A stretch of 64,000 bases of DNA from positions 713,237 to 777,236 of the forward strand of contig JAHCID010000001.1 in NCBI GenBank assembly GCA_026129405.1. Reading direction: 5' to 3'. Origin of the DNA: a bacterium (lineage in GTDB: Bacteria > Desulfobacterota > Binatia > DP-6). Shown piece by piece: positions 1 through 64,000 of this stretch. The position numbers were made by a program, and so were the translations under genes. How positions within the stretch are numbered: position 1 is the stretch's first letter; the number at the start of each line of letters is the position of its first letter. A model generated the notes under the pieces. The model was not told the DNA's origin and did no database searches. It saw nothing but the letters and a program-made list of their open reading frames with translations.

Positions 1-612
1 ACCTACGGCAATCTCAACGTGAACAACGGCGCCAGCATCAGTTTCGACGGCGGCACCTACCAATTCTGCGGCGTCAACATCGGCAAGAACACCAACAGCA
101 CCGCGAAGTCGGCCGCGACGCTGAACATCGGCGGCAACGTCTCCGTCAACAACGGCTCGACGTTCGGCGCGCAGTGCGGCGACTTCACCGTGAACGCGGC
201 AGGCGGCGGCTCGGTGGCGTTCGGCCGCAACGCCTCGGTGACCATGTTCCTGTGCGCGCCGCAGCGCAACGTCAGCCTCGGGCACAACAACGATCTGCTC
301 GGGCGCTTCGTCGGCGACGTCGTCAACGCCGACTCGAACAATCGCGGGCGCTGCTGCGGCGGGCGCTGCGCCTGCTTCGACGAGTTCACGCCGACGCACG
401 CGCCGGTCGGCGGGATCGTCACGCTGAAGAGCGGCTGCTCGCTGGCGAGCGTCACCGAGGTGCGCATCTGCGGCATCCCGGCGGTGATCGTTTCGCCGGG
501 GGTCAACGAGATCCAGGTCCAGGTTCCCGCCGGCGCCGCCGGCGCGTGCACGGTCGAGGTCGACAGCTCGGCCGGTACCTTCATCGCGACCCTGAAGCTC
601 ACCGTGCCCTGA
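1..612 (+). CDS. Secreted Cys-rich IPT/TIG-domain protein, paralogue 1 (5' truncated)
   Basis: The frame is open from base 1, so the N-terminus lies outside the window. About 203 residues remain. They align almost residue for residue with the C-terminal half of the next gene: a glycine/asparagine-rich, probably beta-helical stretch (motifs GASISFDGGTYQFC, VNNGSTFGAQCGDF, LGHNNDLLGRF), a CCGGRCAC cysteine cluster, then an IPT/TIG-like immunoglobulin fold of about 75 residues (FTPTHAPVGG ... VPAGAAGACTVEV) ending in LTVP. Function is unknown; IPT/TIG folds at the end of exported proteins are common in surface or extracellular adhesins. Identity to paralogue 2 is very high, which suggests recent duplication or gene conversion. 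Paralogue status is certain; function is not. Confidence 0.8.
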   Translation, partial: TYGNLNVNNGASISFDGGTYQFCGVNIGKNTNSTAKSAATLNIGGNVSVNNGSTFGAQCGDFTVNAAGGGSVAFGRNASVTMFLCAPQRNVSLGHNNDLLGRFVGDVVNADSNNRGRCCGGRCACFDEFTPTHAPVGGIVTLKSGCSLASVTEVRICGIPAVIVSPGVNEIQVQVPAGAAGACTVEVDSSAGTFIATLKLTVP

Positions 613-634
613 GCGGCCACGGCGCATCGCACGC

Positions 635-670
635 CACGGGGCGGGGTCCTTCGCGGATCCCCGCCCCGTG
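635..670 (+). terminator. GC hairpin, likely terminator of paralogue 1
   Basis: The arms CACGGGGCGGGG and CCCCGCCCCGTG form a 12-bp stem, extended inside by TCC/GGA around a TTCGC loop with one bulged base. It lies 23 nt after the stop codon of paralogue 1. There is no clear T-run, so termination could be Rho-assisted or the hairpin may protect the 3' end. Confidence 0.55.
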
Positions 671-845
671 ACACATGTGCCAATCTGCGAACGTCGTCCT
701 CGGCGGAAACATGCCCGTCGAGGGCGACCCCGGCGATGTCCGGACGTCGTTCGATCCCGTGCTGGTGGGTACGGGGCTCCTCGCTCCGGGAGGGGCGTGG
801 TCGGGGCGGATCTCGGCGGCACCTACTTCCTGAAGGAGGGCTGCC

Positions 846-2081
846 ATGAACCGTTCGACGATCCGTGTTCCGAATCCGGTCCGAAGCCTGGGCGTTGGCC
901 TGCTCGGCCTCGTGATGCCGGCGTTGGCGGAGGCACAACCGCTACGCACCGACCTCGACTCGTACTTCATCTTCGCGATGCGCAACGCGAGCTTGAAGAA
1001 CATGGACGTGCTGTCGCCGTGCAACACGGGGGTGAACTGCGCCCAGCCGTCGACCAACTCGAGCTGTGGCTCGGCGACGCACGAGAACTCGTTCTACGCC
1101 GACGGCTCGCAGATCGCCGCCGACTTCACGCGCTGGCCGAAGAACGGTGCCAACATCTTCCAGCTCTTCAGCAACCGGGTGAACAGCCCGCAGAACGTGA
1201 CCATCCGCCAGCCTGGTCCCGGGCCGAACGGGGCGAACCCGCTGTCGCTGCCGATCCTCGGTGACCTCGACGGCGACGGGGTCCCGAGCTGCCAGACCGT
1301 CGGCCAGCAGTGCGTGCCGGACTTCGGCGACCTCGAGGCGTTCTGCGGCCTGCCGAATCCGTTCCCGGCGTGTGACCTCACGAAGACCGTGGTGGTCAGC
1401 TCCGGCGGCGACTGCGTCGGCGTGCCCGACTCGAGCCCGGGGAACCGGCAGTGCGATCTACCCGCCGGCACCTACGGCAACCTGACCGTGCAGAACGGCG
1501 CCAGCATCAGCTTCGACGGCGGCACCTACCAGTTCTGCAGCGTCAACATGGGCAAGAACACGAACTCGACCGTGAAGGCGCTCTCGACCGTGAACGTCTC
1601 CGGCAACATGAGCGTCAACAACGGCTCGACGTTCGGCGCGCAGTGCGGCGACTTCACCGTCAACGCCGCGGGCGGCGGTGCGGTGAGCTTCGGCCGCAAC
1701 GCCTCGGTGTCGATGTTCCTGTGTGCCCCGCAGCGCAACGTCAGCCTCGGGCACAACAACGACCTGCTCGGGCGTTTCGTCGGCGACGTCGTGAACTCCG
1801 ACTCGAACAACCGCGGGCGCTGCTGCGGCAGCCGCTGCGCCTGCTTCGACGACTTCACGCCGACGACGGCGTCCGTCGGCGGGGTCATCACGCTGACGAG
1901 CGGCTGCTCGCTCTCGAGCGTCAGCGGCGTCAAGATCTGCGCGATCCCGGCGACCATCGTCGCGCAGGGCGTGAACGAGATCCAGGTCCGGGTCCCCGCC
2001 GGTGCGGCCGGCGCCTGCCCGGTCGAGGTCGAGAGCTCGGCGGGCACCTTCATCGCCAGCCACAAGCTCACGGTGAGCTGA
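846..2081 (+). CDS. Secreted Cys-rich IPT/TIG-domain protein, paralogue 2
   Basis: The product has 411 residues. A strong Shine-Dalgarno (AAGGAGGG) ends 5 nt before the ATG. The N-terminus is a signal peptide with a hydrophobic core (VGLLGLVMPALAEA) and probable cleavage after AEA-Q. The order after that is an N-terminal domain with conserved SYFIFAMRNASLKNMDV, a Cys-rich segment, an EF-hand-like acidic loop DLDGDGVPSC, a middle domain rich in GGTYQFC and NNGSTFGAQC repeats, a CCGSRCAC cluster, and a C-terminal IPT/TIG domain. It is the second of four tandem copies, each with its own ribosome-binding site. Many paired cysteines point to an exported, disulphide-stabilised protein. The middle domain may be a right-handed beta-helix, but this is inference. 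No enzymatic motif was seen. Confidence 0.85.
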   Translation: MNRSTIRVPNPVRSLGVGLLGLVMPALAEAQPLRTDLDSYFIFAMRNASLKNMDVLSPCNTGVNCAQPSTNSSCGSATHENSFYADGSQIAADFTRWPKNGANIFQLFSNRVNSPQNVTIRQPGPGPNGANPLSLPILGDLDGDGVPSCQTVGQQCVPDFGDLEAFCGLPNPFPACDLTKTVVVSSGGDCVGVPDSSPGNRQCDLPAGTYGNLTVQNGASISFDGGTYQFCSVNMGKNTNSTVKALSTVNVSGNMSVNNGSTFGAQCGDFTVNAAGGGAVSFGRNASVSMFLCAPQRNVSLGHNNDLLGRFVGDVVNSDSNNRGRCCGSRCACFDDFTPTTASVGGVITLTSGCSLSSVSGVKICAIPATIVAQGVNEIQVRVPAGAAGACPVEVESSAGTFIASHKLTVS

Positions 2082-2120
2082 TCGATCCGGGGCGGCCCGC
2101 CCCACGATCGATCCGACCAC

Positions 2121-2164
2121 GCGCGGGAGGGTGCGCCGTACGGCGTCCCTCCCGCGCCGCGTTT
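2121..2164 (+). terminator. Hairpin plus short T-run after paralogue 2
   Basis: The arms GCGCGGGAGGG (2121-2131) and CCCTCCCGCGC (2147-2157) form an 11-bp stem. The loop holds a second perfect palindrome, CGCCGTACGGCG. GTTTTC follows at 2161. It sits 40 nt after the stop of paralogue 2, so it is a plausible intrinsic terminator separating copies 2 and 3. Confidence 0.6.
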
Positions 2165-2344
2165 TCGCAGCCGGGCCGCGTCCCCGCGTGCGCGCGGCCG
2201 GCGTGCTCACCGGCCGGATCCGCACCGTTCCGGGCCGTCGCCGCACGAAAATGCACGTCGGACGCCGCGCGGCACGCGCAGCGATGCGCACCGGCAGGCG
2301 GCATCGCTCTTGCTGGGTCCCGCGGCACAACCCGAGGAGGATTC

Positions 2345-3568
2345 ATGCGCGTGCGAATGGCGGCGGTGGTGGGGGGAAGCCTCCTCTTGGCGGGCGTCGC
2401 GGCGGCGGCGAACCCGCCGCTGGTGACGGACCTGAACCGGTACTTCATCTTCTCGATGAAGAACGCCGGCCTGAAGAACATCACCCTGCTCGGCGCCTGC
2501 AACATCGGCGTCAATTGTGCGCAGCCGAACCCGAACTCGAGCTGCGGCGTCACGACGAACGAGAACGTCTTCTACGCCGACGGCTCCCAGCTTGCGGCCG
2601 ACGTCGCGAAGTTCAACCGGCCGGGCGCCAGCGTCTGGCAGCTGTTCTCCAACAAGGTGAACGGCCTGCCGAACCTGGTCGTTCGCCTGCCCGGCTCGAA
2701 GCCGGACGGCAGCGACCCGCTCGTGCTGCCGATCCTCCCCGACCTGGACGGCGACGGAAACCCGAGCTGCCGGACCGTGAACCAGGGCTGCGTTCCCGAC
2801 AACGGCGATCTCGCCGTGGCCTGCGGGTTCCCCGCGGTCACGCCGGTCTGCGATCCGACGAAGCCCGTGAAGGCGATCTCGGGGAGCGACTGCATCGGCG
2901 TCCCCGACGCGCTCCCCGGCAACGGCCGCTGCGATCTGTCGCCCGGGACCTACGGCGACCTGAACGTGCAGAACGCCGCGCTGCTGCGCCTGACCGGCGG
3001 CGACTACGTCGTGTGCGACCTCATCATCGGGAAGAGCACGACGACGAGCATCGCGGCGCCGGTGGTCATCGACATCATCGGCAACCTGCGCATCAACAAC
3101 GACTCGACGTTCGGCCAGGGGTGCAAGGGCATCACCGTGCGCCTCCACGGCTTCGGCGATTCGGCGTTCGGCCGCAACGCGACGATCCAGGGCGACTTCT
3201 GCGCCCCCGATCGCACGATGCTGATCGGCCACAACAACGATCTCACCGGCCGCTTCATCGCGGAGACCGTCACCGCCGACTCGAACAATCGCGGCCACTG
3301 CTGCCTGCCGACGGCGACCGCGTGCGCCTGCTTCGACGACTTCTCGCCGCACACCGCGATGGTCGGCGACACCGTCACGTTGGTCGGCTCCTGCGACATG
3401 GCGGCCACGACGGGCGTCCGCATCTGCGGTCTCGCCGCGTCGTTCACGGTCGTCACGCCGACCGAGATATCGGCGCAGGTGCCCGTCGGGGCCGCCGGCG
3501 CCTGCCCGGTACAGCTCGACAGCACGGCCGGGACCTACACCGCGTCGACCACGCTCACGGTGAACTGA
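2345..3568 (+). CDS. Secreted Cys-rich IPT/TIG-domain protein, paralogue 3
   Basis: The ATG at 2345 is preceded by GAGGAGG (spacing about 6 nt) and opens a signal peptide (RMAAVVGGSLLLAGVAAAA), so it is preferred over in-frame starts further upstream. The 407-residue product has the same plan as paralogue 2: RYFIFSMKNAGLKNITLLG, an acidic DLDGDGNPSC loop, a glycine-rich middle domain (LIGHNNDLTGRF), a Cys cluster (CCLPTATACACF) and a C-terminal IPT/TIG-like fold ending in TLTVN. It is clearly more diverged than copies 1 and 2 are from each other. Secretion is well supported; the biological role is unknown. Confidence 0.85.
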   Translation: MRVRMAAVVGGSLLLAGVAAAANPPLVTDLNRYFIFSMKNAGLKNITLLGACNIGVNCAQPNPNSSCGVTTNENVFYADGSQLAADVAKFNRPGASVWQLFSNKVNGLPNLVVRLPGSKPDGSDPLVLPILPDLDGDGNPSCRTVNQGCVPDNGDLAVACGFPAVTPVCDPTKPVKAISGSDCIGVPDALPGNGRCDLSPGTYGDLNVQNAALLRLTGGDYVVCDLIIGKSTTTSIAAPVVIDIIGNLRINNDSTFGQGCKGITVRLHGFGDSAFGRNATIQGDFCAPDRTMLIGHNNDLTGRFIAETVTADSNNRGHCCLPTATACACFDDFSPHTAMVGDTVTLVGSCDMAATTGVRICGLAASFTVVTPTEISAQVPVGAAGACPVQLDSTAGTYTASTTLTVN

Positions 3569-3581
3569 GGAGATGGGGACG

Positions 3582-4757
3582 ATGAGGCGCATCGTGATCG
3601 GAATCGTCGCGGCGACGCTGGTCCTCGCGGCCGGCGCGGCGAGCGCGCAGCCGCTCGACCGGGATCCCACCCACTACTTCGTCCTGGCCATGCGCAAGGC
3701 GCTGCTGAAGGACATGGCCATAAGCGGCGGCTGCCACGTCGGCGTGAACTGCGCGAGCAACCTGCCCGGCGACAGCTGCGGCACCATGCGGCTCGACGAG
3801 GTGTCGTTCGCGGACGGCACCCAGTCGGTGTCCGACGCGCAGTACTTCACCAAGCCCGGCGCGCAGGCCTTCCAGGTCTTCCGCAACGGCGGCGGGCCGC
3901 TCGCCAACGTCACCATCGCGCAGCCGCCGCCGCAGCCGTTCGCGACGCCGATCGTACCGAACAGCTGCAGTGCCAGCTGCCAGCCCGACCTCACCGCGAT
4001 CGAGACGGCCTGCGGCTTCCCGGCGCCCTTTCCGGCCTGCGACGCCTCCCGCGCGGTGACGGCCAACCCGAACGCCGACTGCAGCGCGTTCGACGTACTG
4101 CCCGGCAACGGCCAGTGCGACCTCGCGCCCGGTGCCTACGGGTTCGTGATCGCGAACAACGGTGCGCGGCTCTCGCTCGGCACCGGCGACTACGCGATGT
4201 GCTCGTTCCGCGGCGGCCGCAACGTCCTCGTCCTCGCGCCCGGCGTGTCGGTGTCGATCCCGAACGGCGGCTTCTGGAAGACCAACAACGGCGCCGTCGT
4301 CGGCACGGGCTGCGGCAACCTCCGCATCTTCGTCGACGGCGCGGGCACGGTGTCGTTCGGGCGGCAGAGCAGCATCGCCGCGAAGGTGTGCGCACCGGGC
4401 TCGCGCATCCGTCTCGGCCACGGCAACACGCTGACGGGGAGCTTCATCGGCGACGTCGTGCTGTCGGACCTGAACAACGTCGGCGTGTGCTGCGGCGTCG
4501 CGGGCGCGAGCTGTGCCTGCATCGACGACTTCACTCCGAAGACGGCCGCGGTCGGCGACCTCGTCACCCTGCTCGGCCACTGCGACTTCGTCACCGTGAC
4601 GGGGGTCACGATCTGCGGCATCCCCACGCCGGTGCTGACGGCCACGCCGACGGAGCTCACCGTCGCCGTGCCGCCGGGCGCCGTGGGGGCGTGTCCGCTC
4701 GAGGTGCAGAGCACCGCGGGGACGTTCGTCCACACGATGCCGCTGACGGTACCGTGA
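3582..4757 (+). CDS. Secreted Cys-rich IPT/TIG-domain protein, paralogue 4
   Basis: This is the most diverged copy. An ATG at 3573 is also in frame, but AGGAG (3568-3572) touches it; the ATG at 3582 lies 9 nt from that Shine-Dalgarno and starts the signal peptide directly (MRRIVIGIVAATLVLAAGAA), giving 391 residues. The gene begins 13 nt after paralogue 3 ends, so the two are probably co-transcribed. It keeps the HYFVLAMRKALLKDMAI block, the HGNTLTGSF block, a CCGVAGASCAC cluster and the terminal IPT/TIG fold (VPPGAVGACPLEV). It lacks the DxDGDG acidic loop of copies 2 and 3, where it has a shorter Cys-containing segment (SCSASCQPD). Confidence 0.83.
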   Translation: MRRIVIGIVAATLVLAAGAASAQPLDRDPTHYFVLAMRKALLKDMAISGGCHVGVNCASNLPGDSCGTMRLDEVSFADGTQSVSDAQYFTKPGAQAFQVFRNGGGPLANVTIAQPPPQPFATPIVPNSCSASCQPDLTAIETACGFPAPFPACDASRAVTANPNADCSAFDVLPGNGQCDLAPGAYGFVIANNGARLSLGTGDYAMCSFRGGRNVLVLAPGVSVSIPNGGFWKTNNGAVVGTGCGNLRIFVDGAGTVSFGRQSSIAAKVCAPGSRIRLGHGNTLTGSFIGDVVLSDLNNVGVCCGVAGASCACIDDFTPKTAAVGDLVTLLGHCDFVTVTGVTICGIPTPVLTATPTELTVAVPPGAVGACPLEVQSTAGTFVHTMPLTVP

Positions 4758-4764
4758 CGCCGGG

Positions 4765-4782
4765 GCGGGGCCGCGGCCCCGC
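4765..4782. terminator. Perfect palindrome between convergent genes
   Basis: The sequence GCGGGGCCGCGGCCCCGC is an 18-nt perfect palindrome in the 28-nt gap between convergent paralogue 4 and mutS2. Its position suits a bidirectional terminator. Confidence 0.5.
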
Positions 4783-4785
4783 GTC

Positions 4786-7116
4786 TCACGCCAGCTCGGC
4801 GACCGTGACCCCGGGGCCGCCGGCCTCGGGGTGGGCGTCGCGGAACTTCACGCAGTAGGGGCTCCTGGCGAGGAACTCCTGCACGGCCTTGCGCAGCGCC
4901 CCGCTGCCGACGCCGTGCACCACGCGCACCTCGCCGAGCCCGGTCCGTACGGCGCGGTCGAGGAAGCCGGACAGCGCGTCGACGGCTTCGCGGGCGCGCT
5001 GCCCGACGAGATTGATCTCGCCGCGCATCATCTCCGCGGCCGGCTGCTCGACGCGCACGACGACCCGCTCGCGCGCCGGGGCGCCCTCGACCAGGCGCAG
5101 CTGATCGACCGGCACCTCGAAGCGCAGCCCGCCGCGCTGCACGCGAGCCCGCTCGCCCGCGACCTCGACGAGCTCACCGCGGATGCCGCGGCCGACCACC
5201 TCGACGACGTCGCCGACCCGCGGCGGTCGGCCGGGCGCCTTGGCCTCGGGCGGCACCTCGGCGACGGCCATCGCCTCGACGCGGGCGGCGGCGTCGGCGG
5301 CGAAGCGGCGCAGCGCCGCCGCGTCGGGCTTCGCCCGCTGCGCGTCGAGGATCGCCTGGCCCTCCAGGCGCAGCTCGCGCAGGAAGCGGCGCGAGGCGTC
5401 GAGGTCCTCGCTCCAGCGGGCGCGCTGGCGGGCGCGCAGGTCGGCGCGCAGCGTCTCGATCTCGGCCTGCGCCGCGCGGAGCTTCGCGGTTTCCTCGCGC
5501 GCGGTCTCGCGGGCGGCGTCGAGCGCCTTGCGGCTCTCCTCGAGACGGGCGACGGCACGCGCGAGGTCCCGGCTCTCGCCGGCGAGGAGACGCTCGGCGG
5601 TCTCGAGCGCGCGCGCCGGGATGCCGTGTCGCCGCGCGATGGGGAGCGCGAAGCTCTGGCCGACGGCGTGGTAGTCGAGCCGGTAGCGCGGCGAGCCGGT
5701 GGTCGCGTCGACGTCGAAGGCGGCGAGCGCCAGGCTGGCCTCGGCGAGCGCGAAAGTCTTCACCTGCGGGAAGTGGGTCGTGAAGACGAGGCGCGCGTCG
5801 CGCGCGAGCAGATCCTCGATGACGCCGACCGCGAGCGCCGCCCCCTCGATGGGGTCGGTGCCGGCACCCGGCTCGTCGAGGAGGACCAGGCTCCCCGGGC
5901 CGGCAGCGCGCGCGATCGCGGCGAGGTTCTCGGCGTGGCCGGTGAACGTGGACAGATCGTGCTCGATCGACTGCTCGTCGCCGACGTCGGCCAGCACGGC
6001 GCCGAAGCAGGGCAGCCGCGCGCCCTCGGCGGTGGGGACGAACAGCCCGGACTGCGCCATCAGGCCGAGGAGGCCGATAGTCTTCAGGGCGACGGTCTTG
6101 CCGCCGGCGTTGGGGCCGGTGATCGCGAGGCCGCGCTGGCCGGCATCGAGCCGGATGTCGACCGGCACCACCGGCCGGCCGCTGAGCAGCAGCAGGGGAT
6201 GGCGGGCGCCCGGCAGGTCGACGACGTCGCCGCCCAGGGCCGGCGCCGTGGCGCCGTGCCGTCGCGCGAATGCGGCGGCCGCGGCGAGCGCGTCGACGCG
6301 CGCGAGCGCCGTTTCGAGCGCGGCCAGCGGCTCGGCGTGCACGCGCACCAGGTGGGTCAGGGCCGCGCGCACGCGGCGCTCCTCTTCCTCCTCGGTGCGG
6401 GCCGCGAGCACGAGGCGATTGTTCAGCTCGACGGCGAACAGCGGCTCGACGAAGACGGTCTCGCTCGACGAGGAGCGGTCCTGCACCACGCCCTCGAAGC
6501 TCCATGCCGCCGCGGTGCGGATGGGCAGCACGTAGCGCCCGTTGCGCACGGTGACGTAGTCGTCGCCGACGACGCCGGCGTTCGCGGGATCGTGCACCAC
6601 GCGCTCGAGCTGCGCTTCCAGCTTGGCGCGCAGGTCGCGTGAGGCGCGACGCGCCTGCGCCAGCGCCGGGCTCGCGTCCTCGCGTACCTCGCCGCTTTCG
6701 TCGAGCGTACGCAGCAGCTCGGCCTCGAGCTCGGGCGCCTCGGGTAGGGCGTCGGCCAGCGCCGCGAGCCGCGGGAAGCGGTCGAGGTCGTGGCGGAGGT
6801 GCGTGCGCACGTGTCGTGCGACGACCAGCACGTCGCGCACCTCGACGAGCCGCCGGCTCTCCAGCGCCGCGCCGGCGGGTGCGGCCTGCGCCAGCGCGGG
6901 TGCGAGCAGCGGCACGTCGGCGGTGGGGATGGCGCCGGCCTCGTCGCCGAGCGCCGTGGCCTCGCCGAGCCGCGCCAGGCGCTCGCGGGCCTCGGCGAGC
7001 TCGATGGTGGGTCGCAGGGCGCGTACGGCGTCGCGGCCGGCCGTCGACCGTGCATGCGCCGCCACGGCCTCGAGGACGCGCGGCAGCTCCAGCGTTTCCA
7101 GATCGCGTCGGCGCAC
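4786..7116 (-). CDS. mutS2: Endonuclease MutS2
   Basis: The 776-residue product matches the usual MutS2 length. An N-terminal core and lever region is followed by the MutS ATPase, with Walker A GPNAGGKT near residue 335 and the Walker B/signature block LLDEPGAGTDPIEG. A long coiled-coil segment rich in Glu, Arg and Ala follows, and the C-terminus is a Smr nuclease domain (VRVVHGVGSGALRKAV). MutS2 does not act in mismatch repair: it suppresses recombination and, in some bacteria, rescues collided ribosomes. The gene is monocistronic here, converging on the IPT cluster. Confidence 0.95.
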   Translation of the reverse strand: MRRRDLETLELPRVLEAVAAHARSTAGRDAVRALRPTIELAEARERLARLGEATALGDEAGAIPTADVPLLAPALAQAAPAGAALESRRLVEVRDVLVVARHVRTHLRHDLDRFPRLAALADALPEAPELEAELLRTLDESGEVREDASPALAQARRASRDLRAKLEAQLERVVHDPANAGVVGDDYVTVRNGRYVLPIRTAAAWSFEGVVQDRSSSSETVFVEPLFAVELNNRLVLAARTEEEEERRVRAALTHLVRVHAEPLAALETALARVDALAAAAAFARRHGATAPALGGDVVDLPGARHPLLLLSGRPVVPVDIRLDAGQRGLAITGPNAGGKTVALKTIGLLGLMAQSGLFVPTAEGARLPCFGAVLADVGDEQSIEHDLSTFTGHAENLAAIARAAGPGSLVLLDEPGAGTDPIEGAALAVGVIEDLLARDARLVFTTHFPQVKTFALAEASLALAAFDVDATTGSPRYRLDYHAVGQSFALPIARRHGIPARALETAERLLAGESRDLARAVARLEESRKALDAARETAREETAKLRAAQAEIETLRADLRARQRARWSEDLDASRRFLRELRLEGQAILDAQRAKPDAAALRRFAADAAARVEAMAVAEVPPEAKAPGRPPRVGDVVEVVGRGIRGELVEVAGERARVQRGGLRFEVPVDQLRLVEGAPARERVVVRVEQPAAEMMRGEINLVGQRAREAVDALSGFLDRAVRTGLGEVRVVHGVGSGALRKAVQEFLARSPYCVKFRDAHPEAGGPGVTVAELA

Positions 7117-7161
7117 GACGGCAGCGTAGCCGTCGCGCCGCGCCAGGGAAACGCCGCGCGC

Positions 7162-7692
7162 TCAGTAGGCGACGAGCACGAAGCTCACCGTGTTCGCGAG
7201 GCTCCCGGTCCCGTCGAAGGTCCGCACCTCGAAGGTCCCCTCAGCACAGCTGAGCTGGGGATACGATATCTGGGCGAAGTTCTGGGCGCCGGACGAGTGG
7301 TAGTAGTCGACCGACACGCCGAGGAGGCTGGTGTCGGCGTCGACTCCGGCTTGGGGTGTGAGGCAGAAGACGCCGGTCGAGGCGCGTGCGACTCCGGTGA
7401 TGCCGCTGGCCGCCACGAGGGAGGGGTCGCTGGGGTCGACGTGAGCCCAGGCCCGGACGGCATTGGGCCCTGGCGGTCCCGCCGGGCCCTCCGGGCCGGT
7501 GGCTCCGGCGGCTCCAGCGGCTCCGGTCGGGCCCACGAGGCCGAGCGCCGCCGGATCGACGGCCGTCTCCTTCTTGCGGCAGGCGTCGGGTCGGATGAGC
7601 GCGACCCCGGACTTCTTGCGGCAGAGAACGTCGGCGTGGGCCGTGGTCACGAGGCCGACGAGAGCGGCTGCGATGAGAGCGGTGGGGCGCAT
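7162..7692 (-). CDS. Small secreted protein with a collagen-like Gly-X-Y segment
   Basis: The ATG at 7692 opens a signal peptide (MRPTALIAAALVGLVTTAHA) with probable cleavage at AHA-D. The 176-residue product has a Cys/Lys-rich segment (LCRKKSGV ... ACRKKE), then about ten Gly-X-Y triplets ([19 protein letters not shown] followed by PPGP), then a globular domain of about 95 residues with two cysteines (FCLTP and LSCAEG). The Lys-Cys motif plus collagen-like linker resembles surface or extracellular fibre proteins of Deltaproteobacteria-like genomes. Function is unknown; an adhesive or structural role is inference. Confidence 0.75.
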   Translation of the reverse strand: MRPTALIAAALVGLVTTAHADVLCRKKSGVALIRPDACRKKETAVDPAALGLVGPTGAAGAAGATGPEGPAGPPGPNAVRAWAHVDPSDPSLVAASGITGVARASTGVFCLTPQAGVDADTSLLGVSVDYYHSSGAQNFAQISYPQLSCAEGTFEVRTFDGTGSLANTVSFVLVAY

Positions 7693-7715
7693 GGCGAGGG
7701 GTCTCCTCGGGTTCG

Positions 7716-8594
7716 TCAGCCGACGGGTACGGCGGCCGTGGTGCCCGGCAGCGGGTCGGGCGGAAGTACGACGGGCTCCTCGCCCGGCGCGGCGGTGGGT
7801 GTGGGCGGCGGCGCCTGCGTGCGCACGGCGAGGATCGACAGGCGCCGGTTCTCGTCCGCGAGCGGGTTCTCCGGGATCACCGGCTCGCTGTCGGCGTACG
7901 ATTGCACGCGCTCGACCTGACCGCGGCGCAGCCCGTTGGCCTCGAGGATGCGGCGGGCGGCGTCCGCACGGCGGAACGACAGCTCCCAGTTGGTCATGGC
8001 CGAGGCGCTCGGATACGGCCGGCTGTCCGTATGGCCGCCGATCCAGATCGGGTTCGGCATCGAGCCGAGCATGCCGGCGATGCTCGACAGCAGCTTCACG
8101 ACGGGCGGCTTCAGCTCCGCCGACGAGACGTCGAACAGCATGGTGCGGCCCTTGTCGATGACCTGGATCGACAGGCCCTGCTCCGTCACCTGGACGAGGA
8201 CCTGATCCTTGATCTCCCCGAGAACGGGGTCCTCGGTCGCCTTCTGCTCGATGATCTCCTCGATCTCGCGCAGACGGTTCTGGAGCAGCTCCTCCTCGGC
8301 GTCGCCGGAGACCACGGTCACGTCCATCGAGATGACCTTGGGCTCGCGGCTGCGCGACTCGTTCATCTCGGCGTTGATCATGGCGCCGCCGACCAGCACG
8401 CCGGGGTTGCGGAAGTACTGCGCGATCTGCTGGCGCAGCTTCAAATCGGCCTGCGTCAGCAGCCACAGCACCATGAAGAGGGCCATCATCGCCGTCACGA
8501 AGTCGGCGTAGGCCACCTTCCAGGCGCCGCCGTGGTGCGCGCCGTGACCGCCCTTCTTCTTGACGACGATGCGCGGGCGCGGCTCGTCGGCCAT
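7716..8594 (-). CDS. motB: Flagellar motor stator protein MotB
   Basis: The 292-residue product has a basic cytoplasmic head, then one transmembrane helix in WKVAYADFVTAMMALFMVLW carrying the ion-binding aspartate (Asp31, equivalent to the essential Asp of MotB). A plug/linker region follows and then a C-terminal OmpA-like peptidoglycan-binding domain (GGHTDSRPYP ... NWELSFRRADAARRIL). A Pro-rich tail ends the protein. Its ATG overlaps the motA stop by one base (TGATG), so translation is coupled. Together MotA and MotB form the stator that converts ion flow into flagellar rotation. Confidence 0.95.
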   Translation of the reverse strand: MADEPRPRIVVKKKGGHGAHHGGAWKVAYADFVTAMMALFMVLWLLTQADLKLRQQIAQYFRNPGVLVGGAMINAEMNESRSREPKVISMDVTVVSGDAEEELLQNRLREIEEIIEQKATEDPVLGEIKDQVLVQVTEQGLSIQVIDKGRTMLFDVSSAELKPPVVKLLSSIAGMLGSMPNPIWIGGHTDSRPYPSASAMTNWELSFRRADAARRILEANGLRRGQVERVQSYADSEPVIPENPLADENRRLSILAVRTQAPPPTPTAAPGEEPVVLPPDPLPGTTAAVPVG

Positions 8595-9460
8595 CAGCCG
8601 GCCGCCTGCTTCACCGCACGGCAGGCGGCGTCGGTCTCTTCGCTGGTCGGGCGCTCGTCGGAGAAGATCGCCTTGCGCGCGAACTCGACGGCGACGATGG
8701 GGGCGGCGCCGCGCAGCGACGCGACCACGCCCTCCTTGATGCACTTCAGATACTTGCCGTTCGAGACCTCCTGCAGCTCGGCGCTGTTCGCGATCGGATG
8801 GAACAGGCCGTAGCAGAGCAGGATGCCGAGGAACGTCCCGACGAGGGCGGCGGCGACGTGGTGGCCGATCTCCTCGGGGCCGGCGTCGAGATGGCCCATC
8901 GTGACGATGATGCCGAGCACGGCGGCGACGATGCCGAGGCCGGGGAGGGCGTCGGCGGTGGTCTTGAGGAGCCCGACCGGGATCGCGACCTCCTCGTGGT
9001 GGGTCTCCAGCTCGGCGTCGAGCAGGATGTCGAGCTCGTCCGCCGACGCGGTGCCGTTGACGATCTGCTTCAGCGCGTCGCGGAAGAACTCGACCGCGTG
9101 GTGGCGATGCAGGAACGACGGGTACTTCTTGAAGATGCTGCTCTTCTCGATCTCGGTGACGTGCTCGTCGAGCGCCACCGCGCCGTTCTTGCGCATGAAC
9201 GTGAAGAGCTCGTACTGGAGCTTCAGGAGATCGACGTAGTCGGTCTTGCTCGGCGCCGTGCTCTTGAACGCCTTGCCGATGGTGGCGAAGAGCCGGCCGC
9301 GCATCTTCCCCGGCGCGCCCGCGATCAGCGTCCCGAGCGACGCGCCGCCGATCACCACCAGCTCCGCCGGCTGGACGAGCACGTGCATGGGCCCGCCCAC
9401 CATGGTGAAGCCCCCGAGGACGCAACCGAAGACGACGAGCAGGCCGATGATGGTGAACAT
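8594..9460 (-). CDS. motA: Flagellar motor stator protein MotA
   Basis: The 288-residue product matches the length of proton-type MotA. It starts with MFTIIGLLVVFGCVLGGFTM, the first transmembrane helix. An upstream in-frame start would add a non-hydrophobic 30-residue extension, so the ATG at 9460 is preferred. The conserved cytoplasmic loop contains RKNGAVALDEHV, and the third and fourth helices carry LPGLGIVAAVLGIIVTMG and LVGTFLGILLCYGLFHPIA. It forms a two-gene operon with motB. No other flagellar genes are nearby. Confidence 0.95.
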   Translation of the reverse strand: MFTIIGLLVVFGCVLGGFTMVGGPMHVLVQPAELVVIGGASLGTLIAGAPGKMRGRLFATIGKAFKSTAPSKTDYVDLLKLQYELFTFMRKNGAVALDEHVTEIEKSSIFKKYPSFLHRHHAVEFFRDALKQIVNGTASADELDILLDAELETHHEEVAIPVGLLKTTADALPGLGIVAAVLGIIVTMGHLDAGPEEIGHHVAAALVGTFLGILLCYGLFHPIANSAELQEVSNGKYLKCIKEGVVASLRGAAPIVAVEFARKAIFSDERPTSEETDAACRAVKQAAG

Positions 9461-9564
9461 GGGGCTAGACGGGGTATCGGCCGGGGCGTGAGGGAGCTTG
9501 AAGCGCCGCGGCGAGCGCGGAGAATTTGACACCCCGCGCCGGCCGGCCATAGACCGGGCAGAAC

Positions 9565-10383
9565 TTGCCCAGCCCGCCCGCGACGAAATTCGTGGACCTC
9601 GACGGCGTCACGGTCCACTACCTGCACACCGGCCGCACCACGCTGCCGGATGCGCCGCCGGCATTCGAGCGCCGCCGTCCGTTCGTCCTGCTGCACGCGG
9701 CGGGCAGCAACGCTGGCATGTGGCGCCGCCAGCTGGATGGGCTGGGCGCGACGCACGACGCCGTCGCTCTCGATCAGCCGGGGCACGGGCGCTCGCCGGG
9801 CGTCGAAGGTCCGGGCTCGATCGAGCACATGGCCGAGCTGGTGCGTCGCTTCCGGCGGGCGCTCGGCCCGTGCAAGCCGATCCTCGTCGGGCGCAGCATG
9901 GGAGGTGCCGTGGCCCTCGTGACCGCGGCGCGCGAGCCGGAGGCGATCGCGGGCCTGGTGCTCGTGTGCACGGCGGCCCGCTTCGACGGCCTCGCCGGCG
10001 CGATCGCCATCAGCCGCGACGTCTCGCGCGGCCGGCTGCCGCAGCAGTTCACCACCGAGACGTTCTCGCCGTCGACCGGCCTCGATCTCATGAAGGAAGC
10101 CTGGATGGAGCAGGTGAAGACCGACCCGCGTGTGCGGCTCGGCGACCTCCTCGCCTGCCAGGCGTTCGACGGCGTGCCGCTGCTCGGCCGCGTCCGCGTG
10201 CCGACGCTGGTCGTCGGCGGCGCCGACGACCAGGTGACGCCCCCCGAGCGCTCGCGCGAGCTGGCGGCGGGCATCGCCGGCGCCCGGCTCGAGATCCTCC
10301 CGCAGGCCGGGCACCAGGCGCCGCTCGAGCAGCACGAGCGCTTCGCCGGGCTCCTCGTCGAGTTCGCGGAGGGCATCGGGTGA
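9565..10383 (+). CDS. Alpha/beta-fold hydrolase
   Basis: The 272-residue product is an alpha/beta hydrolase with oxyanion region LLHAAGSNAGMW, nucleophile elbow GRSMGG (Ser near residue 111), acid residue in VGGADDQVTP and catalytic His in QAGHQAPLEQ. The start is a TTG with a weak ribosome-binding site, so the exact N-terminus is uncertain. The stop overlaps the GTG of the following thiolase-like gene (GTGA), making a three-gene unit with it and the DUF35 protein. Its substrate may be an acyl-ester or lactone intermediate of the same catabolic route, which is inference. Confidence 0.8.
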   Translation: MPSPPATKFVDLDGVTVHYLHTGRTTLPDAPPAFERRRPFVLLHAAGSNAGMWRRQLDGLGATHDAVALDQPGHGRSPGVEGPGSIEHMAELVRRFRRALGPCKPILVGRSMGGAVALVTAAREPEAIAGLVLVCTAARFDGLAGAIAISRDVSRGRLPQQFTTETFSPSTGLDLMKEAWMEQVKTDPRVRLGDLLACQAFDGVPLLGRVRVPTLVVGGADDQVTPPERSRELAAGIAGARLEILPQAGHQAPLEQHERFAGLLVEFAEGIG

Positions 10384-11534
10384 CGGCGCCGTGGCGCAAC
10401 GTCGCCATCGCCGGGGTCTACGAGCACCCCGCCCGCTTCGCGCCGGACAAGACCGCGTACCAGCTGCACGCCGAGAGCGCGCGCGGCGCGCTCGAGGACG
10501 CGGGGCTGTCGCTGCGCGACGTCGACGGGCTGTGCACGAGCGGCGTCGGCCCGATCGGCATCCTGTCGCTGGCCCAGCACCTGAACCTGCGCCCGCGCTG
10601 GATGGACTCGCAGGCGATCGGCGGCTCGTCGTTCGTGTCGCACTGCCTGCACGCGGCGGCGGCGATCGACGCCGGGCTGTGCGACGTCGTGCTCGTCACC
10701 TACGGCTCGACGGCGGCGTCGGAGCGCTTCGCGATCGGCACGGGCGGCGGCGGCATGGGCGACCCCGCCGACCACTTCGAGCTGCCCTACGGCCCCACCA
10801 TCGTCGGCTCGTACGCGCTGGTCGCGCAGCGGCACATGCACGAGTACGGCACGACGAGCGAGCAGCTCGCCGAGATCGCGGTCACGATGCGCCACCACGC
10901 GGCGCTGAACCCGCACGCCAAGTATCGCGACCCGATCACGGTCGAGGGCGTGCTGGCGTCGCGCATCATCTCGTCGCCGCTGCATCTCCTCGACTGCTGC
11001 CTCATCTCCGACGGCGGCGGCGCGCTCGTGCTGACGTCGCTCGAGCGGGCGCGCGACCTGAAGGCGAGGCCCGTGACGATCCTCGGCGCCGCCGAGGCGG
11101 TGCGCCATCACGGCATCGGCGACCGCGACCTCCTCGACATCGCCGCGCGCCAGTCCGGGCCGCTCGCCTTCGCGCGCGCCGGCGTCGCCCACGCCGACGT
11201 CGACCTCTGCATGGTCTACGACTCGTACACGATCACCGTGCTGGCGACGCTCGAGGCCCTCGGCTTCTGCCAGCTCGGCGAGGGCGGGGCGTTCTGCGCC
11301 GACGGGCGCCTGCGCCTCGGCGGCGCGCTGCCGACCAACACCGACGGCGGCGGGCTGTCGTCGAACCATCCCGGCATGCGCGGCATCTTCCTCGTCGTCG
11401 AGGCGGTGCGGCAGCTGCGCGGCGAGCGCGGCGCGGCACAGGTGGCGGGCTGCGAGGTCGCGCTCGTGCACGGCACGGGCGGCATGCTCGGGCAGCGCCA
11501 CAGCGGCGTCACCATGCTGCTGGGGAACGCATGA
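10380..11534 (+). CDS. Thiolase-like protein lacking the nucleophilic Cys (probable Ltp2-type retro-aldolase)
   Basis: The 384-residue product has the SCP-x/lipid-transfer thiolase fold, with conserved blocks DVDGLCTSGVGPIG, VYDSYTITVLATLE, NTDGGGLSSNHPGMRG and a C-terminal HGTGGMLGQRHSGV. Counted back from the AAAAIDAG helix, the position that normally holds the acyl-accepting Cys reads GGSS, and the usual C-x-G-G/GGG end motif is HGTGG. Loss of the Cys and pairing with a DUF35 protein are the marks of the Ltp2/ChsH2-type aldolases of steroid side-chain degradation, so carbon-carbon cleavage is likelier than classical thiolysis. A GTG start overlaps the upstream stop, and an ATGA overlap couples it to the DUF35 gene. 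Confidence 0.8.
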   Translation: MTAPWRNVAIAGVYEHPARFAPDKTAYQLHAESARGALEDAGLSLRDVDGLCTSGVGPIGILSLAQHLNLRPRWMDSQAIGGSSFVSHCLHAAAAIDAGLCDVVLVTYGSTAASERFAIGTGGGGMGDPADHFELPYGPTIVGSYALVAQRHMHEYGTTSEQLAEIAVTMRHHAALNPHAKYRDPITVEGVLASRIISSPLHLLDCCLISDGGGALVLTSLERARDLKARPVTILGAAEAVRHHGIGDRDLLDIAARQSGPLAFARAGVAHADVDLCMVYDSYTITVLATLEALGFCQLGEGGAFCADGRLRLGGALPTNTDGGGLSSNHPGMRGIFLVVEAVRQLRGERGAAQVAGCEVALVHGTGGMLGQRHSGVTMLLGNA

Positions 11535-11944
11535 GCGAGAAGCGCTACGTGAAGCCGCTGCCGCGCATCGACGAGGAGTCGCGCGGCTACTGGGAGGCGC
11601 TCGCGCGCCACGAGCTCTACGTCCAGCGCTGCCGCGACTGCGGCACGGTGCGCTTCCCGCCGCGTGCGCTGTGCACGCACTGCATGTCGCCGGCGACCGA
11701 GTGGCTGCGCTGCTCGGGGCGGGGCACGGTCTACAGCTTCACCGTCACGCACCAGAACCAGGCGCCGGGATTTCGCGAGGAGCTGCCCTACGTGCTGGCG
11801 ATCGTCGAGCTGGCCGAGGGGCCGCGGGTCATGACCAACATAGTCGGCTGCGCGCCCGACGCGGTTCGCATCGGCATGGCGGTCGAGGTGGTGTTCGACG
11901 ATGTCGCGCCGGGGACGACCCTGGCGAAGTTCCGTCCGGCCTGA
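11531..11944 (+). CDS. DUF35 OB-fold/zinc-ribbon partner of the thiolase-like protein
   Basis: The 137-residue product has an N-terminal helix, a rubredoxin-like zinc ribbon (CRDCGTVRFPPRALCTHC, four Cys) and a C-terminal OB fold (RGTVYSFTVTHQNQAPGF). DUF35 proteins bind thiolase-like or hydratase partners and supply an acyl-CoA binding surface. The ATGA overlap with the preceding gene supports a 1:1 complex. Confidence 0.88.
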   Translation: MSEKRYVKPLPRIDEESRGYWEALARHELYVQRCRDCGTVRFPPRALCTHCMSPATEWLRCSGRGTVYSFTVTHQNQAPGFREELPYVLAIVELAEGPRVMTNIVGCAPDAVRIGMAVEVVFDDVAPGTTLAKFRPA

Positions 11945-11947
11945 CCG

Positions 11948-12142
11948 TCAGTCCGGGTCCGCGACGAACCGGCCCGCCTTTGCGTCGGCGATGGTCCGGA
12001 AGCGGGTGACGCCGCGCCGGATCGGCGCCGGGCGCGCGAGCTGCGCGAGGCGGCGCAGCCGCGCCAGGATGCGAGGGTCGCCGCTGGGAAGCCAGAGGGC
12101 GTCGCGAGCCTCCTCGAACGTGCGGAACCTGTGGACGGGCAC
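11948..12142 (-). CDS. Small partner of the nucleotidyltransferase (antitoxin-like)
   Basis: The 64-residue product starts with GTG directly after the TAG of the nucleotidyltransferase gene, with no gap. MPVHRFRTFEEARDALW followed by a PxSGDPRILARLRRL-type segment is a pattern repeatedly seen in small proteins downstream of this nucleotidyltransferase family. It is probably the second component of a toxin-antitoxin-like pair. Which member is toxic cannot be told from sequence. Confidence 0.65.
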   Translation of the reverse strand: MPVHRFRTFEEARDALWLPSGDPRILARLRRLAQLARPAPIRRGVTRFRTIADAKAGRFVADPD

Positions 12143-12667
12143 CTACTCGTCCTCCAGCCCGAAGCGCCGCCGGAGCTCCGCCGCGTCGGCCCGATCATGG
12201 GGGCGGGCCGTGCCCTTCTTCATCCGGTAGAGCATCCGCGGCGTCGCTACCCGCGCGGGCACGCCGGCGACGACGAGCGGCTGATGCTCGACGTCGCCAT
12301 ACGCGAACGCGTCGCCGATGCGCGCCGTCAGGTCGATGGCGAAGTCGTCCGGCGTCCCGTAGCGGACGACGGCATACTCGCCGGCGAGGTCCTCGACGCG
12401 GATGTCGTCGATGTCGGGATCGTTCCATACGCGGCGCAGGGCGCGGCGCAGGCGCTCGACGTTGTCGGGCGTCGGGTCGACGAAGAGGTCGATGTCGCCG
12501 GTGAATCGCATGATGCCGTGGGCGTTCACCGCCTGGCCGCCGAACAGCACGTACGCCACCGACTCGGCCTCGAGCGCGCGGAGTACGTCGGCCAGACGGT
12601 CGTACGCGGACGCCACGTTTGCAGCAGTAGGCCCACGTCCCGTGAGGGTCAAACGTGCCGGCCACAC
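12143..12667 (-). CDS. Nucleotidyltransferase of the AbiEii/DUF1814-like type
   Basis: The product has 174 residues from the ATG at 12667. A GTG at 12616 (VASAYDRLADVLRAL) would remove a low-complexity start and may be the true one. The nucleotidyltransferase core shows LFGGQAVNAHG followed by RFTGDIDLFVDPTPDN, whose GG and D-x-D match the polymerase-beta-type metal and nucleotide binding motifs. The C-terminus, RMLYRMKKGTARPHDRADA, is typical of the AbiEii-like family. The tight arrangement with the 64-aa gene suggests a type IV-like toxin-antitoxin or defence pair. Confidence 0.75.
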   Translation of the reverse strand: MWPARLTLTGRGPTAANVASAYDRLADVLRALEAESVAYVLFGGQAVNAHGIMRFTGDIDLFVDPTPDNVERLRRALRRVWNDPDIDDIRVEDLAGEYAVVRYGTPDDFAIDLTARIGDAFAYGDVEHQPLVVAGVPARVATPRMLYRMKKGTARPHDRADAAELRRRFGLEDE

Positions 12668-12737
12668 CGCGCAGGTGCGACGGCCGCCGCGCGGGTTGCC
12701 CCGGCCGGACCGCCTGGCTACGGTCGCGGGCCGCGCG

Positions 12738-13394
12738 ATGATCCTCGACCTGCACCTCCACTCCGAGCGCTCCGACGACAGCCGTGCCCCCGTCGAGGCC
12801 TATCTCAAGCTGCTGCAGCGCAAGCGCGCCGAGCGGCCGCTCGACGGCATCGTCCTCACCGAGCACCGCCAGTTCGAGCTCGGCCGCGACTTCCGCGACC
12901 TGGAAGACCGCTACGGCTTCCTCATCCTGAACGCCGCCGAGGTCGAGACCGAGTACGGCCACATGCTGGTCTACGGCGTGAACGAGGACATCCTCGCACG
13001 CTTCGACTTCACCAACGTGCGCCTGCCCGCGCAGGAGGTGATCTCCGAGGTGTGGCGTCTCGGCGGCGTCGCCCTGCCGTGTCACCCGGGGCGTCCCACC
13101 GTCGGCCTGTGCGCGCACCTGGAGACCAAGCCGCACCTCGAAGGCGTCGTCGCCGTGGAAGCGCTGAACGGGGGCAGCCGCAAGGGCGAGGACGACCGTG
13201 TCGCCGCGATGATGGCCGCGCAGGGCTGGGCCGGCTACGGCGGCAGCGACGCGCACCTCGTCAGCTTCGTCGGCATCGTGGCGACGGAGCTCGAGGCGGA
13301 CATCCGGGGGATGGACGATCTGGTGCGCGAGCTGCGCGCGGGGCGGTGCCGCGCGGTGGACTTCCGGCCGCCGCGGCCCGCGCCGGCGAGCTAG
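12738..13394 (+). CDS. PHP-domain phosphoesterase
   Basis: The 218-residue product starts at the ATG giving MILDLHLHSERSDD, the H-x-H metal motif of PHP phosphoesterases. Further metal-ligand blocks are LTEHRQFELG, the acidic NAAEVETEYGHML, LPCHPGRP and the terminal GGSDAHLVSFVG. Family members hydrolyse phosphoesters with a trinuclear metal centre; the substrate is not evident. The gene diverges from the nucleotidyltransferase and its stop overlaps the convergent small gene by 4 nt. Confidence 0.82.
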   Translation: MILDLHLHSERSDDSRAPVEAYLKLLQRKRAERPLDGIVLTEHRQFELGRDFRDLEDRYGFLILNAAEVETEYGHMLVYGVNEDILARFDFTNVRLPAQEVISEVWRLGGVALPCHPGRPTVGLCAHLETKPHLEGVVAVEALNGGSRKGEDDRVAAMMAAQGWAGYGGSDAHLVSFVGIVATELEADIRGMDDLVRELRAGRCRAVDFRPPRPAPAS

Positions 13395-13699
13395 ACGAAG
13401 CCGAGCGCTCGGCGCAGCTCGTCGAAGTCGAAGCGCTGCTCGGGCAGCGCCGCGCTCTCGCCGTGCTCCATGTCGTCGAGCAGCAGGCGGAGCTGCGCGC
13501 GCATCGCCGGGTGGGCGGCGGCCTCGCACGGCGTGAGGCCGCAGAGCGCCGGCAGCGGCTCGTCGGGCCAGCCGGCATAGTGGCGGCGCTTCAAGTCGCG
13601 CACGAGCTGCGCGGCTTCCGGCGGCACCGGAGGTGGGTCCTCGCGAGGTGGCATGCGGCCGAGCAGTGCCCGCGGATCGCTGTGCCCGCGGCCCGTCAC
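13391..13699 (-). CDS. Small hypothetical protein, antitoxin-like C-terminus
   Basis: The product has 102 residues, or about 87 if translation starts at the internal MPPREDPPP. The core reads HYAGWPDEPLPALCGLTPCE followed by AAAHPAMRAQLRLLLDD, a pattern (W-x-D-x-P-x-PALxGxTPxEA) seen in MbcA/ParS/DUF2384-like and SEC-C-associated proteins. This makes an antitoxin-like domain possible but not proven. It follows csb2 (A) on the same strand after 66 nt, so it may be the last gene of that transcript. Confidence 0.5.
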   Translation of the reverse strand: MTGRGHSDPRALLGRMPPREDPPPVPPEAAQLVRDLKRRHYAGWPDEPLPALCGLTPCEAAAHPAMRAQLRLLLDDMEHGESAALPEQRFDFDELRRALGFV

Positions 13700-13765
13700 G
13701 GACGCGTCGAACGTGATTCGATCGAGCCTCGTGGGCCTCCTGACGCTCTCGGTTAAGGTGTCATG

Positions 13766-15289
13766 TCACTCGAGAGGGGCGAACAGCCCGAGGCCGAAGT
13801 GGCAGGCGAAGCCGAGCGCCAGCGGACCGGGGACGGGCTCCGCGAAGCGAAGCGTCCAGAAGCTGCCCTGCCGATCCGGCTGCGTCAGGCCCGGCTTGGA
13901 GCGGAAGCGATGGAAGTGGATCGGTCGCAGCATGCGGCCGCCGACGGCGATCTCGGCGACGGGCTCGACGGCGGTGGGATCGGGGAGGCCGCGCTCGCGC
14001 AGCTCGCGGCGGATCTGGTCCGGAGCGTCGAAGCGCGGCTTGCGGTGCCAGGGATGGAGATACGGGGTCACGGAGCGCCACTCTTGTGCGTGGCGGAGCA
14101 GCGGCGACGCGAAGGCAGGGAGGTCGCCTACCGCTTCGAGGATCACCTGCCAGGCGCGGCCGTCGGCGTCGGCCACTCGTCGGAGGCCTTCGAGGACGGC
14201 GACGGCGTTACGGTCGAAGCCTGCCTTTGCGAAGACGATCGCATGATGGACGCGGCCGGCGAGGCCGGGCCGCGCCCCTTCGTGCGCTTCGGGAAGGTAG
14301 AACGCGTGCGCATGGCCCGACGGGCCGTGGGTGGAGAAGACCTCGGGCAGGCTCTCGGGGCCGAGGATCGTACGACACCGTCCCATGATCGCCCGCCGCA
14401 TCCGCTCGCCGAAGCGCACGGCGTCTTCGACGCGGCACAGCGGTTTGCCGTACACCGCATAGCGCGCAACCCTGACTCGCGTGTGGCTCCTCCGCGTCCG
14501 GACTCGCGGGACGGCCGCCGGCTGGAGCGCGCTCGTCGGGCGCGTGTAGAGCACGGCGCGCGCCGCCGGAGGGGCGCTCCATCCCGCCGCCCGTAGCGCG
14601 CCGCTCTCGACCTCGAGGCTCGCCAGCCAGTCGATCGGCAGGGTGGCGACGATCGCGTCCATCTCCTTCTTGCCTGCTCGCCGCTGCTTGGCGTCGGCAA
14701 GGGTCCGCGCTCGGAGCGCCGCGTACTCGGCCGGCGAGCGGGGGACGAGGAGCGTCACCAGATCGTGCGAGTCCGACGCAGCGGTCTCGACGCCGTCCCC
14801 GGCGGGGCACGTATCGAGCGGATCGTTCCACTGGGGCAGGCGTCGCGCCTCGACCCAGCTCTCGGCGCGCCCGAGGTAGGACAGGCGAGCGAGCAGGAGA
14901 TCGAGCGCGCGCTCCTCGTCGCCGTCGAGACGAAGCGAATTCCACACGGCCACCAGGCGGGTGTCGGCTCCGAAGCGCGCGAATGCGTCGAAGACGAGGG
15001 TCGTCTTCTCGGCCCGGCCCTCGCGCGTCGGCATGTAGTGGCGGGTGTGGGCATGAACCGCGGGTGGAAGCGCGTAGCCCGGTAGCTCGCCGGAAAGCGT
15101 TTCGATCAGCCGCGCCAGCGTCTCGCGCGGCACCTCGTCGGGCGTCGCCTTGCGGCGCCAGGTTGCCAGCAGCGCGCGTGCGATGCGCCACGGGTCGGGC
15201 GGCCAGCCGACGTCGGCTTCGTTCACGTGCCGGCCCCACGGCGTCGCGTGATAGCGACCGGCGGGGAACTCGAAGGCGATGGCCAGCAC
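13766..15289 (-). CDS. csb2: Type I-G Cascade protein Csb2 (Cas5-Cas6-like), module A
   Basis: The product has 507 residues from a GTG start 5 nt after the csb1 stop. The family signature AGRYHATPWGRHVNEADVGW lies at residues 10-29 and is followed by PPDPWRIARALLATW. The C-terminus carries the RAMP glycine-rich end CHFGLGLFAPLE, where the family normally stops. In type I-G systems Csb2 supplies Cas5 and Cas6 functions: it binds and processes the crRNA 5' handle region. It is the third gene of csx17-csb1-csb2 module A. Confidence 0.93.
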   Translation of the reverse strand: MLAIAFEFPAGRYHATPWGRHVNEADVGWPPDPWRIARALLATWRRKATPDEVPRETLARLIETLSGELPGYALPPAVHAHTRHYMPTREGRAEKTTLVFDAFARFGADTRLVAVWNSLRLDGDEERALDLLLARLSYLGRAESWVEARRLPQWNDPLDTCPAGDGVETAASDSHDLVTLLVPRSPAEYAALRARTLADAKQRRAGKKEMDAIVATLPIDWLASLEVESGALRAAGWSAPPAARAVLYTRPTSALQPAAVPRVRTRRSHTRVRVARYAVYGKPLCRVEDAVRFGERMRRAIMGRCRTILGPESLPEVFSTHGPSGHAHAFYLPEAHEGARPGLAGRVHHAIVFAKAGFDRNAVAVLEGLRRVADADGRAWQVILEAVGDLPAFASPLLRHAQEWRSVTPYLHPWHRKPRFDAPDQIRRELRERGLPDPTAVEPVAEIAVGGRMLRPIHFHRFRSKPGLTQPDRQGSFWTLRFAEPVPGPLALGFACHFGLGLFAPLE

Positions 15290-15294
15290 CGGGG

Positions 15295-18416
<3,122 letters not shown>

Positions 18417-18585
18417 GGTGGCGCTCAGCTATGCGCGCCGAATTGTTGGCCGAGGCGGGAGACTCGTGTCGACGCGTCGCTGACGCCCTCGATCGCGCGA
18501 ACGTCGGCGCCGATCAGCAAAACGGCGCTCATGGCGTGCGATAGCTACGACCTGACCTGACAGCGTACTGCAGGGTCCCGGTGTC

Positions 18586-18609
18586 CTTGCCCGCGGGCGG
18601 CGGGGCAAG
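18586..18609 (-). terminator. Possible terminator hairpin downstream of the unknown 461-aa gene
   Basis: CTTGCCC and GGGCAAG form a 7-bp stem around a GC-rich 10-nt loop. It lies in the gap between the unknown gene and csx17 (A). The position fits 3'-end formation on the minus strand; no T-run was seen. Confidence 0.3.
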
Positions 18610-18615
18610 AGGAGA

Positions 18616-18710
18616 ATGGGGATGAGGAGGGACCAGAAACTCATCGAGGCAAAGGTCGGGTTGCTGGAGCTGGCGAAGTAGCTCGGCAACGTGTCCTAGG
18701 CCTGCCGCTG
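18616..18710 (+). pseudogene. Decayed transposase N-terminus (IS481-like helix-turn-helix)
   Basis: Plus-strand reading from ATG 18616 gives MGMRRDQKLIEAKVGLLELA, then K-stop-LGNVS-stop-ACR. The expected transposase text is ...LLELAKQLGNVSQACR..., so both interruptions are TAG where CAG (Gln) belongs. Similarity ends after ACR. It is a short remnant of an insertion-sequence transposase in the 377-nt gap between the unknown gene and csx17 (A). No other gene was seen in that gap. Confidence 0.6.
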
Positions 18711-18793
18711 GCGGCATGGTGATGCCATTAGACAGCGATCGGGATGGGGCACCGGGACCCGGCGGTGTCAGATCAGGTGTCGAGTCGCACACC

Positions 18794-20179
18794 TTACCAG
18801 CGGACCCTCCACATGCCCCCGCCAGTGCACGACGCGCAATGCTGAAGGGTCTGCCAGCTTCGTTCCCCCTCGAGGCGCGCGATGCCCTTGCGTGCCTTGT
18901 CTGCCGCGTGAGCGCCCTCCCATTTGTTGTGGCCGCAGTCGCCAACGGGAACAACAACGTCGTACCCAGGCTTGGCGTACGTCTTCTTGTAGAAACGGAT
19001 CTCACCCGGCTCTGGGGGCGTGGTCTCGCCCTGCTCCTGGCTGTCGGGCGCGATATCATCGGGGGAAAGGCCCGAAGCCTCTTTCGCCTTCGCGGCGTTG
19101 AGATGGCTCAACAAAGCCTGACGATCCCCGTCCAGGCGGGATACCTCCGCCGCTAACTCCTCCACCCTGCTTCGCAGTTCATCGCGATCCTGTCGGAGGG
19201 CGTCGTTTTCGACAGCATACAGGTCCGCCAGGGCCCTGTATTCTTCAAGCGACTGGGCGCGTTCCTTGTGCTCCAGCAGCGCCCTTCGGCTACCTGCATC
19301 CCGTATCGCGTCGATCTCCGGCGGGCGGATGACGCTTACAGCAGACGTACGGAACAGGAGTGCGCGAAGCTGCCGACGAAAACGCTCCCGCGTTTGCACC
19401 GCATCATCCGACGCGGAGACGAGGCGCTCCGCGGTCCAAAGCGGGTGACGATAACGATCGTCCACTCTCGAAAAGTGCGGCCAAAACAGACGCACCGCGC
19501 CCCGGTAGCAGCCCCATTGAGGCCCGAGAGCATCCCTGAGAGCCCAGGACGCTTCATCGTTCACGATGAAGACGTTCGCGAGCCCGACAAGGTCATGGCT
19601 GAGTTTGACGTCGAGGTCTGGGAGCGAGCAGTAGCCGCCATGGGTACTGATGAGAACGATTGGTACGGTTCGCTGTGGATCGGAAATCGTGTTGGCGAGA
19701 AGCTCACCCGCGTCGAAGCTGTTAGCGCGCTGACACCCTTGCAGGACCGACGAGCCATGGCGCCAAGTCACTGGCAGAGCGAGGAGATCGCGAACGATCC
19801 GTGGGCACTTCGGGTCCACTTCCACCGGCATGATGTGGGTCGTGGTCCAGCCGGTCTCCAGCGTAACGTAAACAACGACCCGCTCATTGGTTCGCACGAC
19901 CGATACAGCGACAGAAAAACGGCGACCGGCTGGGGCATCCTCGTGCAGTTCCAGCATCCACCAAGTGCTGTCGCCATCTGCCGCATCGGCGACGCGATAG
20001 GTTCCTATGCTCCCATCCTCCGGCTTGTAGCCTCCAGATGTGACGGCAGGATCGCCACCCTTCGATCGCAGCCAAGTGGCCACCCGGTCGTTCACGAGTT
20101 GTTCTACTCGCTTCCGCTCTTCTGCAGCTAAGGCCGACCACCCCGAGTGCTCGAAGAGATACGCAGCCACCTTCTGCAT
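18794..20179 (-). CDS. Unrecognised 461-aa coiled-coil protein with a C-terminal Cys/His domain
   Basis: I do not recognise this family. The ATG at 20179 is the only start before an in-frame stop; AGGAGG (20192-20197 on the plus strand as CCTCCT) lies 12 nt upstream. Residues 1-300 look globular, with segments such as RFSVAVSVVRTNERVVVYVT, PRIVRDLLALPV, and a block GCYRGAVRLFWPHFSRVDDR. Residues 306-361 form a strong coiled coil (EELAAEVSRLDGDRQALLSH). A Pro/Glu-rich linker leads to a C-terminal domain of about 70 residues (390-461) with Cys415, His417, Cys448 and Cys451 arranged like a zinc site and ending GGGMWRVRW. No signal peptide or membrane segment was seen. It is less GC-rich than flanking genes. 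It sits between two type I-G modules, after an attC-like site; a defence role is inference. Confidence 0.75.
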   Translation of the reverse strand: MQKVAAYLFEHSGWSALAAEERKRVEQLVNDRVATWLRSKGGDPAVTSGGYKPEDGSIGTYRVADAADGDSTWWMLELHEDAPAGRRFSVAVSVVRTNERVVVYVTLETGWTTTHIMPVEVDPKCPRIVRDLLALPVTWRHGSSVLQGCQRANSFDAGELLANTISDPQRTVPIVLISTHGGYCSLPDLDVKLSHDLVGLANVFIVNDEASWALRDALGPQWGCYRGAVRLFWPHFSRVDDRYRHPLWTAERLVSASDDAVQTRERFRRQLRALLFRTSAVSVIRPPEIDAIRDAGSRRALLEHKERAQSLEEYRALADLYAVENDALRQDRDELRSRVEELAAEVSRLDGDRQALLSHLNAAKAKEASGLSPDDIAPDSQEQGETTPPEPGEIRFYKKTYAKPGYDVVVPVGDCGHNKWEGAHAADKARKGIARLEGERSWQTLQHCASCTGGGMWRVRW

Positions 20180-20208
20180 CGTCGATCATCGCCTCCTGTC
20201 GCTACGCC

Positions 20209-20268
20209 GCCCAACGCTTAGCATCAGCGGCGGCCCGCAGCGCCGTCCGCTGCATGCTGTTGTTGGGC
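20209..20268. repeat. attC-like (59-base-element) recombination site
   Basis: The 60-nt element is bounded by GCCCAAC (20209-20215) and GTTGGGC (20262-20268), which fit the attC R-box consensus RYYYAAC/GTTRRRY. Inside, a 4x3-nt unpaired spacer is followed by paired arms AGCAT-CAGCGG and CCGCTGcATGCT, with two unpaired bases (C253 and T246 of the 20xxx coordinates) on the same arm, as attC extrahelical bases are. It covers the last 15 codons of csb2 (B). A plain terminator hairpin is the alternative. Confidence 0.5.
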
Positions 20269-21831
20269 AGCCGTGACTGGCGTTACCGAGCGTGGAAGAC
20301 CTTCATGCTGAGCCACCGGCCGGAACAACCCCAGGCCGAAGCTGCTGGAGTGCCCGAGGCGGAGGGGCCCAGATATCGGCTCGGGGAAGGTCAGTCGCAC
20401 GCGCTGGCCGAGGCGATCGCCGATGAACGCGCGCTGGCTCGCGTCTCGTCGCGGTAGATGAACGGAGACCCAGCACGGAGGGCCGATGGGCTCGTACGCG
20501 ATGTCCTCGGGGATCCCTCGCTGTTGAAGCTCGCGCCGGATTTGCGCGGCGAGCGTTTCGCGTTCGCGCTCCTTGCCGCCCCGGAGGTGGTGCCTCGGCG
20601 GGACGTATGGTGTGACCGACTCCCAGACGAGCGACGCCCTTTCGTCAAAGCCGGGAGGAGGTGGGACCGAACGATCCAGCGGGATCAGCCGCACCTTCCA
20701 CTCATCGGCGTCCATCCCGGGCGCGGCCCAGGATACGTCGCGGGAGGCGGCCCGGAAGATCGCTTCCTGCTCGTCCGCGTCGAGCGCGGCTGAGCCTCGC
20801 CACACCAACAGGCGCGTCGGCGCGTGGTCCTCGCACCAGGCGAAGAACTCGGTGTGGCGGTGCCCCGAAAGCGGTGTGCCGTCGGCGTGCTTTCCCACCA
20901 TATGGGCGATCGTCTCGCGCACGTCGCGGCTCGTGCGGCTCCAGGTCGCCTTCGGGTCTCCGGTCTTGAGTCGCAGCAGTTCGCGCAGCACCGCGCCCCG
21001 CAAGCGCGAGGTGAGGCGCGCGACGGCCCGTGCCTGAGGGGCCACGTTCCACCCGATGGCGAGCTGCACTAGGTGGAGGTTCTCCTGGTGGGCAGGTGAT
21101 CGTCGCCGCTCGCGGACGGGCGGCCGAGGGGGCCGATCGGCGTAGCGCCGGATCGCTCCGGGCGGGACGCTGCGCTGTTTCGCCTTGTCGTCGTCGGTCG
21201 TGCGCTCGATGTCTTCGCGCGTCGCGTTCGGAAGCGGCACAAGGACAGGGATGGCGCCAGCCATGCGATCGTCACGAAGCGTGCAGTTCGGCTCCGGAAT
21301 ACTGTCCTCCGTGAGTGTGACGAGTACGCGCGTGAACGTCTCGGCGCGACCGAACCAGGTCAGTCGCTCGACGCATGCGCTGAGCGCCGCCACCAAGTCG
21401 TCGGTCCAAGCGTCGCTCTCGATGAACCACCAGACGGGCTCATCGGGTGGGACGCACCAGTAGTTGTCCTGGACGAGGCTGATGCCGTAGCTGCGGGTAC
21501 CAGGCTTCTTCCTCCCGGCCGGGTTCCAGCCGAAGGTGGTGGGGTGGTACTGCCTCAATGGGATACCCCTCCCCGCCGACGGTGGGAGGTGGAACGCATA
21601 CGTGCTCTTGCAGAGCGCAGCCTGGAGACCTTCGAGATCCGCGATGTGTTGGGGTCGCTCTGGATCCTTGCCCATCTCGCGGGCCCACTGGTACCAGCGG
21701 GCCGTTACCGCACGGACCAGACGCCACGGGCTCGGCGGCCACTCCCCGTGCGGATCGTCGTAAGGATTCACCCGCCACGGTGTTGCGTGGAAGCGACCGA
21801 GTGGGAACGCCTGGCGGAGGACGACGCGCAT
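20224..21831 (-). CDS. csb2: Type I-G Cascade protein Csb2 (Cas5-Cas6-like), module B
   Basis: The 535-residue product has the family signature LGRFHATPWRVNPYDD near residues 12-27 and EWPPSPWRLVRAV just after. The glycine-rich end SSSFGLGLFRP is where module A Csb2 and the family stop. Here about 27 further residues follow (AQHEGLPRSVTPVT... and a Gln/Ala/Arg-rich end), the last 15 of which are encoded by the attC-like element. The ATG overlaps the csb1 (B) stop by one base (TAATG). Module B lacks its own cas1/cas2 and must use spacers from the shared array, if it is active. Confidence 0.92.
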   Translation of the reverse strand: MRVVLRQAFPLGRFHATPWRVNPYDDPHGEWPPSPWRLVRAVTARWYQWAREMGKDPERPQHIADLEGLQAALCKSTYAFHLPPSAGRGIPLRQYHPTTFGWNPAGRKKPGTRSYGISLVQDNYWCVPPDEPVWWFIESDAWTDDLVAALSACVERLTWFGRAETFTRVLVTLTEDSIPEPNCTLRDDRMAGAIPVLVPLPNATREDIERTTDDDKAKQRSVPPGAIRRYADRPPRPPVRERRRSPAHQENLHLVQLAIGWNVAPQARAVARLTSRLRGAVLRELLRLKTGDPKATWSRTSRDVRETIAHMVGKHADGTPLSGHRHTEFFAWCEDHAPTRLLVWRGSAALDADEQEAIFRAASRDVSWAAPGMDADEWKVRLIPLDRSVPPPPGFDERASLVWESVTPYVPPRHHLRGGKERERETLAAQIRRELQQRGIPEDIAYEPIGPPCWVSVHLPRRDASQRAFIGDRLGQRVRLTFPEPISGPLRLGHSSSFGLGLFRPVAQHEGLPRSVTPVTAAQQQHAADGAAGRR

Positions 21832-22931
21832 TACTCGTCGTCCTCACCCTCGGAGCCGTCATCGTCCTCTTGGGGCTTGTCTCCGCTCTCGGCGCCCTCG
21901 CGGTACAGCTCCTCCCGCGGCCAGAAGACGTCGGTGATGCCCTGCTCGCCGAAGCCGGCCACCGTGATCGCGTCCTGGATGTTCACCGCGAGCACGATAT
22001 CCTCGCCCTCGCTCTGGAGCGCCGTGCGACGAAGGTGACAGCCCGAGCGGTAGCGGAACGGCTGCTCGAGGAGCTTCTGAACCTTCCAGAGCGCGAGTGC
22101 CACGAGCAGCTCCTGATGCTTGTCTGAGATGCCGAGTTGTTCGGCGCCCTTCCTGCGCCCGAAGGAGCGAATGAGGCTTACGTCCAGCACGAAGGTGGCT
22201 CGCATCGACTCCGCGGTGGCGTCATCGGCGGCGAAGATCGGCTGGCCCGAGGTGGTCTTGCGGAGCCGATCGAACTTCACGCCGGAGCGATCCACGCGCC
22301 CCGCGCCGAACGCTTCGAGGTGGGCGGTGAGCGCGCGAGGTATCTTGATCTGCCACTGCGGGAAGAGCACGCCGTGGACGAGGGAGTTGGGGTCAAGTGC
22401 GAAGATCGTCTTGAAGACCTTCCACCACTGGCTGGCCGGGGGGTGGGCCTTCTTACCCTTCGGATTCGGAAGCACGATCCCGAACTTCGAAATGAGGTCC
22501 TGGTCGAACTTGCCGGTTGCCTTCTTGTCTCCCGCCAAAGGGTAGCCGTCGAGGAAGTAGGAGGACGCGATGCGGTGCCCTTCGGTGAGGCTCGTGACGA
22601 CGACCTCGCGATGCTGGGTCGGTTCAGCCCCCTCCGACGCGTTCGTGACGCAGCGGATGTGGGGCAGGCCGTTCAGCTCCTCGACCAAGTCCAGGTCGTG
22701 CGCGCCGCGCTGGCAGACCGACTCGAGGTGATTCGCCATGCTCGCCGCGCTGTCCACGATGCAGACCTGCTCGACGGTGCCGTTCTTGCGGGGCGCCTTG
22801 TAGATGACGTGGCCGATCTCGGGGAAACCCGCTGGCTGGAAGCGGTCACCCGCGACGGGTTCGAGCGTCGCGGTCAGGATCAGCGGGGAGTATCCCTTCA
22901 GGACATCAGCGGGGTTGAGCGTCTTGGGCAT
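21831..22931 (-). CDS. csb1: Type I-G backbone protein Csb1 (Cas7), module B
   Basis: The 366-residue product has the signature GDRFQPAGFPEIGHVIYKAP, the IKIPRALTAHLEAF block and a predicted backbone fold like module A. It is 48 residues longer than its module A counterpart, partly from a very acidic C-terminal tail (ESGDKPQEDDDGSEGEDDE) that module A lacks. The start codon lies 26 nt inside csx17 (B), a translational coupling overlap. Role: Cas7-type filament subunit on the crRNA. Confidence 0.92.
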   Translation of the reverse strand: MPKTLNPADVLKGYSPLILTATLEPVAGDRFQPAGFPEIGHVIYKAPRKNGTVEQVCIVDSAASMANHLESVCQRGAHDLDLVEELNGLPHIRCVTNASEGAEPTQHREVVVTSLTEGHRIASSYFLDGYPLAGDKKATGKFDQDLISKFGIVLPNPKGKKAHPPASQWWKVFKTIFALDPNSLVHGVLFPQWQIKIPRALTAHLEAFGAGRVDRSGVKFDRLRKTTSGQPIFAADDATAESMRATFVLDVSLIRSFGRRKGAEQLGISDKHQELLVALALWKVQKLLEQPFRYRSGCHLRRTALQSEGEDIVLAVNIQDAITVAGFGEQGITDVFWPREELYREGAESGDKPQEDDDGSEGEDDE

Positions 22932-25023
22932 GAACGTCTCCTTGTGGGCGGCGTCGGGGACGCAGCCAGCGTTCGACCAGGGTCGCGCGCTCGCGGCCCG
23001 AGAGGGGGAAGAGGAGAGCCGCGACGAGGCGGTCCGGGTCGTGGGTCCGCCAGCTCGCGTCGAAGGTGGCGAGGCGGACTCCCGCCATGGCGTAGCGGCT
23101 GGCGGCGAGGCGCGCGGCGGAATCAAGGTTGGCGGACCGCACGAGCGTGACGAGGGAGCGCGCTGCCCCGGGCGTGCGGGCGCCGCGCTCGTCGTCGAGG
23201 AGGTCCTCAGGCGAGACCGCGTCGACGACGAGGCGGCGCCGGTCAACGAGGGGTTGTACGAGCCCGAGCAACGCGAGTTCACCGTCAGCGCTCCGGGACG
23301 CAGGCGCTCGAGCCGCGAGCGCGCGGACTTCGTTCGGGACAAGCTTCCAGTCGAAGAGCGCGAGGCGGGAGAGCCAGGCCGTCAGGAGGGGCTCGTCGAC
23401 GTCGCCCGCGAGCCAGCGGCGCAGGTGGTCCGCCGATGCTGGGAGCGGCGCGCGACCGCGCCAGCGCGTACCAGGGAAGTCCAGCTTCGGCTCTTCCAGC
23501 AGCCTTCGAGCGAGCACAGCGCCAATGGCGCGGGAGATATCGCCCGGTCTCCAGACCCAGCGAGGCGGTGCAACCTTCGCGTGCTCGAAGCGGCGGGGGC
23601 GCGCGCGTCCATCGACCTCGCCATCCAACGTCCAAGAAACGCCGAAGCGGAAGGCGGTGAAGGGCAGCGCCTCGGGGAAGCCCGACACCAGCGCCAACGC
23701 GAGGCGGGCCTCGACTCCGGGTGCCTCGTCCTCGAACAATGAGGGGAGCCACTCGATGGGCAGGGGCTGCCATTGGACCCGCTTCTCGCGGAAGCTGCGG
23801 TTGTGATCGATGCGATCAAGCGCGAAGACGACCGCGTCGAGCAGAGCAATGCCGGCATCGGGGCGATCAGGCGCGGCGGCGACGTCGAGGAGCGCGGACT
23901 CGATGGGCCCTCGCAGCCCCGCGAACCGCTTGCCATCGCGAGGGAAGCCGCGCTGCTCGATCAGCATGGTGGCGCGCTCCAGCACGAGCGAGATCGACGC
24001 GCTCACGGCGCTTGCGGCGAGCGAGAACCGGCCTTCCAGCCGAGGCTCGACCGACTTCCGGCTCGTCGTCCTACCGAGCGTGAAGCGGCGGAACTGGTCG
24101 ATGCCTGCGTCCACGCCTCGCTTGTGGATGGCCGTCGCGAACGCGGCCGGCGTCAGGGCACCTCGCCCGGCCAACTCGGCGCGGCCGCGCTGGAAGAGCG
24201 CGCTCACCTCGGGAACCGTCATCGGGCGGGCCCAGAGCGGCGCCCAGATCTCACAGCGGAGGCGATCGGCCTCGTTCTCGGCGCTCGCGGCGACAGGCTG
24301 CGTGACGAAAGGGAACGCGCCGACGGCCCGCGTGCGCGCGCCGAGCCTTCGGGACGCCCCACCGGCGAGAAGCGCCAGCGCTTCACAAGCGAGCGCCATC
24401 GCCCAGGGGGAGGTCTGGCTGGCCCGGGCTGGTGTCTGACCGCTGTTGTAGAGCTTCGTCGCGTCAGCGAACCATGAGCCGGCGTTGAGCTTGTCCAATA
24501 GCCAATCAACGGGCAGCCCCATCAGCAACGCCGAGAGCGAGTCGCGCCTGGGGTCTGCACCCTTCTTCGGCGGTCCGGCAAGCGCATCCACGGCGGCCTT
24601 CCACCCATTCTCGAAGTCCCTCCGTCCGCCGCTGCTACGGAGAAGGGGGTTGAGGCTTACGTGCGCATGTGGGACCGCGTGAGCGGCGGACAGCGCGAGG
24701 AGACCTTCGGGGGCCGAGGCCTGCCACAACGCGAGTGGCTCGCCAGACTTCGTCTTCGTGCCCTTCTGCTGAGCGTTGGACCAAGCCTTGTCGTACGGGG
24801 TCCACGCCCGGTCGCTCGCGACCTGCAGCAGCTCGTTAACCAGCTCGTCCAGGGTCGAGGGCCCACCGACCATCTGGAGCACCTCGTCGCGCCACGCGAT
24901 GCGAGTCGGCGGCCACTTCCGACTGAGCACACGCGAGAGGCCGAGGGACGCAAGGTAGTTGCCCAGGCTGTCGGGCGACAGGCCAGGCAGTGCCACGACT
25001 GGAAGTCGAAGCTCAGCCGCCAC
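22906..25023 (-). CDS. csx17: Type I-G large subunit Csx17 (Cas8-like), module B
   Basis: The product has 705 residues from a GTG at 25023, chosen because it starts MAAELRLPVVALPGLSPDSL, the Csx17 opening motif; upstream residues in frame are translations of cas3 in another frame. It keeps LPGLSPDSLGNYLASLGLSR and the later PFVTQP and GRAELAGRGAL blocks. The PWNGGSGFY motif of module A is replaced by LNPLLRSSGGRRDFENGW, so the two large subunits are strongly diverged and may read different PAMs. It overlaps the cas3 (B) 3' end by 11 nt. Confidence 0.88.
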   Translation of the reverse strand: MAAELRLPVVALPGLSPDSLGNYLASLGLSRVLSRKWPPTRIAWRDEVLQMVGGPSTLDELVNELLQVASDRAWTPYDKAWSNAQQKGTKTKSGEPLALWQASAPEGLLALSAAHAVPHAHVSLNPLLRSSGGRRDFENGWKAAVDALAGPPKKGADPRRDSLSALLMGLPVDWLLDKLNAGSWFADATKLYNSGQTPARASQTSPWAMALACEALALLAGGASRRLGARTRAVGAFPFVTQPVAASAENEADRLRCEIWAPLWARPMTVPEVSALFQRGRAELAGRGALTPAAFATAIHKRGVDAGIDQFRRFTLGRTTSRKSVEPRLEGRFSLAASAVSASISLVLERATMLIEQRGFPRDGKRFAGLRGPIESALLDVAAAPDRPDAGIALLDAVVFALDRIDHNRSFREKRVQWQPLPIEWLPSLFEDEAPGVEARLALALVSGFPEALPFTAFRFGVSWTLDGEVDGRARPRRFEHAKVAPPRWVWRPGDISRAIGAVLARRLLEEPKLDFPGTRWRGRAPLPASADHLRRWLAGDVDEPLLTAWLSRLALFDWKLVPNEVRALAARAPASRSADGELALLGLVQPLVDRRRLVVDAVSPEDLLDDERGARTPGAARSLVTLVRSANLDSAARLAASRYAMAGVRLATFDASWRTHDPDRLVAALLFPLSGRERATLVERWLRPRRRPQGDVHAQDAQPR

Positions 25024-27838
25024 GACGCACCTCGCTTGGCTTGACGCTCGCGCTAGGTTTCTCGCTGGCACGCCTGTCCGCGACACGAACAAGCGCCTCC
25101 AGATAGGCCAGGGCGAATGGGCCGAGATGGCGCGGCTCGGTTTCCGGCACGACGCCGGCACTGCCCTTGTCCTCGGGCCGCCATGGGCCGAGCAGATCGG
25201 CAACAAGGCCAGTCCAGCCTTGCCCCGTCAGCACGAACTCGTTGCCCTCCCAGCGGCCCTCGGCTCCGTCCTTCGCGACGGAGAAGTCGAGCGGCCACTG
25301 GTCGGAGCCGAGCACCAGCGTGCGAGGCTCGCTTCGCACGCCGAACACGTCATCACCCTTTCCACTCGTCGATCTGAGCACGGTGCGCGCCTTCCCGTGG
25401 TGCGTCGCTGCCAGGTAGACGGCGAGGGCTGGGTAGTTGGCGCCGCCGTCGCGGTACCTTCGCCACATCGCGAGCGCGGAGGCCACCTCGTGGCGCAGGC
25501 CGGGGCGGAACTGGATGTGACCTGCCCAGCGAACGCCGGATATCGCTCGCAGCGAATTCAGCTCGTCCTCTCCGAGCTTGTCGTCGATGGCCCAGCGAAG
25601 TCGGACGACATCTTCCCGGCCGCGTCGTCGCGCTTCATCAGGCAGCGAAAGCGCTGCCGGCCGAAGCCGAAGGATCTGACTTCGAACCGCAACGGCTTCG
25701 CCCACCACGTCGACGGCCAGCACGCGTGGGCTCTTGGCGAGCGGCTCATCGGGGATGCCGGAGCGATCAGCCAACGCGGTCTGCCACTGGGGATGTGCCT
25801 TGCCAAGATCGTGAAGCCCGGACGCTTCGATGACCGCGGTGCGCGTATGACCGTTCAGCGCGAGCGTCTCGCACAGCGCCTCTGCCTCGCGCCGTGCGTC
25901 GGCGAGATGGTCCTCGAGTCGCGACCAGTAGCCGACCTCGGTCCAGGTATCGTCGCGCAGGGAAGCTCCACGCCCGGCGCGCGGCACTTCGGCGAGGACG
26001 TTCGACTTGTCTCCGGTCCAGCCCTCGGTAACGTCGTAGCCGCCGATCTCGCGCTTCAGCATGACGAGCATGCCGGGGCGGATGTCCCAGTAGTTCACAC
26101 GCACCCAGTGGTCCGCCTCGTCGTCCCACAGCCAAGCCTTGCCCTTGTCGTTCTCCAGCATCTTCTGGACGCGAACGAAGGACACGGGGCACCCTTCGTT
26201 CGCCGGCTCCAGCAAAGGTCCGTCGAGGTCGTCGCTGGGTGGAGGGACGTCGCCCGACCAGTCGCGCCAGAACACCGTCACGTCGAGGTCTGGATCGGTG
26301 CCACGCACGAAAGCGCTGACGTCGGTGAACCCGCCGTGGACGTCGCGCTCCGTGGAGAACAGCCCGTGGGCATCGAGCGCGCGCGGAAGCGGGCTTGGTC
26401 TCGGCTGCAGCGCCTCGCGCACGTCCTTCTCATTCAGGTCGTCGATCGCCGCTGCGAAGGCCTTCTGCTGGGTAGCGGGCGCGAGCGCGCCGACGAGCTT
26501 TTTCGCGCGGTCGATGTCAGCACTCTCGTAGGGCCCGATGCGCTCGGCCTTCCCGCGCCCGCCCTCCTGCGGTGTCTCCCAAACCCACGCACGGGCGTTT
26601 TGATCGTCTCCCTTTCGATTGAGACGACCCAGACGTTGGAGCACCGAAGGCCATGGCGCGAGCTCCGACCACAAGCGATGCGCGGAGATGTCCAAGCCCG
26701 CTTCGATAACCTGCGTGCTTACGCAGATGAGTCCCGGGTCGTCCTTCGGTAGCTTGCCTGCCTTCCGGTTGGCGTCGAACTCGAGGAGTCGCTGTTCATG
26801 TCGGCTGCGGTCCTCGCCCCGGAACCGTGAGGTCAACAGCACCTTGTGCGTCACCGACAGCGCGCGGAACACCTCACGCGCCATGTCCACGGTGTTGCAG
26901 ATGACGAGGGAAAGCGCGCCCCGCTCATGCTTCTCCACCACAGCCCTGGCGATGGTGTCGGGTGTGACTGCGTTCTCGGTCGACACCCTCGCAGTCCTTG
27001 ACCTCTTGCTGCCGCTCACGTTCGGCGACGTGCCGCTCCACCACTCGACAGCGCGCTTCGCGGCTCGCCACCACGAGAGACCCTGGTCGTCGACGAGCGC
27101 GGCCTTCAGCTTGCTCTCGAATGCAACTTGGTCCGCCGACGGCTCGCCAAGTTCCTCGCGCGTTCGGTCGGTGGTGCTAAGAAACGACGTGCCTGCGGTG
27201 GCGCTCATCCACGTCGTTAGGCACGGCCTCAACGACCGGAACCGCTTCCTTCGCATCCAGTCGAGCTGCGAGGTCGTCCACAGGCCCGGCCCCATGAGCT
27301 GGACTTCGTCAATGAGCCATCGGCAGTCGTTGTTCAGAAGGCCGAAGTGGACCGGCCACTCGAAGCGGCTCATGGCGTAGCCGCGGTTCAACGCACGCGA
27401 CAGCAGCTGGTCCTGCGTCCCGACGAGGACCCACGGCGTGTCCGGCCATCGCGCCCATTGTTCGTCGATCGTGCCGCCCATGAGCTGATACACGCCGATC
27501 TCGATCTCCGGCGTGTTGGCTCTGAGCGCCTCGAAGTAGCCCTTCAAGCGCTGCACGGTCTGCATCACGAGGCTGCGCATTGGCAGACAGACTACGAGGT
27601 GCAGGGGCTCGGGCTGTTTGTCGACCAGGAGGCGCCACGCCCACGCGAGCGCGACCTCCGTCTTTCCAAGACCCGTAGGAACGCGAAGCACGTCGGGCAA
27701 GCCATCGACGGCAACCTGGAGCTGCCAGTCGTATGGCGTGAACCCGCCGGTCGCGGTCTTGAAGAACGCGGTGAAGTTGTCCGCGCGGGAGTCAGTCGCC
27801 TTCACTCTGCCCACTCCCCCTGTTCCGACCTCGGTCAC
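25013..27838 (-). CDS. cas3: Type I-G helicase-nuclease Cas3, module B
   Basis: The 941-residue product has the helicase-then-HD order of type I-G Cas3. The N-terminal superfamily 2 helicase shows Walker A PTGLGKT (residues 54-60), DExx box LIDEVQLMGPG, STQVIEAGLDIS and motif VI SVLQRLGRLNRKGDD. The C-terminal HD nuclease shows SGLHDLGKAHPQWQ and THHGKARTVL. All catalytic signatures are intact. It is the first gene of the cas3-csx17-csb1-csb2 operon of module B. Once recruited by Csx17 it should unwind and degrade the invading DNA strand. Confidence 0.94.
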   Translation of the reverse strand: MTEVGTGGVGRVKATDSRADNFTAFFKTATGGFTPYDWQLQVAVDGLPDVLRVPTGLGKTEVALAWAWRLLVDKQPEPLHLVVCLPMRSLVMQTVQRLKGYFEALRANTPEIEIGVYQLMGGTIDEQWARWPDTPWVLVGTQDQLLSRALNRGYAMSRFEWPVHFGLLNNDCRWLIDEVQLMGPGLWTTSQLDWMRRKRFRSLRPCLTTWMSATAGTSFLSTTDRTREELGEPSADQVAFESKLKAALVDDQGLSWWRAAKRAVEWWSGTSPNVSGSKRSRTARVSTENAVTPDTIARAVVEKHERGALSLVICNTVDMAREVFRALSVTHKVLLTSRFRGEDRSRHEQRLLEFDANRKAGKLPKDDPGLICVSTQVIEAGLDISAHRLWSELAPWPSVLQRLGRLNRKGDDQNARAWVWETPQEGGRGKAERIGPYESADIDRAKKLVGALAPATQQKAFAAAIDDLNEKDVREALQPRPSPLPRALDAHGLFSTERDVHGGFTDVSAFVRGTDPDLDVTVFWRDWSGDVPPPSDDLDGPLLEPANEGCPVSFVRVQKMLENDKGKAWLWDDEADHWVRVNYWDIRPGMLVMLKREIGGYDVTEGWTGDKSNVLAEVPRAGRGASLRDDTWTEVGYWSRLEDHLADARREAEALCETLALNGHTRTAVIEASGLHDLGKAHPQWQTALADRSGIPDEPLAKSPRVLAVDVVGEAVAVRSQILRLRPAALSLPDEARRRGREDVVRLRWAIDDKLGEDELNSLRAISGVRWAGHIQFRPGLRHEVASALAMWRRYRDGGANYPALAVYLAATHHGKARTVLRSTSGKGDDVFGVRSEPRTLVLGSDQWPLDFSVAKDGAEGRWEGNEFVLTGQGWTGLVADLLGPWRPEDKGSAGVVPETEPRHLGPFALAYLEALVRVADRRASEKPSASVKPSEVRRGG

Positions 27839-27923
27839 GCTCGTGCGCTCTCGTCACGTCAGCTCTCGTCTGTCCAACGCGCGTTCACTTGCTCGCCTCG
27901 ACGACGGTCATCGTCCTGCAGCT

Positions 27924-28425
27924 TCACGCCCTCACCTCCGCCCCGAACCCGATCCGCCGCCGCTGCTTCGGTTCCGGCAGCGTCATCAGCTCGCGGATCG
28001 CGTCGAACACGACTTTGAACTGCCGATCGTACTTCTGCTCCAGCGCGTCGAGCTTGCGGGCAAGGTCCGCGTGCGTAGCCAGCAAGCGGCGCAGCTTCAC
28101 GAACGTCCGCATGATGTTGCCGTGAACTGCCCGATCGCTGCGGAGGACGCTCGACAGCATCGCCAAACCCTGCTCGGTGAAGGCATACGGCGGATACCAG
28201 CGCCCGCCCCACGAACTTTGAGGTCACAATCTGTGACCTCAAATCGTCGAGCTCCGATGTCGTGAGACGGAACATGAAGTCGGAAGGAAACCGCCTCAGG
28301 TTCCGCTTGATGGCTTGGACGAGCACCTTGGTCTCGACGCCGTAGGGGAGCGCCAGATCTGCATCGAGCATCACCTTGTGGCCGCGGACGAGCAGAATCG
28401 CTTGCTCGATTCGCACGAGCATCAT
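27924..28425 (-). pseudogene. ORF6N-domain (phage-type) protein, frameshifted
   Basis: The N-terminal half, MLVRIEQAILLVRGHKVMLD then RNLRRFPSDFMFRLT, is the ORF6N DNA-binding domain found in phage antirepressor-type proteins. After LRSQIVTS the frame breaks; the expected continuation [20 protein letters not shown] runs in another frame up to [16 protein letters not shown]. Removing one A of the AAA at 28217-28219 (TTT on the plus strand) restores the whole protein. It is either a genuine pseudogene or a one-base assembly error. It sits between the two cas3 genes, at the right edge of module B. Confidence 0.8.
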
Positions 28426-28450
28426 TGGACCACCGCGTGGCCGCATCGCC

Positions 28451-31400
28451 TCACGCCGCATCCGCCCGCCCCACCCGCAGCAGATCCACCCCCTCATCCC
28501 CCCAAACCTGCTCGCGCGCCGACGCCCGCCAGTCCGCCACCCGCACCAGCGCCTCCATCCACGCCAGCCGGAACGGCCCGTACCGCGCGACGAGCCCCTG
28601 CACCCGCTCCGCCCACGACCGCCCCGCCGCGCCGCCGCCCAGCTCGGCGACGTCGAGCCGCAGCACCGCCGAGCGCACCGTCTCGCGCTCCCCGATCTGC
28701 AGCCCCGGCAGGCGATCCCCGTCCCAGACGCCGCGCGCGAAGCGCTTAGCCGGATCCTCGGGGGCGCGCTCGTCGGGGAGCGCGCGCAGCCCCATGCGCA
28801 CCTTCCCGTGGTGGGCCGCGACCAGGTACGCGACCAGATCGGCGTCGGGCTCGCCGTCGTGCTGATCGATCCAGGCGAGCGCGGAGGCCAGCTCGTGCCG
28901 GAAGTGGCGGCGCTCGTGTCGCCCCGAGCAGGGCGACTTGGCGAGCGCGCCGGCGGCGAGGCCGGCGACCGCCGTGCAGCTCCGCAGCGTCTTCTGGAAG
29001 ACGGGATGCACCTTGCCTACGTCGTGCCAGCGCGCGGCGCGCTCTACCGCCGCGCGCTCCACAGAGGCGCCGAGCGCGTCGCACAGGGCGCGCGCCTCGT
29101 CCTCCACGTCGACGAGGTGCCGTTCGAGGGCGACGGGATGGATCTGGCAGCTCCGCCAGTCGGCGTCGTAGTCCTCGGCGGGCTGCGGCTCCTCGGGCGC
29201 GATCGGCTCCACGCGCGTGCGGCTCGACGCCAGGAAGCCGAGGCGCGGATCGTAGCCGCCGAGCGCGGCGTCGAGGAGCAGCGTCTCGCCCGGCCGCGCG
29301 CGCCGATCGAGCGGCACCCATGCGCCGTCGAGCGCATCGCGACGGCGGATCGCGCCAACCTCGACGCGGATGCGCTTGCGGTACGTCTCGAGCTCCGAGA
29401 GCCCGGCGCGGCACAGCTCGTCGCGCTCGGGAGCCGGCGCCTCGGCCGGCGTGGCGGCGGACAGGTCGCGCCAGAACACCGCGACGTCGAGCTCGTCGGC
29501 GTCGCGCACGTATGGGGAGACGTCGATGTCGAAGCCGGAGAGGTCGGCCTGGGTGTCGAAGAGATCGAGCAGATCGCGGCGTCGCAGCACGAGGCCCGGC
29601 TTCGGCTCGGTGCGAGCGGGCGGGAGGGCCGACGGGCTCGCGCTCGTGAGCGACGCCAGGCATGCGCGGGCGTCGTCGAGCTCTGCGGCCGTGTACGGGA
29701 GCGGCAGCTTCTCCTCGCTCGCGACGTCGATCCAGCGCACCGTCGCGTCGTCGAGCTCGCCGTAGCGGTTGGCGCGGCCGAAGCGCTGCACCAGCGACGG
29801 CCACGGCGCGAGCTCCGTGAAGAGCGTCGCGGCACTCACGTCGATGCCGGCTTCGAGCGCCTGCGTGGAGACGGCGATCGTGCCCGCCTCGCGCGGCGGC
29901 GCCGTCAGGCGTCGTTCGGCGGCCAGGCGATCGCCGGGGCGGAAGCGGGCGTGGACCAGCACGAGGTCGGGCTCGAGGCTCTGGCGGTCGAGCTCCTGGT
30001 ACAGCGCCTGCGCGCGCGCCACCGAGTTCAGGAAGACGAGCGTGCGCGTTCCGGGGCGATGCGCCTTCAGCACCTCGGCTGCGAGCGCGGTGACGTAGCC
30101 CGCGGCGTCGCGCTTGGCGCTCTCGACGTCGAGCCGTGTCCGGGCTCGCGCCACCGTCTTCGGTGCATGGAGGCGCCGCCGTACGTCGGGGTGGGCGCGG
30201 TCGGCGTCGTCGAGCGAGAGCCGGACCGCGCCCGGCAGATGCGCCGCGAAGTCGGCCGTCGCCAGCCAGCGCTCGTCCAGCGTGGCGGAGAGCCAGAGGC
30301 TGCGCGTGTCGTGCGGGATGCCGAGCGACCGCCGCAGGCCTTCGAGCTGTGCGGACGTCGCCTGGCCGGGGCCCATGAGCTGGACCTCGTCGAAGACCCA
30401 CAGCGCATCCGTGTGCAGGAGCGCGAACGGCACCGGCCAACGTGCGCGCGGTACGCCGTAGCCGCGCATGAGCGCGGCCGACAGCAGGAGATCCTGCGTC
30501 CCGACGATGATCGCCGGGCTCTCGGGCTGCCCCGTCCAGGCGTCGTCGCGCGCGCCGCCCATCTGGAGGTACACCTGCGGCGGTGCGATGCCGGCGTCGT
30601 CGAAGAGCGCGCGGCTGGCGTCCAGCCAGCGGCGCGCGGTGCCCGCGGTCTGCTCGACTAGGACGCGCATCGGCAGGCAGTAGACGAGGCGGCGCGGCGT
30701 GGCGGCGTCGGCGCGGAGCAGCCGGTGCAGCCAGGCGACGATCACCGCGGCGGTCTTGCCGAGTCCGGTCGGTATCTCGACGATCTCCGGCCACGGTCCG
30801 TCCGCGAGACGCTGCTGATACGGATACGGCTCGGTGCCGGTGAGCGTGCGGAAGAACGTGGCGTAGTCGAGGTTTGCTTCCATGTCGTGGGCCCTCGGAG
30901 TTTCCCGGACCGACGACGGCTCCTCCGGGTCGGCATCCGGCGCCAGCGTGCGGATCCGGCGCCACGACACGAGACGCACGCCCGAGCGTTCGCTCGACAC
31001 GTCGCCGCTATGGACGAGTGTTGGTGGGCCGAAGCTCGCCGTCGAGCGCTCCACCTGCGCGCGCAGCGAGGTCAGCCAGGCCGGCGACGGCGTTCTGCTC
31101 GCCTTCACCTCGACCGGCACCTGACGCTCGCCCTCGTCGATCAGGACGTCGATCTCGTTGCCGGCACGATCCCGCCAGAACGAAAGGTTCGCCGGCAGCC
31201 CGGCATTGTAGCGGGCCTTCAGGAGCTCGGTGACGACCCAGGTTTCGAAGAGCGCCCCGCGCGCCGGGTGACGGGCGAGGTCGCGAGCGCTGCGGATGCC
31301 GATGACCGCAGCCGCGAGGCCGGGATCGATCACGTACAGCTTCGGCGTCCGGACCGGGCGCTTGCGGAAGCTGGGCTCGTTCGCCGGCAGCCGGAAGAGC

Positions 31401-32140
31401 ACGTAGCTCGCTTCCAGGACCGACAGCCACTCGAGCGCCGTGCGTTGGTCGACGCCGCAATCCGCGGCCAGCGAGGTGACGTTGACGAGCTGGCCCGTGC
31501 GCGATGCGCAGGCCTGGAAGAAGCGGTCGAAGGTCGTGAGGTCGCGGATGTTGGCGACCCGGCGAACGTCGCGCTCGACGTACGTGCGCAGGTAGTCGAG
31601 GTACCAGCGCCGCGGATCGACCGGCCGGTCGTGGACGGGCGGAAAGAGGCCGCGGAACAGCAGCTCGTCGAGGCTCGCCGGCTCCCGCCCCGCGTCCTGC
31701 AGCTCGGCCAGGGAGAACGGCAGTAGCTCCAGGATGGCGACGCGCCCGGCGAGCGATTGGGTGATCGCTTCGAGGAGCTGGATCTGCTGCGAGCCGATGA
31801 GGATGAAGAGGCCCATCCGGGCGTCGCGATCGAGGATCGCCTGGAGGTAGCGGAATAGGTCGGGACAGCGCTGGGCCTCGTCGAGAACGGCGCCGTCGGG
31901 GAATCGCGCGAGGAAGCCGCGTGGGTCGCTGGCGGCGTGCTGCTCCTCGTCCGGGTCCTCGAGGGAGCAGTAGGGTCTGTCGCGAAGGAGGCGACGGGCC
32001 AGGGTCGTTTTCCCGGACTGAGCAGGTCCCGTAAGGATCACTCCCTTGTTGGATGCAAGTGCGCATCGCGCTGATTTATCAGCGATTCTTGCTAGCTCAT
32101 GCGACGGCACTTTTATGGCTGATTCATCCTTGCTTGGCAA
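28451..32140 (-). CDS. cas3: DUF4143 AAA ATPase fused in frame to type I-G Cas3 (module A)
   Basis: One uninterrupted frame encodes 1229 residues. Residues 1 to about 395 are a COG1373-type ATPase: Walker A GPAQSGKT (38-45), Walker B LDEAQ (86-90), then DUF4143 with the nuclease-like FETWVVTELLKARYN and EIDVLID...VPVEVKAS. A 25-residue acidic/Pro linker follows. From Met420 (MEANLDYATFFRTLTG) it is a complete type I-G Cas3: PTGLGKT, FDEVQLMGPG, SLVQRFGRANRYGE, and C-terminal HD ARWHDVGKVHPVF plus AHHGKVRMGL. The start is a TTG at 32140 overlapping the addA stop; a GTG at 32110 is also possible. Met420 (ATG at 30883) has GAGG 9 nt upstream, so Cas3 alone could also be translated. Confidence 0.88.
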   Translation of the reverse strand: MPSKDESAIKVPSHELARIADKSARCALASNKGVILTGPAQSGKTTLARRLLRDRPYCSLEDPDEEQHAASDPRGFLARFPDGAVLDEAQRCPDLFRYLQAILDRDARMGLFILIGSQQIQLLEAITQSLAGRVAILELLPFSLAELQDAGREPASLDELLFRGLFPPVHDRPVDPRRWYLDYLRTYVERDVRRVANIRDLTTFDRFFQACASRTGQLVNVTSLAADCGVDQRTALEWLSVLEASYVLFRLPANEPSFRKRPVRTPKLYVIDPGLAAAVIGIRSARDLARHPARGALFETWVVTELLKARYNAGLPANLSFWRDRAGNEIDVLIDEGERQVPVEVKASRTPSPAWLTSLRAQVERSTASFGPPTLVHSGDVSSERSGVRLVSWRRIRTLAPDADPEEPSSVRETPRAHDMEANLDYATFFRTLTGTEPYPYQQRLADGPWPEIVEIPTGLGKTAAVIVAWLHRLLRADAATPRRLVYCLPMRVLVEQTAGTARRWLDASRALFDDAGIAPPQVYLQMGGARDDAWTGQPESPAIIVGTQDLLLSAALMRGYGVPRARWPVPFALLHTDALWVFDEVQLMGPGQATSAQLEGLRRSLGIPHDTRSLWLSATLDERWLATADFAAHLPGAVRLSLDDADRAHPDVRRRLHAPKTVARARTRLDVESAKRDAAGYVTALAAEVLKAHRPGTRTLVFLNSVARAQALYQELDRQSLEPDLVLVHARFRPGDRLAAERRLTAPPREAGTIAVSTQALEAGIDVSAATLFTELAPWPSLVQRFGRANRYGELDDATVRWIDVASEEKLPLPYTAAELDDARACLASLTSASPSALPPARTEPKPGLVLRRRDLLDLFDTQADLSGFDIDVSPYVRDADELDVAVFWRDLSAATPAEAPAPERDELCRAGLSELETYRKRIRVEVGAIRRRDALDGAWVPLDRRARPGETLLLDAALGGYDPRLGFLASSRTRVEPIAPEEPQPAEDYDADWRSCQIHPVALERHLVDVEDEARALCDALGASVERAAVERAARWHDVGKVHPVFQKTLRSCTAVAGLAAGALAKSPCSGRHERRHFRHELASALAWIDQHDGEPDADLVAYLVAAHHGKVRMGLRALPDERAPEDPAKRFARGVWDGDRLPGLQIGERETVRSAVLRLDVAELGGGAAGRSWAERVQGLVARYGPFRLAWMEALVRVADWRASAREQVWGDEGVDLLRVGRADAA

Positions 32141-35100
32141 GTTGCGAGTGCCGAATGGGCTCCGGCGAGTGGCGGGGCACGTCTTCCCCGCCGCCGACCT
32201 CCACCCGCACCAACCCCCCGCCCACCACGAAGTGCAGCCACACGCCGACCACCGCCCGCCCCGACGCCGCCCGCATCGCCCCCGCGTACGCTGCGAGCTG
32301 CCCTGTGTGCTCCGCCGCCTTCGCCGCCCACTGCTCCCGGCCGCCCTTGAACGACTTGTGATCGACGACCACCCAGCCGGCGTCCGTGTCGAGCACGAGG
32401 TCGGCGAACCCGGACACGATCGTCTCGCCCTGACGGAGACGGATCGGCCACTCGCGCAGCCAGCGTCGGACCGGGTAGCGCTTCCCCAGGGTCGTGCGCA
32501 GCTCCGTGGCGCGCCGAAGCATCTCGGATTCCGGGACGGCGCCGGCGATGCCGTGGCGGCGGAGGAGCCCCGCGGCGAGCGCGAGGCGCTGGGCGTCGGG
32601 CGCCGACGGGTCGTCGGCGGCCAGGAAGCCGTGCAGGCAGTTGCCGAGCGGCTCCTCGTCGGGATCCCCGTTCAGCGTGAGCCGCCGGCCGACGAGCAGC
32701 GTCTCGGAAACGGTTGCCGTCACCGCGAGCGGCGGCAGTGCCGAGGCTTGCCGGCGCGCAGCGGGCCGCGAGCCGGCGGCCGGAACCGCCGCGGGTGCGA
32801 ACCAGAGCTCCGAGGCGTCGTCGGACCGCGGGCTCGTCGCGACCGCGGCGAAGGTGCGCGTCTCGACCGGGACTCGCACGTCGCCGTCGCCGATCGCGAC
32901 GACGTGGACGCCGGGCTCGCGCGGCAGGCCGAAGCGAACGATGCCGTCCGGCGCGAAGAGCGGGTCGAGGCCCGCGTGGCGCAGGCGCGCCGCGCCGCCC
33001 GGACGGACGGGGAGCACGAGGACGTCGCGTGCCCTGGTGAGCGCGACGTAGAGTGTGCGCAGGTACTCGTCGCGCGCGGCCGATTCGGCCCGGGCCTTCT
33101 CGCCGGACGCGGTGACGGCGTCGGCGAGCGACAGACCGACGCGGTGTCCGCCGTACGGCCACGGCCAGAAGCGGATCCAGCGACCGGCGAGCGGGTCGCC
33201 CAGGTCGATCGTCTCGCGGTCGCTGGTGACGCCGACGTCCCACAGTCGCTCCCGCGGCTTCTGGTCGAGGTCGGCCACCGCGACGATCGGCCACTCGAGC
33301 CCCTTGGCGCCGTGCCACGTGAAGACGACGACGGCGTCGTCGCCGAGCCCTTCGCTCTGCTCGTCGAGTCGCTGTCGTGCCGTTTCGTCGAGCCAGGCTA
33401 GGAGCCCCGCGACCGTGGCCGCGGCTCCGCGCCGCGTGCAGCGCTCCTCGTATGCGCCGGCGAGGCGGCGGAGCGCGTCGAGATTGCCCAGGCGCTGATC
33501 GCGTCTCCCCCAGCAGAGGACGACCCGGGGAGCGTCGATGACGTGGACGACGCGATCGAGCGCTTCGGCGGGCGTGAGCCACGGCAGCTCCGCTCGCAGC
33601 GCCGCGATAGCCTGCACGATGGGATGGTCGGCGGCCCACGCTTCGGACGGCCGTCCGGCGGCCAGGTGGGCGAGCCGATCGACGAGCCAGGCTTCCGGCT
33701 CCGGATCGTCGCGGGTGAGGGAGACGATCTCCGCGAGCGCCAGCGTGTCGTGGGCGTCGAGGAGCAGCTTCATGGCGGCGAGCGTCAGGATCGCCTCGGG
33801 TGTGCGCAGCAATCCGGCGCGTGCCAGTGCCGCCCGCATGCCGGCTCGCTCCAGCGCGGCCGCCACCTCGGCGCAGCTGTCATTGGTGCGACAGAGGATG
33901 GCCACGTCGCCGGGACGCGCGACGCGAACCGCGCCGGTTGCGGGATCGACCACGTGGACGGGGGGCTCATCCCGAAGGCCGAGCAGCACGGCGATGCCGG
34001 CGGCTAGCGCGGCCGACTCCCCCTCGGTGTTCTTCGCGGGCAGCACCCAGGTCTGGAGCGGTACGGGTAGACCGGCTGCTTCGTCCCGCACGGGGTCGAG
34101 GACGATGCGCTCGCGCGGCCAGCGTTCGCCGAACGCGCCGGCGAACAGCTCCGACGTCCAGGCCACCAATGCCGGCCGGGCGCGATACGAGCGTGCGAGG
34201 ATGTCCGCCGGGTCGACCCGACCGGCGGCGCCGACCACCGCGTCCATTAGCAGCGGATCGGCGCCCCGGAAGGCGTAGATGGACTGCTTCGGATCGCCGA
34301 CCCAGACGGAGCGTCGCGCGAGGCGGGCGAGCTCCAGGAACACGGCGAGCTGGATCGGGCTGGTGTCCTGGAACTCGTCGACGAAGGTGACGTCGAGCTC
34401 CGCCGCCAGCACGGCGCGGACCTCCGCGCGCCCGAGGAGGCCCAGCACGAGCGCCTCCTGGTCGACGAAGTCGACGAGCCCGCGCTCGCGCTTCCATGCC
34501 TGGTACGTGTCGAGGCTGCGTGCTGCCAGCTCGAAGACCTGGGTGACGTAGCGCGTGAGGTCGTCGCGGAGTCGCGGGTGCTCGGCGTGGCGTGCGGCGG
34601 TGAGTCGGACGGGCGCTGAGCTCGCCTGGCTCTTGCGACCGGGCTCGGCTTTTCCGAGTCGTGCCCAGGTGCTCCACGGCAGGGCTTCTCCGCGCCGCAG
34701 CGACACCAGGACGGCACGCAGCTCGTCGCCATAGTCCCGCGTCGCTTTGGTCTCGTCGCCCGGGGCGGGGAGAGCTGCGAGGGCGCTCTCGACGGCGTCG
34801 CGCAGCTCGCGATCGAGGGCGGCGTCTCCCGCGGCATCCGTGCGCGGAAGGAGCGCCAGCAGCGACTCGCACGAGCGCCGCCCCGAGGCGCGCACCGCAG
34901 CGGCGTCGAGCGCGTTGGAGCGGGCGGCGTCGATGATGGCTCGGACGCGATGCTGCCAGTCCTTGCGCTCCTCGCCCGGCGGCGAGCGGTCGAAGCCGAA
35001 GGCGCGGTCGAGCCGGAGCAGGTCGTCGATCAGGGTGGGCTCGAGCACCTCGTGCAGCGCCTGCCGGAAGAGGAGCGCCTGGTCGTGCTCCTCGATCACC

Positions 35101-35402
35101 CGCAGCTCGGGCGAAAGACCGGCCTCGAACGCGAAGCGCGCCAGCAGCCGGCCGCACACGCTGTTGACGGTGCCGAGCATCCCGCCGGCGAGGCGATCGG
35201 CCTGCTCGGGGAGGCCTCGCGCGAACGCGGCACGCCGTGCCCGCTCGCCGAGCTCGGCGGCGGCCTTGCGCGTGAACGTGGTGGCGACGACGCCTTCGGG
35301 CCGCGCGGTGCCTGCCATGGACGGGTCGAGAGCGTCCACGAGCTCCTGCGTCAGGCGGAACGTCTTGCCGCTGCCCGCTCCCGCACTGACGATGCGGATC
35401 AC
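32124..35402 (-). CDS. AddA-like UvrD-family helicase with C-terminal PD-(D/E)XK nuclease
   Basis: The product has 1092 residues from a GTG (35402) that overlaps the upstream stop as GTGA and has GAGGAG about 5 nt before it. The N-terminus carries Walker A SAGAGSGKTF, then TTFTRKAAAELGERA, Walker B FVDEFQDTSPIQ, GDPKQSIYAFRGAD, FTWHGAKGLEWP and YVALTRARDV, all helicase motifs of the UvrD/AddA class. The last 150 residues hold a nuclease core (GFADLVLDTDAGWVVVDHKS, with the D...D-x-K arrangement). It acts with the upstream nuclease to resect double-strand ends. It is coupled to the ATPase-Cas3 gene by a 17-nt overlap, so it belongs to the CRISPR transcript. Confidence 0.88.
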   Translation of the reverse strand: MIRIVSAGAGSGKTFRLTQELVDALDPSMAGTARPEGVVATTFTRKAAAELGERARRAAFARGLPEQADRLAGGMLGTVNSVCGRLLARFAFEAGLSPELRVIEEHDQALLFRQALHEVLEPTLIDDLLRLDRAFGFDRSPPGEERKDWQHRVRAIIDAARSNALDAAAVRASGRRSCESLLALLPRTDAAGDAALDRELRDAVESALAALPAPGDETKATRDYGDELRAVLVSLRRGEALPWSTWARLGKAEPGRKSQASSAPVRLTAARHAEHPRLRDDLTRYVTQVFELAARSLDTYQAWKRERGLVDFVDQEALVLGLLGRAEVRAVLAAELDVTFVDEFQDTSPIQLAVFLELARLARRSVWVGDPKQSIYAFRGADPLLMDAVVGAAGRVDPADILARSYRARPALVAWTSELFAGAFGERWPRERIVLDPVRDEAAGLPVPLQTWVLPAKNTEGESAALAAGIAVLLGLRDEPPVHVVDPATGAVRVARPGDVAILCRTNDSCAEVAAALERAGMRAALARAGLLRTPEAILTLAAMKLLLDAHDTLALAEIVSLTRDDPEPEAWLVDRLAHLAAGRPSEAWAADHPIVQAIAALRAELPWLTPAEALDRVVHVIDAPRVVLCWGRRDQRLGNLDALRRLAGAYEERCTRRGAAATVAGLLAWLDETARQRLDEQSEGLGDDAVVVFTWHGAKGLEWPIVAVADLDQKPRERLWDVGVTSDRETIDLGDPLAGRWIRFWPWPYGGHRVGLSLADAVTASGEKARAESAARDEYLRTLYVALTRARDVLVLPVRPGGAARLRHAGLDPLFAPDGIVRFGLPREPGVHVVAIGDGDVRVPVETRTFAAVATSPRSDDASELWFAPAAVPAAGSRPAARRQASALPPLAVTATVSETLLVGRRLTLNGDPDEEPLGNCLHGFLAADDPSAPDAQRLALAAGLLRRHGIAGAVPESEMLRRATELRTTLGKRYPVRRWLREWPIRLRQGETIVSGFADLVLDTDAGWVVVDHKSFKGGREQWAAKAAEHTGQLAAYAGAMRAASGRAVVGVWLHFVVGGGLVRVEVGGGEDVPRHSPEPIRHSQLAKQG

Positions 35403-38062
35403 GGGTGCTCCTCGGGTACGAAGCCGGTGAGCGACGCGTAGTCGTTGAAGCGGCACTCGGTCTGGGTGAGGCGGCAGCCGATCGGCGGCGCCGAATCGTC
35501 GTCGGGCTCGGTGCCCGCGGTCATCTCGATCCAGCCGCGCTCGAGCAATGCCCGGCGCCAGCGCCACGTCGGGCCGACGGTGGCCCACAGGTCCGCTGGA
35601 GCGCCGGCCGTGTCGGTGACGTGCACCGCGCCGGGAAACGCGCTCGCGTCGGCGCTCAGCAGCGTCGGTGGGTCGAGCACGAGGTAGGCCGATGCCGGCC
35701 ACGGCTGGCCGCTGCGTGCGAGCAGGTGACCGTAGAGCGCGAGCTGCAGGGCGGTGTTCTCGCGCAGCTCGGCGCGGCGATACTTGCGCCCGCCCCACTT
35801 GACGTCGATGACGCCGCGCCGGCCGTCCCGATGCTCGAGCGCCACGTCGAGACGTCCCTCGAGCGCGCCGCCGTCGAATGCGCCGTCGAGTGCGTGCTCG
35901 AACCCGAGGATGCGCCAGCCGCCGCGGCGAACCGCGTCGAGCAGGACGAGCGCACCGCGCGCGCTGCGATCGAGCAGCTTGCGCCGGTCGGCGCCGCGTC
36001 CGGGCAAGAGCAGCACCGCGCCCTCGCCCGCCAGCGCGACGTCGAGGCGTCTCTCGAGTGCGGCACGTATGGCGTCGATCCCGGCGCCGGCCAGGGTCGG
36101 ATCGCCGGCGGCCTCGGCGATCAGGCCGTGGGCCAGCGAGCCCAGCAGGAGGTTGTCGTCGGCGAGCCGGGCCGTGAAGCCGGCCTTGATGCGTGCCTTG
36201 TATCGCAGCGCCCACTGGAAGGGGTGGTTGATGAACGCGTTCAGGCTGGTGAACGAGTGATGCTCGTGTGACGACGACAGGGCTCCGGCGGGCAGGCGCC
36301 ACCAGCGCTTCGGGCGCGCGAGGGGTCGTCGGGGGACGGGGGCCGAGGGCAGGGTGCCGCCGAGCCAGTCTCGCGCCTGCACCACGACCGCGGCGTAGTC
36401 GCCCCCGAACCCGCTGGTGATGCGGTCCCAGAGGGGATGCCGTGTGGCCGGCTCTCCGCGGCGACGCTCCGGCGCCACCAGCACGACGCGCGCGCTCGCG
36501 GCGCGAAGCGGGGTCAGATCGGCCTGGGTGCGTCGCAGCCTGTCCGCCGCGGGGTCGAGCAGCGCGATGCCTTCGCGCGCGAGCGCCGCGCGCTCCGCGA
36601 TCGACCACGGCGATGGTGCGACGGGCGGGACGCCGGCCGCCGTGAAGTCCCACCAGACGACGGTAGGGACCGAGGCAAGGATCGCGGCGGGCGACGACAC
36701 GCACGGTACGTGGCCCGCTTCGGCCGTCGCGCCGGGGTGGGGGGCTCCGGCCTGGGATGCCGCATCGAGCAGGCGGCGCAGGGCGGGCGGGGTGAGACGC
36801 GGCTGCGAGTCCGTCTCCGCCAGCCGCTTCGCTTCGCGGGCTGCGCCGAGGGCGACCCAGAGCACGTCGTCGTCGCCGCTCGTCGCAATGCGTCCGGCGA
36901 GCCACCGCGCGACCCGCGCGCAGGTAGCGGCGACGACCTCCCGTGGCATCCCGTCGTCGGTCCGGAAGCGCACGGGTTGGGTCCACTCCCGGATCTCCTG
37001 CATGAGCGCGTCGATGCTCCGGGCGGCCGCGCCGGCTTCGCGCATCCGCTCGGCGACGTACGCCAGCGTCGTGTGCCATGGCGTTCCGCCGATGCCCGGG
37101 CTCCCGGCGATCGCGCGCGCGAGGCTCAGCGCCGCCGCACGCGGCACCGGACCGACCGGGAGGGACAGCAGCTCGAGGGCCCGATTGGGGTCGACCGGCT
37201 CCCACTGGAGTGCGAGCGCGAGCGGCAGCACCTGGAGGGCGGGTCGGAGCCGCGACGACGCCGAGGCGCCGGCCGACGGCAGCCCGCGTTGACGAACCGC
37301 CTGGTCGAGGAGCGCATCGCCCGCCGCGTCGATGACCACGGCGGGACCGCTCTGCGAGGCGAGCCAGCTCGCCGTCGCCTCGGCGGCTTCGACGTCGCTG
37401 CTCGCCGCGAGCAGGAGGAGCGAGCCGTCGCCCCGGGCTGGCGCGGGACCGCTCGCCCCGGACAGCGTGCGCTGCAGGTGCCCGAGGTCGCCGGGCGCGT
37501 TCCCCGACGGCGCGCGGGAGGGCTCGATGGCTATGCCGCGGGCGGCGAGAGCATCGAGCGCCCGGCGCCAGAGTGCGGGAAGGCCGGCGGGATCGTCGAG
37601 GATCTCGACGCCTGCGATCGGCAGGGACCGCCGGGGGATTTCGTCGACCAGCCGCGCGAGACGTTCGGCCGGGCTCGGGTCCGGTGGCAAGGCGGAGCGG
37701 ACGGCTTCGACGGCCGCGAAGTCGCGAAGGCGCGGCGGCGAAGCGGACGTCGCGCTGCCGTCCCAGCCGGCAAGCAGGATCTCCTCGCGCCAGCGGAACA
37801 GCGTCCAGGCCACGCCGAGCGGGTCTGCGGCAAGGGATGCCGAGTAGAATCGCCTGCCGTCGTCGGCGCGCTCCAGGCACCTGCGATACTCCCCGATGCG
37901 GATTGGATCGCTCCCCTCGCTCCCCCCGAGGCTGCAGTGGGTCTCGAGCAGGGTGAGAAATCCGAGGGGCCCCACGCGAAGCTCGCCGTGCGCGGCCTCT
38001 CGCTCGCCGAGAGGCTCGGGGTGGCTCGGGACATCGAGGGCGAGACCGAATGTGATGCGCAT
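35399..38062 (-). CDS. AddB-like protein with C-terminal PD-(D/E)XK nuclease
   Basis: The ATG at 38062 starts MRITFGLALDVPSHPEPL; a further upstream ATG would add an Arg-rich tail and is not favoured. The 887-residue product has a degenerate helicase-like body without a convincing Walker A, then a nuclease domain: SFTSLNAFINHPFQWALRYK, GSLAHGLIAEA, and the catalytic block GRLDVALEHRDGRRGVIDVK, with QLALYGHLL after it. This is the usual partner of AddA-type helicases in high-GC bacteria. It heads the minus-strand CRISPR transcript and diverges from cas2 across 208 nt. Confidence 0.85.
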   Translation of the reverse strand: MRITFGLALDVPSHPEPLGEREAAHGELRVGPLGFLTLLETHCSLGGSEGSDPIRIGEYRRCLERADDGRRFYSASLAADPLGVAWTLFRWREEILLAGWDGSATSASPPRLRDFAAVEAVRSALPPDPSPAERLARLVDEIPRRSLPIAGVEILDDPAGLPALWRRALDALAARGIAIEPSRAPSGNAPGDLGHLQRTLSGASGPAPARGDGSLLLLAASSDVEAAEATASWLASQSGPAVVIDAAGDALLDQAVRQRGLPSAGASASSRLRPALQVLPLALALQWEPVDPNRALELLSLPVGPVPRAAALSLARAIAGSPGIGGTPWHTTLAYVAERMREAGAAARSIDALMQEIREWTQPVRFRTDDGMPREVVAATCARVARWLAGRIATSGDDDVLWVALGAAREAKRLAETDSQPRLTPPALRRLLDAASQAGAPHPGATAEAGHVPCVSSPAAILASVPTVVWWDFTAAGVPPVAPSPWSIAERAALAREGIALLDPAADRLRRTQADLTPLRAASARVVLVAPERRRGEPATRHPLWDRITSGFGGDYAAVVVQARDWLGGTLPSAPVPRRPLARPKRWWRLPAGALSSSHEHHSFTSLNAFINHPFQWALRYKARIKAGFTARLADDNLLLGSLAHGLIAEAAGDPTLAGAGIDAIRAALERRLDVALAGEGAVLLLPGRGADRRKLLDRSARGALVLLDAVRRGGWRILGFEHALDGAFDGGALEGRLDVALEHRDGRRGVIDVKWGGRKYRRAELRENTALQLALYGHLLARSGQPWPASAYLVLDPPTLLSADASAFPGAVHVTDTAGAPADLWATVGPTWRWRRALLERGWIEMTAGTEPDDDSAPPIGCRLTQTECRFNDYASLTGFVPEEHP

Positions 38063-38270
38063 CGTCGAACCGCGAGGCGTCCTAGCACGCAGGCTTGACA
38101 GCCGCTGACGGCGCGGGTCGGCATAGGGCATTCCGGGCTACGACGTCAATTCTGGCGCATCACCCCTCTATCTACCGAATGCGAGAAGACACTGGTCTTG
38201 CCATTCGCTGCCACGCAGCCCTACAACGGATCGTGACCCGGTGGGCATTGCTGGCCCGCGGTGGATCCCG
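38063..38270. promoter_or_regulatory. Divergent promoter region between addB-like and cas2
   Basis: The 208-nt gap should hold promoters for both halves of the island. It is more AT-rich than its surroundings around 38145-38225. An imperfect inverted repeat at 38177-38206 (GAATG...AAGAC ACTG GTCTT...CATTC) could be an operator or a transcript hairpin. No convincing -35/-10 pair was identified. Confidence 0.4.
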
Positions 38271-38582
38271 ATGAGGAACACGTATCTCGTCTGCTACGAC
38301 ATCTGCGAGGATCGGCGCCTGCGCCTCGTCTACCGCACGATGCGCGATTTCGGCGATCACCTGCAGTACTCGATCTTCGAGTGTCAGTTCACGCCGACGG
38401 ACCTCGTGCGATGCCGGCACGCGCTGAGCGAGATCATCGATCATCGCGAGGATCAGGTGCTCTTCGTCGATCTGGGGCCCGTCGAGGGGCGCGGCGATCG
38501 CGTCATCACCGCACTGGGTAAAGCGTACTCGCCCATCGACAGCCCGTGCATCGTCGTCGACCGCCCGTCCGGGGGGCGATGA
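38271..38582 (+). CDS. cas2: CRISPR adaptation endoribonuclease-fold protein Cas2
   Basis: The 103-residue product has the ferredoxin-like Cas2 start MRNTYLVCYDICEDRRL, with the conserved Asp (YDI) and the characteristic QYSIFECQF strand. The ATG at 38271 gives the normal Cas2 length; the in-frame GTG at 38241 would add ten atypical residues. Cas2 dimers bridge Cas1 dimers in the spacer integrase. Here it precedes cas4-cas1, with an ATGA overlap; the more usual order is cas4-cas1-cas2. Confidence 0.95.
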   Translation: MRNTYLVCYDICEDRRLRLVYRTMRDFGDHLQYSIFECQFTPTDLVRCRHALSEIIDHREDQVLFVDLGPVEGRGDRVITALGKAYSPIDSPCIVVDRPSGGR

Positions 38583-40399
38583 TGGGCTCGCCGCGCGCGG
38601 TGCCTCCCGGCGAGAAGATGCAGCGGCGAGGTCCGCTGGCGGCGTCGCCCGCCCGAACCGTCGAGCTTCCGGAGTACCTGCCCGCCCGGATGCTCAACGA
38701 GTTCGTGTACTGCCCGCGGCTCTTCTTCTACGAATGGGTCGAGCGGGTGTTCGTCGAGAGCGTCGACACGGTCGAGGGCTCGCAGCGCCACGAGAAGCTC
38801 GAACGCAAGGCCGACCCGCTGCCGCCGGCCGGCGACGGTGACGACCGCCCGGTGCGCTCGCGCTCGGTCTCGGTGGCCAGCGACGAGCTCAAGTTGATCG
38901 CGGTCATCGACGTCGTCGAGGGGAGCGGCTCACGCGTGACACCCGTCGACTACAAGAAGGGGAGGCCGCGCGACGGCATCGACGGGCCGGAGCCATGGGA
39001 TGCGGATCGCATCCAGGTCGGTGCACAGGCACTGATCCTCCGTGCGAACGGCTACGAATGCGACGAGGCGGTTCTATACTACGACGGAACACGCCAGCGC
39101 GTGCGTGTTCGGATCGATGAGCAGCTCGAAGCCGATGTCCGCGCCGCCGCTGCGGCGGCGCGGTCGGTGGCGAGCCGAGGAGCGATCCCGCCCCCGCTCG
39201 TCGATAGTCCGAAGTGCCCTCGATGCTCGCTGGTGCCCGTGTGCCTCCCGGACGAGACCGCCGCGGCCGCAAGGCTGCGCGAGCTCGACCACGCGGAGCA
39301 GCTACCGCTCTTCGACGTTGCGGGTGTCTCCGGTGGGGACATCCACCAGGCGTCGAGTGATCCGGTCCGGCGGCTCGTCCCGGCCCGCGACGATCTGCGT
39401 CCGCTCTATGTCACCGGTCATGGGCTCAGCATCGGGAAGAGCGGCGAGGTACTCCAGGTTCGCGAGCGCGGGAAGCTCGTCCAGGAGGCACGAGTGGGAG
39501 AGATCTCGCAGGTGAACGTATTCGGCAACGTTCAGCTCACCGCGGCTGCCGTCCAGGGCCTGTGCTGGGCCGATCGCCCGATCGCACACTTCTCGTTTGG
39601 CGGCTGGTTCTACGGCCTCACTCAGGGAATCGGTCTCAAGAACGTCTTCCTGCGCCGCGAGCAGTTCCGACGATCCGAGGACGGACGCTTCGCGTTGCGG
39701 ATTGCGCGCGCGATCGTCGCGTCGAAGATTCGAAACCAGCGCACCCTGCTGCAGCGCAACCACATCGAGCCGCCGGCGCTCGTCCTGAAGCGGATGCGCC
39801 GCCTCGCAGCCGACGCGGGGGAGGCCGAGGACCTTGCCGAGTTGCTCGGGATCGAGGGGACCGCGGCCCGAATGTATTTCCAGGAGTTCGGGGGACTCCT
39901 CAAGCAGGAAGACGGCGACGGTCTACCGCCGCTCGATCTCGATGGCCGCAACCGGCGCCCGCCGCGAGACCCGGTGAACGCGCTCCTGTCGTTCGCCTAC
40001 AGCCTGCTGGTCAAGGACGTCACGATCGTGTGCGCCACGATCGGCTTCGACCCGTTCGTGGGCTTCTATCATCAGCCGCGCTTCGGCCGCCCGGCACTCG
40101 CGTTGGATATGATGGAGATGTTCCGCCCGTTGATCGCGGACTCCGCCGTGCTGAGCGCAATCAACACTCGCATGGTCGGACGCGACGATTTCATCCAGGC
40201 CGGACGAGCCGTCGGCCTCACGCCATCGGGCCGAAAGGGAATGATCCGGGCATACGAGCAACGGATCGACACCCTGGTGACGCACCCGCTCTTTGGCTAT
40301 CGAGTGAGCTATCGCCGCATCCTGGAGATTCAGGCTCGGCTCCTGGCGCGAGTGCTGATGGGCGAAATCGTGACGTATCCCGGCTTCGAGACGCGGTAG
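38579..40399 (+). CDS. cas4-cas1: Cas4-Cas1 fusion, spacer selection and integration
   Basis: The 606-residue product starts at the ATG overlapping the cas2 stop; a few residues at the start may be dispensable. Residues 30-230 are Cas4: the first cluster Cys in FVYCPRLFFYEWVE (Cys45), RecB-type nuclease residues in VIDVVEG and VDYKKG, and the other three cluster Cys in PKCPRCSLVPVC (213, 216, 222). The Cas1 part starts near residue 275, with catalytic Glu in LLGIEGTAARMYF, His in FVGFYHQPRFG and the acidic block LDMMEMFRPLIADS. Cas4-Cas1 fusion is a hallmark of type I-G. It is the only adaptation module in the window, directly upstream of the array. Confidence 0.95.
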   Translation: MMGSPRAVPPGEKMQRRGPLAASPARTVELPEYLPARMLNEFVYCPRLFFYEWVERVFVESVDTVEGSQRHEKLERKADPLPPAGDGDDRPVRSRSVSVASDELKLIAVIDVVEGSGSRVTPVDYKKGRPRDGIDGPEPWDADRIQVGAQALILRANGYECDEAVLYYDGTRQRVRVRIDEQLEADVRAAAAAARSVASRGAIPPPLVDSPKCPRCSLVPVCLPDETAAAARLRELDHAEQLPLFDVAGVSGGDIHQASSDPVRRLVPARDDLRPLYVTGHGLSIGKSGEVLQVRERGKLVQEARVGEISQVNVFGNVQLTAAAVQGLCWADRPIAHFSFGGWFYGLTQGIGLKNVFLRREQFRRSEDGRFALRIARAIVASKIRNQRTLLQRNHIEPPALVLKRMRRLAADAGEAEDLAELLGIEGTAARMYFQEFGGLLKQEDGDGLPPLDLDGRNRRPPRDPVNALLSFAYSLLVKDVTIVCATIGFDPFVGFYHQPRFGRPALALDMMEMFRPLIADSAVLSAINTRMVGRDDFIQAGRAVGLTPSGRKGMIRAYEQRIDTLVTHPLFGYRVSYRRILEIQARLLARVLMGEIVTYPGFETR

Positions 40400-40584
40400 A
40401 CCCGCACGAGCGGCGAGGTGACGGCAATTCGCCGGTGGGCACTCGCGGCCTCCCAATATCGCGCAATGAGGAGACTCTTGACGGCGAGGGGCCAGGCCTG
40501 GGACGACGACTGCGGCGTCCGCACGGGGGTCGCTCGCAAAGTCGCCCTCCGGTCTTTGACAATCAGTGGGTTCCGTCAGGGCCC
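40400..40584 (+). promoter_or_regulatory. CRISPR leader
   Basis: The 185 nt lie between the cas4-cas1 stop and the first repeat. The leader assignment rests on position next to cas1 and on repeat polarity: repeats end ...GTTGAAG(C/G), the 3' end that becomes the crRNA 5' handle. A TTGACA at 40556-40561 resembles a -35 box but no matching -10 was seen. Confidence 0.65.
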
Positions 40585-43500
40585 CTTTCCGCGACCGCAT
40601 GGTCGCGGCCCCGTTGAAGGTTGCCGATGACGGCAAAGAGCCGCGTGAACTCCCCGCCTTTCCGCGACCGCATGGTCGCGGCCCCGTTGAAGGCTCGGTC
40701 CTGCTGTGGGACTGGAAGGACTCCTACGAGCTTTCCGCGACCGCATGGTCGCGGCCCCGTTGAAGGAACCTCGGCGTGGGCGTGCCGGGGGGCAAGAAGG
40801 GCCCTTTCCGCGACCGCATGGTCGCGGCCCCGTTGAAGGGTGTGGGAGTCGGTGAACGGGTTGCAGCCCGTGGGACCTTTCCGCGACCGCATGGTCGCGG
40901 CCCCGTTGAAGGGACGTGATCGTCTGAGCGATCGGCTCGCCTTCCCGAACTTTCCGCGACCGCATGGTCGCGGCCCCGTTGAAGGGCTATCATGACGTCC
41001 GGCATGGTACCCCACAGGCCCCCTTTCCGCGACCGCATGGTCGCGGCCCCGTTGAAGGGCGTGCCCTGAAGCGACACCCATGCGGCCACGACCTCCCTTT
41101 CCGCGACCGCATGGTCGCGGCCCCGTTGAAGGCGTTGAGGTGGAGAAGCAGTCACGGGCCCTGGGCATCCTTTCCGCGACCGCATGGTCGCGGCCCCGTT
41201 GAAGGGAAGGGTGGCTCCTCGAGCGCGCGCAGTCCCTCGCGGTCTTTCCGCGACCGCATGGTCGCGGCCCCGTTGAAGGGAGCCGCAGGAGGTGGCGGTC
41301 CACGTCGTGTCCCCGCTTTCCGCGACCGCATGGTCGCGGCCCCGTTGAAGGTGCATGGCCGTCAGGCGCCACGCGCCGCCGTCGCACTCCTTTCCGCGAC
41401 CGCATGGTCGCGGCCCCGTTGAAGGCTTGAAGCCGCACGTATGCGCGCCCCACGACGGACATCTTTCCGCGACCGCATGGTCGCGGCCCCGTTGAAGGAG
41501 CGGGATGCCCAGGTTGCGGATCGCGAGCAACAGATCCTTTCCGCGACCGCATGGTCGCGGCCCCGTTGAAGGGAGATCACGGCCGTCGCGGAGCCCGGAA
41601 GCACAGCAGCTTTCCGCGACCGCATGGTCGCGGCCCCGTTGAAGGTCCGGTCGCTGGGTTCCGGAGGGGTTGCGCGTCGTGGGCCTTTCCGCGACCGCAT
41701 GGTCGCGGCCCCGTTGAAGGGAGTTCCTCGGGCCAGCGCACCGACGGCGGCTGGTCCACTTTCCGCGACCGCATGGTCGCGGCCCCGTTGAAGGAACGGC
41801 ACGCCGGCCACGAGGAACGCCGCGAGCATGGCCTTTCCGCGACCGCATGGTCGCGGCCCCGTTGAAGGTCAATCCGGACTGACCGGTGCTGAGCTTCACG
41901 CGCCGCTTTCCGCGACCGCATGGTCGCGGCCCCGTTGAAGGTGCTTCGGGGACCCCTGGTAGAGGTCGGCCTTGGCAGCTTTCCGCGACCGCATGGTCGC
42001 GGCCCCGTTGAAGGTCTCCGTCGACAACGAGACCGAGTACCGCGACAAGCCTTTCCGCGACCGCATGGTCGCGGCCCCGTTGAAGCGACGCCTTCGACGT
42101 CGTCGACACGACGGTCAACGAGGCTTTCCGCGACCGCATGGTCGCGGCCCCGTTGAAGCGTCGCCCAGCTCGCGAAGTATCCGACCATCCCGCGCGACTT
42201 TCCGCGACCGCATGGTCGCGGCCCCGTTGAAGCGGCGAGGATCGACCGGAAGGTCGCCTGGAGGCGCTCGACTTTCCGCGACCGCATGGTCGCGGCCCCG
42301 TTGAAGCTGGCGTTCGATCTGTGCGTCGTCGTAGACGTCGAGGTCTTTCCGCGACCGCATGGTCGCGGCCCCGTTGAAGCGAGCGCGAGCGGGTGGCGCT
42401 CGTGCTCGACGGCGAGGCTTTCCGCGACCGCATGGTCGCGGCCCCGTTGAAGCCGGGCCGCCCTCGTCGTCCTCCCCGCGCGGGCGCGCTTTCCGCGACC
42501 GCATGGTCGCGGCCCCGTTGAAGCGCGAGCACCTGGTCCGGGTGCACGGGCGGGATCTCCTCCTTTCCGCGACCGCATGGTCGCGGCCCCGTTGAAGCCA
42601 GGCGATCGGCGGGAGGAGCGGGCTCCGATCAGCCACCTTTCCGCGACCGCATGGTCGCGGCCCCGTTGAAGCTGCATAGGACTGACGGAGCGCCTCCATC
42701 ACGTTGTCGGGCTTTCCGCGACCGCATGGTCGCGGCCCCGTTGAAGCGCACTGGACGGCGGGCGACTCGTCGCGTGGTCGGCGGCTTTCCGCGACCGCAT
42801 GGTCGCGGCCCCGTTGAAGCGTCCCGCCGTAGGGCGGAGACCAGGTGCACGCGATCCGCTTTCCGCGACCGCATGGTCGCGGCCCCGTTGAAGCGAGCGG
42901 AACGTGTGCCGCGTCTGGTCGAGGAGGTCGATCTTTCCGCGACCGCATGGTCGCGGCCCCGTTGAAGCTCGGCCATGACGAACGGCACGCCGCGCCCGAG
43001 CGCGTCTTTCCGCGACCGCATGGTCGCGGCCCCGTTGAAGCACGCCCCAGGTCTACGTCTACGTCCGGCCGACCGCCTTTCCGCGACCGCATGGTCGCGG
43101 CCCCGTTGAAGCAGCGCCGTCAGAGACACGCCCTCGACGGTGAGCGCGTCTTTCCGCGACCGCATGGTCGCGGCCCCGTTGAAGCAACTTCCCGGTCGAG
43201 GGGATCGCGTCCTGGCGCAGCTTTCCGCGACCGCATGGTCGCGGCCCCGTTGAAGCACGTACTCGCGCTCGGTCATCGGCCAGTCGATCAGACCTTTCCG
43301 CGACCGCATGGTCGCGGCCCCGTTGAAGCGAACCGCAGCGGCACGGTGTCCCCTCGCACGATCGTCTTTCCGCGACCGCATGGTCGCGGCCCCGTTGAAG
43401 CGAGGACCTGGGCGTGCGGGACGCGAGCACGGGCCGCCTTTCCGCGACCGCATGGTCGCGGCCCCGTTGAAGCACGCCCGGCTCGTCGGGATCGTCCCAG

Positions 43501-46114
43501 CGGTGCGCGTCTTTCCGCGACCGCATGGTCGCGGCCCCGTTGAAGCCCCGCTCGGCATCGAGACCGCCCGCGCCGCGCACGCCTTTCCGCGACCGCATGG
43601 TCGCGGCCCCGTTGAAGCTGCGCGAGCAGCGTCATCAGCACGGAGAGCGTCGCGGCCTTTCCGCGACCGCATGGTCGCGGCCCCGTTGAAGCGCGAGCAC
43701 CTGGTGCAGCGCGCGGCCCACCATCTCGCCTTTCCGCGACCGCATGGTCGCGGCCCCGTTGAAGCCCGGCGATGGGCGTCTGGAGGACGACGCCGGCGAA
43801 GCGCCTTTCCGCGACCGCATGGTCGCGGCCCCGTTGAAGCCCCGCCCACGCCTGCGTCGTGACCGTGCCCCGGGTGACTTTCCGCGACCGCATGGTCGCG
43901 GCCCCGTTGAAGCACGAGCGCGACGGCGAGGTCCGGGATCTCGGCGGCGCCTTTCCGCGACCGCATGGTCGCGGCCCCGTTGAAGCTCCCGCACGAAGCG
44001 GTGCAGGACCGGCACGTCGGGCTCCTTTCCGCGACCGCATGGTCGCGGCCCCGTTGAAGCGACAACCCGTACGGGCGGTCGGACTGCCGGGCGGCCTCTT
44101 TCCGCGACCGCATGGTCGCGGCCCCGTTGAAGCCACGACGAACTTCGTCTGCGGGTGGCCGTGGACGAGCTGCTTTCCGCGACCGCATGGTCGCGGCCCC
44201 GTTGAAGCCGGTCGTACTTGGTGAAGTGGTTGCCCGGCATGTCAGCTTTCCGCGACCGCATGGTCGCGGCCCCGTTGAAGCGACCAAGGTCTCTCTGCCT
44301 CCGACTTCCGGGACGCGGCTTTCCGCGACCGCATGGTCGCGGCCCCGTTGAAGCCTCAACGGCGCCCTCGCACGGCACGCGGCCGATCCCGCTTTCCGCG
44401 ACCGCATGGTCGCGGCCCCGTTGAAGCGGCACTCGACGCGGGCCGTCGCCGCCGCATGGTCCGCCTTTCCGCGACCGCATGGTCGCGGCCCCGTTGAAGC
44501 GCCGAGCGCAGGGCGCGCCGCTGCCAGCGGTGCGCGGCTTTCCGCGACCGCATGGTCGCGGCCCCGTTGAAGCGACGGCGCCGGCCAGGGCCGCGACTGG
44601 AACGTCATCTTTCCGCGACCGCATGGTCGCGGCCCCGTTGAAGCGCGGGCTCGGCCGACATGCTCGCCGGCTACGGCACCTCCTTTCCGCGACCGCATGG
44701 TCGCGGCCCCGTTGAAGCCGATTGGGGAGCGGATCGGCGAAACGGTCGGTATGACTTTCCGCGACCGCATGGTCGCGGCCCCGTTGAAGCGACTTCGGGT
44801 TCGTGTCGCAGCCGCTCGTCGGCTGCGCTTTCCGCGACCGCATGGTCGCGGCCCCGTTGAAGCAGCGCGGCGTACGTCTCGCGCAGCGTCGCGTGCGCGG
44901 CTTTCCGCGACCGCATGGTCGCGGCCCCGTTGAAGCGATCGCCCGGACACGCGCGAGCGCCATCTCGTGCTGCTTTCCGCGACCGCATGGTCGCGGCCCC
45001 GTTGAAGCGCCGCGGCCCGCATCGAGAGGCCCTCGCGGGCCATGAGCTTTCCGCGACCGCATGGTCGCGGCCCCGTTGAAGCGCGCTCACCGCGCTCTTC
45101 ACCATCACCGTCAGCTCGACTTTCCGCGACCGCATGGTCGCGGCCCCGTTGAAGCAACGTCTGCGAGGCGGCCTCGGGACCCGCGCTCATCGCCTTTCCG
45201 CGACCGCATGGTCGCGGCCCCGTTGAAGCAGGCCGCGCTCGATTTCGCCCAGGGCCTCGAGCGCGAGCTTTCCGCGACCGCATGGTCGCGGCCCCGTTGA
45301 AGCGGGGTCGATGAGCGCACGATACGCCGTCGCCTCGCCCCTTTCCGCGACCGCATGGTCGCGGCCCCGTTGAAGCCGCCCCGACAAGCTCGACCCGGTC
45401 AAGATTCAGGAGGCTTTCCGCGACCGCATGGTCGCGGCCCCGTTGAAGCACCTTGGCCTGGCGTCGCCGGTAACTGCACTGCGCCGCCTTTCCGCGACCG
45501 CATGGTCGCGGCCCCGTTGAAGCATCCCGGCACGAGTTGCCGGAGAGGCATCCTGCCCCGCTTTCCGCGACCGCATGGTCGCGGCCCCGTTGAAGCGAGG
45601 CGGCGGTCATCGTGCCGACCGCCGCCTGGTCGCCTTTCCGCGACCGCATGGTCGCGGCCCCGTTGAAGCGTCGCGATGCGCAACCAGACCGTCCACGACC
45701 TCTACGCCTTTCCGCGACCGCATGGTCGCGGCCCCGTTGAAGCCTCACCGCGTCGCGCGCGGCATCGATGGCGCGCTTCGCCTTTCCGCGACCGCATGGT
45801 CGCGGCCCCGTTGAAGCTCGGCGTGGGTGGATGGGGGATGGCCGCGCTCGAGCCTCTTTCCGCGACCGCATGGTCGCGGCCCCGTTGAAGCGCGGGACGA
45901 CCTCGGTCCTTTTCGGCGGCGCCCAGCTCACCTTTCCGCGACCGCATGGTCGCGGCCCCGTTGAAGCTCGTCCAGGCGCGCGGTGTGCCACAGCGTCGCG
46001 CCGGCTTTCCGCGACCGCATGGTCGCGGCCCCGTTGAAGCCGCAAGGTGCTCCAGCACTGCCGGACGACGACGATGCACTTTCCGCGACCGCATGGTCGC
46101 GGCCCCGTTGAAGC
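40585..46114 (+). CRISPR. Type I-G CRISPR array, 76 repeats and 75 spacers
   Basis: Walking the sequence gives 76 repeats of 36 nt with starts 71-76 nt apart, so spacers are 35-40 nt. The repeat is CTTTCCGCGACCGCATGG followed by TCGCGGCCCCGTTGAAG plus one last base. It contains a perfect 8-bp stem CCGCGACC/GGTCGCGG around GCAT, the hairpin for Csb2/Cas6-type processing. The last base is G in repeats 1-20 (leader side) and C in repeats 21-76. Apart from this the copies look invariant, including the last, which indicates an array kept active. Spacers lie at 40621-46078. No second repeat family was found in the window. Confidence 0.98.
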
Positions 46115-46117
46115 CCG

Positions 46118-46162
46118 CCGGCGATCTCATTGTGCAGCAACCCCAGCGACCTCGTTGTGCAG
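46118..46162. repeat. Two direct 20-bp repeats after the array
   Basis: CCGGCGATCTCATTGTGCAG (46118-46137) and CCAGCGACCTCGTTGTGCAG (46143-46162) match at 17 of 20 positions, 25 nt apart. They abut the last CRISPR repeat. They may be the end of a decayed mobile element; nothing coding supports this. Confidence 0.5.
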
Positions 46163-46491
46163 GATGTCTCGCCAGCGGCCCTCCCCCCCCCACATAGCGA
46201 TCGGGCCTTGAGGACGACGCGCATGGGGCGTGCCCTCCGAACTGCGCGGACCCGTTGTAGCGCGGACCGACTTCCCCGCCGACCGGTGAGGGGGCCACCG
46301 CAAACCTGGGGGCGAACGCCTCTGGTGAGCATGCCAACGGGTCCGCGCTTTTCGCGTCACGCGCGCATCGTGTGCGTGCAGGACCAGTTTCTCGCCGGGG
46401 TGGAGATGCACGCGTATGGATCGCCGCGAGCCGGCCGGGTGTCCGCGGGGCTTGCTCCGACCCCCCCGGGCGCACGCATACGGGCCCGATC
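46163..46491. other. Non-coding stretch between array and small gene pair
   Basis: A C-run (CCCTCCCCCCCCCACA) lies near 46183-46197. I see no convincing gene, RNA or terminator here; the stretch may be decayed flanking DNA of the CRISPR island. Confidence 0.4.
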
Positions 46492-46752
46492 ATGGATGCG
46501 GTCGATGAGTTCGAGGCGGCGTGTGCTCGCTATCGCGCAGCCCTGCGCGACGCACTTCGGAGAGAGGTGCATCTCACGGAGCCCGAGGCCATCACGGTGA
46601 CGAAGGCGCTGGAGCCGTTCTTTCGGGACGATGGTCCGCCGGGTGCCTTCGCCGATGTCGTGCGTGCCTATGTGCAGTCCGAGTCGAGGCAGGCGTGGAC
46701 GGCGGGTCGGGTATGGAGGCGGACGCGGTCGTTGCGAAGGTCTCGGGGATAA
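46492..46752 (+). CDS. Hypothetical protein, 86 aa
   Basis: The product starts MDAVDEFEAACARYRAALRD and contains LTEPEAITVTKALEPFF, an amphipathic, mostly helical sequence with an Arg-rich end. No signal or membrane segment was seen. I do not recognise it. It overlaps the next small frame by 40 nt, which suggests a coupled pair. Base composition is slightly less GC-rich than the neighbours. Confidence rests only on plausible amino-acid composition and length. Confidence 0.45.
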   Translation: MDAVDEFEAACARYRAALRDALRREVHLTEPEAITVTKALEPFFRDDGPPGAFADVVRAYVQSESRQAWTAGRVWRRTRSLRRSRG

Positions 46753-46874
46753 CGCGGGTGGCGTTGTCCGAGGCTGCCAGGCGTTTTCTCGATGGGACAT
46801 CGAGATGCGAGGTGCCCGACCTCCCCTTCGACTATGCGCACCGGTTACGTGAGCTGAACCTCGTTCACGATTGA
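46713..46874 (+). CDS. Hypothetical protein, 53 aa
   Basis: An ATG inside the previous gene opens MEADAVVAKVSGITRVALSE, followed by AARRFLDGTSRCEVPDLPFD and ending ELNLVHD. Start and overlap are consistent with translational coupling. A single continuous protein broken by a +1 shift between the two frames is also possible, because the second frame takes over where the first becomes Arg-rich (VWRRTRSLRRSRG). Function unknown. Confidence 0.4.
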   Translation: MEADAVVAKVSGITRVALSEAARRFLDGTSRCEVPDLPFDYAHRLRELNLVHD

Positions 46875-46977
46875 GCCACGATGCGACGAGCATAGCCCCG
46901 ATCTGCGAAGCGACGGCACGTTCGGCGCATGCGACCTCGATCGACGTGGCTGCGCTGCGGCCGCGACCCGCACGCCG

Positions 46978-47373
46978 TCAGCCCGGCAGGTGCACCAGCT
47001 CGAGCTTGATGCCGTCCGGATCCGCGAAGAACACCGCATAGTATCCCGGCACGTACTCGGGGTACTCGCGCGGCGGATCGAGGATCGTGCCGCCGAAGGC
47101 GACGACGTCGCGGGCCACGGTGTCGACGTGCGCGCGGTCGTCGGCGCGGAACGCGACCTCGCAGAGGCCGACGCGATCCTTCGAGAAGGTGTCGCCGGCG
47201 TAGCGGGCGGCGGCCTGCTTGATCCAGAAGCTGCCGCCGGGGCTCAGCCAGCCGGTGCCGGTCTCCATGTCCCAGCGGCCGCCGTAACCGAGGGCCGGCA
47301 TGAGGCGGGCGTAGAACGTACGCGAGCGCTCGATGTCCTTGACGCTGAGGAAGACGTGGTGGACGCCCGCCAT
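46978..47373 (-). CDS. VOC-family (glyoxalase/dioxygenase fold) protein
   Basis: The 131-residue product has the paired beta-alpha-beta-beta-beta modules: MAGVHHVFLSVKDIERSRTF at the start and YAVFFADPDGIKLELVHLPG at the end. Metal-ligand candidates are His5/His6, Glu in LCEVAFRA and Glu in KLELVH. Members act as glyoxalases, fosfomycin-resistance enzymes or ring-cleaving dioxygenases; the substrate cannot be told. It lies 32 nt upstream of the phosphoesterase, on the same strand. Confidence 0.85.
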   Translation of the reverse strand: MAGVHHVFLSVKDIERSRTFYARLMPALGYGGRWDMETGTGWLSPGGSFWIKQAAARYAGDTFSKDRVGLCEVAFRADDRAHVDTVARDVVAFGGTILDPPREYPEYVPGYYAVFFADPDGIKLELVHLPG

Positions 47374-47405
47374 GGTGTGCTCGTAGCGTGCGCTCCGGCG
47401 CTGCG

Positions 47406-48611
47406 CTACTGCCGTGGTACCCGCGACGGGGGCCAGCCGTCGCGTCGGCAGGGGCCGGAGCGGTCACGGTGCAGCCGGAAGCGGTCGACGATGCGGCCGG
47501 CCAGGTCGATCGCCTTCACGTCGAGCGTGCGCGGCGTGGCGCGCACGCGCAGGTACTGCGTGCGGCTGACGACGACCGGGAACGCCGGACCAGGATCCGC
47601 GTGGTCCAGATCGGCGCTGCCGCCGCCGGTGACGATCTGGAGCATTCGTGCGGCGGGGTCGTGGACGCACGAGGCGTCGGCGCGCGCGTAGAGGTGCTCG
47701 TGGCCGGTGATGAGCAGGTCGACGCGGCCGGCCTCGAGGATCGGGACGAGCGTCCGGCGCAGGCCGCGTACCGTGTACTTGCTCCCCGGCGAGTAGACGG
47801 GGTCGTGGAGGAAGGCGATCCGCCAGGGGCGTTCGCGCGCCTGCGCGAGGTCGGCGGCAATCCACTGGCGCTCGGCGTCTGCGTCGGGTCCCACCTCGCG
47901 CGACGAGATCGCCACCAGGTGGAGCGGGCCCCAGTCGAACGCGTACTGGGCGTCGTGCGGGCTCCGCGGCAGCGTCTCCTGCGCGAAGATCGGACGGAAG
48001 GCGCTGGCGGTGGACAAGTCGTGGTTGCCGGGGGTGGCGTAGAACACGGTGCGGGTGAGGAGCGCGCGGTAGATGCGGAAGAAGCGCTGCTGGAGGGCGG
48101 CAGCGGTCGCGTGCGGGTAGGCGAGGTCGCCGACGTGGAGGACGAAGTCGGGCGGGTTTCGCGCCAGCTGCCAGGCGAGCACCGTCGCCTCGGGACTGTC
48201 GTCGCCGGTGTCGCCGACGACGGCGAAGGTGACGGTGTCGTCGGCGCCGGGCGCGGTGCGGAAGCGGACGAGGCGCGACGAGGATTGCTTGCGCGTGACC
48301 TTGCAGCGATAGCGCGTGGCGGGCGTGAGGCCCCCCACGCGCGCCCGCCATACGCGGCCGGTCGGCTCGGTGATCGCGGCTCGCGCGCTCGCGCCGTCCG
48401 GGCCGGTGCACGACACGGCGCGCGGCGCGCGGCCCGAGCCCGTGACGACGGCCTCGTGCATCGTCACCGCGGTCACGAGGAGCCACCCGGGAGGCGGCGT
48501 GCTCCCGCACGCCGACAGCAGCACGAGGAGCGCCGCGCCGGGCCACCCGCCCAGGCGCGCACCGGAGCGCGATCGGACGGGACGGACGGGCGACGGCACG
48601 CCTCGTTTCAT
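47406..48611 (-). CDS. Lipoprotein metallophosphoesterase with N-terminal FN3-like domain
   Basis: The 401-residue product starts at the ATG 48611. A hydrophobic segment leads to a lipobox (LLVLLSACGS, lipidated Cys), so it is membrane-anchored outside the cytoplasm. A fibronectin-III-like purple-acid-phosphatase domain (VGGLTPATRYRCKVTRK) precedes the calcineurin-type phosphoesterase: VVGDTGDD, LHVGDLAYPHA, ATPGNHDLS, FLHDPVYSP and LLITGHEHLYARA give the two-metal site. Its likely role is periplasmic or surface phosphomonoester hydrolysis. Confidence 0.9.
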   Translation of the reverse strand: MKRGVPSPVRPVRSRSGARLGGWPGAALLVLLSACGSTPPPGWLLVTAVTMHEAVVTGSGRAPRAVSCTGPDGASARAAITEPTGRVWRARVGGLTPATRYRCKVTRKQSSSRLVRFRTAPGADDTVTFAVVGDTGDDSPEATVLAWQLARNPPDFVLHVGDLAYPHATAAALQQRFFRIYRALLTRTVFYATPGNHDLSTASAFRPIFAQETLPRSPHDAQYAFDWGPLHLVAISSREVGPDADAERQWIAADLAQARERPWRIAFLHDPVYSPGSKYTVRGLRRTLVPILEAGRVDLLITGHEHLYARADASCVHDPAARMLQIVTGGGSADLDHADPGPAFPVVVSRTQYLRVRATPRTLDVKAIDLAGRIVDRFRLHRDRSGPCRRDGWPPSRVPRQ

Positions 48612-48693
48612 ACGCGTCCCGGCGACGGAACGCATGCGCCGCCCCTCGAGGCGTTTGCCCGGACCCCTCGGCTCGGGCCACCCTGGGGCGCCC

Positions 48694-50196
48694 ATGACGC
48701 CCGACGTCCTCGTCATCGGCTCCGGCTTCGGCGGAGCCGTCATCGCGGCGCGCCTCGCCCAGCGCGGGCTGCGCGTCCTCGTTCTCGAGCGTGGTCCGTG
48801 GTGGGGTCCCGCGGGCCGCGCGCACGACGCCCGGGAGCGGCGCGAGTTCCCGCGCGGCCTCGGCGGCTGGGCGAGCGCGCTGCGTAGCGTGCGCTGGACG
48901 CGCGGGGTGCGGGCGCGCGAGTGGCTGCTGTCGCGCCGCGGCCTCTACGAGGTGCACGCCTTCCGTCACCTCGACGTCGTGACGAGCAGCGGTGTTGGCG
49001 GCGGCTCGCTGATCTACACGAACGTCCTCGAGGCGCCCGACGACGCCTTCTGGGGCGCGTTCCCGCCCGAGATCGACGCCGCCGAGATGCGCGGGCACGT
49101 CGATCGCGTGCGGGCCATGCTGCGGCCGACGCCGCTGCCGGCGTCGCAGCTGCCCGAGAAGAACCGGGCATTCGCGAGCGCGACCGTCGCCGCCGGCCTG
49201 GGGGCGCCGCGCTATCCCGAGCTGGGCGTGGTCTTCGGCCGCGACCCGGACGCACCCGAGACGGTCGTGAACGCCGCCGGCGTCGCGCAATCGACCTGCA
49301 CGCACTGCGGCTGCTGCATCATCGGCTGCGAGACGCGCGCGAAGACCACGCTCGACCTGACCTACGTCGAGGTCGCGCTGCGCCACGGCGCCGAGCTGCG
49401 ACCCCTGTGCGAGGTCCGCGCGCTCGATCGCACCGCCGACGGCTGGCGCGTGCGCTACCACGATCATCGCAGCGGCCAGGACCTGAACGTCACGGCGCCG
49501 CGTCTCGTCCTCGCGGCCGGGTCGCTCAACACGATCCGCCTGCTCTTCCGTGCCCGCGATCATCACCGGACGTTGCCGGGCGTCCCGGCCGCGCTCGGCC
49601 GCGGCTTCTCGCCCAACGGCGACCTGCTCGCGCTCGGCACGGGCGCGTCGATGCTCGCCGACGCCAGCCGCGGTCCGGCGCTGAACGCCTTCGTCCCGAT
49701 CACGGGCGAGGCGGGGCAGCGATACATCGTCGGCGAGGTCGGCACGCCGCTCGCGGGCCTGCCCATCCCGGGCCCGCTTCGCCGGCGTCTGGCGCGCACC
49801 GTCGGGCTCCTCGCCATGGGCCGCGACGCGTCGCGCGGCAGGCTCGAGTTCGACGGCCGCGGGCTGCGCACCGACATGGGCCGCTCGGTCGATCCGGCGC
49901 TGTTCGCCGAGATCGAGGACCGGCTGGCCGAGGTGGCGCGCCACTACGGCCCGCGCTGGCTCTTCACCAACCCTCCCAACGGCCGCGGTGCGCCGCGCAT
50001 CGCCACCGTGCACCCGCTCGGCGGCGCCGCGATGGCGACGTCGGCGGAGACGGGCGTCGTCGACCATCGTGGTCAGGTCTTCGGACACCCCGGCCTCTAC
50101 GTCGCCGACGGATCGGTCTACCCGCGGGCGCCCGGCATTCCGCCTTCGCTGACCATCGCCGCACTGGCCGAACGCATCGCCGTCATGATGGAGTGA
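48694..50196 (+). CDS. GMC-type flavoprotein oxidoreductase (cholesterol-oxidase-like)
   Basis: The 500-residue product starts with the FAD-binding Rossmann motif VIGSGFGGAVIAARLAQRG and the LERGPWW continuation. SGVGGGSLIYTNVLEAPD is typical of bacterial cholesterol oxidase-like GMC enzymes. A cysteine-rich insertion STCTHCGCCIIGC near residues 201-212 is conserved in one GMC subgroup. The C-terminus has VHPLGGAAMA and the FAD-end block GLYVADGSVYPRAPGIPPSL. It probably oxidises a hydroxylated lipid or sterol. It is the first gene of a rightward cluster with a hypothetical gene and a methyltransferase. Confidence 0.88.
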   Translation: MTPDVLVIGSGFGGAVIAARLAQRGLRVLVLERGPWWGPAGRAHDARERREFPRGLGGWASALRSVRWTRGVRAREWLLSRRGLYEVHAFRHLDVVTSSGVGGGSLIYTNVLEAPDDAFWGAFPPEIDAAEMRGHVDRVRAMLRPTPLPASQLPEKNRAFASATVAAGLGAPRYPELGVVFGRDPDAPETVVNAAGVAQSTCTHCGCCIIGCETRAKTTLDLTYVEVALRHGAELRPLCEVRALDRTADGWRVRYHDHRSGQDLNVTAPRLVLAAGSLNTIRLLFRARDHHRTLPGVPAALGRGFSPNGDLLALGTGASMLADASRGPALNAFVPITGEAGQRYIVGEVGTPLAGLPIPGPLRRRLARTVGLLAMGRDASRGRLEFDGRGLRTDMGRSVDPALFAEIEDRLAEVARHYGPRWLFTNPPNGRGAPRIATVHPLGGAAMATSAETGVVDHRGQVFGHPGLYVADGSVYPRAPGIPPSLTIAALAERIAVMME

Positions 50197-50200
50197 CGTC

Positions 50201-50725
50201 ATGGAGCATGCCCTTCGCATCCCCGTCTCGCCGCGGCCCGCCCGCGATGAGGCCGTCGACGCCCGCACCCTCGGCGCCATGACCCGCACGGAGCTGGACG
50301 CGTTGTTCGCCGGTATGGCGGCCACCGACGCGGCCTCGCTGCGCGGCCGCTACCACGGCGCGCTCTGCGGCGTCATCGGCATCGATCGCCTGCCGGCCCG
50401 CCTGCGCGAGCTGGTGTACGCCGTGCTGCGCACGCCGCTCAACGTCTGGCGCGGCAAGTCGTTCGACGGCGACCACGGCGCCAACCGCTGGGGGGTCGGC
50501 GAAGGACAACTGGCGTTCGCCGCCTATCGCCTCGAGCCCGGCATGGCGCACGACGGCACCGGCCCGTGCCTGCTGCTCGACTACGACGTGCCCGAGAACC
50601 TCCTCCCCCTGCGCGCGATCCTCGGCGAGATCCGTCAGCTCGGCCCCGGCCTGCATCTCGGCCGCATGACCTGGCGCGCCGGGCAGAGCGTCGGCTGCGC
50701 GCTCTACTTCACGCTGGAGGGCTGA
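50201..50725 (+). CDS. Hypothetical protein between GMC oxidoreductase and methyltransferase
   Basis: I do not recognise this 174-residue cytosolic protein with confidence. It has LDALFAGMAATDAASLRGRY and a block PLNVWRGKSFDGDHGANRW, the latter loosely reminiscent of DUF4334-type lipid-associated proteins. It ends LHLGRMTWRAGQSVGCALYF. It begins 4 nt after the GMC gene and its stop overlaps the methyltransferase start by one base, so the three are co-expressed. Confidence 0.65.
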   Translation: MEHALRIPVSPRPARDEAVDARTLGAMTRTELDALFAGMAATDAASLRGRYHGALCGVIGIDRLPARLRELVYAVLRTPLNVWRGKSFDGDHGANRWGVGEGQLAFAAYRLEPGMAHDGTGPCLLLDYDVPENLLPLRAILGEIRQLGPGLHLGRMTWRAGQSVGCALYFTLEG

Positions 50726-51795
50726 TGGAGGCGCTCGACTTCGAGCGGCTGAAGGGCTTCGCGAAGCACGTCTTCGACGCCTTCGGCGGCGCCATGACGT
50801 CGGTCATGATCCACCTCGGCGATCGCCTCGGCCTCTATCGCGCGCTCGCCGACGGCGAGCCGGTTACGAGCGCCGAGCTCGCGGCGCGTGCCGGGCTCGA
50901 CGAGCGCTGGGTGCGCGAGTGGCTGCACCAGCAGGGCGCGGCGGGCGTCCTCGACCGCCGTGGCGACGACCGCTTCGCGCTCTCGCCGGAGGGCGTCGCA
51001 GTGCTGGCCGACGAGCAGTCGCCCGCGTTCGGCGGCGGCTTCTTCGGGAACCTCCCGGAGATGCTCTCGGTGGTGGACCGTCTGCCCGAGGCCTTCCGCA
51101 CCGGCCGCGGCCTGCCCTACGACGCCTTCGGACCCGGCGGCGCGCGCGGTATCGAGCGCAACTTCGCGTCCTGGTTCCGCACCATGCTCGTGCCGCTGGT
51201 GCTGCCGGGCATCGAGGGCCTCGTCCCGCGGCTCGAGGCCGGGTGCGCGGCCGGCGACGTCGGCTGCGGCGGCGGCGTCGCGCTCGTCGAAATGGCGAAG
51301 GCCTTCCCGCGCTCGACCTTCCACGGCTGGGACATCTCCGAGTTCGCGCTCGCGCGCGCGGCGGAGAACGCCCGCGAGGCCGGCGTCACGAACGTGCACT
51401 GGCACGACGCGCGGCACGATCCGCTGCCGGCCGACGGCAGCCTCGCCTTCGTGACCACGTTCGACTGCCTGCACGACATGACCGATCCCGCGGGCATGAC
51501 GCGGCGCCTCCGGGCCGCGCTGGCGCCGGACGGCGTCTGGCTCGTGGCCGAGATCCGAGCGCTGCCGACGTACGAGCAGAACGTCGCGAAGAACCCGATG
51601 GCGCCGATGATGTACGGCGTCTCGGTGCTGTCGTGCATGTCGTCGGCGCTCTCGGAGCCGGGCGGCGCCGGCCTCGGTACGCTCGGGCTGCCGGAGCCGC
51701 TCCTGCGCGAGATGGCGACGGCGGCGGGCTTCGCGCGCGTCGACCCGCTCGAGCTCGGCCATCCGGTGAACGCGTTCTATGTGATCCGGCCGTAG
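50725..51795 (+). CDS. Class I SAM-dependent methyltransferase with N-terminal winged helix
   Basis: The 356-residue product has a winged-helix dimerisation domain (TSAELAARAGLDERWVREWL, about residues 45-95) of the O-methyltransferase type, then a Rossmann methyltransferase core with motif I AGDVGCGGGVALVEMA, WDISEFALARAAENA and TFDCLHDMTDPAGM. The glycine motif binds S-adenosylmethionine. The substrate is unknown; context with GMC and hydratase genes suggests a small hydrophobic metabolite. Confidence 0.87.
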   Translation: MEALDFERLKGFAKHVFDAFGGAMTSVMIHLGDRLGLYRALADGEPVTSAELAARAGLDERWVREWLHQQGAAGVLDRRGDDRFALSPEGVAVLADEQSPAFGGGFFGNLPEMLSVVDRLPEAFRTGRGLPYDAFGPGGARGIERNFASWFRTMLVPLVLPGIEGLVPRLEAGCAAGDVGCGGGVALVEMAKAFPRSTFHGWDISEFALARAAENAREAGVTNVHWHDARHDPLPADGSLAFVTTFDCLHDMTDPAGMTRRLRAALAPDGVWLVAEIRALPTYEQNVAKNPMAPMMYGVSVLSCMSSALSEPGGAGLGTLGLPEPLLREMATAAGFARVDPLELGHPVNAFYVIRP

Positions 51796-51860
51796 GGGGT
51801 GGTCCGGCGGTAGCCGCGCGCCTTGCCACGTCGCCGGGGCTGCCCTAGCTTCGCGGCGCC

Positions 51861-52292
51861 ATGGCGCTGGACTTCGACCGTTCCCTGCTCGGCCGCGAGT
51901 TCGACCGCTCCGAGCACGAGCCCGTGCAGGCGGCGACGCTGATCGCCTTCGCCCGCTCCCTCGGGGCGTCCGACCCCTGCTACGTCGAGGACGGGCCCGA
52001 CCTCGTCGCCCACCCCACCTGGGTCGTCACGTACCGCGGCCACAAGATGTTCCCCGACGACATGCCCGCCTTCTTCCGCGGGCAGATGAGCTTCGACGCG
52101 GGGAAGGACGTCGACCTCGGCGCGCCCATCCGCCCCGGCGACCGCATCACGATCGTCTCCACGATCCACGACGTCTACGAGAAGACCGGGCGCAGCGGCG
52201 GCATGGTCTTCGTGGTCCTGCGGCTCACGCTGACGAACCAGCGCGGCGATCTCGTCGCGCACGTGGACAACCGCTTCCTCTACAAGGTGTGA
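51861..52292 (+). CDS. MaoC-like hydratase, N-terminal-type subunit
   Basis: The 143-residue product has the hot-dog fold of FAS1_DH/MaoC-N proteins: LLGREFDRSEHEPVQAATLI, FARSLGASDPCYVEDGPDLV and GKDVDLGAPIRPGDRITIVS. It carries the substrate-binding half rather than the catalytic D-x-N-x-I-H motif. The next gene, 2 nt downstream, is the MaoC-C-type subunit, so they should form a heterodimeric 2-enoyl-CoA hydratase, as known for steroid side-chain hydratases. Confidence 0.85.
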   Translation: MALDFDRSLLGREFDRSEHEPVQAATLIAFARSLGASDPCYVEDGPDLVAHPTWVVTYRGHKMFPDDMPAFFRGQMSFDAGKDVDLGAPIRPGDRITIVSTIHDVYEKTGRSGGMVFVVLRLTLTNQRGDLVAHVDNRFLYKV

Positions 52293-52294
52293 CC

Positions 52295-52708
52295 ATGGCC
52301 GCGACGCGATCGTACGACGAGGTCTTCGAGGGCGACGAGCTGGGCCCGATGGCGCTGCAGCTCCCGGCCGACCAGGTACGGGCCTACGCCCGCGCCGCCG
52401 ACATCCACTTTCCGCGCTTCACCGACGACGAGGCCGCGAAGCGCGAGGGCCTGCCGGGGATGATCGCCCCGGGCAACATGAGCATGGGTCTGCTGACGAC
52501 GTTGATAGACGGCTGGGCAGGTCCGGGCGGTTTGCGCCGCCTCGGCACGACGTTTCGCGCGATCGTGCGGCCCGATCGCGGGCTCCGCCTGTGCGGTGCG
52601 GTCACCGAGAAGCACGACGACGCGCGCACCGTCGAGCTCGACGTGTGGATCGAGAGCGATGAAGGCGATCGTCTCGTCATCGGCACGGCGACCGTCGCGC
52701 TCGCGTGA
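52295..52708 (+). CDS. MaoC-like hydratase, C-terminal-type subunit
   Basis: The ATG at 52295 is preceded by AAGGTG and is preferred over a GTG overlapping the upstream stop. The 137-residue product has the hot-dog fold with a region AADIHFPRFTDDEAAKREG followed by PGMIAPGNMSMGLL. The canonical catalytic pattern D-x-N-P-x-H appears as DIHFPRFTD, so the catalytic Asn is replaced by His and activity is uncertain. Pairing with the preceding gene is strongly suggested by a 2-nt gap. Confidence 0.82.
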   Translation: MAATRSYDEVFEGDELGPMALQLPADQVRAYARAADIHFPRFTDDEAAKREGLPGMIAPGNMSMGLLTTLIDGWAGPGGLRRLGTTFRAIVRPDRGLRLCGAVTEKHDDARTVELDVWIESDEGDRLVIGTATVALA

Positions 52709-52799
52709 GCGTCGCCGCCTTGTGCTCGGCACGGGGCATGAGTATAGAGCGCGCGAGGAGCAGCAACCGGTGCGCGGCGGAGGCAGGGGCGTGCGCGGG

Positions 52800-53606
52800 A
52801 TGGCATCGTCGATCTCGCTCGACGTCGGCCGACCCGACGGCAGGTCGGGTGTGGATACGTTCGGCCTCGACCTCGCGTTCCGCGAGCGCGTCACGCCGGT
52901 GTTCAAGTTCCTCCACGATCGCTACTGGCGCATCGAGGTCAGCGGGGCCCGAAATCTCCCCAGCGACGGCCCCGTTCTCCTCATCTCGAACCACTCCGGT
53001 GCCGTGCCGTTCGACGGCGCGATGATCGTCACGGCGGCGGACATCCACTGCGGGCGTCCGCTGCGCTTCCTCTACGACCGCTTCGTCGCGAAGGTCGCAC
53101 CCGTCGACGCGTTCTACCGCAAGGTCGGCGGCGCGATCGCCGATCGCGACAACGCGCGACGGCTCCTCGAGGCGGGCGAAGCGGTGCTGCTGTTCCCCGA
53201 GGGCGTCGCCGGCGTGGCGAAGCCGTTCAGCGAGCGCTATCGCTTGCGGCCGTTCAGCCCGGGGTTCGCGCGGCTCGCGTTGTCGCTCGACGTGCCCGTC
53301 GTACCGGTCGCGGTCGTCGGCGCCGAAGAGATCTATCCGCTCGTCGGACGCGCCGAAGGCATCGGGCGGCTGATGGGCATGCCGTACGTACCCATCACGC
53401 CCTTCTTCCCCATCCTCGGCCTGCTCGGCGCGGTGCCGTTGCCGACGAAGTGGTTCATCCGCTTCGGCAAGCCGCTGCGGCTCGGTCCGGTCGAGGAGGA
53501 GGGTCGGGTGCTGCGGGCACGTATCGAAGCCGTCGCGTTGCGCCGCCGTCTCCAGGCCATGGTGACGCGGCTCAAGCAGCGACGTAAGTCGGTGTTCTTC
53601 GGATGA
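52800..53606 (+). CDS. Lysophospholipid acyltransferase (PlsC-like) family protein
   Basis: The 268-residue product has the acyltransferase blocks LLISNHSGAVPFDGAM (His and Asp catalytic pair with the long spacing of this subfamily), AIADRDNARRLLEAGEAV, LLFPEGVAGVAKPF and VPVVPVAVVGAEEIYPL. Members transfer acyl chains to lysophospholipids or glycolipids at the inner membrane. The start ATG 52800 is chosen because upstream codons give an Arg/Ser-rich non-coding look. It overlaps the next small gene by 4 nt. Confidence 0.87.
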   Translation: MASSISLDVGRPDGRSGVDTFGLDLAFRERVTPVFKFLHDRYWRIEVSGARNLPSDGPVLLISNHSGAVPFDGAMIVTAADIHCGRPLRFLYDRFVAKVAPVDAFYRKVGGAIADRDNARRLLEAGEAVLLFPEGVAGVAKPFSERYRLRPFSPGFARLALSLDVPVVPVAVVGAEEIYPLVGRAEGIGRLMGMPYVPITPFFPILGLLGAVPLPTKWFIRFGKPLRLGPVEEEGRVLRARIEAVALRRRLQAMVTRLKQRRKSVFFG

Positions 53607-53839
53607 ACTCCCAGGTCTCCCCGACGATGCCGGCGGCAGCGCGCACCTGGCTGCGCGTCGGACGCGCGGTCTATCCCGTGTACGGCGACGAGCTGCGCGG
53701 CTGGAGCCCGCGCGCGGAAGATTTCCGCCAGGGCGGCGAGCCGGGACGGTTCGTCTACGCGTCGATCGACGAGCTGTTCTTCGCGCTCGTCAACCTGACC
53801 GTCACCGGCGGCGTCCTCGGACAGGCCAGCCGGAACTGA
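53603..53839 (+). CDS. Hypothetical protein, 78 aa
   Basis: The ATGA overlap with the acyltransferase stop supports expression. The product has a core TWLRVGRAVYPVYGDELRGW and SIDELFFALVNLTVTGGVLG, with no membrane helix of full length. I do not recognise it. It converges on the flavoprotein gene with 3 nt between stops. Confidence 0.6.
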   Translation: MNSQVSPTMPAAARTWLRVGRAVYPVYGDELRGWSPRAEDFRQGGEPGRFVYASIDELFFALVNLTVTGGVLGQASRN

Positions 53840-53842
53840 GCC

Positions 53843-55204
53843 TCACTCGGCGTCCGCCGCCGCGACGACGTCGAGTGCGGCGAGACGTCCCAGGGCGAGG
53901 GCTTGGAGCGCCTCGAGACCGGGAAGCGCCGGTTCCTCGGCGAGCGCAGCCGTGACGCCGCCGACGGCCCACAGGCCGGGGACCGCGGTGCCGTCCTCGC
54001 GCAGCGCGCGGCCGCGTCCGTCGACCACGACGCCGCCGAGCGTCCGCCGCCGGCCCGGGGTGACGCGGATCGCGTGCAGCGGCGGCTCCAGCGCGTCGGT
54101 ACGCTCGCGGCCGAAGGGATCGCCGCCCAGCTCGACGTTGGCGTCGTAGTTCTCGAGCGTCAGCGCCAGGTGGGTGGCGTCGAGCTCGAACTGCTTCGCG
54201 AGATCGCCGACGGAGCCGCCGCGTCGCGCGGTGCGCGGCATCACCACGTGCTCGAAGAACGGATCGCTCGCCGATACGGCGGCGGCCACGCGGTCGTCGA
54301 AGACGAGGTAGGCGACGTGGCCGGGCAGCGCGTGGATCCGCTGCGCGAGCGCCAGCGGCTCGGCGGTCTCGGCGACGAAGCGGCGTCCGCTCTGATCGAC
54401 CAGGATGGCGCCGCAGGCGGCGAGCGCCGGCGGCACGGTGAGGCGACCGGGCAGCGAGAGGAAGGGCGCGATCTCGCAGGCGTCGAGACCGCGCGTCGCG
54501 GCGCCGGCGGCACGTGCGAGACGGAGGCCGTCGCCGCGGGCGCCGTCGGGTCCGAGGTACGGTAGCGCGGCGACCGCGGGGCAGTGGGCGGCGATGGCCG
54601 CATCGTCGGCGGCGAACCCGCCGCAGGCGAGGAGCACGCGTCCGTGGAGGGCGGGAGCGCCGCGACGCTCGGGCTTCAGGACGACGCCGCGCACGCTCCC
54701 GTCGTCGCCGCGCTCCAGGTCGAGCACCTCGGCTCCCAGCCGCACGCGGAGACGATGATGGCGCGTGACGACGCGCACCAGCGCGGCGACCAGGTCGGCC
54801 CCTCCCTGCGCGCCCAGCGCGTGCAGACGCGGAGCCGTGTGGCCGGGCGGCGTTCCCGGCGCCAGCGTGACCGCGAGCCCACAGCGATCGGCGAGCCAGG
54901 CGAGCAGGGGCGCGGCTTCGCCCGCCAGGGCGGCCGCGAGGCTCGTGTCGGCATGATGGGCCGACACCGACTCCAGATCGGACACCAGACACGACGGGCC
55001 GTCGTCGATGCCGGCGGCCGCCTGGAAACGGCTCCCGGGCGCGGCCAGCGATTCGCCGGCGCCGCCGCCGCCGCCCAGCTCCTTCTGGCGCTCGACCAGC
55101 ACGACGCGGCAGCCGCGGTCCGCGGCGAGGATGGCGGCGACCATGCCACCGACGCTGCCTCCGACGACCACGAGGTCGGTCGTGTCCCGTCCAGCCTCGG
55201 TCAT
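53843..55204 (-). CDS. FAD-dependent oxidoreductase (fumarate reductase / ketosteroid dehydrogenase-like)
   Basis: The 453-residue product starts with LVVVGGSVGGMVAAILAADR, the FAD Rossmann motif, followed by VLVERQKELGGGGG. The body has LLACGGFAADDAAI and GPDGARGDGLRLARAAGA, as in flavocytochrome c and 3-ketosteroid delta-1-dehydrogenase relatives, and LGGVVVDGRGRALREDGT near the end. The length is slightly short for a ketosteroid dehydrogenase. Substrate not determined; a steroid or quinone-linked role is inference. Confidence 0.85.
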   Translation of the reverse strand: MTEAGRDTTDLVVVGGSVGGMVAAILAADRGCRVVLVERQKELGGGGGAGESLAAPGSRFQAAAGIDDGPSCLVSDLESVSAHHADTSLAAALAGEAAPLLAWLADRCGLAVTLAPGTPPGHTAPRLHALGAQGGADLVAALVRVVTRHHRLRVRLGAEVLDLERGDDGSVRGVVLKPERRGAPALHGRVLLACGGFAADDAAIAAHCPAVAALPYLGPDGARGDGLRLARAAGAATRGLDACEIAPFLSLPGRLTVPPALAACGAILVDQSGRRFVAETAEPLALAQRIHALPGHVAYLVFDDRVAAAVSASDPFFEHVVMPRTARRGGSVGDLAKQFELDATHLALTLENYDANVELGGDPFGRERTDALEPPLHAIRVTPGRRRTLGGVVVDGRGRALREDGTAVPGLWAVGGVTAALAEEPALPGLEALQALALGRLAALDVVAAADAE

Positions 55205-55299
55205 CGGGCCTGCGCCTTAGCTGGGGTCGCCCAACGCAGTCAAGGAAGATTGGACCCGAGCGTCATTGCAAATGCGCCGACAATCGCGACAATCGTGTC

Positions 55300-56259
55300 G
55301 TGTCACGTGTGAGAACGGTCGCCGACTGGACGCTGCGAATCGGCGTCAGCGCAGGCGTAATCGCCTACATCCTCTACGACGTCGATCGCACCGACCTCCT
55401 CGAGGCCCTGAGCGCCGTCGATGCCAGCGCCCTCGTCCTGCCGACGCTCGTCTACCTGGCCGGGCAGACGGTCAGCGCCTATCGGTGGTCGCTGCTGGGA
55501 CGCTCGGTCGGACTCGACGCGCCGTACCGTGACTACGTCCGCTACTACTACATCGGCATGTTCCTGAACGTCTTCGGTCTCAGCACGATCGGAGGTGACC
55601 TCGCCCGCGGGCTCTATCTCGGCGGCGGCCGGCGTCCGGTGCTGGCGCTGAACTCCGTCATCTTCGATCGCTTGAGCGGCCTCGCCATCCTGATGGCCCT
55701 CGGCGCGGCGGCGCTGATCGCATTTCCCGGCTACGACTTCCCCTGGCTGCTGAGCGCTGCCTGCATTGCCGGAGGGCTGGTGCTCGTCGCGGTGTGGTGG
55801 ACGTGCCCGCGCCTCGTGCGCGTGCTGCCGGTGCACAACCGACTCCGCCGGCAGGTCGAAGACGACCTCGCCCCCTTCTGGCGCGACTCGGGGCTCCTCC
55901 TGCGCGTGACGGCCGTGTCGCTGGTCTTCCATCTGCTCCAGGTGTTCGTGCAGTGGCTGCTCGCGCGGGCGGCGGGGACGGAGCTGCCGTTCGCCTACTG
56001 CCTCGTGATCCACCCGATCCTGAGCCTCATGATGGCGCTGCCGGTGAGCATCGGCGGGTTCGGCGTGCGCGAGGGCGGCTACCTCTACTTCCTCACGCAC
56101 GTCCACGTGGAGGACTCGATCGCGGTGACGATGGGACTCCTGTGGTTCGCGGTGACCGCGCTCGGCGGGCTCGTGGGCAGCGCGGTGTTCCTCGCCTCGG
56201 GCGCCGAGCTGCCGCGGCTGCGCACGGCCGAGCGCGAGGTGCCCGAGCCCGTGGCGTAG
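55300..56259 (+). CDS. Lysylphosphatidylglycerol synthase-type integral membrane protein (UPF0104)
   Basis: The 319-residue product has about eight hydrophobic segments (for example VGLDAPYRDYVRYYYIGMFL bordering one, and LSGLAILMALGAAALIAF). The motif NVFGLSTIGGDLARGLYLG and the late block ALPVSIGGFGVREGGYLYFL are typical of the LPG_synthase_TM family, which flips or handles lipids. No aminoacyl transferase domain is present. The start is a GTG with in-frame alternatives at Val4. Confidence 0.85.
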   Translation: MSRVRTVADWTLRIGVSAGVIAYILYDVDRTDLLEALSAVDASALVLPTLVYLAGQTVSAYRWSLLGRSVGLDAPYRDYVRYYYIGMFLNVFGLSTIGGDLARGLYLGGGRRPVLALNSVIFDRLSGLAILMALGAAALIAFPGYDFPWLLSAACIAGGLVLVAVWWTCPRLVRVLPVHNRLRRQVEDDLAPFWRDSGLLLRVTAVSLVFHLLQVFVQWLLARAAGTELPFAYCLVIHPILSLMMALPVSIGGFGVREGGYLYFLTHVHVEDSIAVTMGLLWFAVTALGGLVGSAVFLASGAELPRLRTAEREVPEPVA

Positions 56260-56323
56260 CGCGGACGTTCCGTCCGCGCCGTCCACCTTGTTCGCCCCTA
56301 GGGGGACGCGTATCGTGCGCGCG

Positions 56324-57313
56324 ATGGCGGGGACGGAGCGTCCGTCGCCCGTGCTGGTCGCCGGCGCGGGCGCGCTCGGGTCGGTGCTCGGCGGTCTGCT
56401 CGCCGCCCGGGGATGGCCGGTGACGCTCCTCGGCCGGCGCGAGCATCTGGACGCGGTCCGCCGGCACGGGCTCGCGATCGACGGCCTCTACGGCACCCAT
56501 CACGTGGGCGACCTCGAGTGCGTCACCGAGGCGTCGGCGCTGCGCGGGCCGTTCCCGACGATCTTCCTCACGGTGAAGAGCTGGGACACGGAGGCCACGG
56601 TGGCGGCGGTCGCTCCGCTGCTCGCGCCCATCGGGATGCTCGTCGTGCTCCAGAACGGGCTCGGGAACCTCGAGCGCGCGTCGGCGCGCGTCGGCGCGTC
56701 GCGGGTGATCGGCGGGCGCGTGATCTTCGGCGCCGAGGTCACCGCGCCGGGGCACGTGCGCGTCACCGTGCATGCCGCCCCGACGTTGCTGGGCAGCCCC
56801 GAGTCCGGCGACGGCACGTGCCAGGCGGCCGCGCGACGCTGGGCCGCGATCCTCGATGCGGCCGGCGTCCCCGCGGCGGCCACCGACGCGATCGCCACCG
56901 AGCTGTGGGCGAAGGTCCTCTACAACGCCGCGCTGAATCCGCTCGGCGCGCTGCTGGGCGTCCCATACGGACACCTCGCCCGGGACCCGGACGCCCGCGC
57001 CATCATGGACGCCGTCATCGCCGAGACCTTCGCGGTCGCGCAGGCCGAGGGCGTCGCCCTGCCGTGGCCCGACGCGGCCGGGTATCGCGAGCTGTTCTAC
57101 GCGAAGCTCGTGCCGTCGACCGCGGCGCACCGGTCGTCGATGCTCCAGGACCTCGAGCGCGGGCGGCCGACGGAGATCGACGCCATCAACGGTCACGTCA
57201 CGACCCGCGGCGCGGCGCACGGCATTCCGACGCCCGTCAACGCCACGCTCGCGGGCACGATCCGCGCCCGCGTCCGACGCGGGCGCGAAGGAGACGCTGC
57301 ATGGAGCCGCTGA
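56324..57313 (+). CDS. panE: 2-dehydropantoate 2-reductase-like protein (ApbA/PanE family)
   Basis: The 329-residue product starts at ATG 56324 (an upstream GTG at 56315 is possible). It has the NADPH-binding motif VLVAGAGALGSVLGGLLAAR, VKSWDTEATVAAVAPLL, LQNGLGNLERA and the C-terminal catalytic Lys region ELWAKVLYNAALNPLGALL, plus EIDAINGHVTTRGAAHGIPT. It reduces ketopantoate to pantoate in coenzyme A synthesis, or a related 2-oxo acid. It overlaps the JAMM gene by 13 nt. Confidence 0.88.
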   Translation: MAGTERPSPVLVAGAGALGSVLGGLLAARGWPVTLLGRREHLDAVRRHGLAIDGLYGTHHVGDLECVTEASALRGPFPTIFLTVKSWDTEATVAAVAPLLAPIGMLVVLQNGLGNLERASARVGASRVIGGRVIFGAEVTAPGHVRVTVHAAPTLLGSPESGDGTCQAAARRWAAILDAAGVPAAATDAIATELWAKVLYNAALNPLGALLGVPYGHLARDPDARAIMDAVIAETFAVAQAEGVALPWPDAAGYRELFYAKLVPSTAAHRSSMLQDLERGRPTEIDAINGHVTTRGAAHGIPTPVNATLAGTIRARVRRGREGDAAWSR

Positions 57314-58233
57314 GCATCGATCGCGCGACGCTCGACGCCATCCTGGCGCACGCGCGCGAGACCCATCCGGAAGAGTGCTGCGGCGCGATCGTCGCGCGCG
57401 ACGGGGCCGACGTGGTCCACCGGTTCACTAACATCCAGAGCCGTCTCCATGCCGAGGATGCGGTGAACAACCCGCGCGACGGCACGCGCGGCTACACCCC
57501 GGAGCCGAAGGAGCTGCTCGCGGTGCTCCATGCCGGCGAGGAGCCGGGGGCGCGGCTCGCCGTATTCTATCACTCGCATCCGATCACCGGCTCGTACTTC
57601 TCGGGCGAGGACCGCGCGCGCGCCATGTTCGGCGACGAGCCCGCCTATCCCGACGTCGCCTACCTCGTGGTCTCCGACGCGCGGATCGAGGGCGAGGCGC
57701 GTGCGTTCCACTGGGACGACGCCAGCCTGGACTTCGTCGAGCGCGAGGTGCACGTGCGCGAGCCCGCTGCGGCCGGGCCCGACCTCGCGCGCGAGGCGGC
57801 CGTGGCGGCGTCGCCGGTCCGCAAGGCGGCGACGCCGCCGGACGGCCCGGCGTCCCCACCGGCCGTCGCGAAGCCGCGCGCGAAACCGCGTACGAAGAAG
57901 GCCGCCAGCCCCACGGCGGCCGCGAAGAAGGCCGCCGGCGGCTCGATGCGGACACGCTCGCGCCCGCTGCCCACGACGAAGGCCGCCCGCGGGAAGGCGG
58001 CCAAAAAGGCGGCCAGGAAGCTGGCCAAGAAGGCGTCCCCGAAGGTGGCCAGGAGCACGGCCAAGCGGGTGGTGGCGACGGCGAGCAGGGGCGCGGCGAA
58101 GAAGAAGGTCGCTGCCCGCAAGAGCGCGCCCGCGAAGGCGGTTGCCCGCAAGGCGGTCTCCCAGAGCGCGGCGAAGAAGCGCCCGCCGGCGAAGAAGACG
58201 GCCGCCGCGCGCGCGCGGGTGAAGAAGAAGTAG
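57301..58233 (+). CDS. JAMM/MPN metallopeptidase with histone-H1-like Lys/Ala tail
   Basis: In the 310-residue product, residues 1-150 are a bacterial JAMM peptidase: catalytic Glu in PEECCGAIV (residues 24-25) and the zinc motif HSHPITGSYFSGED (His91, His93, Ser101, Asp104), the exact H-x-H-x7-S-x2-D pattern. The rest, about 150 residues, is a disordered tail of AAKKA, AKKAARK and AKKKVAARK repeats, like histone H1 or bacterial HU-tail proteins. Bacterial JAMM enzymes trim ubiquitin-like or sulphur-carrier proteins. The tail should bind DNA or RNA. Overlap with panE shows co-expression. Confidence 0.88.
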   Translation: MEPLSIDRATLDAILAHARETHPEECCGAIVARDGADVVHRFTNIQSRLHAEDAVNNPRDGTRGYTPEPKELLAVLHAGEEPGARLAVFYHSHPITGSYFSGEDRARAMFGDEPAYPDVAYLVVSDARIEGEARAFHWDDASLDFVEREVHVREPAAAGPDLAREAAVAASPVRKAATPPDGPASPPAVAKPRAKPRTKKAASPTAAAKKAAGGSMRTRSRPLPTTKAARGKAAKKAARKLAKKASPKVARSTAKRVVATASRGAAKKKVAARKSAPAKAVARKAVSQSAAKKRPPAKKTAAARARVKKK

Positions 58234-58236
58234 CGC

Positions 58237-58989
58237 GTGAGCGACGTCGATCTGAGCGCCAGCGTCGGCGGGGTCATCCTGCCGTTCTGCGTGATGAACG
58301 CCGTGGGCACGGCGATCACCGCCGGCGAGCTGCGCGGGCTCGTACGCTCGCGCACGGGTGCCCTCGTCCTGCGCACGACGACCGTGCATCCGTTCGTGCA
58401 TCCCGAGTTCCGTTCGCTGCACAATCCGGGCTTCGACAAGCTGATGCCGCTCGTGCGCGAGCTGACGGCCGAGGACGATCGGCCCGTGATCGCGAGCATC
58501 GCGGGCAGCACGGTCGAGGAGCTCGTGCAGCTGGCGCGCGCCTTCAACGCGGCGGGCGCGGCGGCCGTCGAGGTGCAGCTCGCGGAACCGTGGGTCGATG
58601 CGACGCTGGCGCCGCTCGAAGGCCCGGAGCAGCTCACCCACTTCGCGACCACGCTGGTGGGGGCGAGCGACATCCCGGTGTGGATCCGCCTGCCGGATCG
58701 GCCGCTGCGCTACGATCTCGTCGGCCCGCTGCTCGCCGAGGCCGGCGTCGGCGCCATCGTCGTACGCAACGAGTTCACGGAGTTCGAGAAGCTGCGCCTG
58801 GCGATCGGCGCCGCCGTCGATCTCGTCGCCACGGGCCCCTTCCCCTCCGGCTACGAGGTCGGCCGTACCCTCGCCAAGGGCGCCGTGGCCGTCCAGATCG
58901 GGCCCGCGCTCGGCAGCGAGGGCATGGCGATCTTCACCCGTCTCGAGCGCGAGCTCCGCATCGCGCGCGGCGGCCGCGCCGACGGCTGA
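58237..58989 (+). CDS. Dihydroorotate dehydrogenase-like TIM-barrel protein
   Basis: The product has 250 residues from a GTG start 3 nt after the JAMM stop. The flavin TIM-barrel is recognised from LPFCVMNAVGTAITAGEL, LVLRTTTVHP, HNPGFDKLM, SIAGSTVEELVQLARAFNAA and IGPALGSEGMAIFTRLEREL. It is shorter than PyrD (about 300) and the catalytic Cys/Ser loop is not obvious, so it may be a diverged relative rather than the pyrimidine enzyme. Confidence 0.72.
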   Translation: MSDVDLSASVGGVILPFCVMNAVGTAITAGELRGLVRSRTGALVLRTTTVHPFVHPEFRSLHNPGFDKLMPLVRELTAEDDRPVIASIAGSTVEELVQLARAFNAAGAAAVEVQLAEPWVDATLAPLEGPEQLTHFATTLVGASDIPVWIRLPDRPLRYDLVGPLLAEAGVGAIVVRNEFTEFEKLRLAIGAAVDLVATGPFPSGYEVGRTLAKGAVAVQIGPALGSEGMAIFTRLERELRIARGGRADG

Positions 58990-59035
58990 GCTATGACCGA
59001 TCGCGAGACGCGGCGGTCGCGGCCGCGCTGCCCGA

Positions 59036-60787
59036 TCAGCCGAGCCGCTTGGCCAGCGCCTGCCGCTGCGACGCGAGCTCGTCGGGCAGCTTCCCGCCGA
59101 GCTTGCCGTAGAACTCGCCGAGCCCATCGACCTCGGCCCGCCAGTCGTCGTGCGACACCTGGAGCAGCTTGCCGAGCGTCCCGTCGTGCAACGCGAGCCC
59201 GTTCGTGTCGATGGCGTTCGCCGCCGGCTCGAGGCCGATGGGCGTCTCCACCGCGTCGCCGCCGTCCTTGCAGCGTGCGACGATCCACTTCAGCACGCGC
59301 AGGTTCTCGCCGAAGCCGGGCCAGAGGAACCTGCCGTTCTCGTCCTGGCGGAACCAGTTGACGTGGAAGATACGCGGCGGCTTCGGCACGGCGGTCCCCA
59401 TGTGCAGCCAGTGCGCGAAGTAGTCGCCCATGTGGTAACCGCAGAACGGCAGCATCGCCATGGGATCGCGGCGCACGACACCGACCGCGCCGCTCTGCGC
59501 CGCGGTCGTCTCGGACGCCACCGCCGAGGCGACGAACACGCCGTGGTTCCAGTCGAACGACTCGAAGACGAGAGGCGCGGTGCGGGCGCGGCGACCGCCG
59601 AAGATGAACGCCGAGATCGGCACGCCGCGTGGATTCTCCCATTCGGGCGAGATCGACGGGCACTGGCGCGCCGGCGCGGTGAAGCGCGAGTTGGGATGCG
59701 CGGCCTTCTCGCCCGACGCCGGGGTCCAGTCCTTGCCGCGCCAGTCGACGAGATGCTCGGGCGTGGATCCGTCGATGCCTTCCCACCACGGCTGGCCGTC
59801 GTCGGTGACGGCGACGTTGGTGAAGATCGAGTTGCCGCGCAGGCTCGCCATCGCATTCGGGTTGGTCTTCGACGAGGTGCCCGGCGCGACGCCGAAGAAG
59901 CCGGCCTCGGGGTTGATCGCCCACAGGCGGCCGTCGGGGCCGGGACGCAGCCAGGCGATGTCGTCGCCGACCGTCCACACCTTCCAGCCCTTCTGGCTCG
60001 CCGGCGGCACCAGCATCGCGAGGTTGGTCTTGCCGCACGCCGACGGGAACGCGGCGGCGACGTACGTGGTCTCGCCCTCGGGGCTCTCCAGGCCGAGGAT
60101 CAGCATGTGCTCCGCGAGCCAGCCCTCTTCGCGCGCCTGCACGCTGGCGATGCGCAGCGCGAAGCACTTCTTGCCGAGGAGCGCGTTGCCGCCGTAGCCC
60201 GAGCCGACCGACCAGATCTCCTTGCGCTCGGGGAAGTGGCAGATGAAGCGGCGGTCGGGCGACAGATCGCCGAGCGAGTGCAGGCCCTTCACGAACTCGC
60301 CGTCGCTGCCGAGCTGCAGGAGCGCCTTCTGCCCCATGCGCGTCATGATGCGCATGTTCGCGACCACGTACGGGCTGTCGGTGATCTCGACGCCGACCTT
60401 CGAGAGCGGCGAGCCGAGCGGTCCCATGACGTAGGGGATCACGTACATGGTGCGCCCGTGCATCGCGCCCTTGAAGAGCGGGGCGACCTTCGCCTGCGCG
60501 TCGGCCGGCGACATCCAGTTGTTGGTCGGGCCTGCGCCCTCCTGGCGCTCGGAGCAGATGAAGGTGAGGTGCTCGGTGCGCGCGACGTCGGAGGGGTCGG
60601 AGCGGTGCAGGTACGAGTTCGGGTACGCACGCTCGTTCAGGCGGTGCAGCGTCCCGTCGCCCAGCATCTGCTGGATGAGCTGCTCGTTCTCGGCGTCCGA
60701 TCCGTCGCACCAGTGGATGCGGGAAGGCTCGGTGTGACGTGCCACCTCGTCGACCCAGGCGGCGAGGGCGCGATGCGTAGTGGACAT
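59036..60787 (-). CDS. pckG: Phosphoenolpyruvate carboxykinase (GTP)
   Basis: The product has 583 residues from the ATG at 60787, matching [15 protein letters not shown]. It is close to the standard length of the GTP-dependent enzyme. The P-loop-like kinase motif with active-site Cys is [14 protein letters not shown]; other family blocks are [34 protein letters not shown]-like [17 protein letters not shown] and [20 protein letters not shown]. It converts oxaloacetate to phosphoenolpyruvate for gluconeogenesis. Monocistronic. Confidence 0.97.
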
Positions 60788-60866
60788 GGAGCATCGACCA
60801 TAGCCGCGGCCGGACCGGGCGTTCAACCGAGAACGCCGTGAGCGTCGCCGTGCTCGGTGCGAGGCT

Positions 60867-61235
60867 TCAGTCGAGGTCGCCGTCGCCGCGCGAGAGGACG
60901 TGCACCCGGACCGTCCTGCGGCCGAAGCTCCGCGCCTCCCGGGCGGTGGGGACGTAGATGTCGATCTCGCGCCCGCGCACGGCCGAGCCGGTGTCCTCGA
61001 CCCGGTACACCCCGGACAGATGGCCGGCGCCCTCGATCCGGATGTGGGTGCCGATGGCGAGAACCCGGGGATCGGCCGCGACGACGCCCCGACGGGTCCA
61101 GGTGCCGGCCGCCGTCCGGCCCTTCAGGGTGTAGGCGGCGGCCTCGAAGGCGACCGGGTTCTCGGCCGCCGGGGCTGGGGTCGGGGCGATCCCGGCGAGG
61201 AGCCCCGCCAGGGCGGCGGCGCGGGCCCGCCTCAC
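60867..61235 (-). CDS. 3D-domain (MltA/Rpf-like) exported protein
   Basis: A GTG at 61235 starts [17 protein letters not shown], a signal peptide, overlapping the upstream stop by 3 nt. The mature part of about 95 residues has [11 protein letters not shown]-type, [20 protein letters not shown] and [18 protein letters not shown], the three-Asp 3D domain with the DTG and DIY aspartates. Such domains occur in lytic transglycosylase and cell-wall proteins. The 122-aa length means no other domain is present. Confidence 0.85.
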
Positions 61236-61644
61236 AGCGGCGGTCCCTGCGCGGGGTCGGGCTCGGCGGGGCTCATTGCGGCCATCAGGAGGAGCCCGCC
61301 GGCCAGGATCTCGAGCGCGGCGCCCGCCCACGGCAGCAGCCCGGGGTTGCCGTCGATCACCACGCCGACCATGCGCCCGCCGAAGATGCCCAGCCACAGG
61401 ATCGAGATCATGAGCAGCATGCCCCGATGCAGGCTCGGGTTGGTGGCGCAGCGGAGCGTGAAGGCGCCGAGCACGGTGAACGTGCCGCCGTAGATCGCCC
61501 GCACCTCGCCGAGCGCGGCGGCGCGCATGGACTCGGTGACGGGCGAGAGGTTCGCGAAGCTCATCACGATCGCCGGGTAGAAGAGCCCGGCGAGGCCGAA
61601 CAGGATCGTGAGCGTGCCGACGACGGCGGTGACGAGGCGGGCGT

Positions 61645-61648
<4 letters not shown>
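61232..61648 (-). CDS. DUF4345-like four-helix membrane protein
   Basis: The 138-residue product is hydrophobic with four membrane segments (VTAVVGTLTILFGLAGLFYP, YGGTFTVLGAFTLRC, MLLMISILWLGIFGGRMVG, AALEILAGGLLLMAAM). The RAIYGGTF motif is shared with the DUF4345 family. Function unknown. It sits between miaB and the 3D-domain gene with ATGA and short overlaps, an operon of three. Confidence 0.82.
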
Positions 61649-62937
<1,289 letters not shown>

Positions 62938-63039
62938 GGGACGGCAACTGGTAACAGCGGGTCTGGAGGGGTGCAACCACGGATGCATGAGCCTCCGTCG
63001 TGGATTGCCGGTGCCCGGAAGGCGCGCTAGACGGACCCC

Positions 63040-63258
63040 ATGCTGGGCAGGCCTCCTCGGCGACCGGAGCCGCCGGACGCGTACGGCTCGCTGGAAGCCA
63101 GCCTGCTCCACTGTCCGCGCTGCCGGCAGGCGATGCCGGTGCGCAAGCGCCTGCTCCTCGTGCTCCTCGACGGGGAGCGGCACGAGTACGTCTGCCAGCA
63201 GTGCGGCACGACCTGCGGCACCAAGCTCGAGCCGGCCGCCCGCCGGACGGGCTACTGA
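63040..63258 (+). CDS. Small zinc-ribbon protein
   Basis: The 72-residue product has two CxxC pairs (HCPRCRQAM and VCQQCGTTCG), a treble-clef or ribbon site. No other domain. Possibly regulatory. It diverges from miaB and precedes moaB by 10 nt. Confidence 0.7.
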   Translation: MLGRPPRRPEPPDAYGSLEASLLHCPRCRQAMPVRKRLLLVLLDGERHEYVCQQCGTTCGTKLEPAARRTGY

Positions 63259-63268
63259 GGACGCGGCG

Positions 63269-63772
63269 GTGAGCACGGGCTCGCACCGGGCGCATGCCCG
63301 GCGCTCCGTCGGCTGTGCGCTCGTGACCGTGAGCGACACGCGCACGCCCGAGACCGACGCCAGCGGCGCGCGGGCACGCGAGCTGCTCCTCGCCGCCGGG
63401 CATCGCATCGTGTCCTACGCCATCCTGCCGGACGAGCCGGAGCTCGTCGGCCAGCACGTGCGGACCCTGCTCGCCGACGACACCGTCGAGGCCGTGATCC
63501 TGAACGGCGGCACGGGGCTGGCGCCCCGCGACGGCACCTACGAGGCGGTCGCGGGCCTGCTCGACAAACGCATCGACGGCTTCGGCGAGCTGTTCCGGCA
63601 GCTCTCGTACGCCGACGTCGGCCCGGCGGCGATGCTGTCGCGCGCCGTCGCCGGCGTCGCGGCGCGGACGATCGTCGCGTCGCTGCCGGGCTCGACCGCA
63701 GCCGTCGCCCTGGCGCTCGAGAAGCTGCTCGTGCCCGAGCTGGAGCACATGGTCGCGCTGGTGCGGGGGTGA
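63269..63772 (+). CDS. moaB: Molybdenum cofactor biosynthesis protein MoaB/MogA
   Basis: The product has 167 residues from a GTG start. The family core is CALVTVSDTRTPETDASGAR and LNGGTGLAPRDGTYEAVAGL with LDKRIDGFGELFR following, then VASLPGSTAAVALALEKLL. It adenylylates molybdopterin before metal insertion. The following partial gene is a MoaD-like sulphur carrier, so this is the start of a molybdenum-cofactor operon. Confidence 0.92.
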   Translation: MSTGSHRAHARRSVGCALVTVSDTRTPETDASGARARELLLAAGHRIVSYAILPDEPELVGQHVRTLLADDTVEAVILNGGTGLAPRDGTYEAVAGLLDKRIDGFGELFRQLSYADVGPAAMLSRAVAGVAARTIVASLPGSTAAVALALEKLLVPELEHMVALVRG

Positions 63773-63776
63773 CGGG

Positions 63777-64000
63777 GTGCGTATCCGGCTTCGCTTCTTC
63801 GCGTCGCTGCGCGAGCGTCTCGGTCCCGGCGACGATCGTGCGGTCGCCCCGGGCAGCACTCCGGCGTCACTGTGGGCGTCGGTGATCGCGGAGCACCCGG
63901 ACCTGCGCCGCACGCGCGTCCGCTTCGCCGTGAACGAGCGCTACGTGGAGCCGAGCGAGCGGCTCGCCGACGGTGACGAGCTGGCCGTCTTCCCGCCGGT
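63777..64000 (+). CDS. moaD: MoaD-like sulphur-carrier protein (3' truncated by window end)
   Basis: A GTG at 63777 follows moaB by 4 nt. The 74 visible residues begin VRIRLRFFASLRERLGPGDD and run to DGDELAVFPPV, the beta-grasp end that precedes the terminal Gly-Gly carrying the thiocarboxylate. Only the last few residues are missing. With MoaE it would form molybdopterin synthase. Confidence 0.85.
   Translation, partial: MRIRLRFFASLRERLGPGDDRAVAPGSTPASLWASVIAEHPDLRRTRVRFAVNERYVEPSERLADGDELAVFPP

Follow-up and report, generated by a model that had tools for sequence, protein, structure and literature searches.

Identification of the gene between two CRISPR effector modules

What kind of protein is encoded between two type I-G CRISPR effector modules in this genome, and how did its gene come to lie there? 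We approached this question from the window, i.e., the whole 64,000-nucleotide stretch of DNA analyzed, and from the relatives of the gene; the features of the locus are summarized in Table 1. The sequence-only reading had described an unrecognised 461-residue protein located after an attC-like site and between two type I-G modules, with a coiled coil, the residues Cys415, His417, Cys448, and Cys451, and the ending GGGMWRVRW. All of these elements were borne out, and only the word "unrecognised" had to be abandoned. The ORF is intact, begins with ATG, and lies on the same strand as the cas genes, its start falling 45 bp past the stop codon of cas56g. It was considered a real gene because its relatives (36-52% identity where measured) keep a common start (MQK, MQR, or MQT) and a common end (W(R/K)V(R/K/Q)W), and because dN/dS was ~0.10-0.27 in the computable pairs, in which dS was near saturation. 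At the level of the coding sequences compared, this shows that the subfamily is under purifying selection. The GC content of the gene is 62.1%, compared with 65.5-70.3% in the upstream cas genes, 71.4-75.1% in the downstream cas genes, and 71.3% in the window.

Table 1. Features of the locus, with positions in the window
Feature	Position	Strand	Evidence or remark
Downstream type I-G module (Cas8g, Cas7g, Cas56g)	13766..18416	-	PADLOC matches
N-terminal transposase remnant containing in-frame stops (MRRDQKLIEAKVGLLELAK*LGNVS*)	18622..18699	+	Translation; between the HEC-07-like gene and the downstream module
HEC-07-related gene (461 codons and stop)	18794..20179	-	ORF; four HEC-07 models of PADLOC-DB; relatives
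C-terminal Cys/His module, residues 392-461 (~70)	18797..19006	-	Replaces the usual HEC-07 C-terminal module
His447-Cys448-x2-Cys451, second half of probable zinc site	18827..18841	-	Invariant in subfamily
Cys415-Gly-His417, first half of probable zinc site	18929..18937	-	C415 and G416 invariant in subfamily; position 417 His in all but L093 (Cys)
Coiled coil, residues 304-366	19082..19270	-	Heptad a/d excess; weak matches to coiled-coil proteins (Pfam, only; PDB, mostly)
HEC-07-matching part (core and coiled coil), residues 33-366	19082..20083	-	PDLC04161, E 1.1e-29, profile positions 47-380 of 553
AGGAGG ribosome-binding site	20192..20197	-	12 nt 5' of the ATG; sequence
Integron-type attC, 60 bp	20209..20268	-	Sole window match; hairpin; likeness to C6 attC
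Upstream type I-G module (Cas3g, Cas8g, Cas7g, Cas56g)	20224..27838	-	PADLOC matches; last stop codon inside attC

The transposase remnant adjoining the gene may be related to transposases of the IS481 type. Several further CRISPR-related features were observed in the window. At 28454-32140 (minus strand), a single 1229-aa open frame encodes both an AAA_14/DUF4143 ATPase (residues 15-380; PADLOC PDC-S01) and, at residues 425-1211, a full type I-G Cas3; a separate, second Cas3g is located at 25016-27838. Cas2 is encoded at 38241-38579 and a Cas4-Cas1 fusion at 38546-40396; the latter is followed by an apparent long CRISPR array, seen as repetitive frames at ~40.7-46.0 kb (to 46045).

Relationship of the protein to HEC-07

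Searches of the 461-aa protein against Pfam, NCBIfam, PHROGs, and PDB yielded only weak matches, mostly to coiled coils. The profile searches proposed with the sequence-only reading gave a different outcome in PADLOC-DB, where the protein matched all four HEC-07 models (PDLC04158-04161), with a best score of 101.8 bits and an E-value of 1.1e-29; the assignment denotes a significant profile match rather than a formal PADLOC call. The matched region stops at profile position 380, and positions ~380-553, i.e., the last ~170, which form the C-terminal module of HEC-07, were unmatched. All four models also matched the 10 members of alignment A4 (10/10). Based on these sequence comparisons, the protein is a variant form of HEC-07, a candidate anti-phage family, with another module in place of the usual C-terminal one. 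HEC-07 profile matches were also found in genomes G011, G012, G121, and G123 (E 1e-4 to 1e-3). These covered only profile positions ~306-410, which correspond to the coiled-coil stretch, and they were rejected as relatives.

HEC stands for Hma-embedded candidate, and several HECs have been reported to be anti-phage, with HEC-04, HEC-05, and HEC-06 having members that protect against phage (PMC12111858, PMC11411939, PMC12988326). HEC-07 itself is a catalogued defence candidate that is neither named nor described in any paper found in our literature search. In the present locus the direct flanks are the two type I-G modules, and a scan of the proteins further upstream gave no Hma match.

The residues of the core that are kept across the superfamily are W36, P126, R170, P173, G199, V203, L214, A228, R230, P234, D241, and H245. 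Walker A was searched for and was absent in all members; the core has no P-loop and no recognised nuclease motif, and no catalytic motif was recognised in the protein. In the coiled coil, the hydrophobic excess at positions a and d in the best register was significant relative to shuffled sequences (p = 0.0002), and the Fourier test for a heptad was not significant.

C-terminal Cys/His module

Residues 392-461 have no detectable similarity to the C-terminal module of HEC-07, and searching them against Pfam, NCBIfam, PHROGs, PDB, plasmids, and phages returned nothing significant. A match to Csy1 (E 0.37) was rejected as noise. The four Cys/His ligand positions are conserved in the subfamily: C415, C448, and C451 are invariant, and position 417 is His, or Cys in one member. 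An exchange of His for Cys is typical of zinc ligands, and the module, judged by its residue pattern, probably binds zinc. It is also rich in Lys and Arg, and in six relatives it is 57-69% identical to the window copy, compared with 36-52% for the whole protein. Because the module is basic in this way and more conserved than the whole protein, we favour nucleic-acid binding as its putative role.

Each of the two kinds of C-terminal module was also found without the core. The common HEC-07 module is part of the first gene of two-gene operons located on plasmids of Delftia, Acidovorax, and Variovorax (L067, 8485-10555; L069, 8524-10512; L068, 8554-10735). The second genes of the Delftia and Acidovorax operons are related (30%), and those tested had no Pfam match. 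The zinc module was found alone once, as a 90-residue ORF (L081) that may be a remnant.

Relatives and their genomic contexts

Relatives were searched for in IMG/VR, GTDB genomes, and Myxococcota genomes. A query with the single protein against genome contigs found none; the three-row alignment A3 was needed to find them, and alignment A1 was too divergent for searching. Ten relatives share the architecture (L028, L029, L031, L032, L033, L034, L035, L092, L093, and L094), including imperfect ones: L029 is broken over several frames, L032 is shortened by a stop, and L033 is partial at a contig end. They come from Myxococcota, Pseudomonadota, and prophages. In the tree, those placed form a single clade (support 100/100) on a long stem, with phyla mixed, inside the HEC-07 superfamily. 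The subfamily is rare and its distribution patchy: within the gene's own class a close copy was present only in G000 and G097 among 148 genomes, and in Myxococcota a full-length match was found in 4 of 377 genomes. L034 and L092 are very similar gene copies (equal length, few differences) in genomes of different groups. Either the gene was transferred recently, or a metagenome bin is contaminated, the latter being considered because L034 is near a contig end.

The sequence-only reading had proposed a survey of whether homologues occur in defence islands; defence genes were seen near some of the relatives and not near others. Genes in the relatives' contigs, some of which are short, were called by a simple composition rule. 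Within the subfamily, L031 lies directly after AbiEi/AbiEii, and L028 lies in a prophage with a gene pair, one GmrSD/NsnA-like and one HEPN, nearby. L033 is near a phage head gene (phrog_13868) that shares 57% identity with its counterpart near L028, which suggests a variable cargo spot in a phage group represented by these two prophage-like contigs. L029 is near a Zot gene, and an overlapping XRE-type regulator lies upstream of L094. In the wider HEC-07 family, L071 has a type III methyltransferase on one side and a UvrD helicase on the other, L073 adjoins DruH/DruE (Druantia III), L030 is by an AccI-type REase, Vsr, and an MTase (type II R-M), and L065 is by a CBASS phospholipase and two integrases. 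The window, the AbiE and the prophage GmrSD/HEPN contexts in the subfamily, and the R-M, Druantia III, and CBASS contexts in the wider family agree with a defence association, whereas at least five relatives (L034, L035, L092, L093, and L094) had no known defence gene in view. Cas genes were found beside none of the 10 relatives in the DNA examined, where some contigs are short, and no constant partner gene was seen beside them. The outcome that the sequence-only reading had named as speaking against a defence gene, namely mainly housekeeping contexts or a clear match to a known non-defence family, was not encountered among the relatives found.

An integron-type attC site upstream of the gene

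The attC-like site is separated from the gene by 29 bp, and the cas56g stop codon lies inside it. It is the only site in the window with RYYYAAC/GTTRRRY (R''/R') ends and pairing arms, and no such site occurred in 20 shuffled windows. Its hairpin (z -3.7) folds better than 200 of 200 shuffled sequences, and 52 of its 60 bases are identical to those of an attC ~1 kb from an integron integrase on contig C6 of the same genome; Rfam had no match for the region. The genome contains three integron-integrase matches above the family cut-off, with further attC sites nearby. The integrases are located on contigs C1 (1639930), C2 (564209), and C6 (15548) of G000; at least two are split over frames, and the nearby attC sites are co-directional.

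Because the extra bases lie in the minus-strand 5' arm, and because each arm corresponds to that of the C6 site, the attC is read as following cas56g and preceding the HEC-07-like gene, i.e., in the position of the next cassette. On the 3' side of the gene, neither a second attC nor a partial arm was found within the window, so the cassette reading is incomplete. Given the upstream site in the next-cassette position, and given that a broken transposase start rather than an attC follows the gene, capture as a cassette and later loss of the distal site is plausible.

Candidate function and alternative explanations

We consider it fairly probable, although far from certain, that the gene was acquired horizontally and by itself encodes an independent candidate anti-phage factor, in which an HEC-07-type core and a coiled coil are combined with an alternative zinc module at the C-terminus. 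The defence role is suggested by the family and the context. Of the three roles offered by the sequence-only reading, an accessory effector, a sensor, and an independent defence gene carried as cargo, the last was best supported, by the candidate-defence family, the patchy distribution, the prophage and mobile contexts, the lower GC content, and the attC. Being on the cas strand, the gene could be transcribed by read-through from the upstream cas operon. A mechanism can be proposed from the anatomy of the protein. The coiled coil would let the protein dimerize or oligomerize, the zinc module, which is conserved and basic, would bind a nucleic-acid target made during infection, and the core, with its conserved R170, R230, D241, and H245, would perform or trigger a block to phage growth.

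The location of the gene might instead indicate a type I-G accessory, i.e., an ancillary effector or regulator acting with the flanking Cascade-like complexes. The shared strand, the short distance to cas56g, and the position between two I-G modules agree with this role, which was also among those offered initially. However, none of the 10 relatives was beside cas genes in the DNA examined, and the attC and the lower GC content mark a separate acquisition, so we regard an accessory function as very unlikely. The gene could also be another kind of mobile-element or prophage gene, such as a lysogenic conversion gene, a regulator, or the toxin of a toxin-antitoxin pair, that spreads but gives the cell no protection. 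Three of the relatives lie within or close to prophages, the XRE-type regulator overlaps upstream of L094, and several relatives are solitary. Nevertheless, the family of the core is found embedded in defence operons, and the constant partner that a toxin-antitoxin pair would need was not seen; we judge this explanation unlikely.

It is also conceivable that integron and transposon activity brought in a passenger that is now stranded and functionless, as the missing downstream attC, the broken transposase start beside the gene, and the broken relative L029 might suggest. The intact ORF, the four ligands, the conserved start and end, and the purifying selection on the family all argue against such decay, and we consider it highly improbable. 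Returning to the preferred explanation of an independent defence factor, we tentatively extend it to the family as a whole. HEC-07 might be a modular immune protein with a constant core and coiled coil and interchangeable C-terminal modules, of which the common one also occurs without the core in the plasmid operons and the zinc module also occurs as a 90-residue ORF. A swap would alter recognition or action, and integrons might insert a gene of this kind into a CRISPR operon, adding a layer of innate defence. This generalization is possible but doubtful. A clade in which one module is swapped for a different conserved one allows the parts that sense infection and that act to be told apart directly by experiment, and the locus represents a case in which a candidate gene of innate defence has come to lie between two CRISPR effector modules, probably through an integron.

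Comparison with known systems

The gene resembles an integron gene cassette in having an attC immediately 5' of it, in a genome that also carries integron integrases and attC sites like this one, but it differs in having no attC on its 3' side and in that the integrases are located elsewhere in the genome. HEC-04, HEC-05 (BrxU), and HEC-06 were found by the same guilt-by-embedding logic and are likewise single proteins reported to defend against phages; the papers describe HEC-04 as an ATPase-TOPRIM protein and HEC-05 and HEC-06 as GmrSD-like, whereas the 461-aa protein has no such domain. The closest counterpart is HEC-07 of PADLOC, with which the protein shares the single-gene form as well as the core and coiled coil (residues 33-366; lowest E-value 1.1e-29), and whose other members are found within defence operons or next to them. 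The window gene differs from it in lacking the C-terminal ~170 profile positions and having the Cys/His module in their place, in lying between two type I-G modules rather than among Hma, R-M, or Druantia genes, and in belonging to a separate clade on a long stem. Judged from these comparisons, the HEC-07 core and coiled coil are the known part of the protein, and the clade with a Cys/His module in place of the C-terminal module appears to be new.

Follow-up and report, generated by a model that had tools for sequence, protein, structure and literature searches.

A type I-G CRISPR effector module as a probable integron gene cassette ending in a solitary attC site

Integron gene cassettes that carry anti-phage defence genes have been described (Darracq et al., 2025; Kieffer et al., 2025; via excerpts of PMC12409362 and PMC12444791). 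The excerpted part of PMC12409362, citing Darracq et al., states that integrons store small defence systems and that CRISPR-Cas and BREX are notably absent. In the portions excerpted, the 2025 descriptions present small size as a requirement for defence cassettes, CRISPR-Cas and other multi-gene systems being absent. Cassettes in general contain one ORF and sometimes two (PMC8618304). In a laboratory assay, a consistent drop in excision occurred only for cassettes of at least 1,500 bp with a poorly folding site (PMC5371416), so the mechanism as such does not rule out a large cassette. Single cassettes are also recorded at secondary or attG sites, such as aadB in RSF1010 and those of Loot et al. 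(2024), as cited in excerpts of PMC10127599 and PMC12444791. Integron integrases use loose G^TT sites for such insertions, given as GNT and extendable to GTTRRRY (PMC10127599).

The locus described here lies in a 64-kb window (the whole stretch of DNA that was analysed), where a hairpin at the 3′ end of a csb2 gene is likely to mark the end of an exceptionally large cassette, a complete type I-G effector moved by the integron integrase IntI and inserted off-target in the window. It resembles the known defence cassettes, as the excerpts of PMC12409362 and PMC12444791 present them, in being defence cargo ended by an attC site within a store of defence genes, but those cassettes are small, with one or two genes, whereas the window cassette has four genes in 7.7 kb and encodes a CRISPR effector. 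With the cassettes at secondary or attG sites (excerpts of PMC10127599 and PMC12444791) it has in common that a lone cassette ending in attC sits at G^TT, away from any integron. However, its cargo is much larger, its setting is a natural defence region, and an older diverged copy exists elsewhere. The gene content is that of type I-G (formerly I-U) in Thioalkalivibrio sulfidiphilus, with cas3g, cas8g, cas7g (csb1) and csb2, the last a Cas5-Cas6 fusion that matures the crRNA in this subtype (PMC9638904). Unlike that system, the window effector forms a mobile unit without cas1, cas2, cas4 or an array, and its csb2 reads into the attC site, ending in a 29-residue tail. The CRISPR-Cas cargo of Tn7-like transposons, as outlined in the excerpt of PMC8649781, is likewise defence carried by a mobile element, but the window unit is bounded by integron core sites and an attC.

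The hairpin is a genuine integron attC site by sequence, fold and covariance model. It occupies 60 nt of the minus strand (20209..20268), which read GCCCAAC AAC AGCAT G CAGCGG A CGGC GCTGCGG GCCG CCGCTG ATGCT AAGC GTTGGGC. The R″ box GCCCAAC (20268-20262) and the R′ box GTTGGGC (20215-20209; crossover G^TT at 20215/20214) conform to RYYYAAC/GTTRRRY and pair perfectly over 7+7 positions. In the minus orientation, the unpaired central spacer is AAC/AAGC, and on its 5′ arm the L″/L′ stem carries two extrahelical bases (G16 and A23). This agrees in spacer, L stem and extrahelical bases with the published anatomy of attC sites, which have an L box stem, an unpaired central spacer and two or three extrahelical bases (PMC11641012). 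The R boxes, the spacer and the two unpaired bases on one arm, all pointed out in an earlier note made from the letters alone, are thus borne out by both sequence and fold. Folded as single-stranded DNA, the element has a z score of -4.0 on one strand and -4.6 on the other, and none of 200 shuffles equalled it. The exact pattern GCCCAAC-N30..60-GTTGGGC has the window copy as its only instance in the 5.63-Mb genome. A search of the element against Rfam returned nothing at the gathering threshold and, below it, matches to other families only.

A covariance model purpose-built for this analysis, which differs from the IntegronFinder model, was trained on ten attCs (60-67 nt) drawn from this genome and from two relatives of its class, with the window element left out. 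In the training alignment ten pairs are changed on both sides, and shifting the partners abolishes the structure. The window element was matched on the minus strand with 69.2 bits (E 7.8e-15 for the 64-kb window; E 6.9e-13 genome-wide, second among all genome matches), so that the match by which the earlier note had proposed to check its reading was obtained although the element had no part in the training. The model prefers the gene-sense minus strand over the plus strand, which scores 21.1 bits, and the next unrelated match in the 64-kb window reaches 16.8 bits. The suspicion that the score was due only to a near-identical attC site on contig C6, the closest relative, was rejected, as the window element still scored 64.1 bits in a stricter leave-out with that site also removed. 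Thirteen other genome matches have E < 1e-5, and all lie within three arrays beside intI. Against an attC origin, the earlier note had said, would count a failed model search or the same hairpin at many unrelated gene ends; the model matches, and the other strong matches occur only in intI-linked arrays.

The arrays belong to integrons of the same genome. The integron-integrase profile TIGR02249 detects three loci over its cut-off, on contigs C1, C2 and C6, and an attC array adjoins each of these chromosomal intI loci, which supplies both the integrase and the further attC sites that had been suggested as things to look for. The intI frame is disrupted in this assembly at all three loci; barring sequencing errors at the breaks, the integrases have probably lost their function. 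Over 49 nt, the window attC shares 94% identity with the first site of the C6 array. That C6 site follows a cassette unrelated to the window module, and its R″ box, GCCTAAC, provides the TAA stop of the ORF ahead of it. The window attC is solitary, being the sole site in 64 kb, with the nearest intI about 0.9 Mb off on the same contig. Complete integrons and CALINs are recognized by a nearby intI or by at least two attC sites, respectively (PMC9024848), and the window site, a single attC with a distant intI, is neither. As separate observations, intI lies upstream of the array and codirectional with the cassettes in all three integrons (C1:1636103-1640637, C2:557777-565154, C6:15548-19604), opposite to the class 1 arrangement, and outside them a lone attC-like relic with a decayed R″ box scores 33 bits at C1:1431110-1431170 (L117:7111-7171).

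In the orientation of the window attC, its own gene, 5′ of the site, is the csb2 of a four-gene module, here called module B. On the minus strand this module comprises cas3g (25013..27838; PADLOC Cas3g, E 6e-207), cas8g/csx17 (22906..25206; PADLOC Cas8g, E 3e-131), csb1/cas7g (21831..23342; Pfam PF09617, E 5e-27), whose true start is probably inside the annotated ORF, and csb2/cas56g (20224..21831; PADLOC Cas56g, E 7.5e-61 over residues 3-506). The four genes form one operon and thereby a type I-G effector. Upstream of cas3g, the core site GTTGGAC (27872..27878, minus strand), which conforms to GTTRRRY and has its G^TT crossover at 27878/27877, forms the left edge of a 7,663-bp gene cassette that runs on the minus strand from TTGGAC through cas3g, cas8g, csb1 and csb2 to attC (20215..27877, as limited by homology to the second copy described below). 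The cassette contains the full effector, with neither adaptation genes nor an array.

The csb2 of module B runs into its attC site. The final 15 codons of the ORF (AAQQQHAADGAAGRR) are inside the attC, and coordinates and translation agree on this point with the earlier note. The read-through arises because the R″ box GCCCAAC gives CAA in frame. The note had also held that the protein overruns the normal end of its family, and this is so: the ORF extends 29 codons past the conserved family end GLGLF[RK]P[VI], whereas Csb2 homologues end about 1-6 residues after this motif, with the sole exception of the homologue in the second copy, which has the same tail. In the AlphaFold model of the protein, which is of moderate quality as a whole (mean pLDDT 66.5), tail residues 509-535 have pLDDT < 50, a very low confidence such as would be expected of a passenger.

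The limits of the cassette are set by comparison with this second copy. Relatives of the module B Csb2 were sought across 84,980 species genomes, and two loci proved close enough, one of them being L119 (JAJRTE010000239.1, a contig titled MAG: Myxococcota bacterium). L119 carries the same cas3g-cas8g-csb1-csb2 module with 84.6% DNA identity. DNA homology joins window positions 27875-20221 to L119 positions 3945-11602, beyond which there is only short cas3 paralogy. The first 40 bases inside 27877 and the last 60 bases inside the attC edge match L119 better than any of 2,000 shuffles in each case, while the 40 bases outside each cassette edge do not match L119 (1938/2000 and 1577/2000 shuffles as good). 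The breaks in homology lie 3 and 6 bp from the G^TT core sites at 27878 and 20215; GTTRRRY sites number 22 in the 64 kb on both strands, and four on the cassette strand in 8.6 kb. The attC model finds two sites in L119, one directly upstream of the module (3873-3934) and one at its end (11555-11617). Since the homology to L119 ends at core sites and L119 has an attC on each side, the module is, or at some time was, a gene cassette of 7,663 bp, its cargo lying between two core/attC sites with the attC 3′ in gene orientation, and it is known as a unit in these two copies only.

The two copies have diverged under constraint. Between the window and L119 attC sites, three of the 15 L-stem pairs differ, all compensated and none broken, for which a simple count gives a chance of about 3e-5; therefore selection has acted on the hairpin since the copies separated. 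The core boxes of L119 are degenerate, with GTCAGGC on the left and no GTTRRRY on the right. Of the four genes, all but csb1 were scored, and each of these three is under purifying selection: cas3g (dN 0.12, dS 0.45, dN/dS about 0.27), cas8g (dN 0.12, dS 0.33, dN/dS about 0.35) and csb2 (dN/dS about 0.23). The G+C content of the cassette is 67.8% and 68.1%, against 71.3% and 64.3% in the surroundings. In L119, the upstream attC is preceded by a short ORF (3601-3866), a layout typical of cassettes, which from its appearance we take to be DUF4926-like, and the small genes after the module (11790-12260) are presumably a ParDE toxin-antitoxin pair. Together, the short ORF before the module and the small genes after it are a setting typical of cassette arrays. 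The metagenome bin of L119 has no intI above the cut-off. The L119 genome is absent from the 148 genomes drawn for the class of the window, and the phylum samples of L119 and of the window have no genome in common among the rows listed. The two hosts thus appear to belong to different phyla, which would imply horizontal transfer, although the bin may hold stray contigs. No further copy of the module occurs in the sample of the window's phylum, and relatives of its csb2 were found neither in plasmids nor in viral contigs. The csb2 relatives in G050, G038, G024, G103, G108, G563, G607 and Rhodanobacter (L120) have no significant attC.

In the window, module B is set within another locus of the same subtype. 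The minus-strand order is cas3g of the resident module A, an ORF6N gene, the bracketed cassette (cas3g-cas8g-csb1-csb2-attC), an HEC-07-like gene, and then cas8g, csb1 and csb2 of module A. The resident cas3g (28451..32140, minus strand), with an AAA/DUF4143 ATPase fused in frame ahead of it, is parted by the cassette-bearing region from the resident cas8g-csb1-csb2 (13766..18416, minus strand). A resident cas4-cas1 fusion (38546..40399, plus strand) and a CRISPR array of 76 exact repeats (40585..46113, plus strand) also belong to the locus. The left neighbour of the cassette, an ORF6N-domain gene with a disrupted frame (27859..28497, minus strand; Pfam PF10543), lies outside it, save for the last bases of a spurious ORF. 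The right neighbour, an HEC-07-like candidate defence gene (18794..20179, minus strand; PADLOC HEC-07, E 1e-29), begins 29 bp after the attC, and homology to L119 does not extend past the core site. It has no close relative in the species-genome collection and one weak plasmid match. A model search with filters off found no second attC after this gene or left of 27878, and the gene is not called a cassette because no attC follows it. The earlier note had suggested movement of the module or, alternatively, of the gene beyond it; comparison with L119 upholds the first part, and the second falls, since the HEC-07-like gene is outside the cassette. An empty site, with the ORF6N gene joined to the HEC-07-like gene and the module absent, was not found; the relatives of module A are too distant (38-52% protein identity). 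Elsewhere, L116 in G108 contains at about 10150-11900 repeated fragments like the Cas3g N-terminus (FFRTATG...YQRRLA), with small ORFs between them and one ORF6N, and the start of cas3g there resembles a hot spot for insertions.

For the arrival of the cassette, the integron integrase would bind the R and L boxes of attC, and recombination at G^TT with attI, another attC or a loose GTT site would thereby insert the circle TTGGAC...csb2...GCCCAAC...G. The predicted circle would bear the R′ box GTTGGAC, with one mismatch to R″; R′ and R″ pairs with one mismatch are common among the attCs of this genome. The window insertion would most likely have been an off-target event: the GTT site used would have lain between the ORF6N and HEC-07-like genes, in a defence region inside the resident type I-G operon. 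We infer from the sequences that IntI carried the module to the window, and any direction of transfer between the two genomes is to be read in the same conditional way. The window cassette is probably frozen now, because it has one attC only and every intI over the cut-off in the assembly is disrupted; both copies look immobile. Weighing against the cassette reading, the left side in the window is without an attC, which means that an array context was lost or never existed, only two copies are found, the L119 copy has degenerate core boxes and comes from a bin with no intI over the cut-off, the intI genes of the window's genome are broken, and 7.7 kb is far above usual cassette sizes.

These same points bear on other explanations. 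In one of them, the attC is genuine but the module has never travelled as a cassette; the operon would have come by another route and landed by an old attC, or recombination of another cassette would have deposited an attC at the 3′ end of csb2. The solitary window attC, the left edge without one and the occurrence of module relatives without attC all accord with this, yet two genomes have the same module and attC at an equal distance, the homology stops at core sites on both sides, and the L119 attC is directly upstream of the module, which leaves this account unlikely. In favour of reading the hairpin as a transcription terminator, or as a palindrome that arose by chance, are its strength and its place right after a gene end, but given the model score, the strand preference and the intI-linked relatives the probability of this reading is close to nil. 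An intrinsic terminator in particular was considered and rejected, the element being without a T run and no terminator-like site having been found.

The cassette could also have originated in place, if the resident module gained an attC and was excised via the upstream GTTGGAC, with the window as donor and L119 as recipient. An ORF6N gene is upstream of cas3g in the window and also in G108. The left neighbour may therefore have long accompanied the module, and the cassette may have arisen in the window. Against this, the module is inside another operon of its own subtype, its G+C is unlike that of the surroundings, and the copies are 15% diverged, from which it follows that the cassette form is old. 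Genesis in place therefore seems quite improbable beside the arrival of the module as an IntI-mobilized cassette.

The literature searched, from which subscription papers were mostly out of reach, yielded no report of a CRISPR-Cas cassette. With four genes and 7.7 kb, the effector cassette breaks the small-size rule for defence cassettes, and it offers a concrete test object for the cassette size that an integrase can move. The finding also suggests scanning the ends of cas operons for single attC sites, which IntegronFinder 2 omits by default because clusters are reported only from two sites (PMC9024848). The cassette effector could plausibly use crRNAs from the resident array, since the array found near a relative of module B in G050 has repeats that differ from the resident ones by at most 7 mismatches. 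The cassette also offers a possible route by which type I-G effectors spread with neither array nor adaptation genes, and integrons may well be able to capture multi-gene CRISPR-Cas effectors of more than 7 kb, spread them across distant bacteria, and re-insert them off-target into a resident locus on whose array they would draw.

Follow-up and report, generated by a model that had tools for sequence, protein, structure and literature searches.

Does an unbroken reading frame that joins a candidate defence ATPase to a CRISPR-associated Cas3 encode a single working effector, or does it mark two neighbouring genes that have simply run together? The question is raised by a frame on the minus strand that extends from 32140 to a stop codon at 28453-28451 of the 64,000-nucleotide stretch of DNA analysed here (the window, to which all positions refer). 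Counted from TTG 32140, the numbering used for residues below, it contains 1229 codons and no internal stop. A preliminary description of the locus had given these coordinates correctly, although not the strand, and its account of one unbroken 1229-residue frame, in which both partners are identifiable and retain their motifs, is borne out by Pfam, NCBIfam and PADLOC profiles and by comparison across 40 ATPase homologues and 20 Cas3 relatives. The reading that we favour, to which we assign a probability of roughly 0.45, is that loss of a stop codon joined an embedded PDC-S01 gene to cas3A, giving rise to an ATPase-nuclease-Cas3 protein that would be delivered by Cascade and, in addition, to free Cas3A.

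Domain composition of ATPase::Cas3A

The N-terminal part of ATPase::Cas3A (28451-32140, minus strand) consists of an AAA_14 domain at residues 31-147 (31700-32050, minus strand; Pfam PF13173, E 3e-23) followed by a DUF4143 domain at residues 189-348 (31097-31576, minus strand; Pfam PF13635, E 1e-47), both full length and above cut-off, and is called PDC-S01 by PADLOC (E 1e-94). Walker A (residues 38-46, with G38, G43 and K44) and Walker B (D87 and E88) are intact, and these residues are invariant among 40 homologues including the fusion, as are E299, D331, E344 and K346, the PD-(D/E)XK residues located in the C-terminal part of the DUF4143 domain. The nearest free homologues are 51% identical to the fusion ATPase. 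Since the ATPase and nuclease residues and the fold are fully kept, the fused ATPase has not decayed. In these properties it resembles the PDC-S01 and COG1373-like AAA_14-DUF4143 ATPases, but it is not a stand-alone single gene as they are, having no stop before Cas3A, into which it runs directly. The COG1373/DUF4143 identity originally proposed for this part thus holds, whereas its status as a PDC-S01 defence candidate had been missed.

PDC-S01 is an abundant defence candidate, named by means of a guilt-by-embedding approach, which is reported to be the fourth most common in prokaryotes and among the commonest stand-alone ones; most candidates of this kind reportedly still await experimental validation (PMC12988326). 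The literature searched yielded no mechanism for PDC-S01, and no solved relative close to the ATPase by sequence was found. A fold search placed Cdc6/Orc, STAND proteins and Avs nearest, together with matches to the Can2 nuclease, all of them weak (best TM ∼0.4-0.5). These matches make a switch controlling a nuclease a reasonable, if unproven, model for the ATPase part.

The remainder of the frame (28451-30883, minus strand) encodes a Cas3 of type I-G (formerly I-U), termed Cas3A, in which the helicase is followed by a C-terminal HD domain (residues 1005-1207). The Cas3g profile TIGR02621 matches from residue 425 with 763.9 bits against a curated cut-off of 400, and SF2 helicase motifs I-VI and the HD catalytic residues are all kept in comparison with 20 relatives. 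As in other Cas3g loci, the gene is accompanied by Cas8g/Csx17, Csb1, Csb2, Cas4-Cas1, Cas2 and a CRISPR array. The difference lies at the N-terminus, for Cas3g relatives start at the helicase, at the equivalent of Met420, whereas the fusion possesses 419 extra codons specifying the ATPase-nuclease and a linker. The fused Cas3A is a variant of the Cas3g architecture, although free Cas3A could still be produced from an internal start.

The linker and the internal start

The linker (residues 397-419, ∼23 residues; 30884-30952, minus strand) aligns to neither free ATPases nor free Cas3 and is predicted to be disordered from about residue 401. In an AlphaFold2 model of residues 1-420 the core scored about 95 and residues 401-420 about 48-60; the full-length fusion alignment mixed both halves and was left unused for structure prediction. 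In approximately 30 free ATPase homologues the frame closes 2-19 codons beyond the position matching residues 393-396, L036 being a longer exception. With free ATPases ending shortly beyond residue 396 and free Cas3g beginning where Met420 aligns, the linker coincides with a former gene boundary. The ATG of Met420 (30881-30883, minus strand) is preceded by GAGGG 8 nt upstream and matches the starts of free Cas3g, and the earlier proposal that an internal ATG at 30883 with a Shine-Dalgarno-like site could provide an 810-aa free form agrees with what we find.

By itself, the open junction lends a genuine fusion little support, because 24 codons free of stops are common by chance in such GC-rich DNA (P about 0.71). 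The alignments are more telling: where its homologues stop within 2-19 codons, the ATPase lacks any stop, so that it can be synthesized only as a fusion with Cas3A. Codon-position GC in the linker is coding-like, with GC3 of 0.88 versus GC2 of 0.58 (permutation p 0.017, on 24 codons only).

Two type I-G modules served by one array

Two type I-G effector modules, diverged from each other, stand in tandem at the locus (window 13766-27838), both served by one Cas2 (38241-38582, plus strand; TIGR01573), one Cas4-Cas1 fusion of the kind typical of type I-G (38546-40399, plus strand; Pfam Cas1 E 3e-83, Cas4 E 1e-15) and one array of 76 identical repeats (40585-46114, plus strand), whose repeat occurs in no other array of the genome. 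Module B is encoded on the minus strand by a second Cas3g, Cas3B (25013-27838; TIGR02621, 587 bits), Cas8g/Csx17 (22906-25206; TIGR04113, 438 bits), Cas7g/Csb1 (21831-23342; Pfam PF09617) and Csb2 (20224-21831; TIGR02165). The remaining genes of module A, also on the minus strand, are Cas8g/Csx17 (16248-18416; TIGR04113, 685 bits, with a match at 16293-18404 in a Csx17 search of its own genome), Cas7g/Csb1 (15295-16440; TIGR02570, 136 bits) and Csb2 (13766-15286; TIGR02165, 193 bits, at residues 369-872 of an 874-aa frame). A HEC-07-like defence candidate (18794-20179, minus strand; PADLOC HEC-07, E 1e-29) is located between the modules, and an ORF6N gene of the PDC-S05 type (27859-28497, minus strand; Pfam, PADLOC) is frameshifted near 28217 when compared with the intact copies of L092 and L090.

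Comparison of 31 related loci placed Cas3A in one set with Csx17A, Csb1A and Csb2A and Cas3B in another with the module B genes. The separation is evident in L120, where identity for Cas3, Csx17, Csb1 and Csb2 is 50, 44, 69 and 45%, respectively, with module A versus 31, 28, 30 and 36% with module B. That the fused protein might be an orphan Cas3 lacking a Cascade was ruled out by the matching second Csx17, Csb1 and Csb2 at 18416-13766. The preliminary description had correctly assigned the fused Cas3 to type I-G but overlooked the second Cas3g and the two complete modules, whose presence alters the assignment of the fused Cas3 to a Cascade. In type A relatives cas3 and csx17 adjoin, whereas here module B and the HEC-07-like gene intervene, with Cas8g, Csb1 and Csb2 of module A lying 10 kb downstream of the fusion, behind module B. 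The inferred cause is either insertion of module B into module A or recombination between them; the two ends of module B showed no direct repeat that would mark an insertion. Tandem I-G modules in which A is split by B are possibly more notable than the fusion, and the locus constitutes a natural comparison of two diverged I-G effectors, one Cas3 having an extra domain and the other not.

Distribution of the fusion and of related genes

A class-wide search of 148 genomes, with the fusion and Cas3A alone as queries, revealed no other fusion; Cas3-like matches occurred in 28 other genomes of this set, of which none was fused (0/28). Likewise, no fusion was detected in a 395-genome sample of the phylum, in 56 genomes of a second class or in plasmids, the scoring in the large searches being limited in each genome to the few top-ranking candidates. 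A pattern scan of genome contigs, which requires exact short peptides, returned ATPase relatives only, with no Cas3 in the flanking DNA, and a Cas3 search of viral contigs returned no relative. On the class, phylum-sample, second-class, plasmid and contig searches a recurrent architecture was rejected and, within the genomes searched, the fusion is a singleton. Occurrence of the same domain order in related genomes, which had been set beforehand as a test of the fusion, was absent from every genome examined. No second genome carries the fusion, so nothing points to its having been under long-term selection.

Two candidate parallels were rejected. An open frame linking Cas3g to Fic in G069 (L089:6449-9940; Fic Pfam E 3e-8) has a gap with a non-coding GC pattern and is therefore probably two genes, and an 841-aa 'ATPase' frame in G064 resolved into two genes in different frames, Cas8g and a free ATPase, the operon there comprising Cas3g, Cas8g, the free ATPase and Cas4-Cas1. 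Free DUF4143 genes are enriched in other I-G loci, with 3 observed versus 0.32 expected (P about 0.004), the G064 operon holding one of them. This enrichment agrees with the guilt-by-embedding logic from which the PDC names derive (PMC12988326) and is also expected from defence islands alone. At L135:4860-10260, Cas3g shares an operon with a divergent Cas8g and a free PDC-S01 ATPase, and Cas4-Cas1 follows further on. Separately, an 85-codon frame matching Cas3 lies upstream of a full cas3g in another locus (L093:12146-12403) and is perhaps the remnant of a second copy.

Relation to known Cas3 fusions

Known Cas3 fusions include Cas2-Cas3 in type I-F, Cas5-Cas3 in a type I-B variant and Cas3''-Cas10d (PMC7074321, PMC10910872). 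ATPase::Cas3A resembles them in that the Cas3 helicase or nuclease is joined to another defence component but differs in that the partner is a non-Cas defence candidate rather than a Cas protein. In the VRR-NUC-Cas11 fusion of type I-E (PMC10910872) a PD-(D/E)XK nuclease is similarly joined to a type I component, although the nuclease family and the Cas partner are different and an AAA ATPase is absent. A fusion of Cas3 to AAA_14/DUF4143 was not encountered in the literature searched, which took in few subscription papers and no preprints and is weak evidence on this point. To that extent the earlier statement that no Cas3 with such an N-terminal ATPase has been described holds, the fusions in that literature having other partners.

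Origin and function of the fusion

In the reading that we favour, a free-standing PDC-S01 gene would once have been situated directly upstream of the cas3A gene of module A and would have been joined to it in frame when the ATPase stop codon was lost. Every copy of the ATPase would consequently carry Cas3A at its C-terminus, tethered by some 20 residues of flexible linker, while the Shine-Dalgarno-like site and ATG kept at Met420 probably also yield free Cas3A, which would sustain ordinary interference. In one other I-G system Cas3 is stably associated with Cascade through Cas8g and has been shown to degrade target DNA (PMC9638904). By analogy, fused Cas3A may be held on Cascade A via Cas8g and brought to crRNA-matched DNA, where the nuclease domain could cut DNA unwound by Cas3A and the ATPase could serve as a switch. 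In favour of such coupling, three enzymatic parts with intact catalytic residues reside in one unbroken frame, and the codon-position GC of the linker is coding-like, unlike that of the gap in the Cas3-Fic frame. Against it, the internal start would supply normal Cas3A without the ATPase, and Cas8g of module A would have to tolerate an N-terminal extension of ∼45 kDa on Cas3A. The most specific form of the proposal, that Cascade A performs crRNA-guided delivery of a switch-type ATPase-nuclease together with Cas3, such that an enhanced and a plain I-G effector share one 76-repeat array, we regard as doubtful.

Nearly as likely as a functional tether, and a serious contender, is incidental read-through, in which an independent embedded defence gene lost its stop by drift, Cas3A is made from Met420 and the tether is functionless. 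The singleton status of the fusion in all surveys, the Shine-Dalgarno-like site kept at the internal ATG, the ease with which an open 24-codon junction arises in GC-rich DNA and the rank of PDC-S01 as one of the most frequent stand-alone defence candidates (PMC12988326) are all consistent with this explanation; the complete preservation of the ATPase-nuclease argues against it, as does a linker that looks coding, though on only 24 codons. It would be more surprising if the fusion were an artefact, with a wrong base in the assembly hiding the stop of the ATPase and two ordinary genes lying side by side. The frameshift in the ORF6N gene about 2.7 kb away indicates that decay or error has occurred in this stretch, and a single substitution would turn any of several linker codons into a stop. 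However, neither of the other frames was found to have a stop near the junction, so that an indel error would not split the genes; an indel artefact is thus ruled out and a substitution would be needed, a wrong base call that could still separate the two genes, in a genome of 15 contigs that is 100% complete with 0.35% contamination. Similarly improbable is an addiction or abortive infection device, in which a harmful ATPase-nuclease is kept silent by fusion to Cas3A and Cascade until Cas3A is engaged, cleaved or lost, and is then released. The resemblance to Cdc6/Orc, STAND and Avs folds combined with Can2 nuclease matches corresponds to a switch-plus-effector pattern, and other single-gene defence candidates (ORF6N and HEC-07) occur in the same locus, but the fold matches are weak, no partner or repressor was identified and there is no evidence of toxicity.

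That PDC-S01 occurs naturally fused to a Cas3 whose activity is known suggests that it may act on DNA with a guided effector, and the fusion provides a directly testable construct for PDC-S01 action.

The start of the fusion protein and the AddAB-like pair

ATPase homologues begin with 'MIxRxL', which aligns with Val11 of the fusion (GTG 32110), and residues 1-13 are of low confidence in the structure model. Judged by this alignment and model, TTG 32140 is probably not the start and GTG 32110, giving a product of 1219 aa, is likelier. Initiation at TTG 32140 would create a 17-nt overlap with the AddA-like gene, whereas GTG 32110 lies 13 nt past the AddA-like stop (32126-32124) and produces none; the overlap previously reported is therefore not supported, as it rests on the unlikely TTG start. 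The first 45 ATPase codons (window 32000-32140) have a GC content of about 0.5 compared with about 0.7 in the locus. A search around the fusion start found no sigma-70-like promoter.

The AddA-like gene (32124-35402, minus strand), whose start was placed by codon-position GC, encodes a UvrD helicase with a PD-(D/E)XK nuclease and is paired with a gene for an AddB-like protein with a PD-(D/E)XK domain (35399-38131, minus strand; Pfam PF12705, E 3e-19). Together (32124-38131) they sit between Cas2/Cas4-Cas1 and the effector genes, a place at which the other I-G loci examined have no such pair. The AddA-like gene was probably acquired, as its best matches in genomes of the same family are about 34% identical, and the pair could function in prespacer supply or could be an embedded defence pair.
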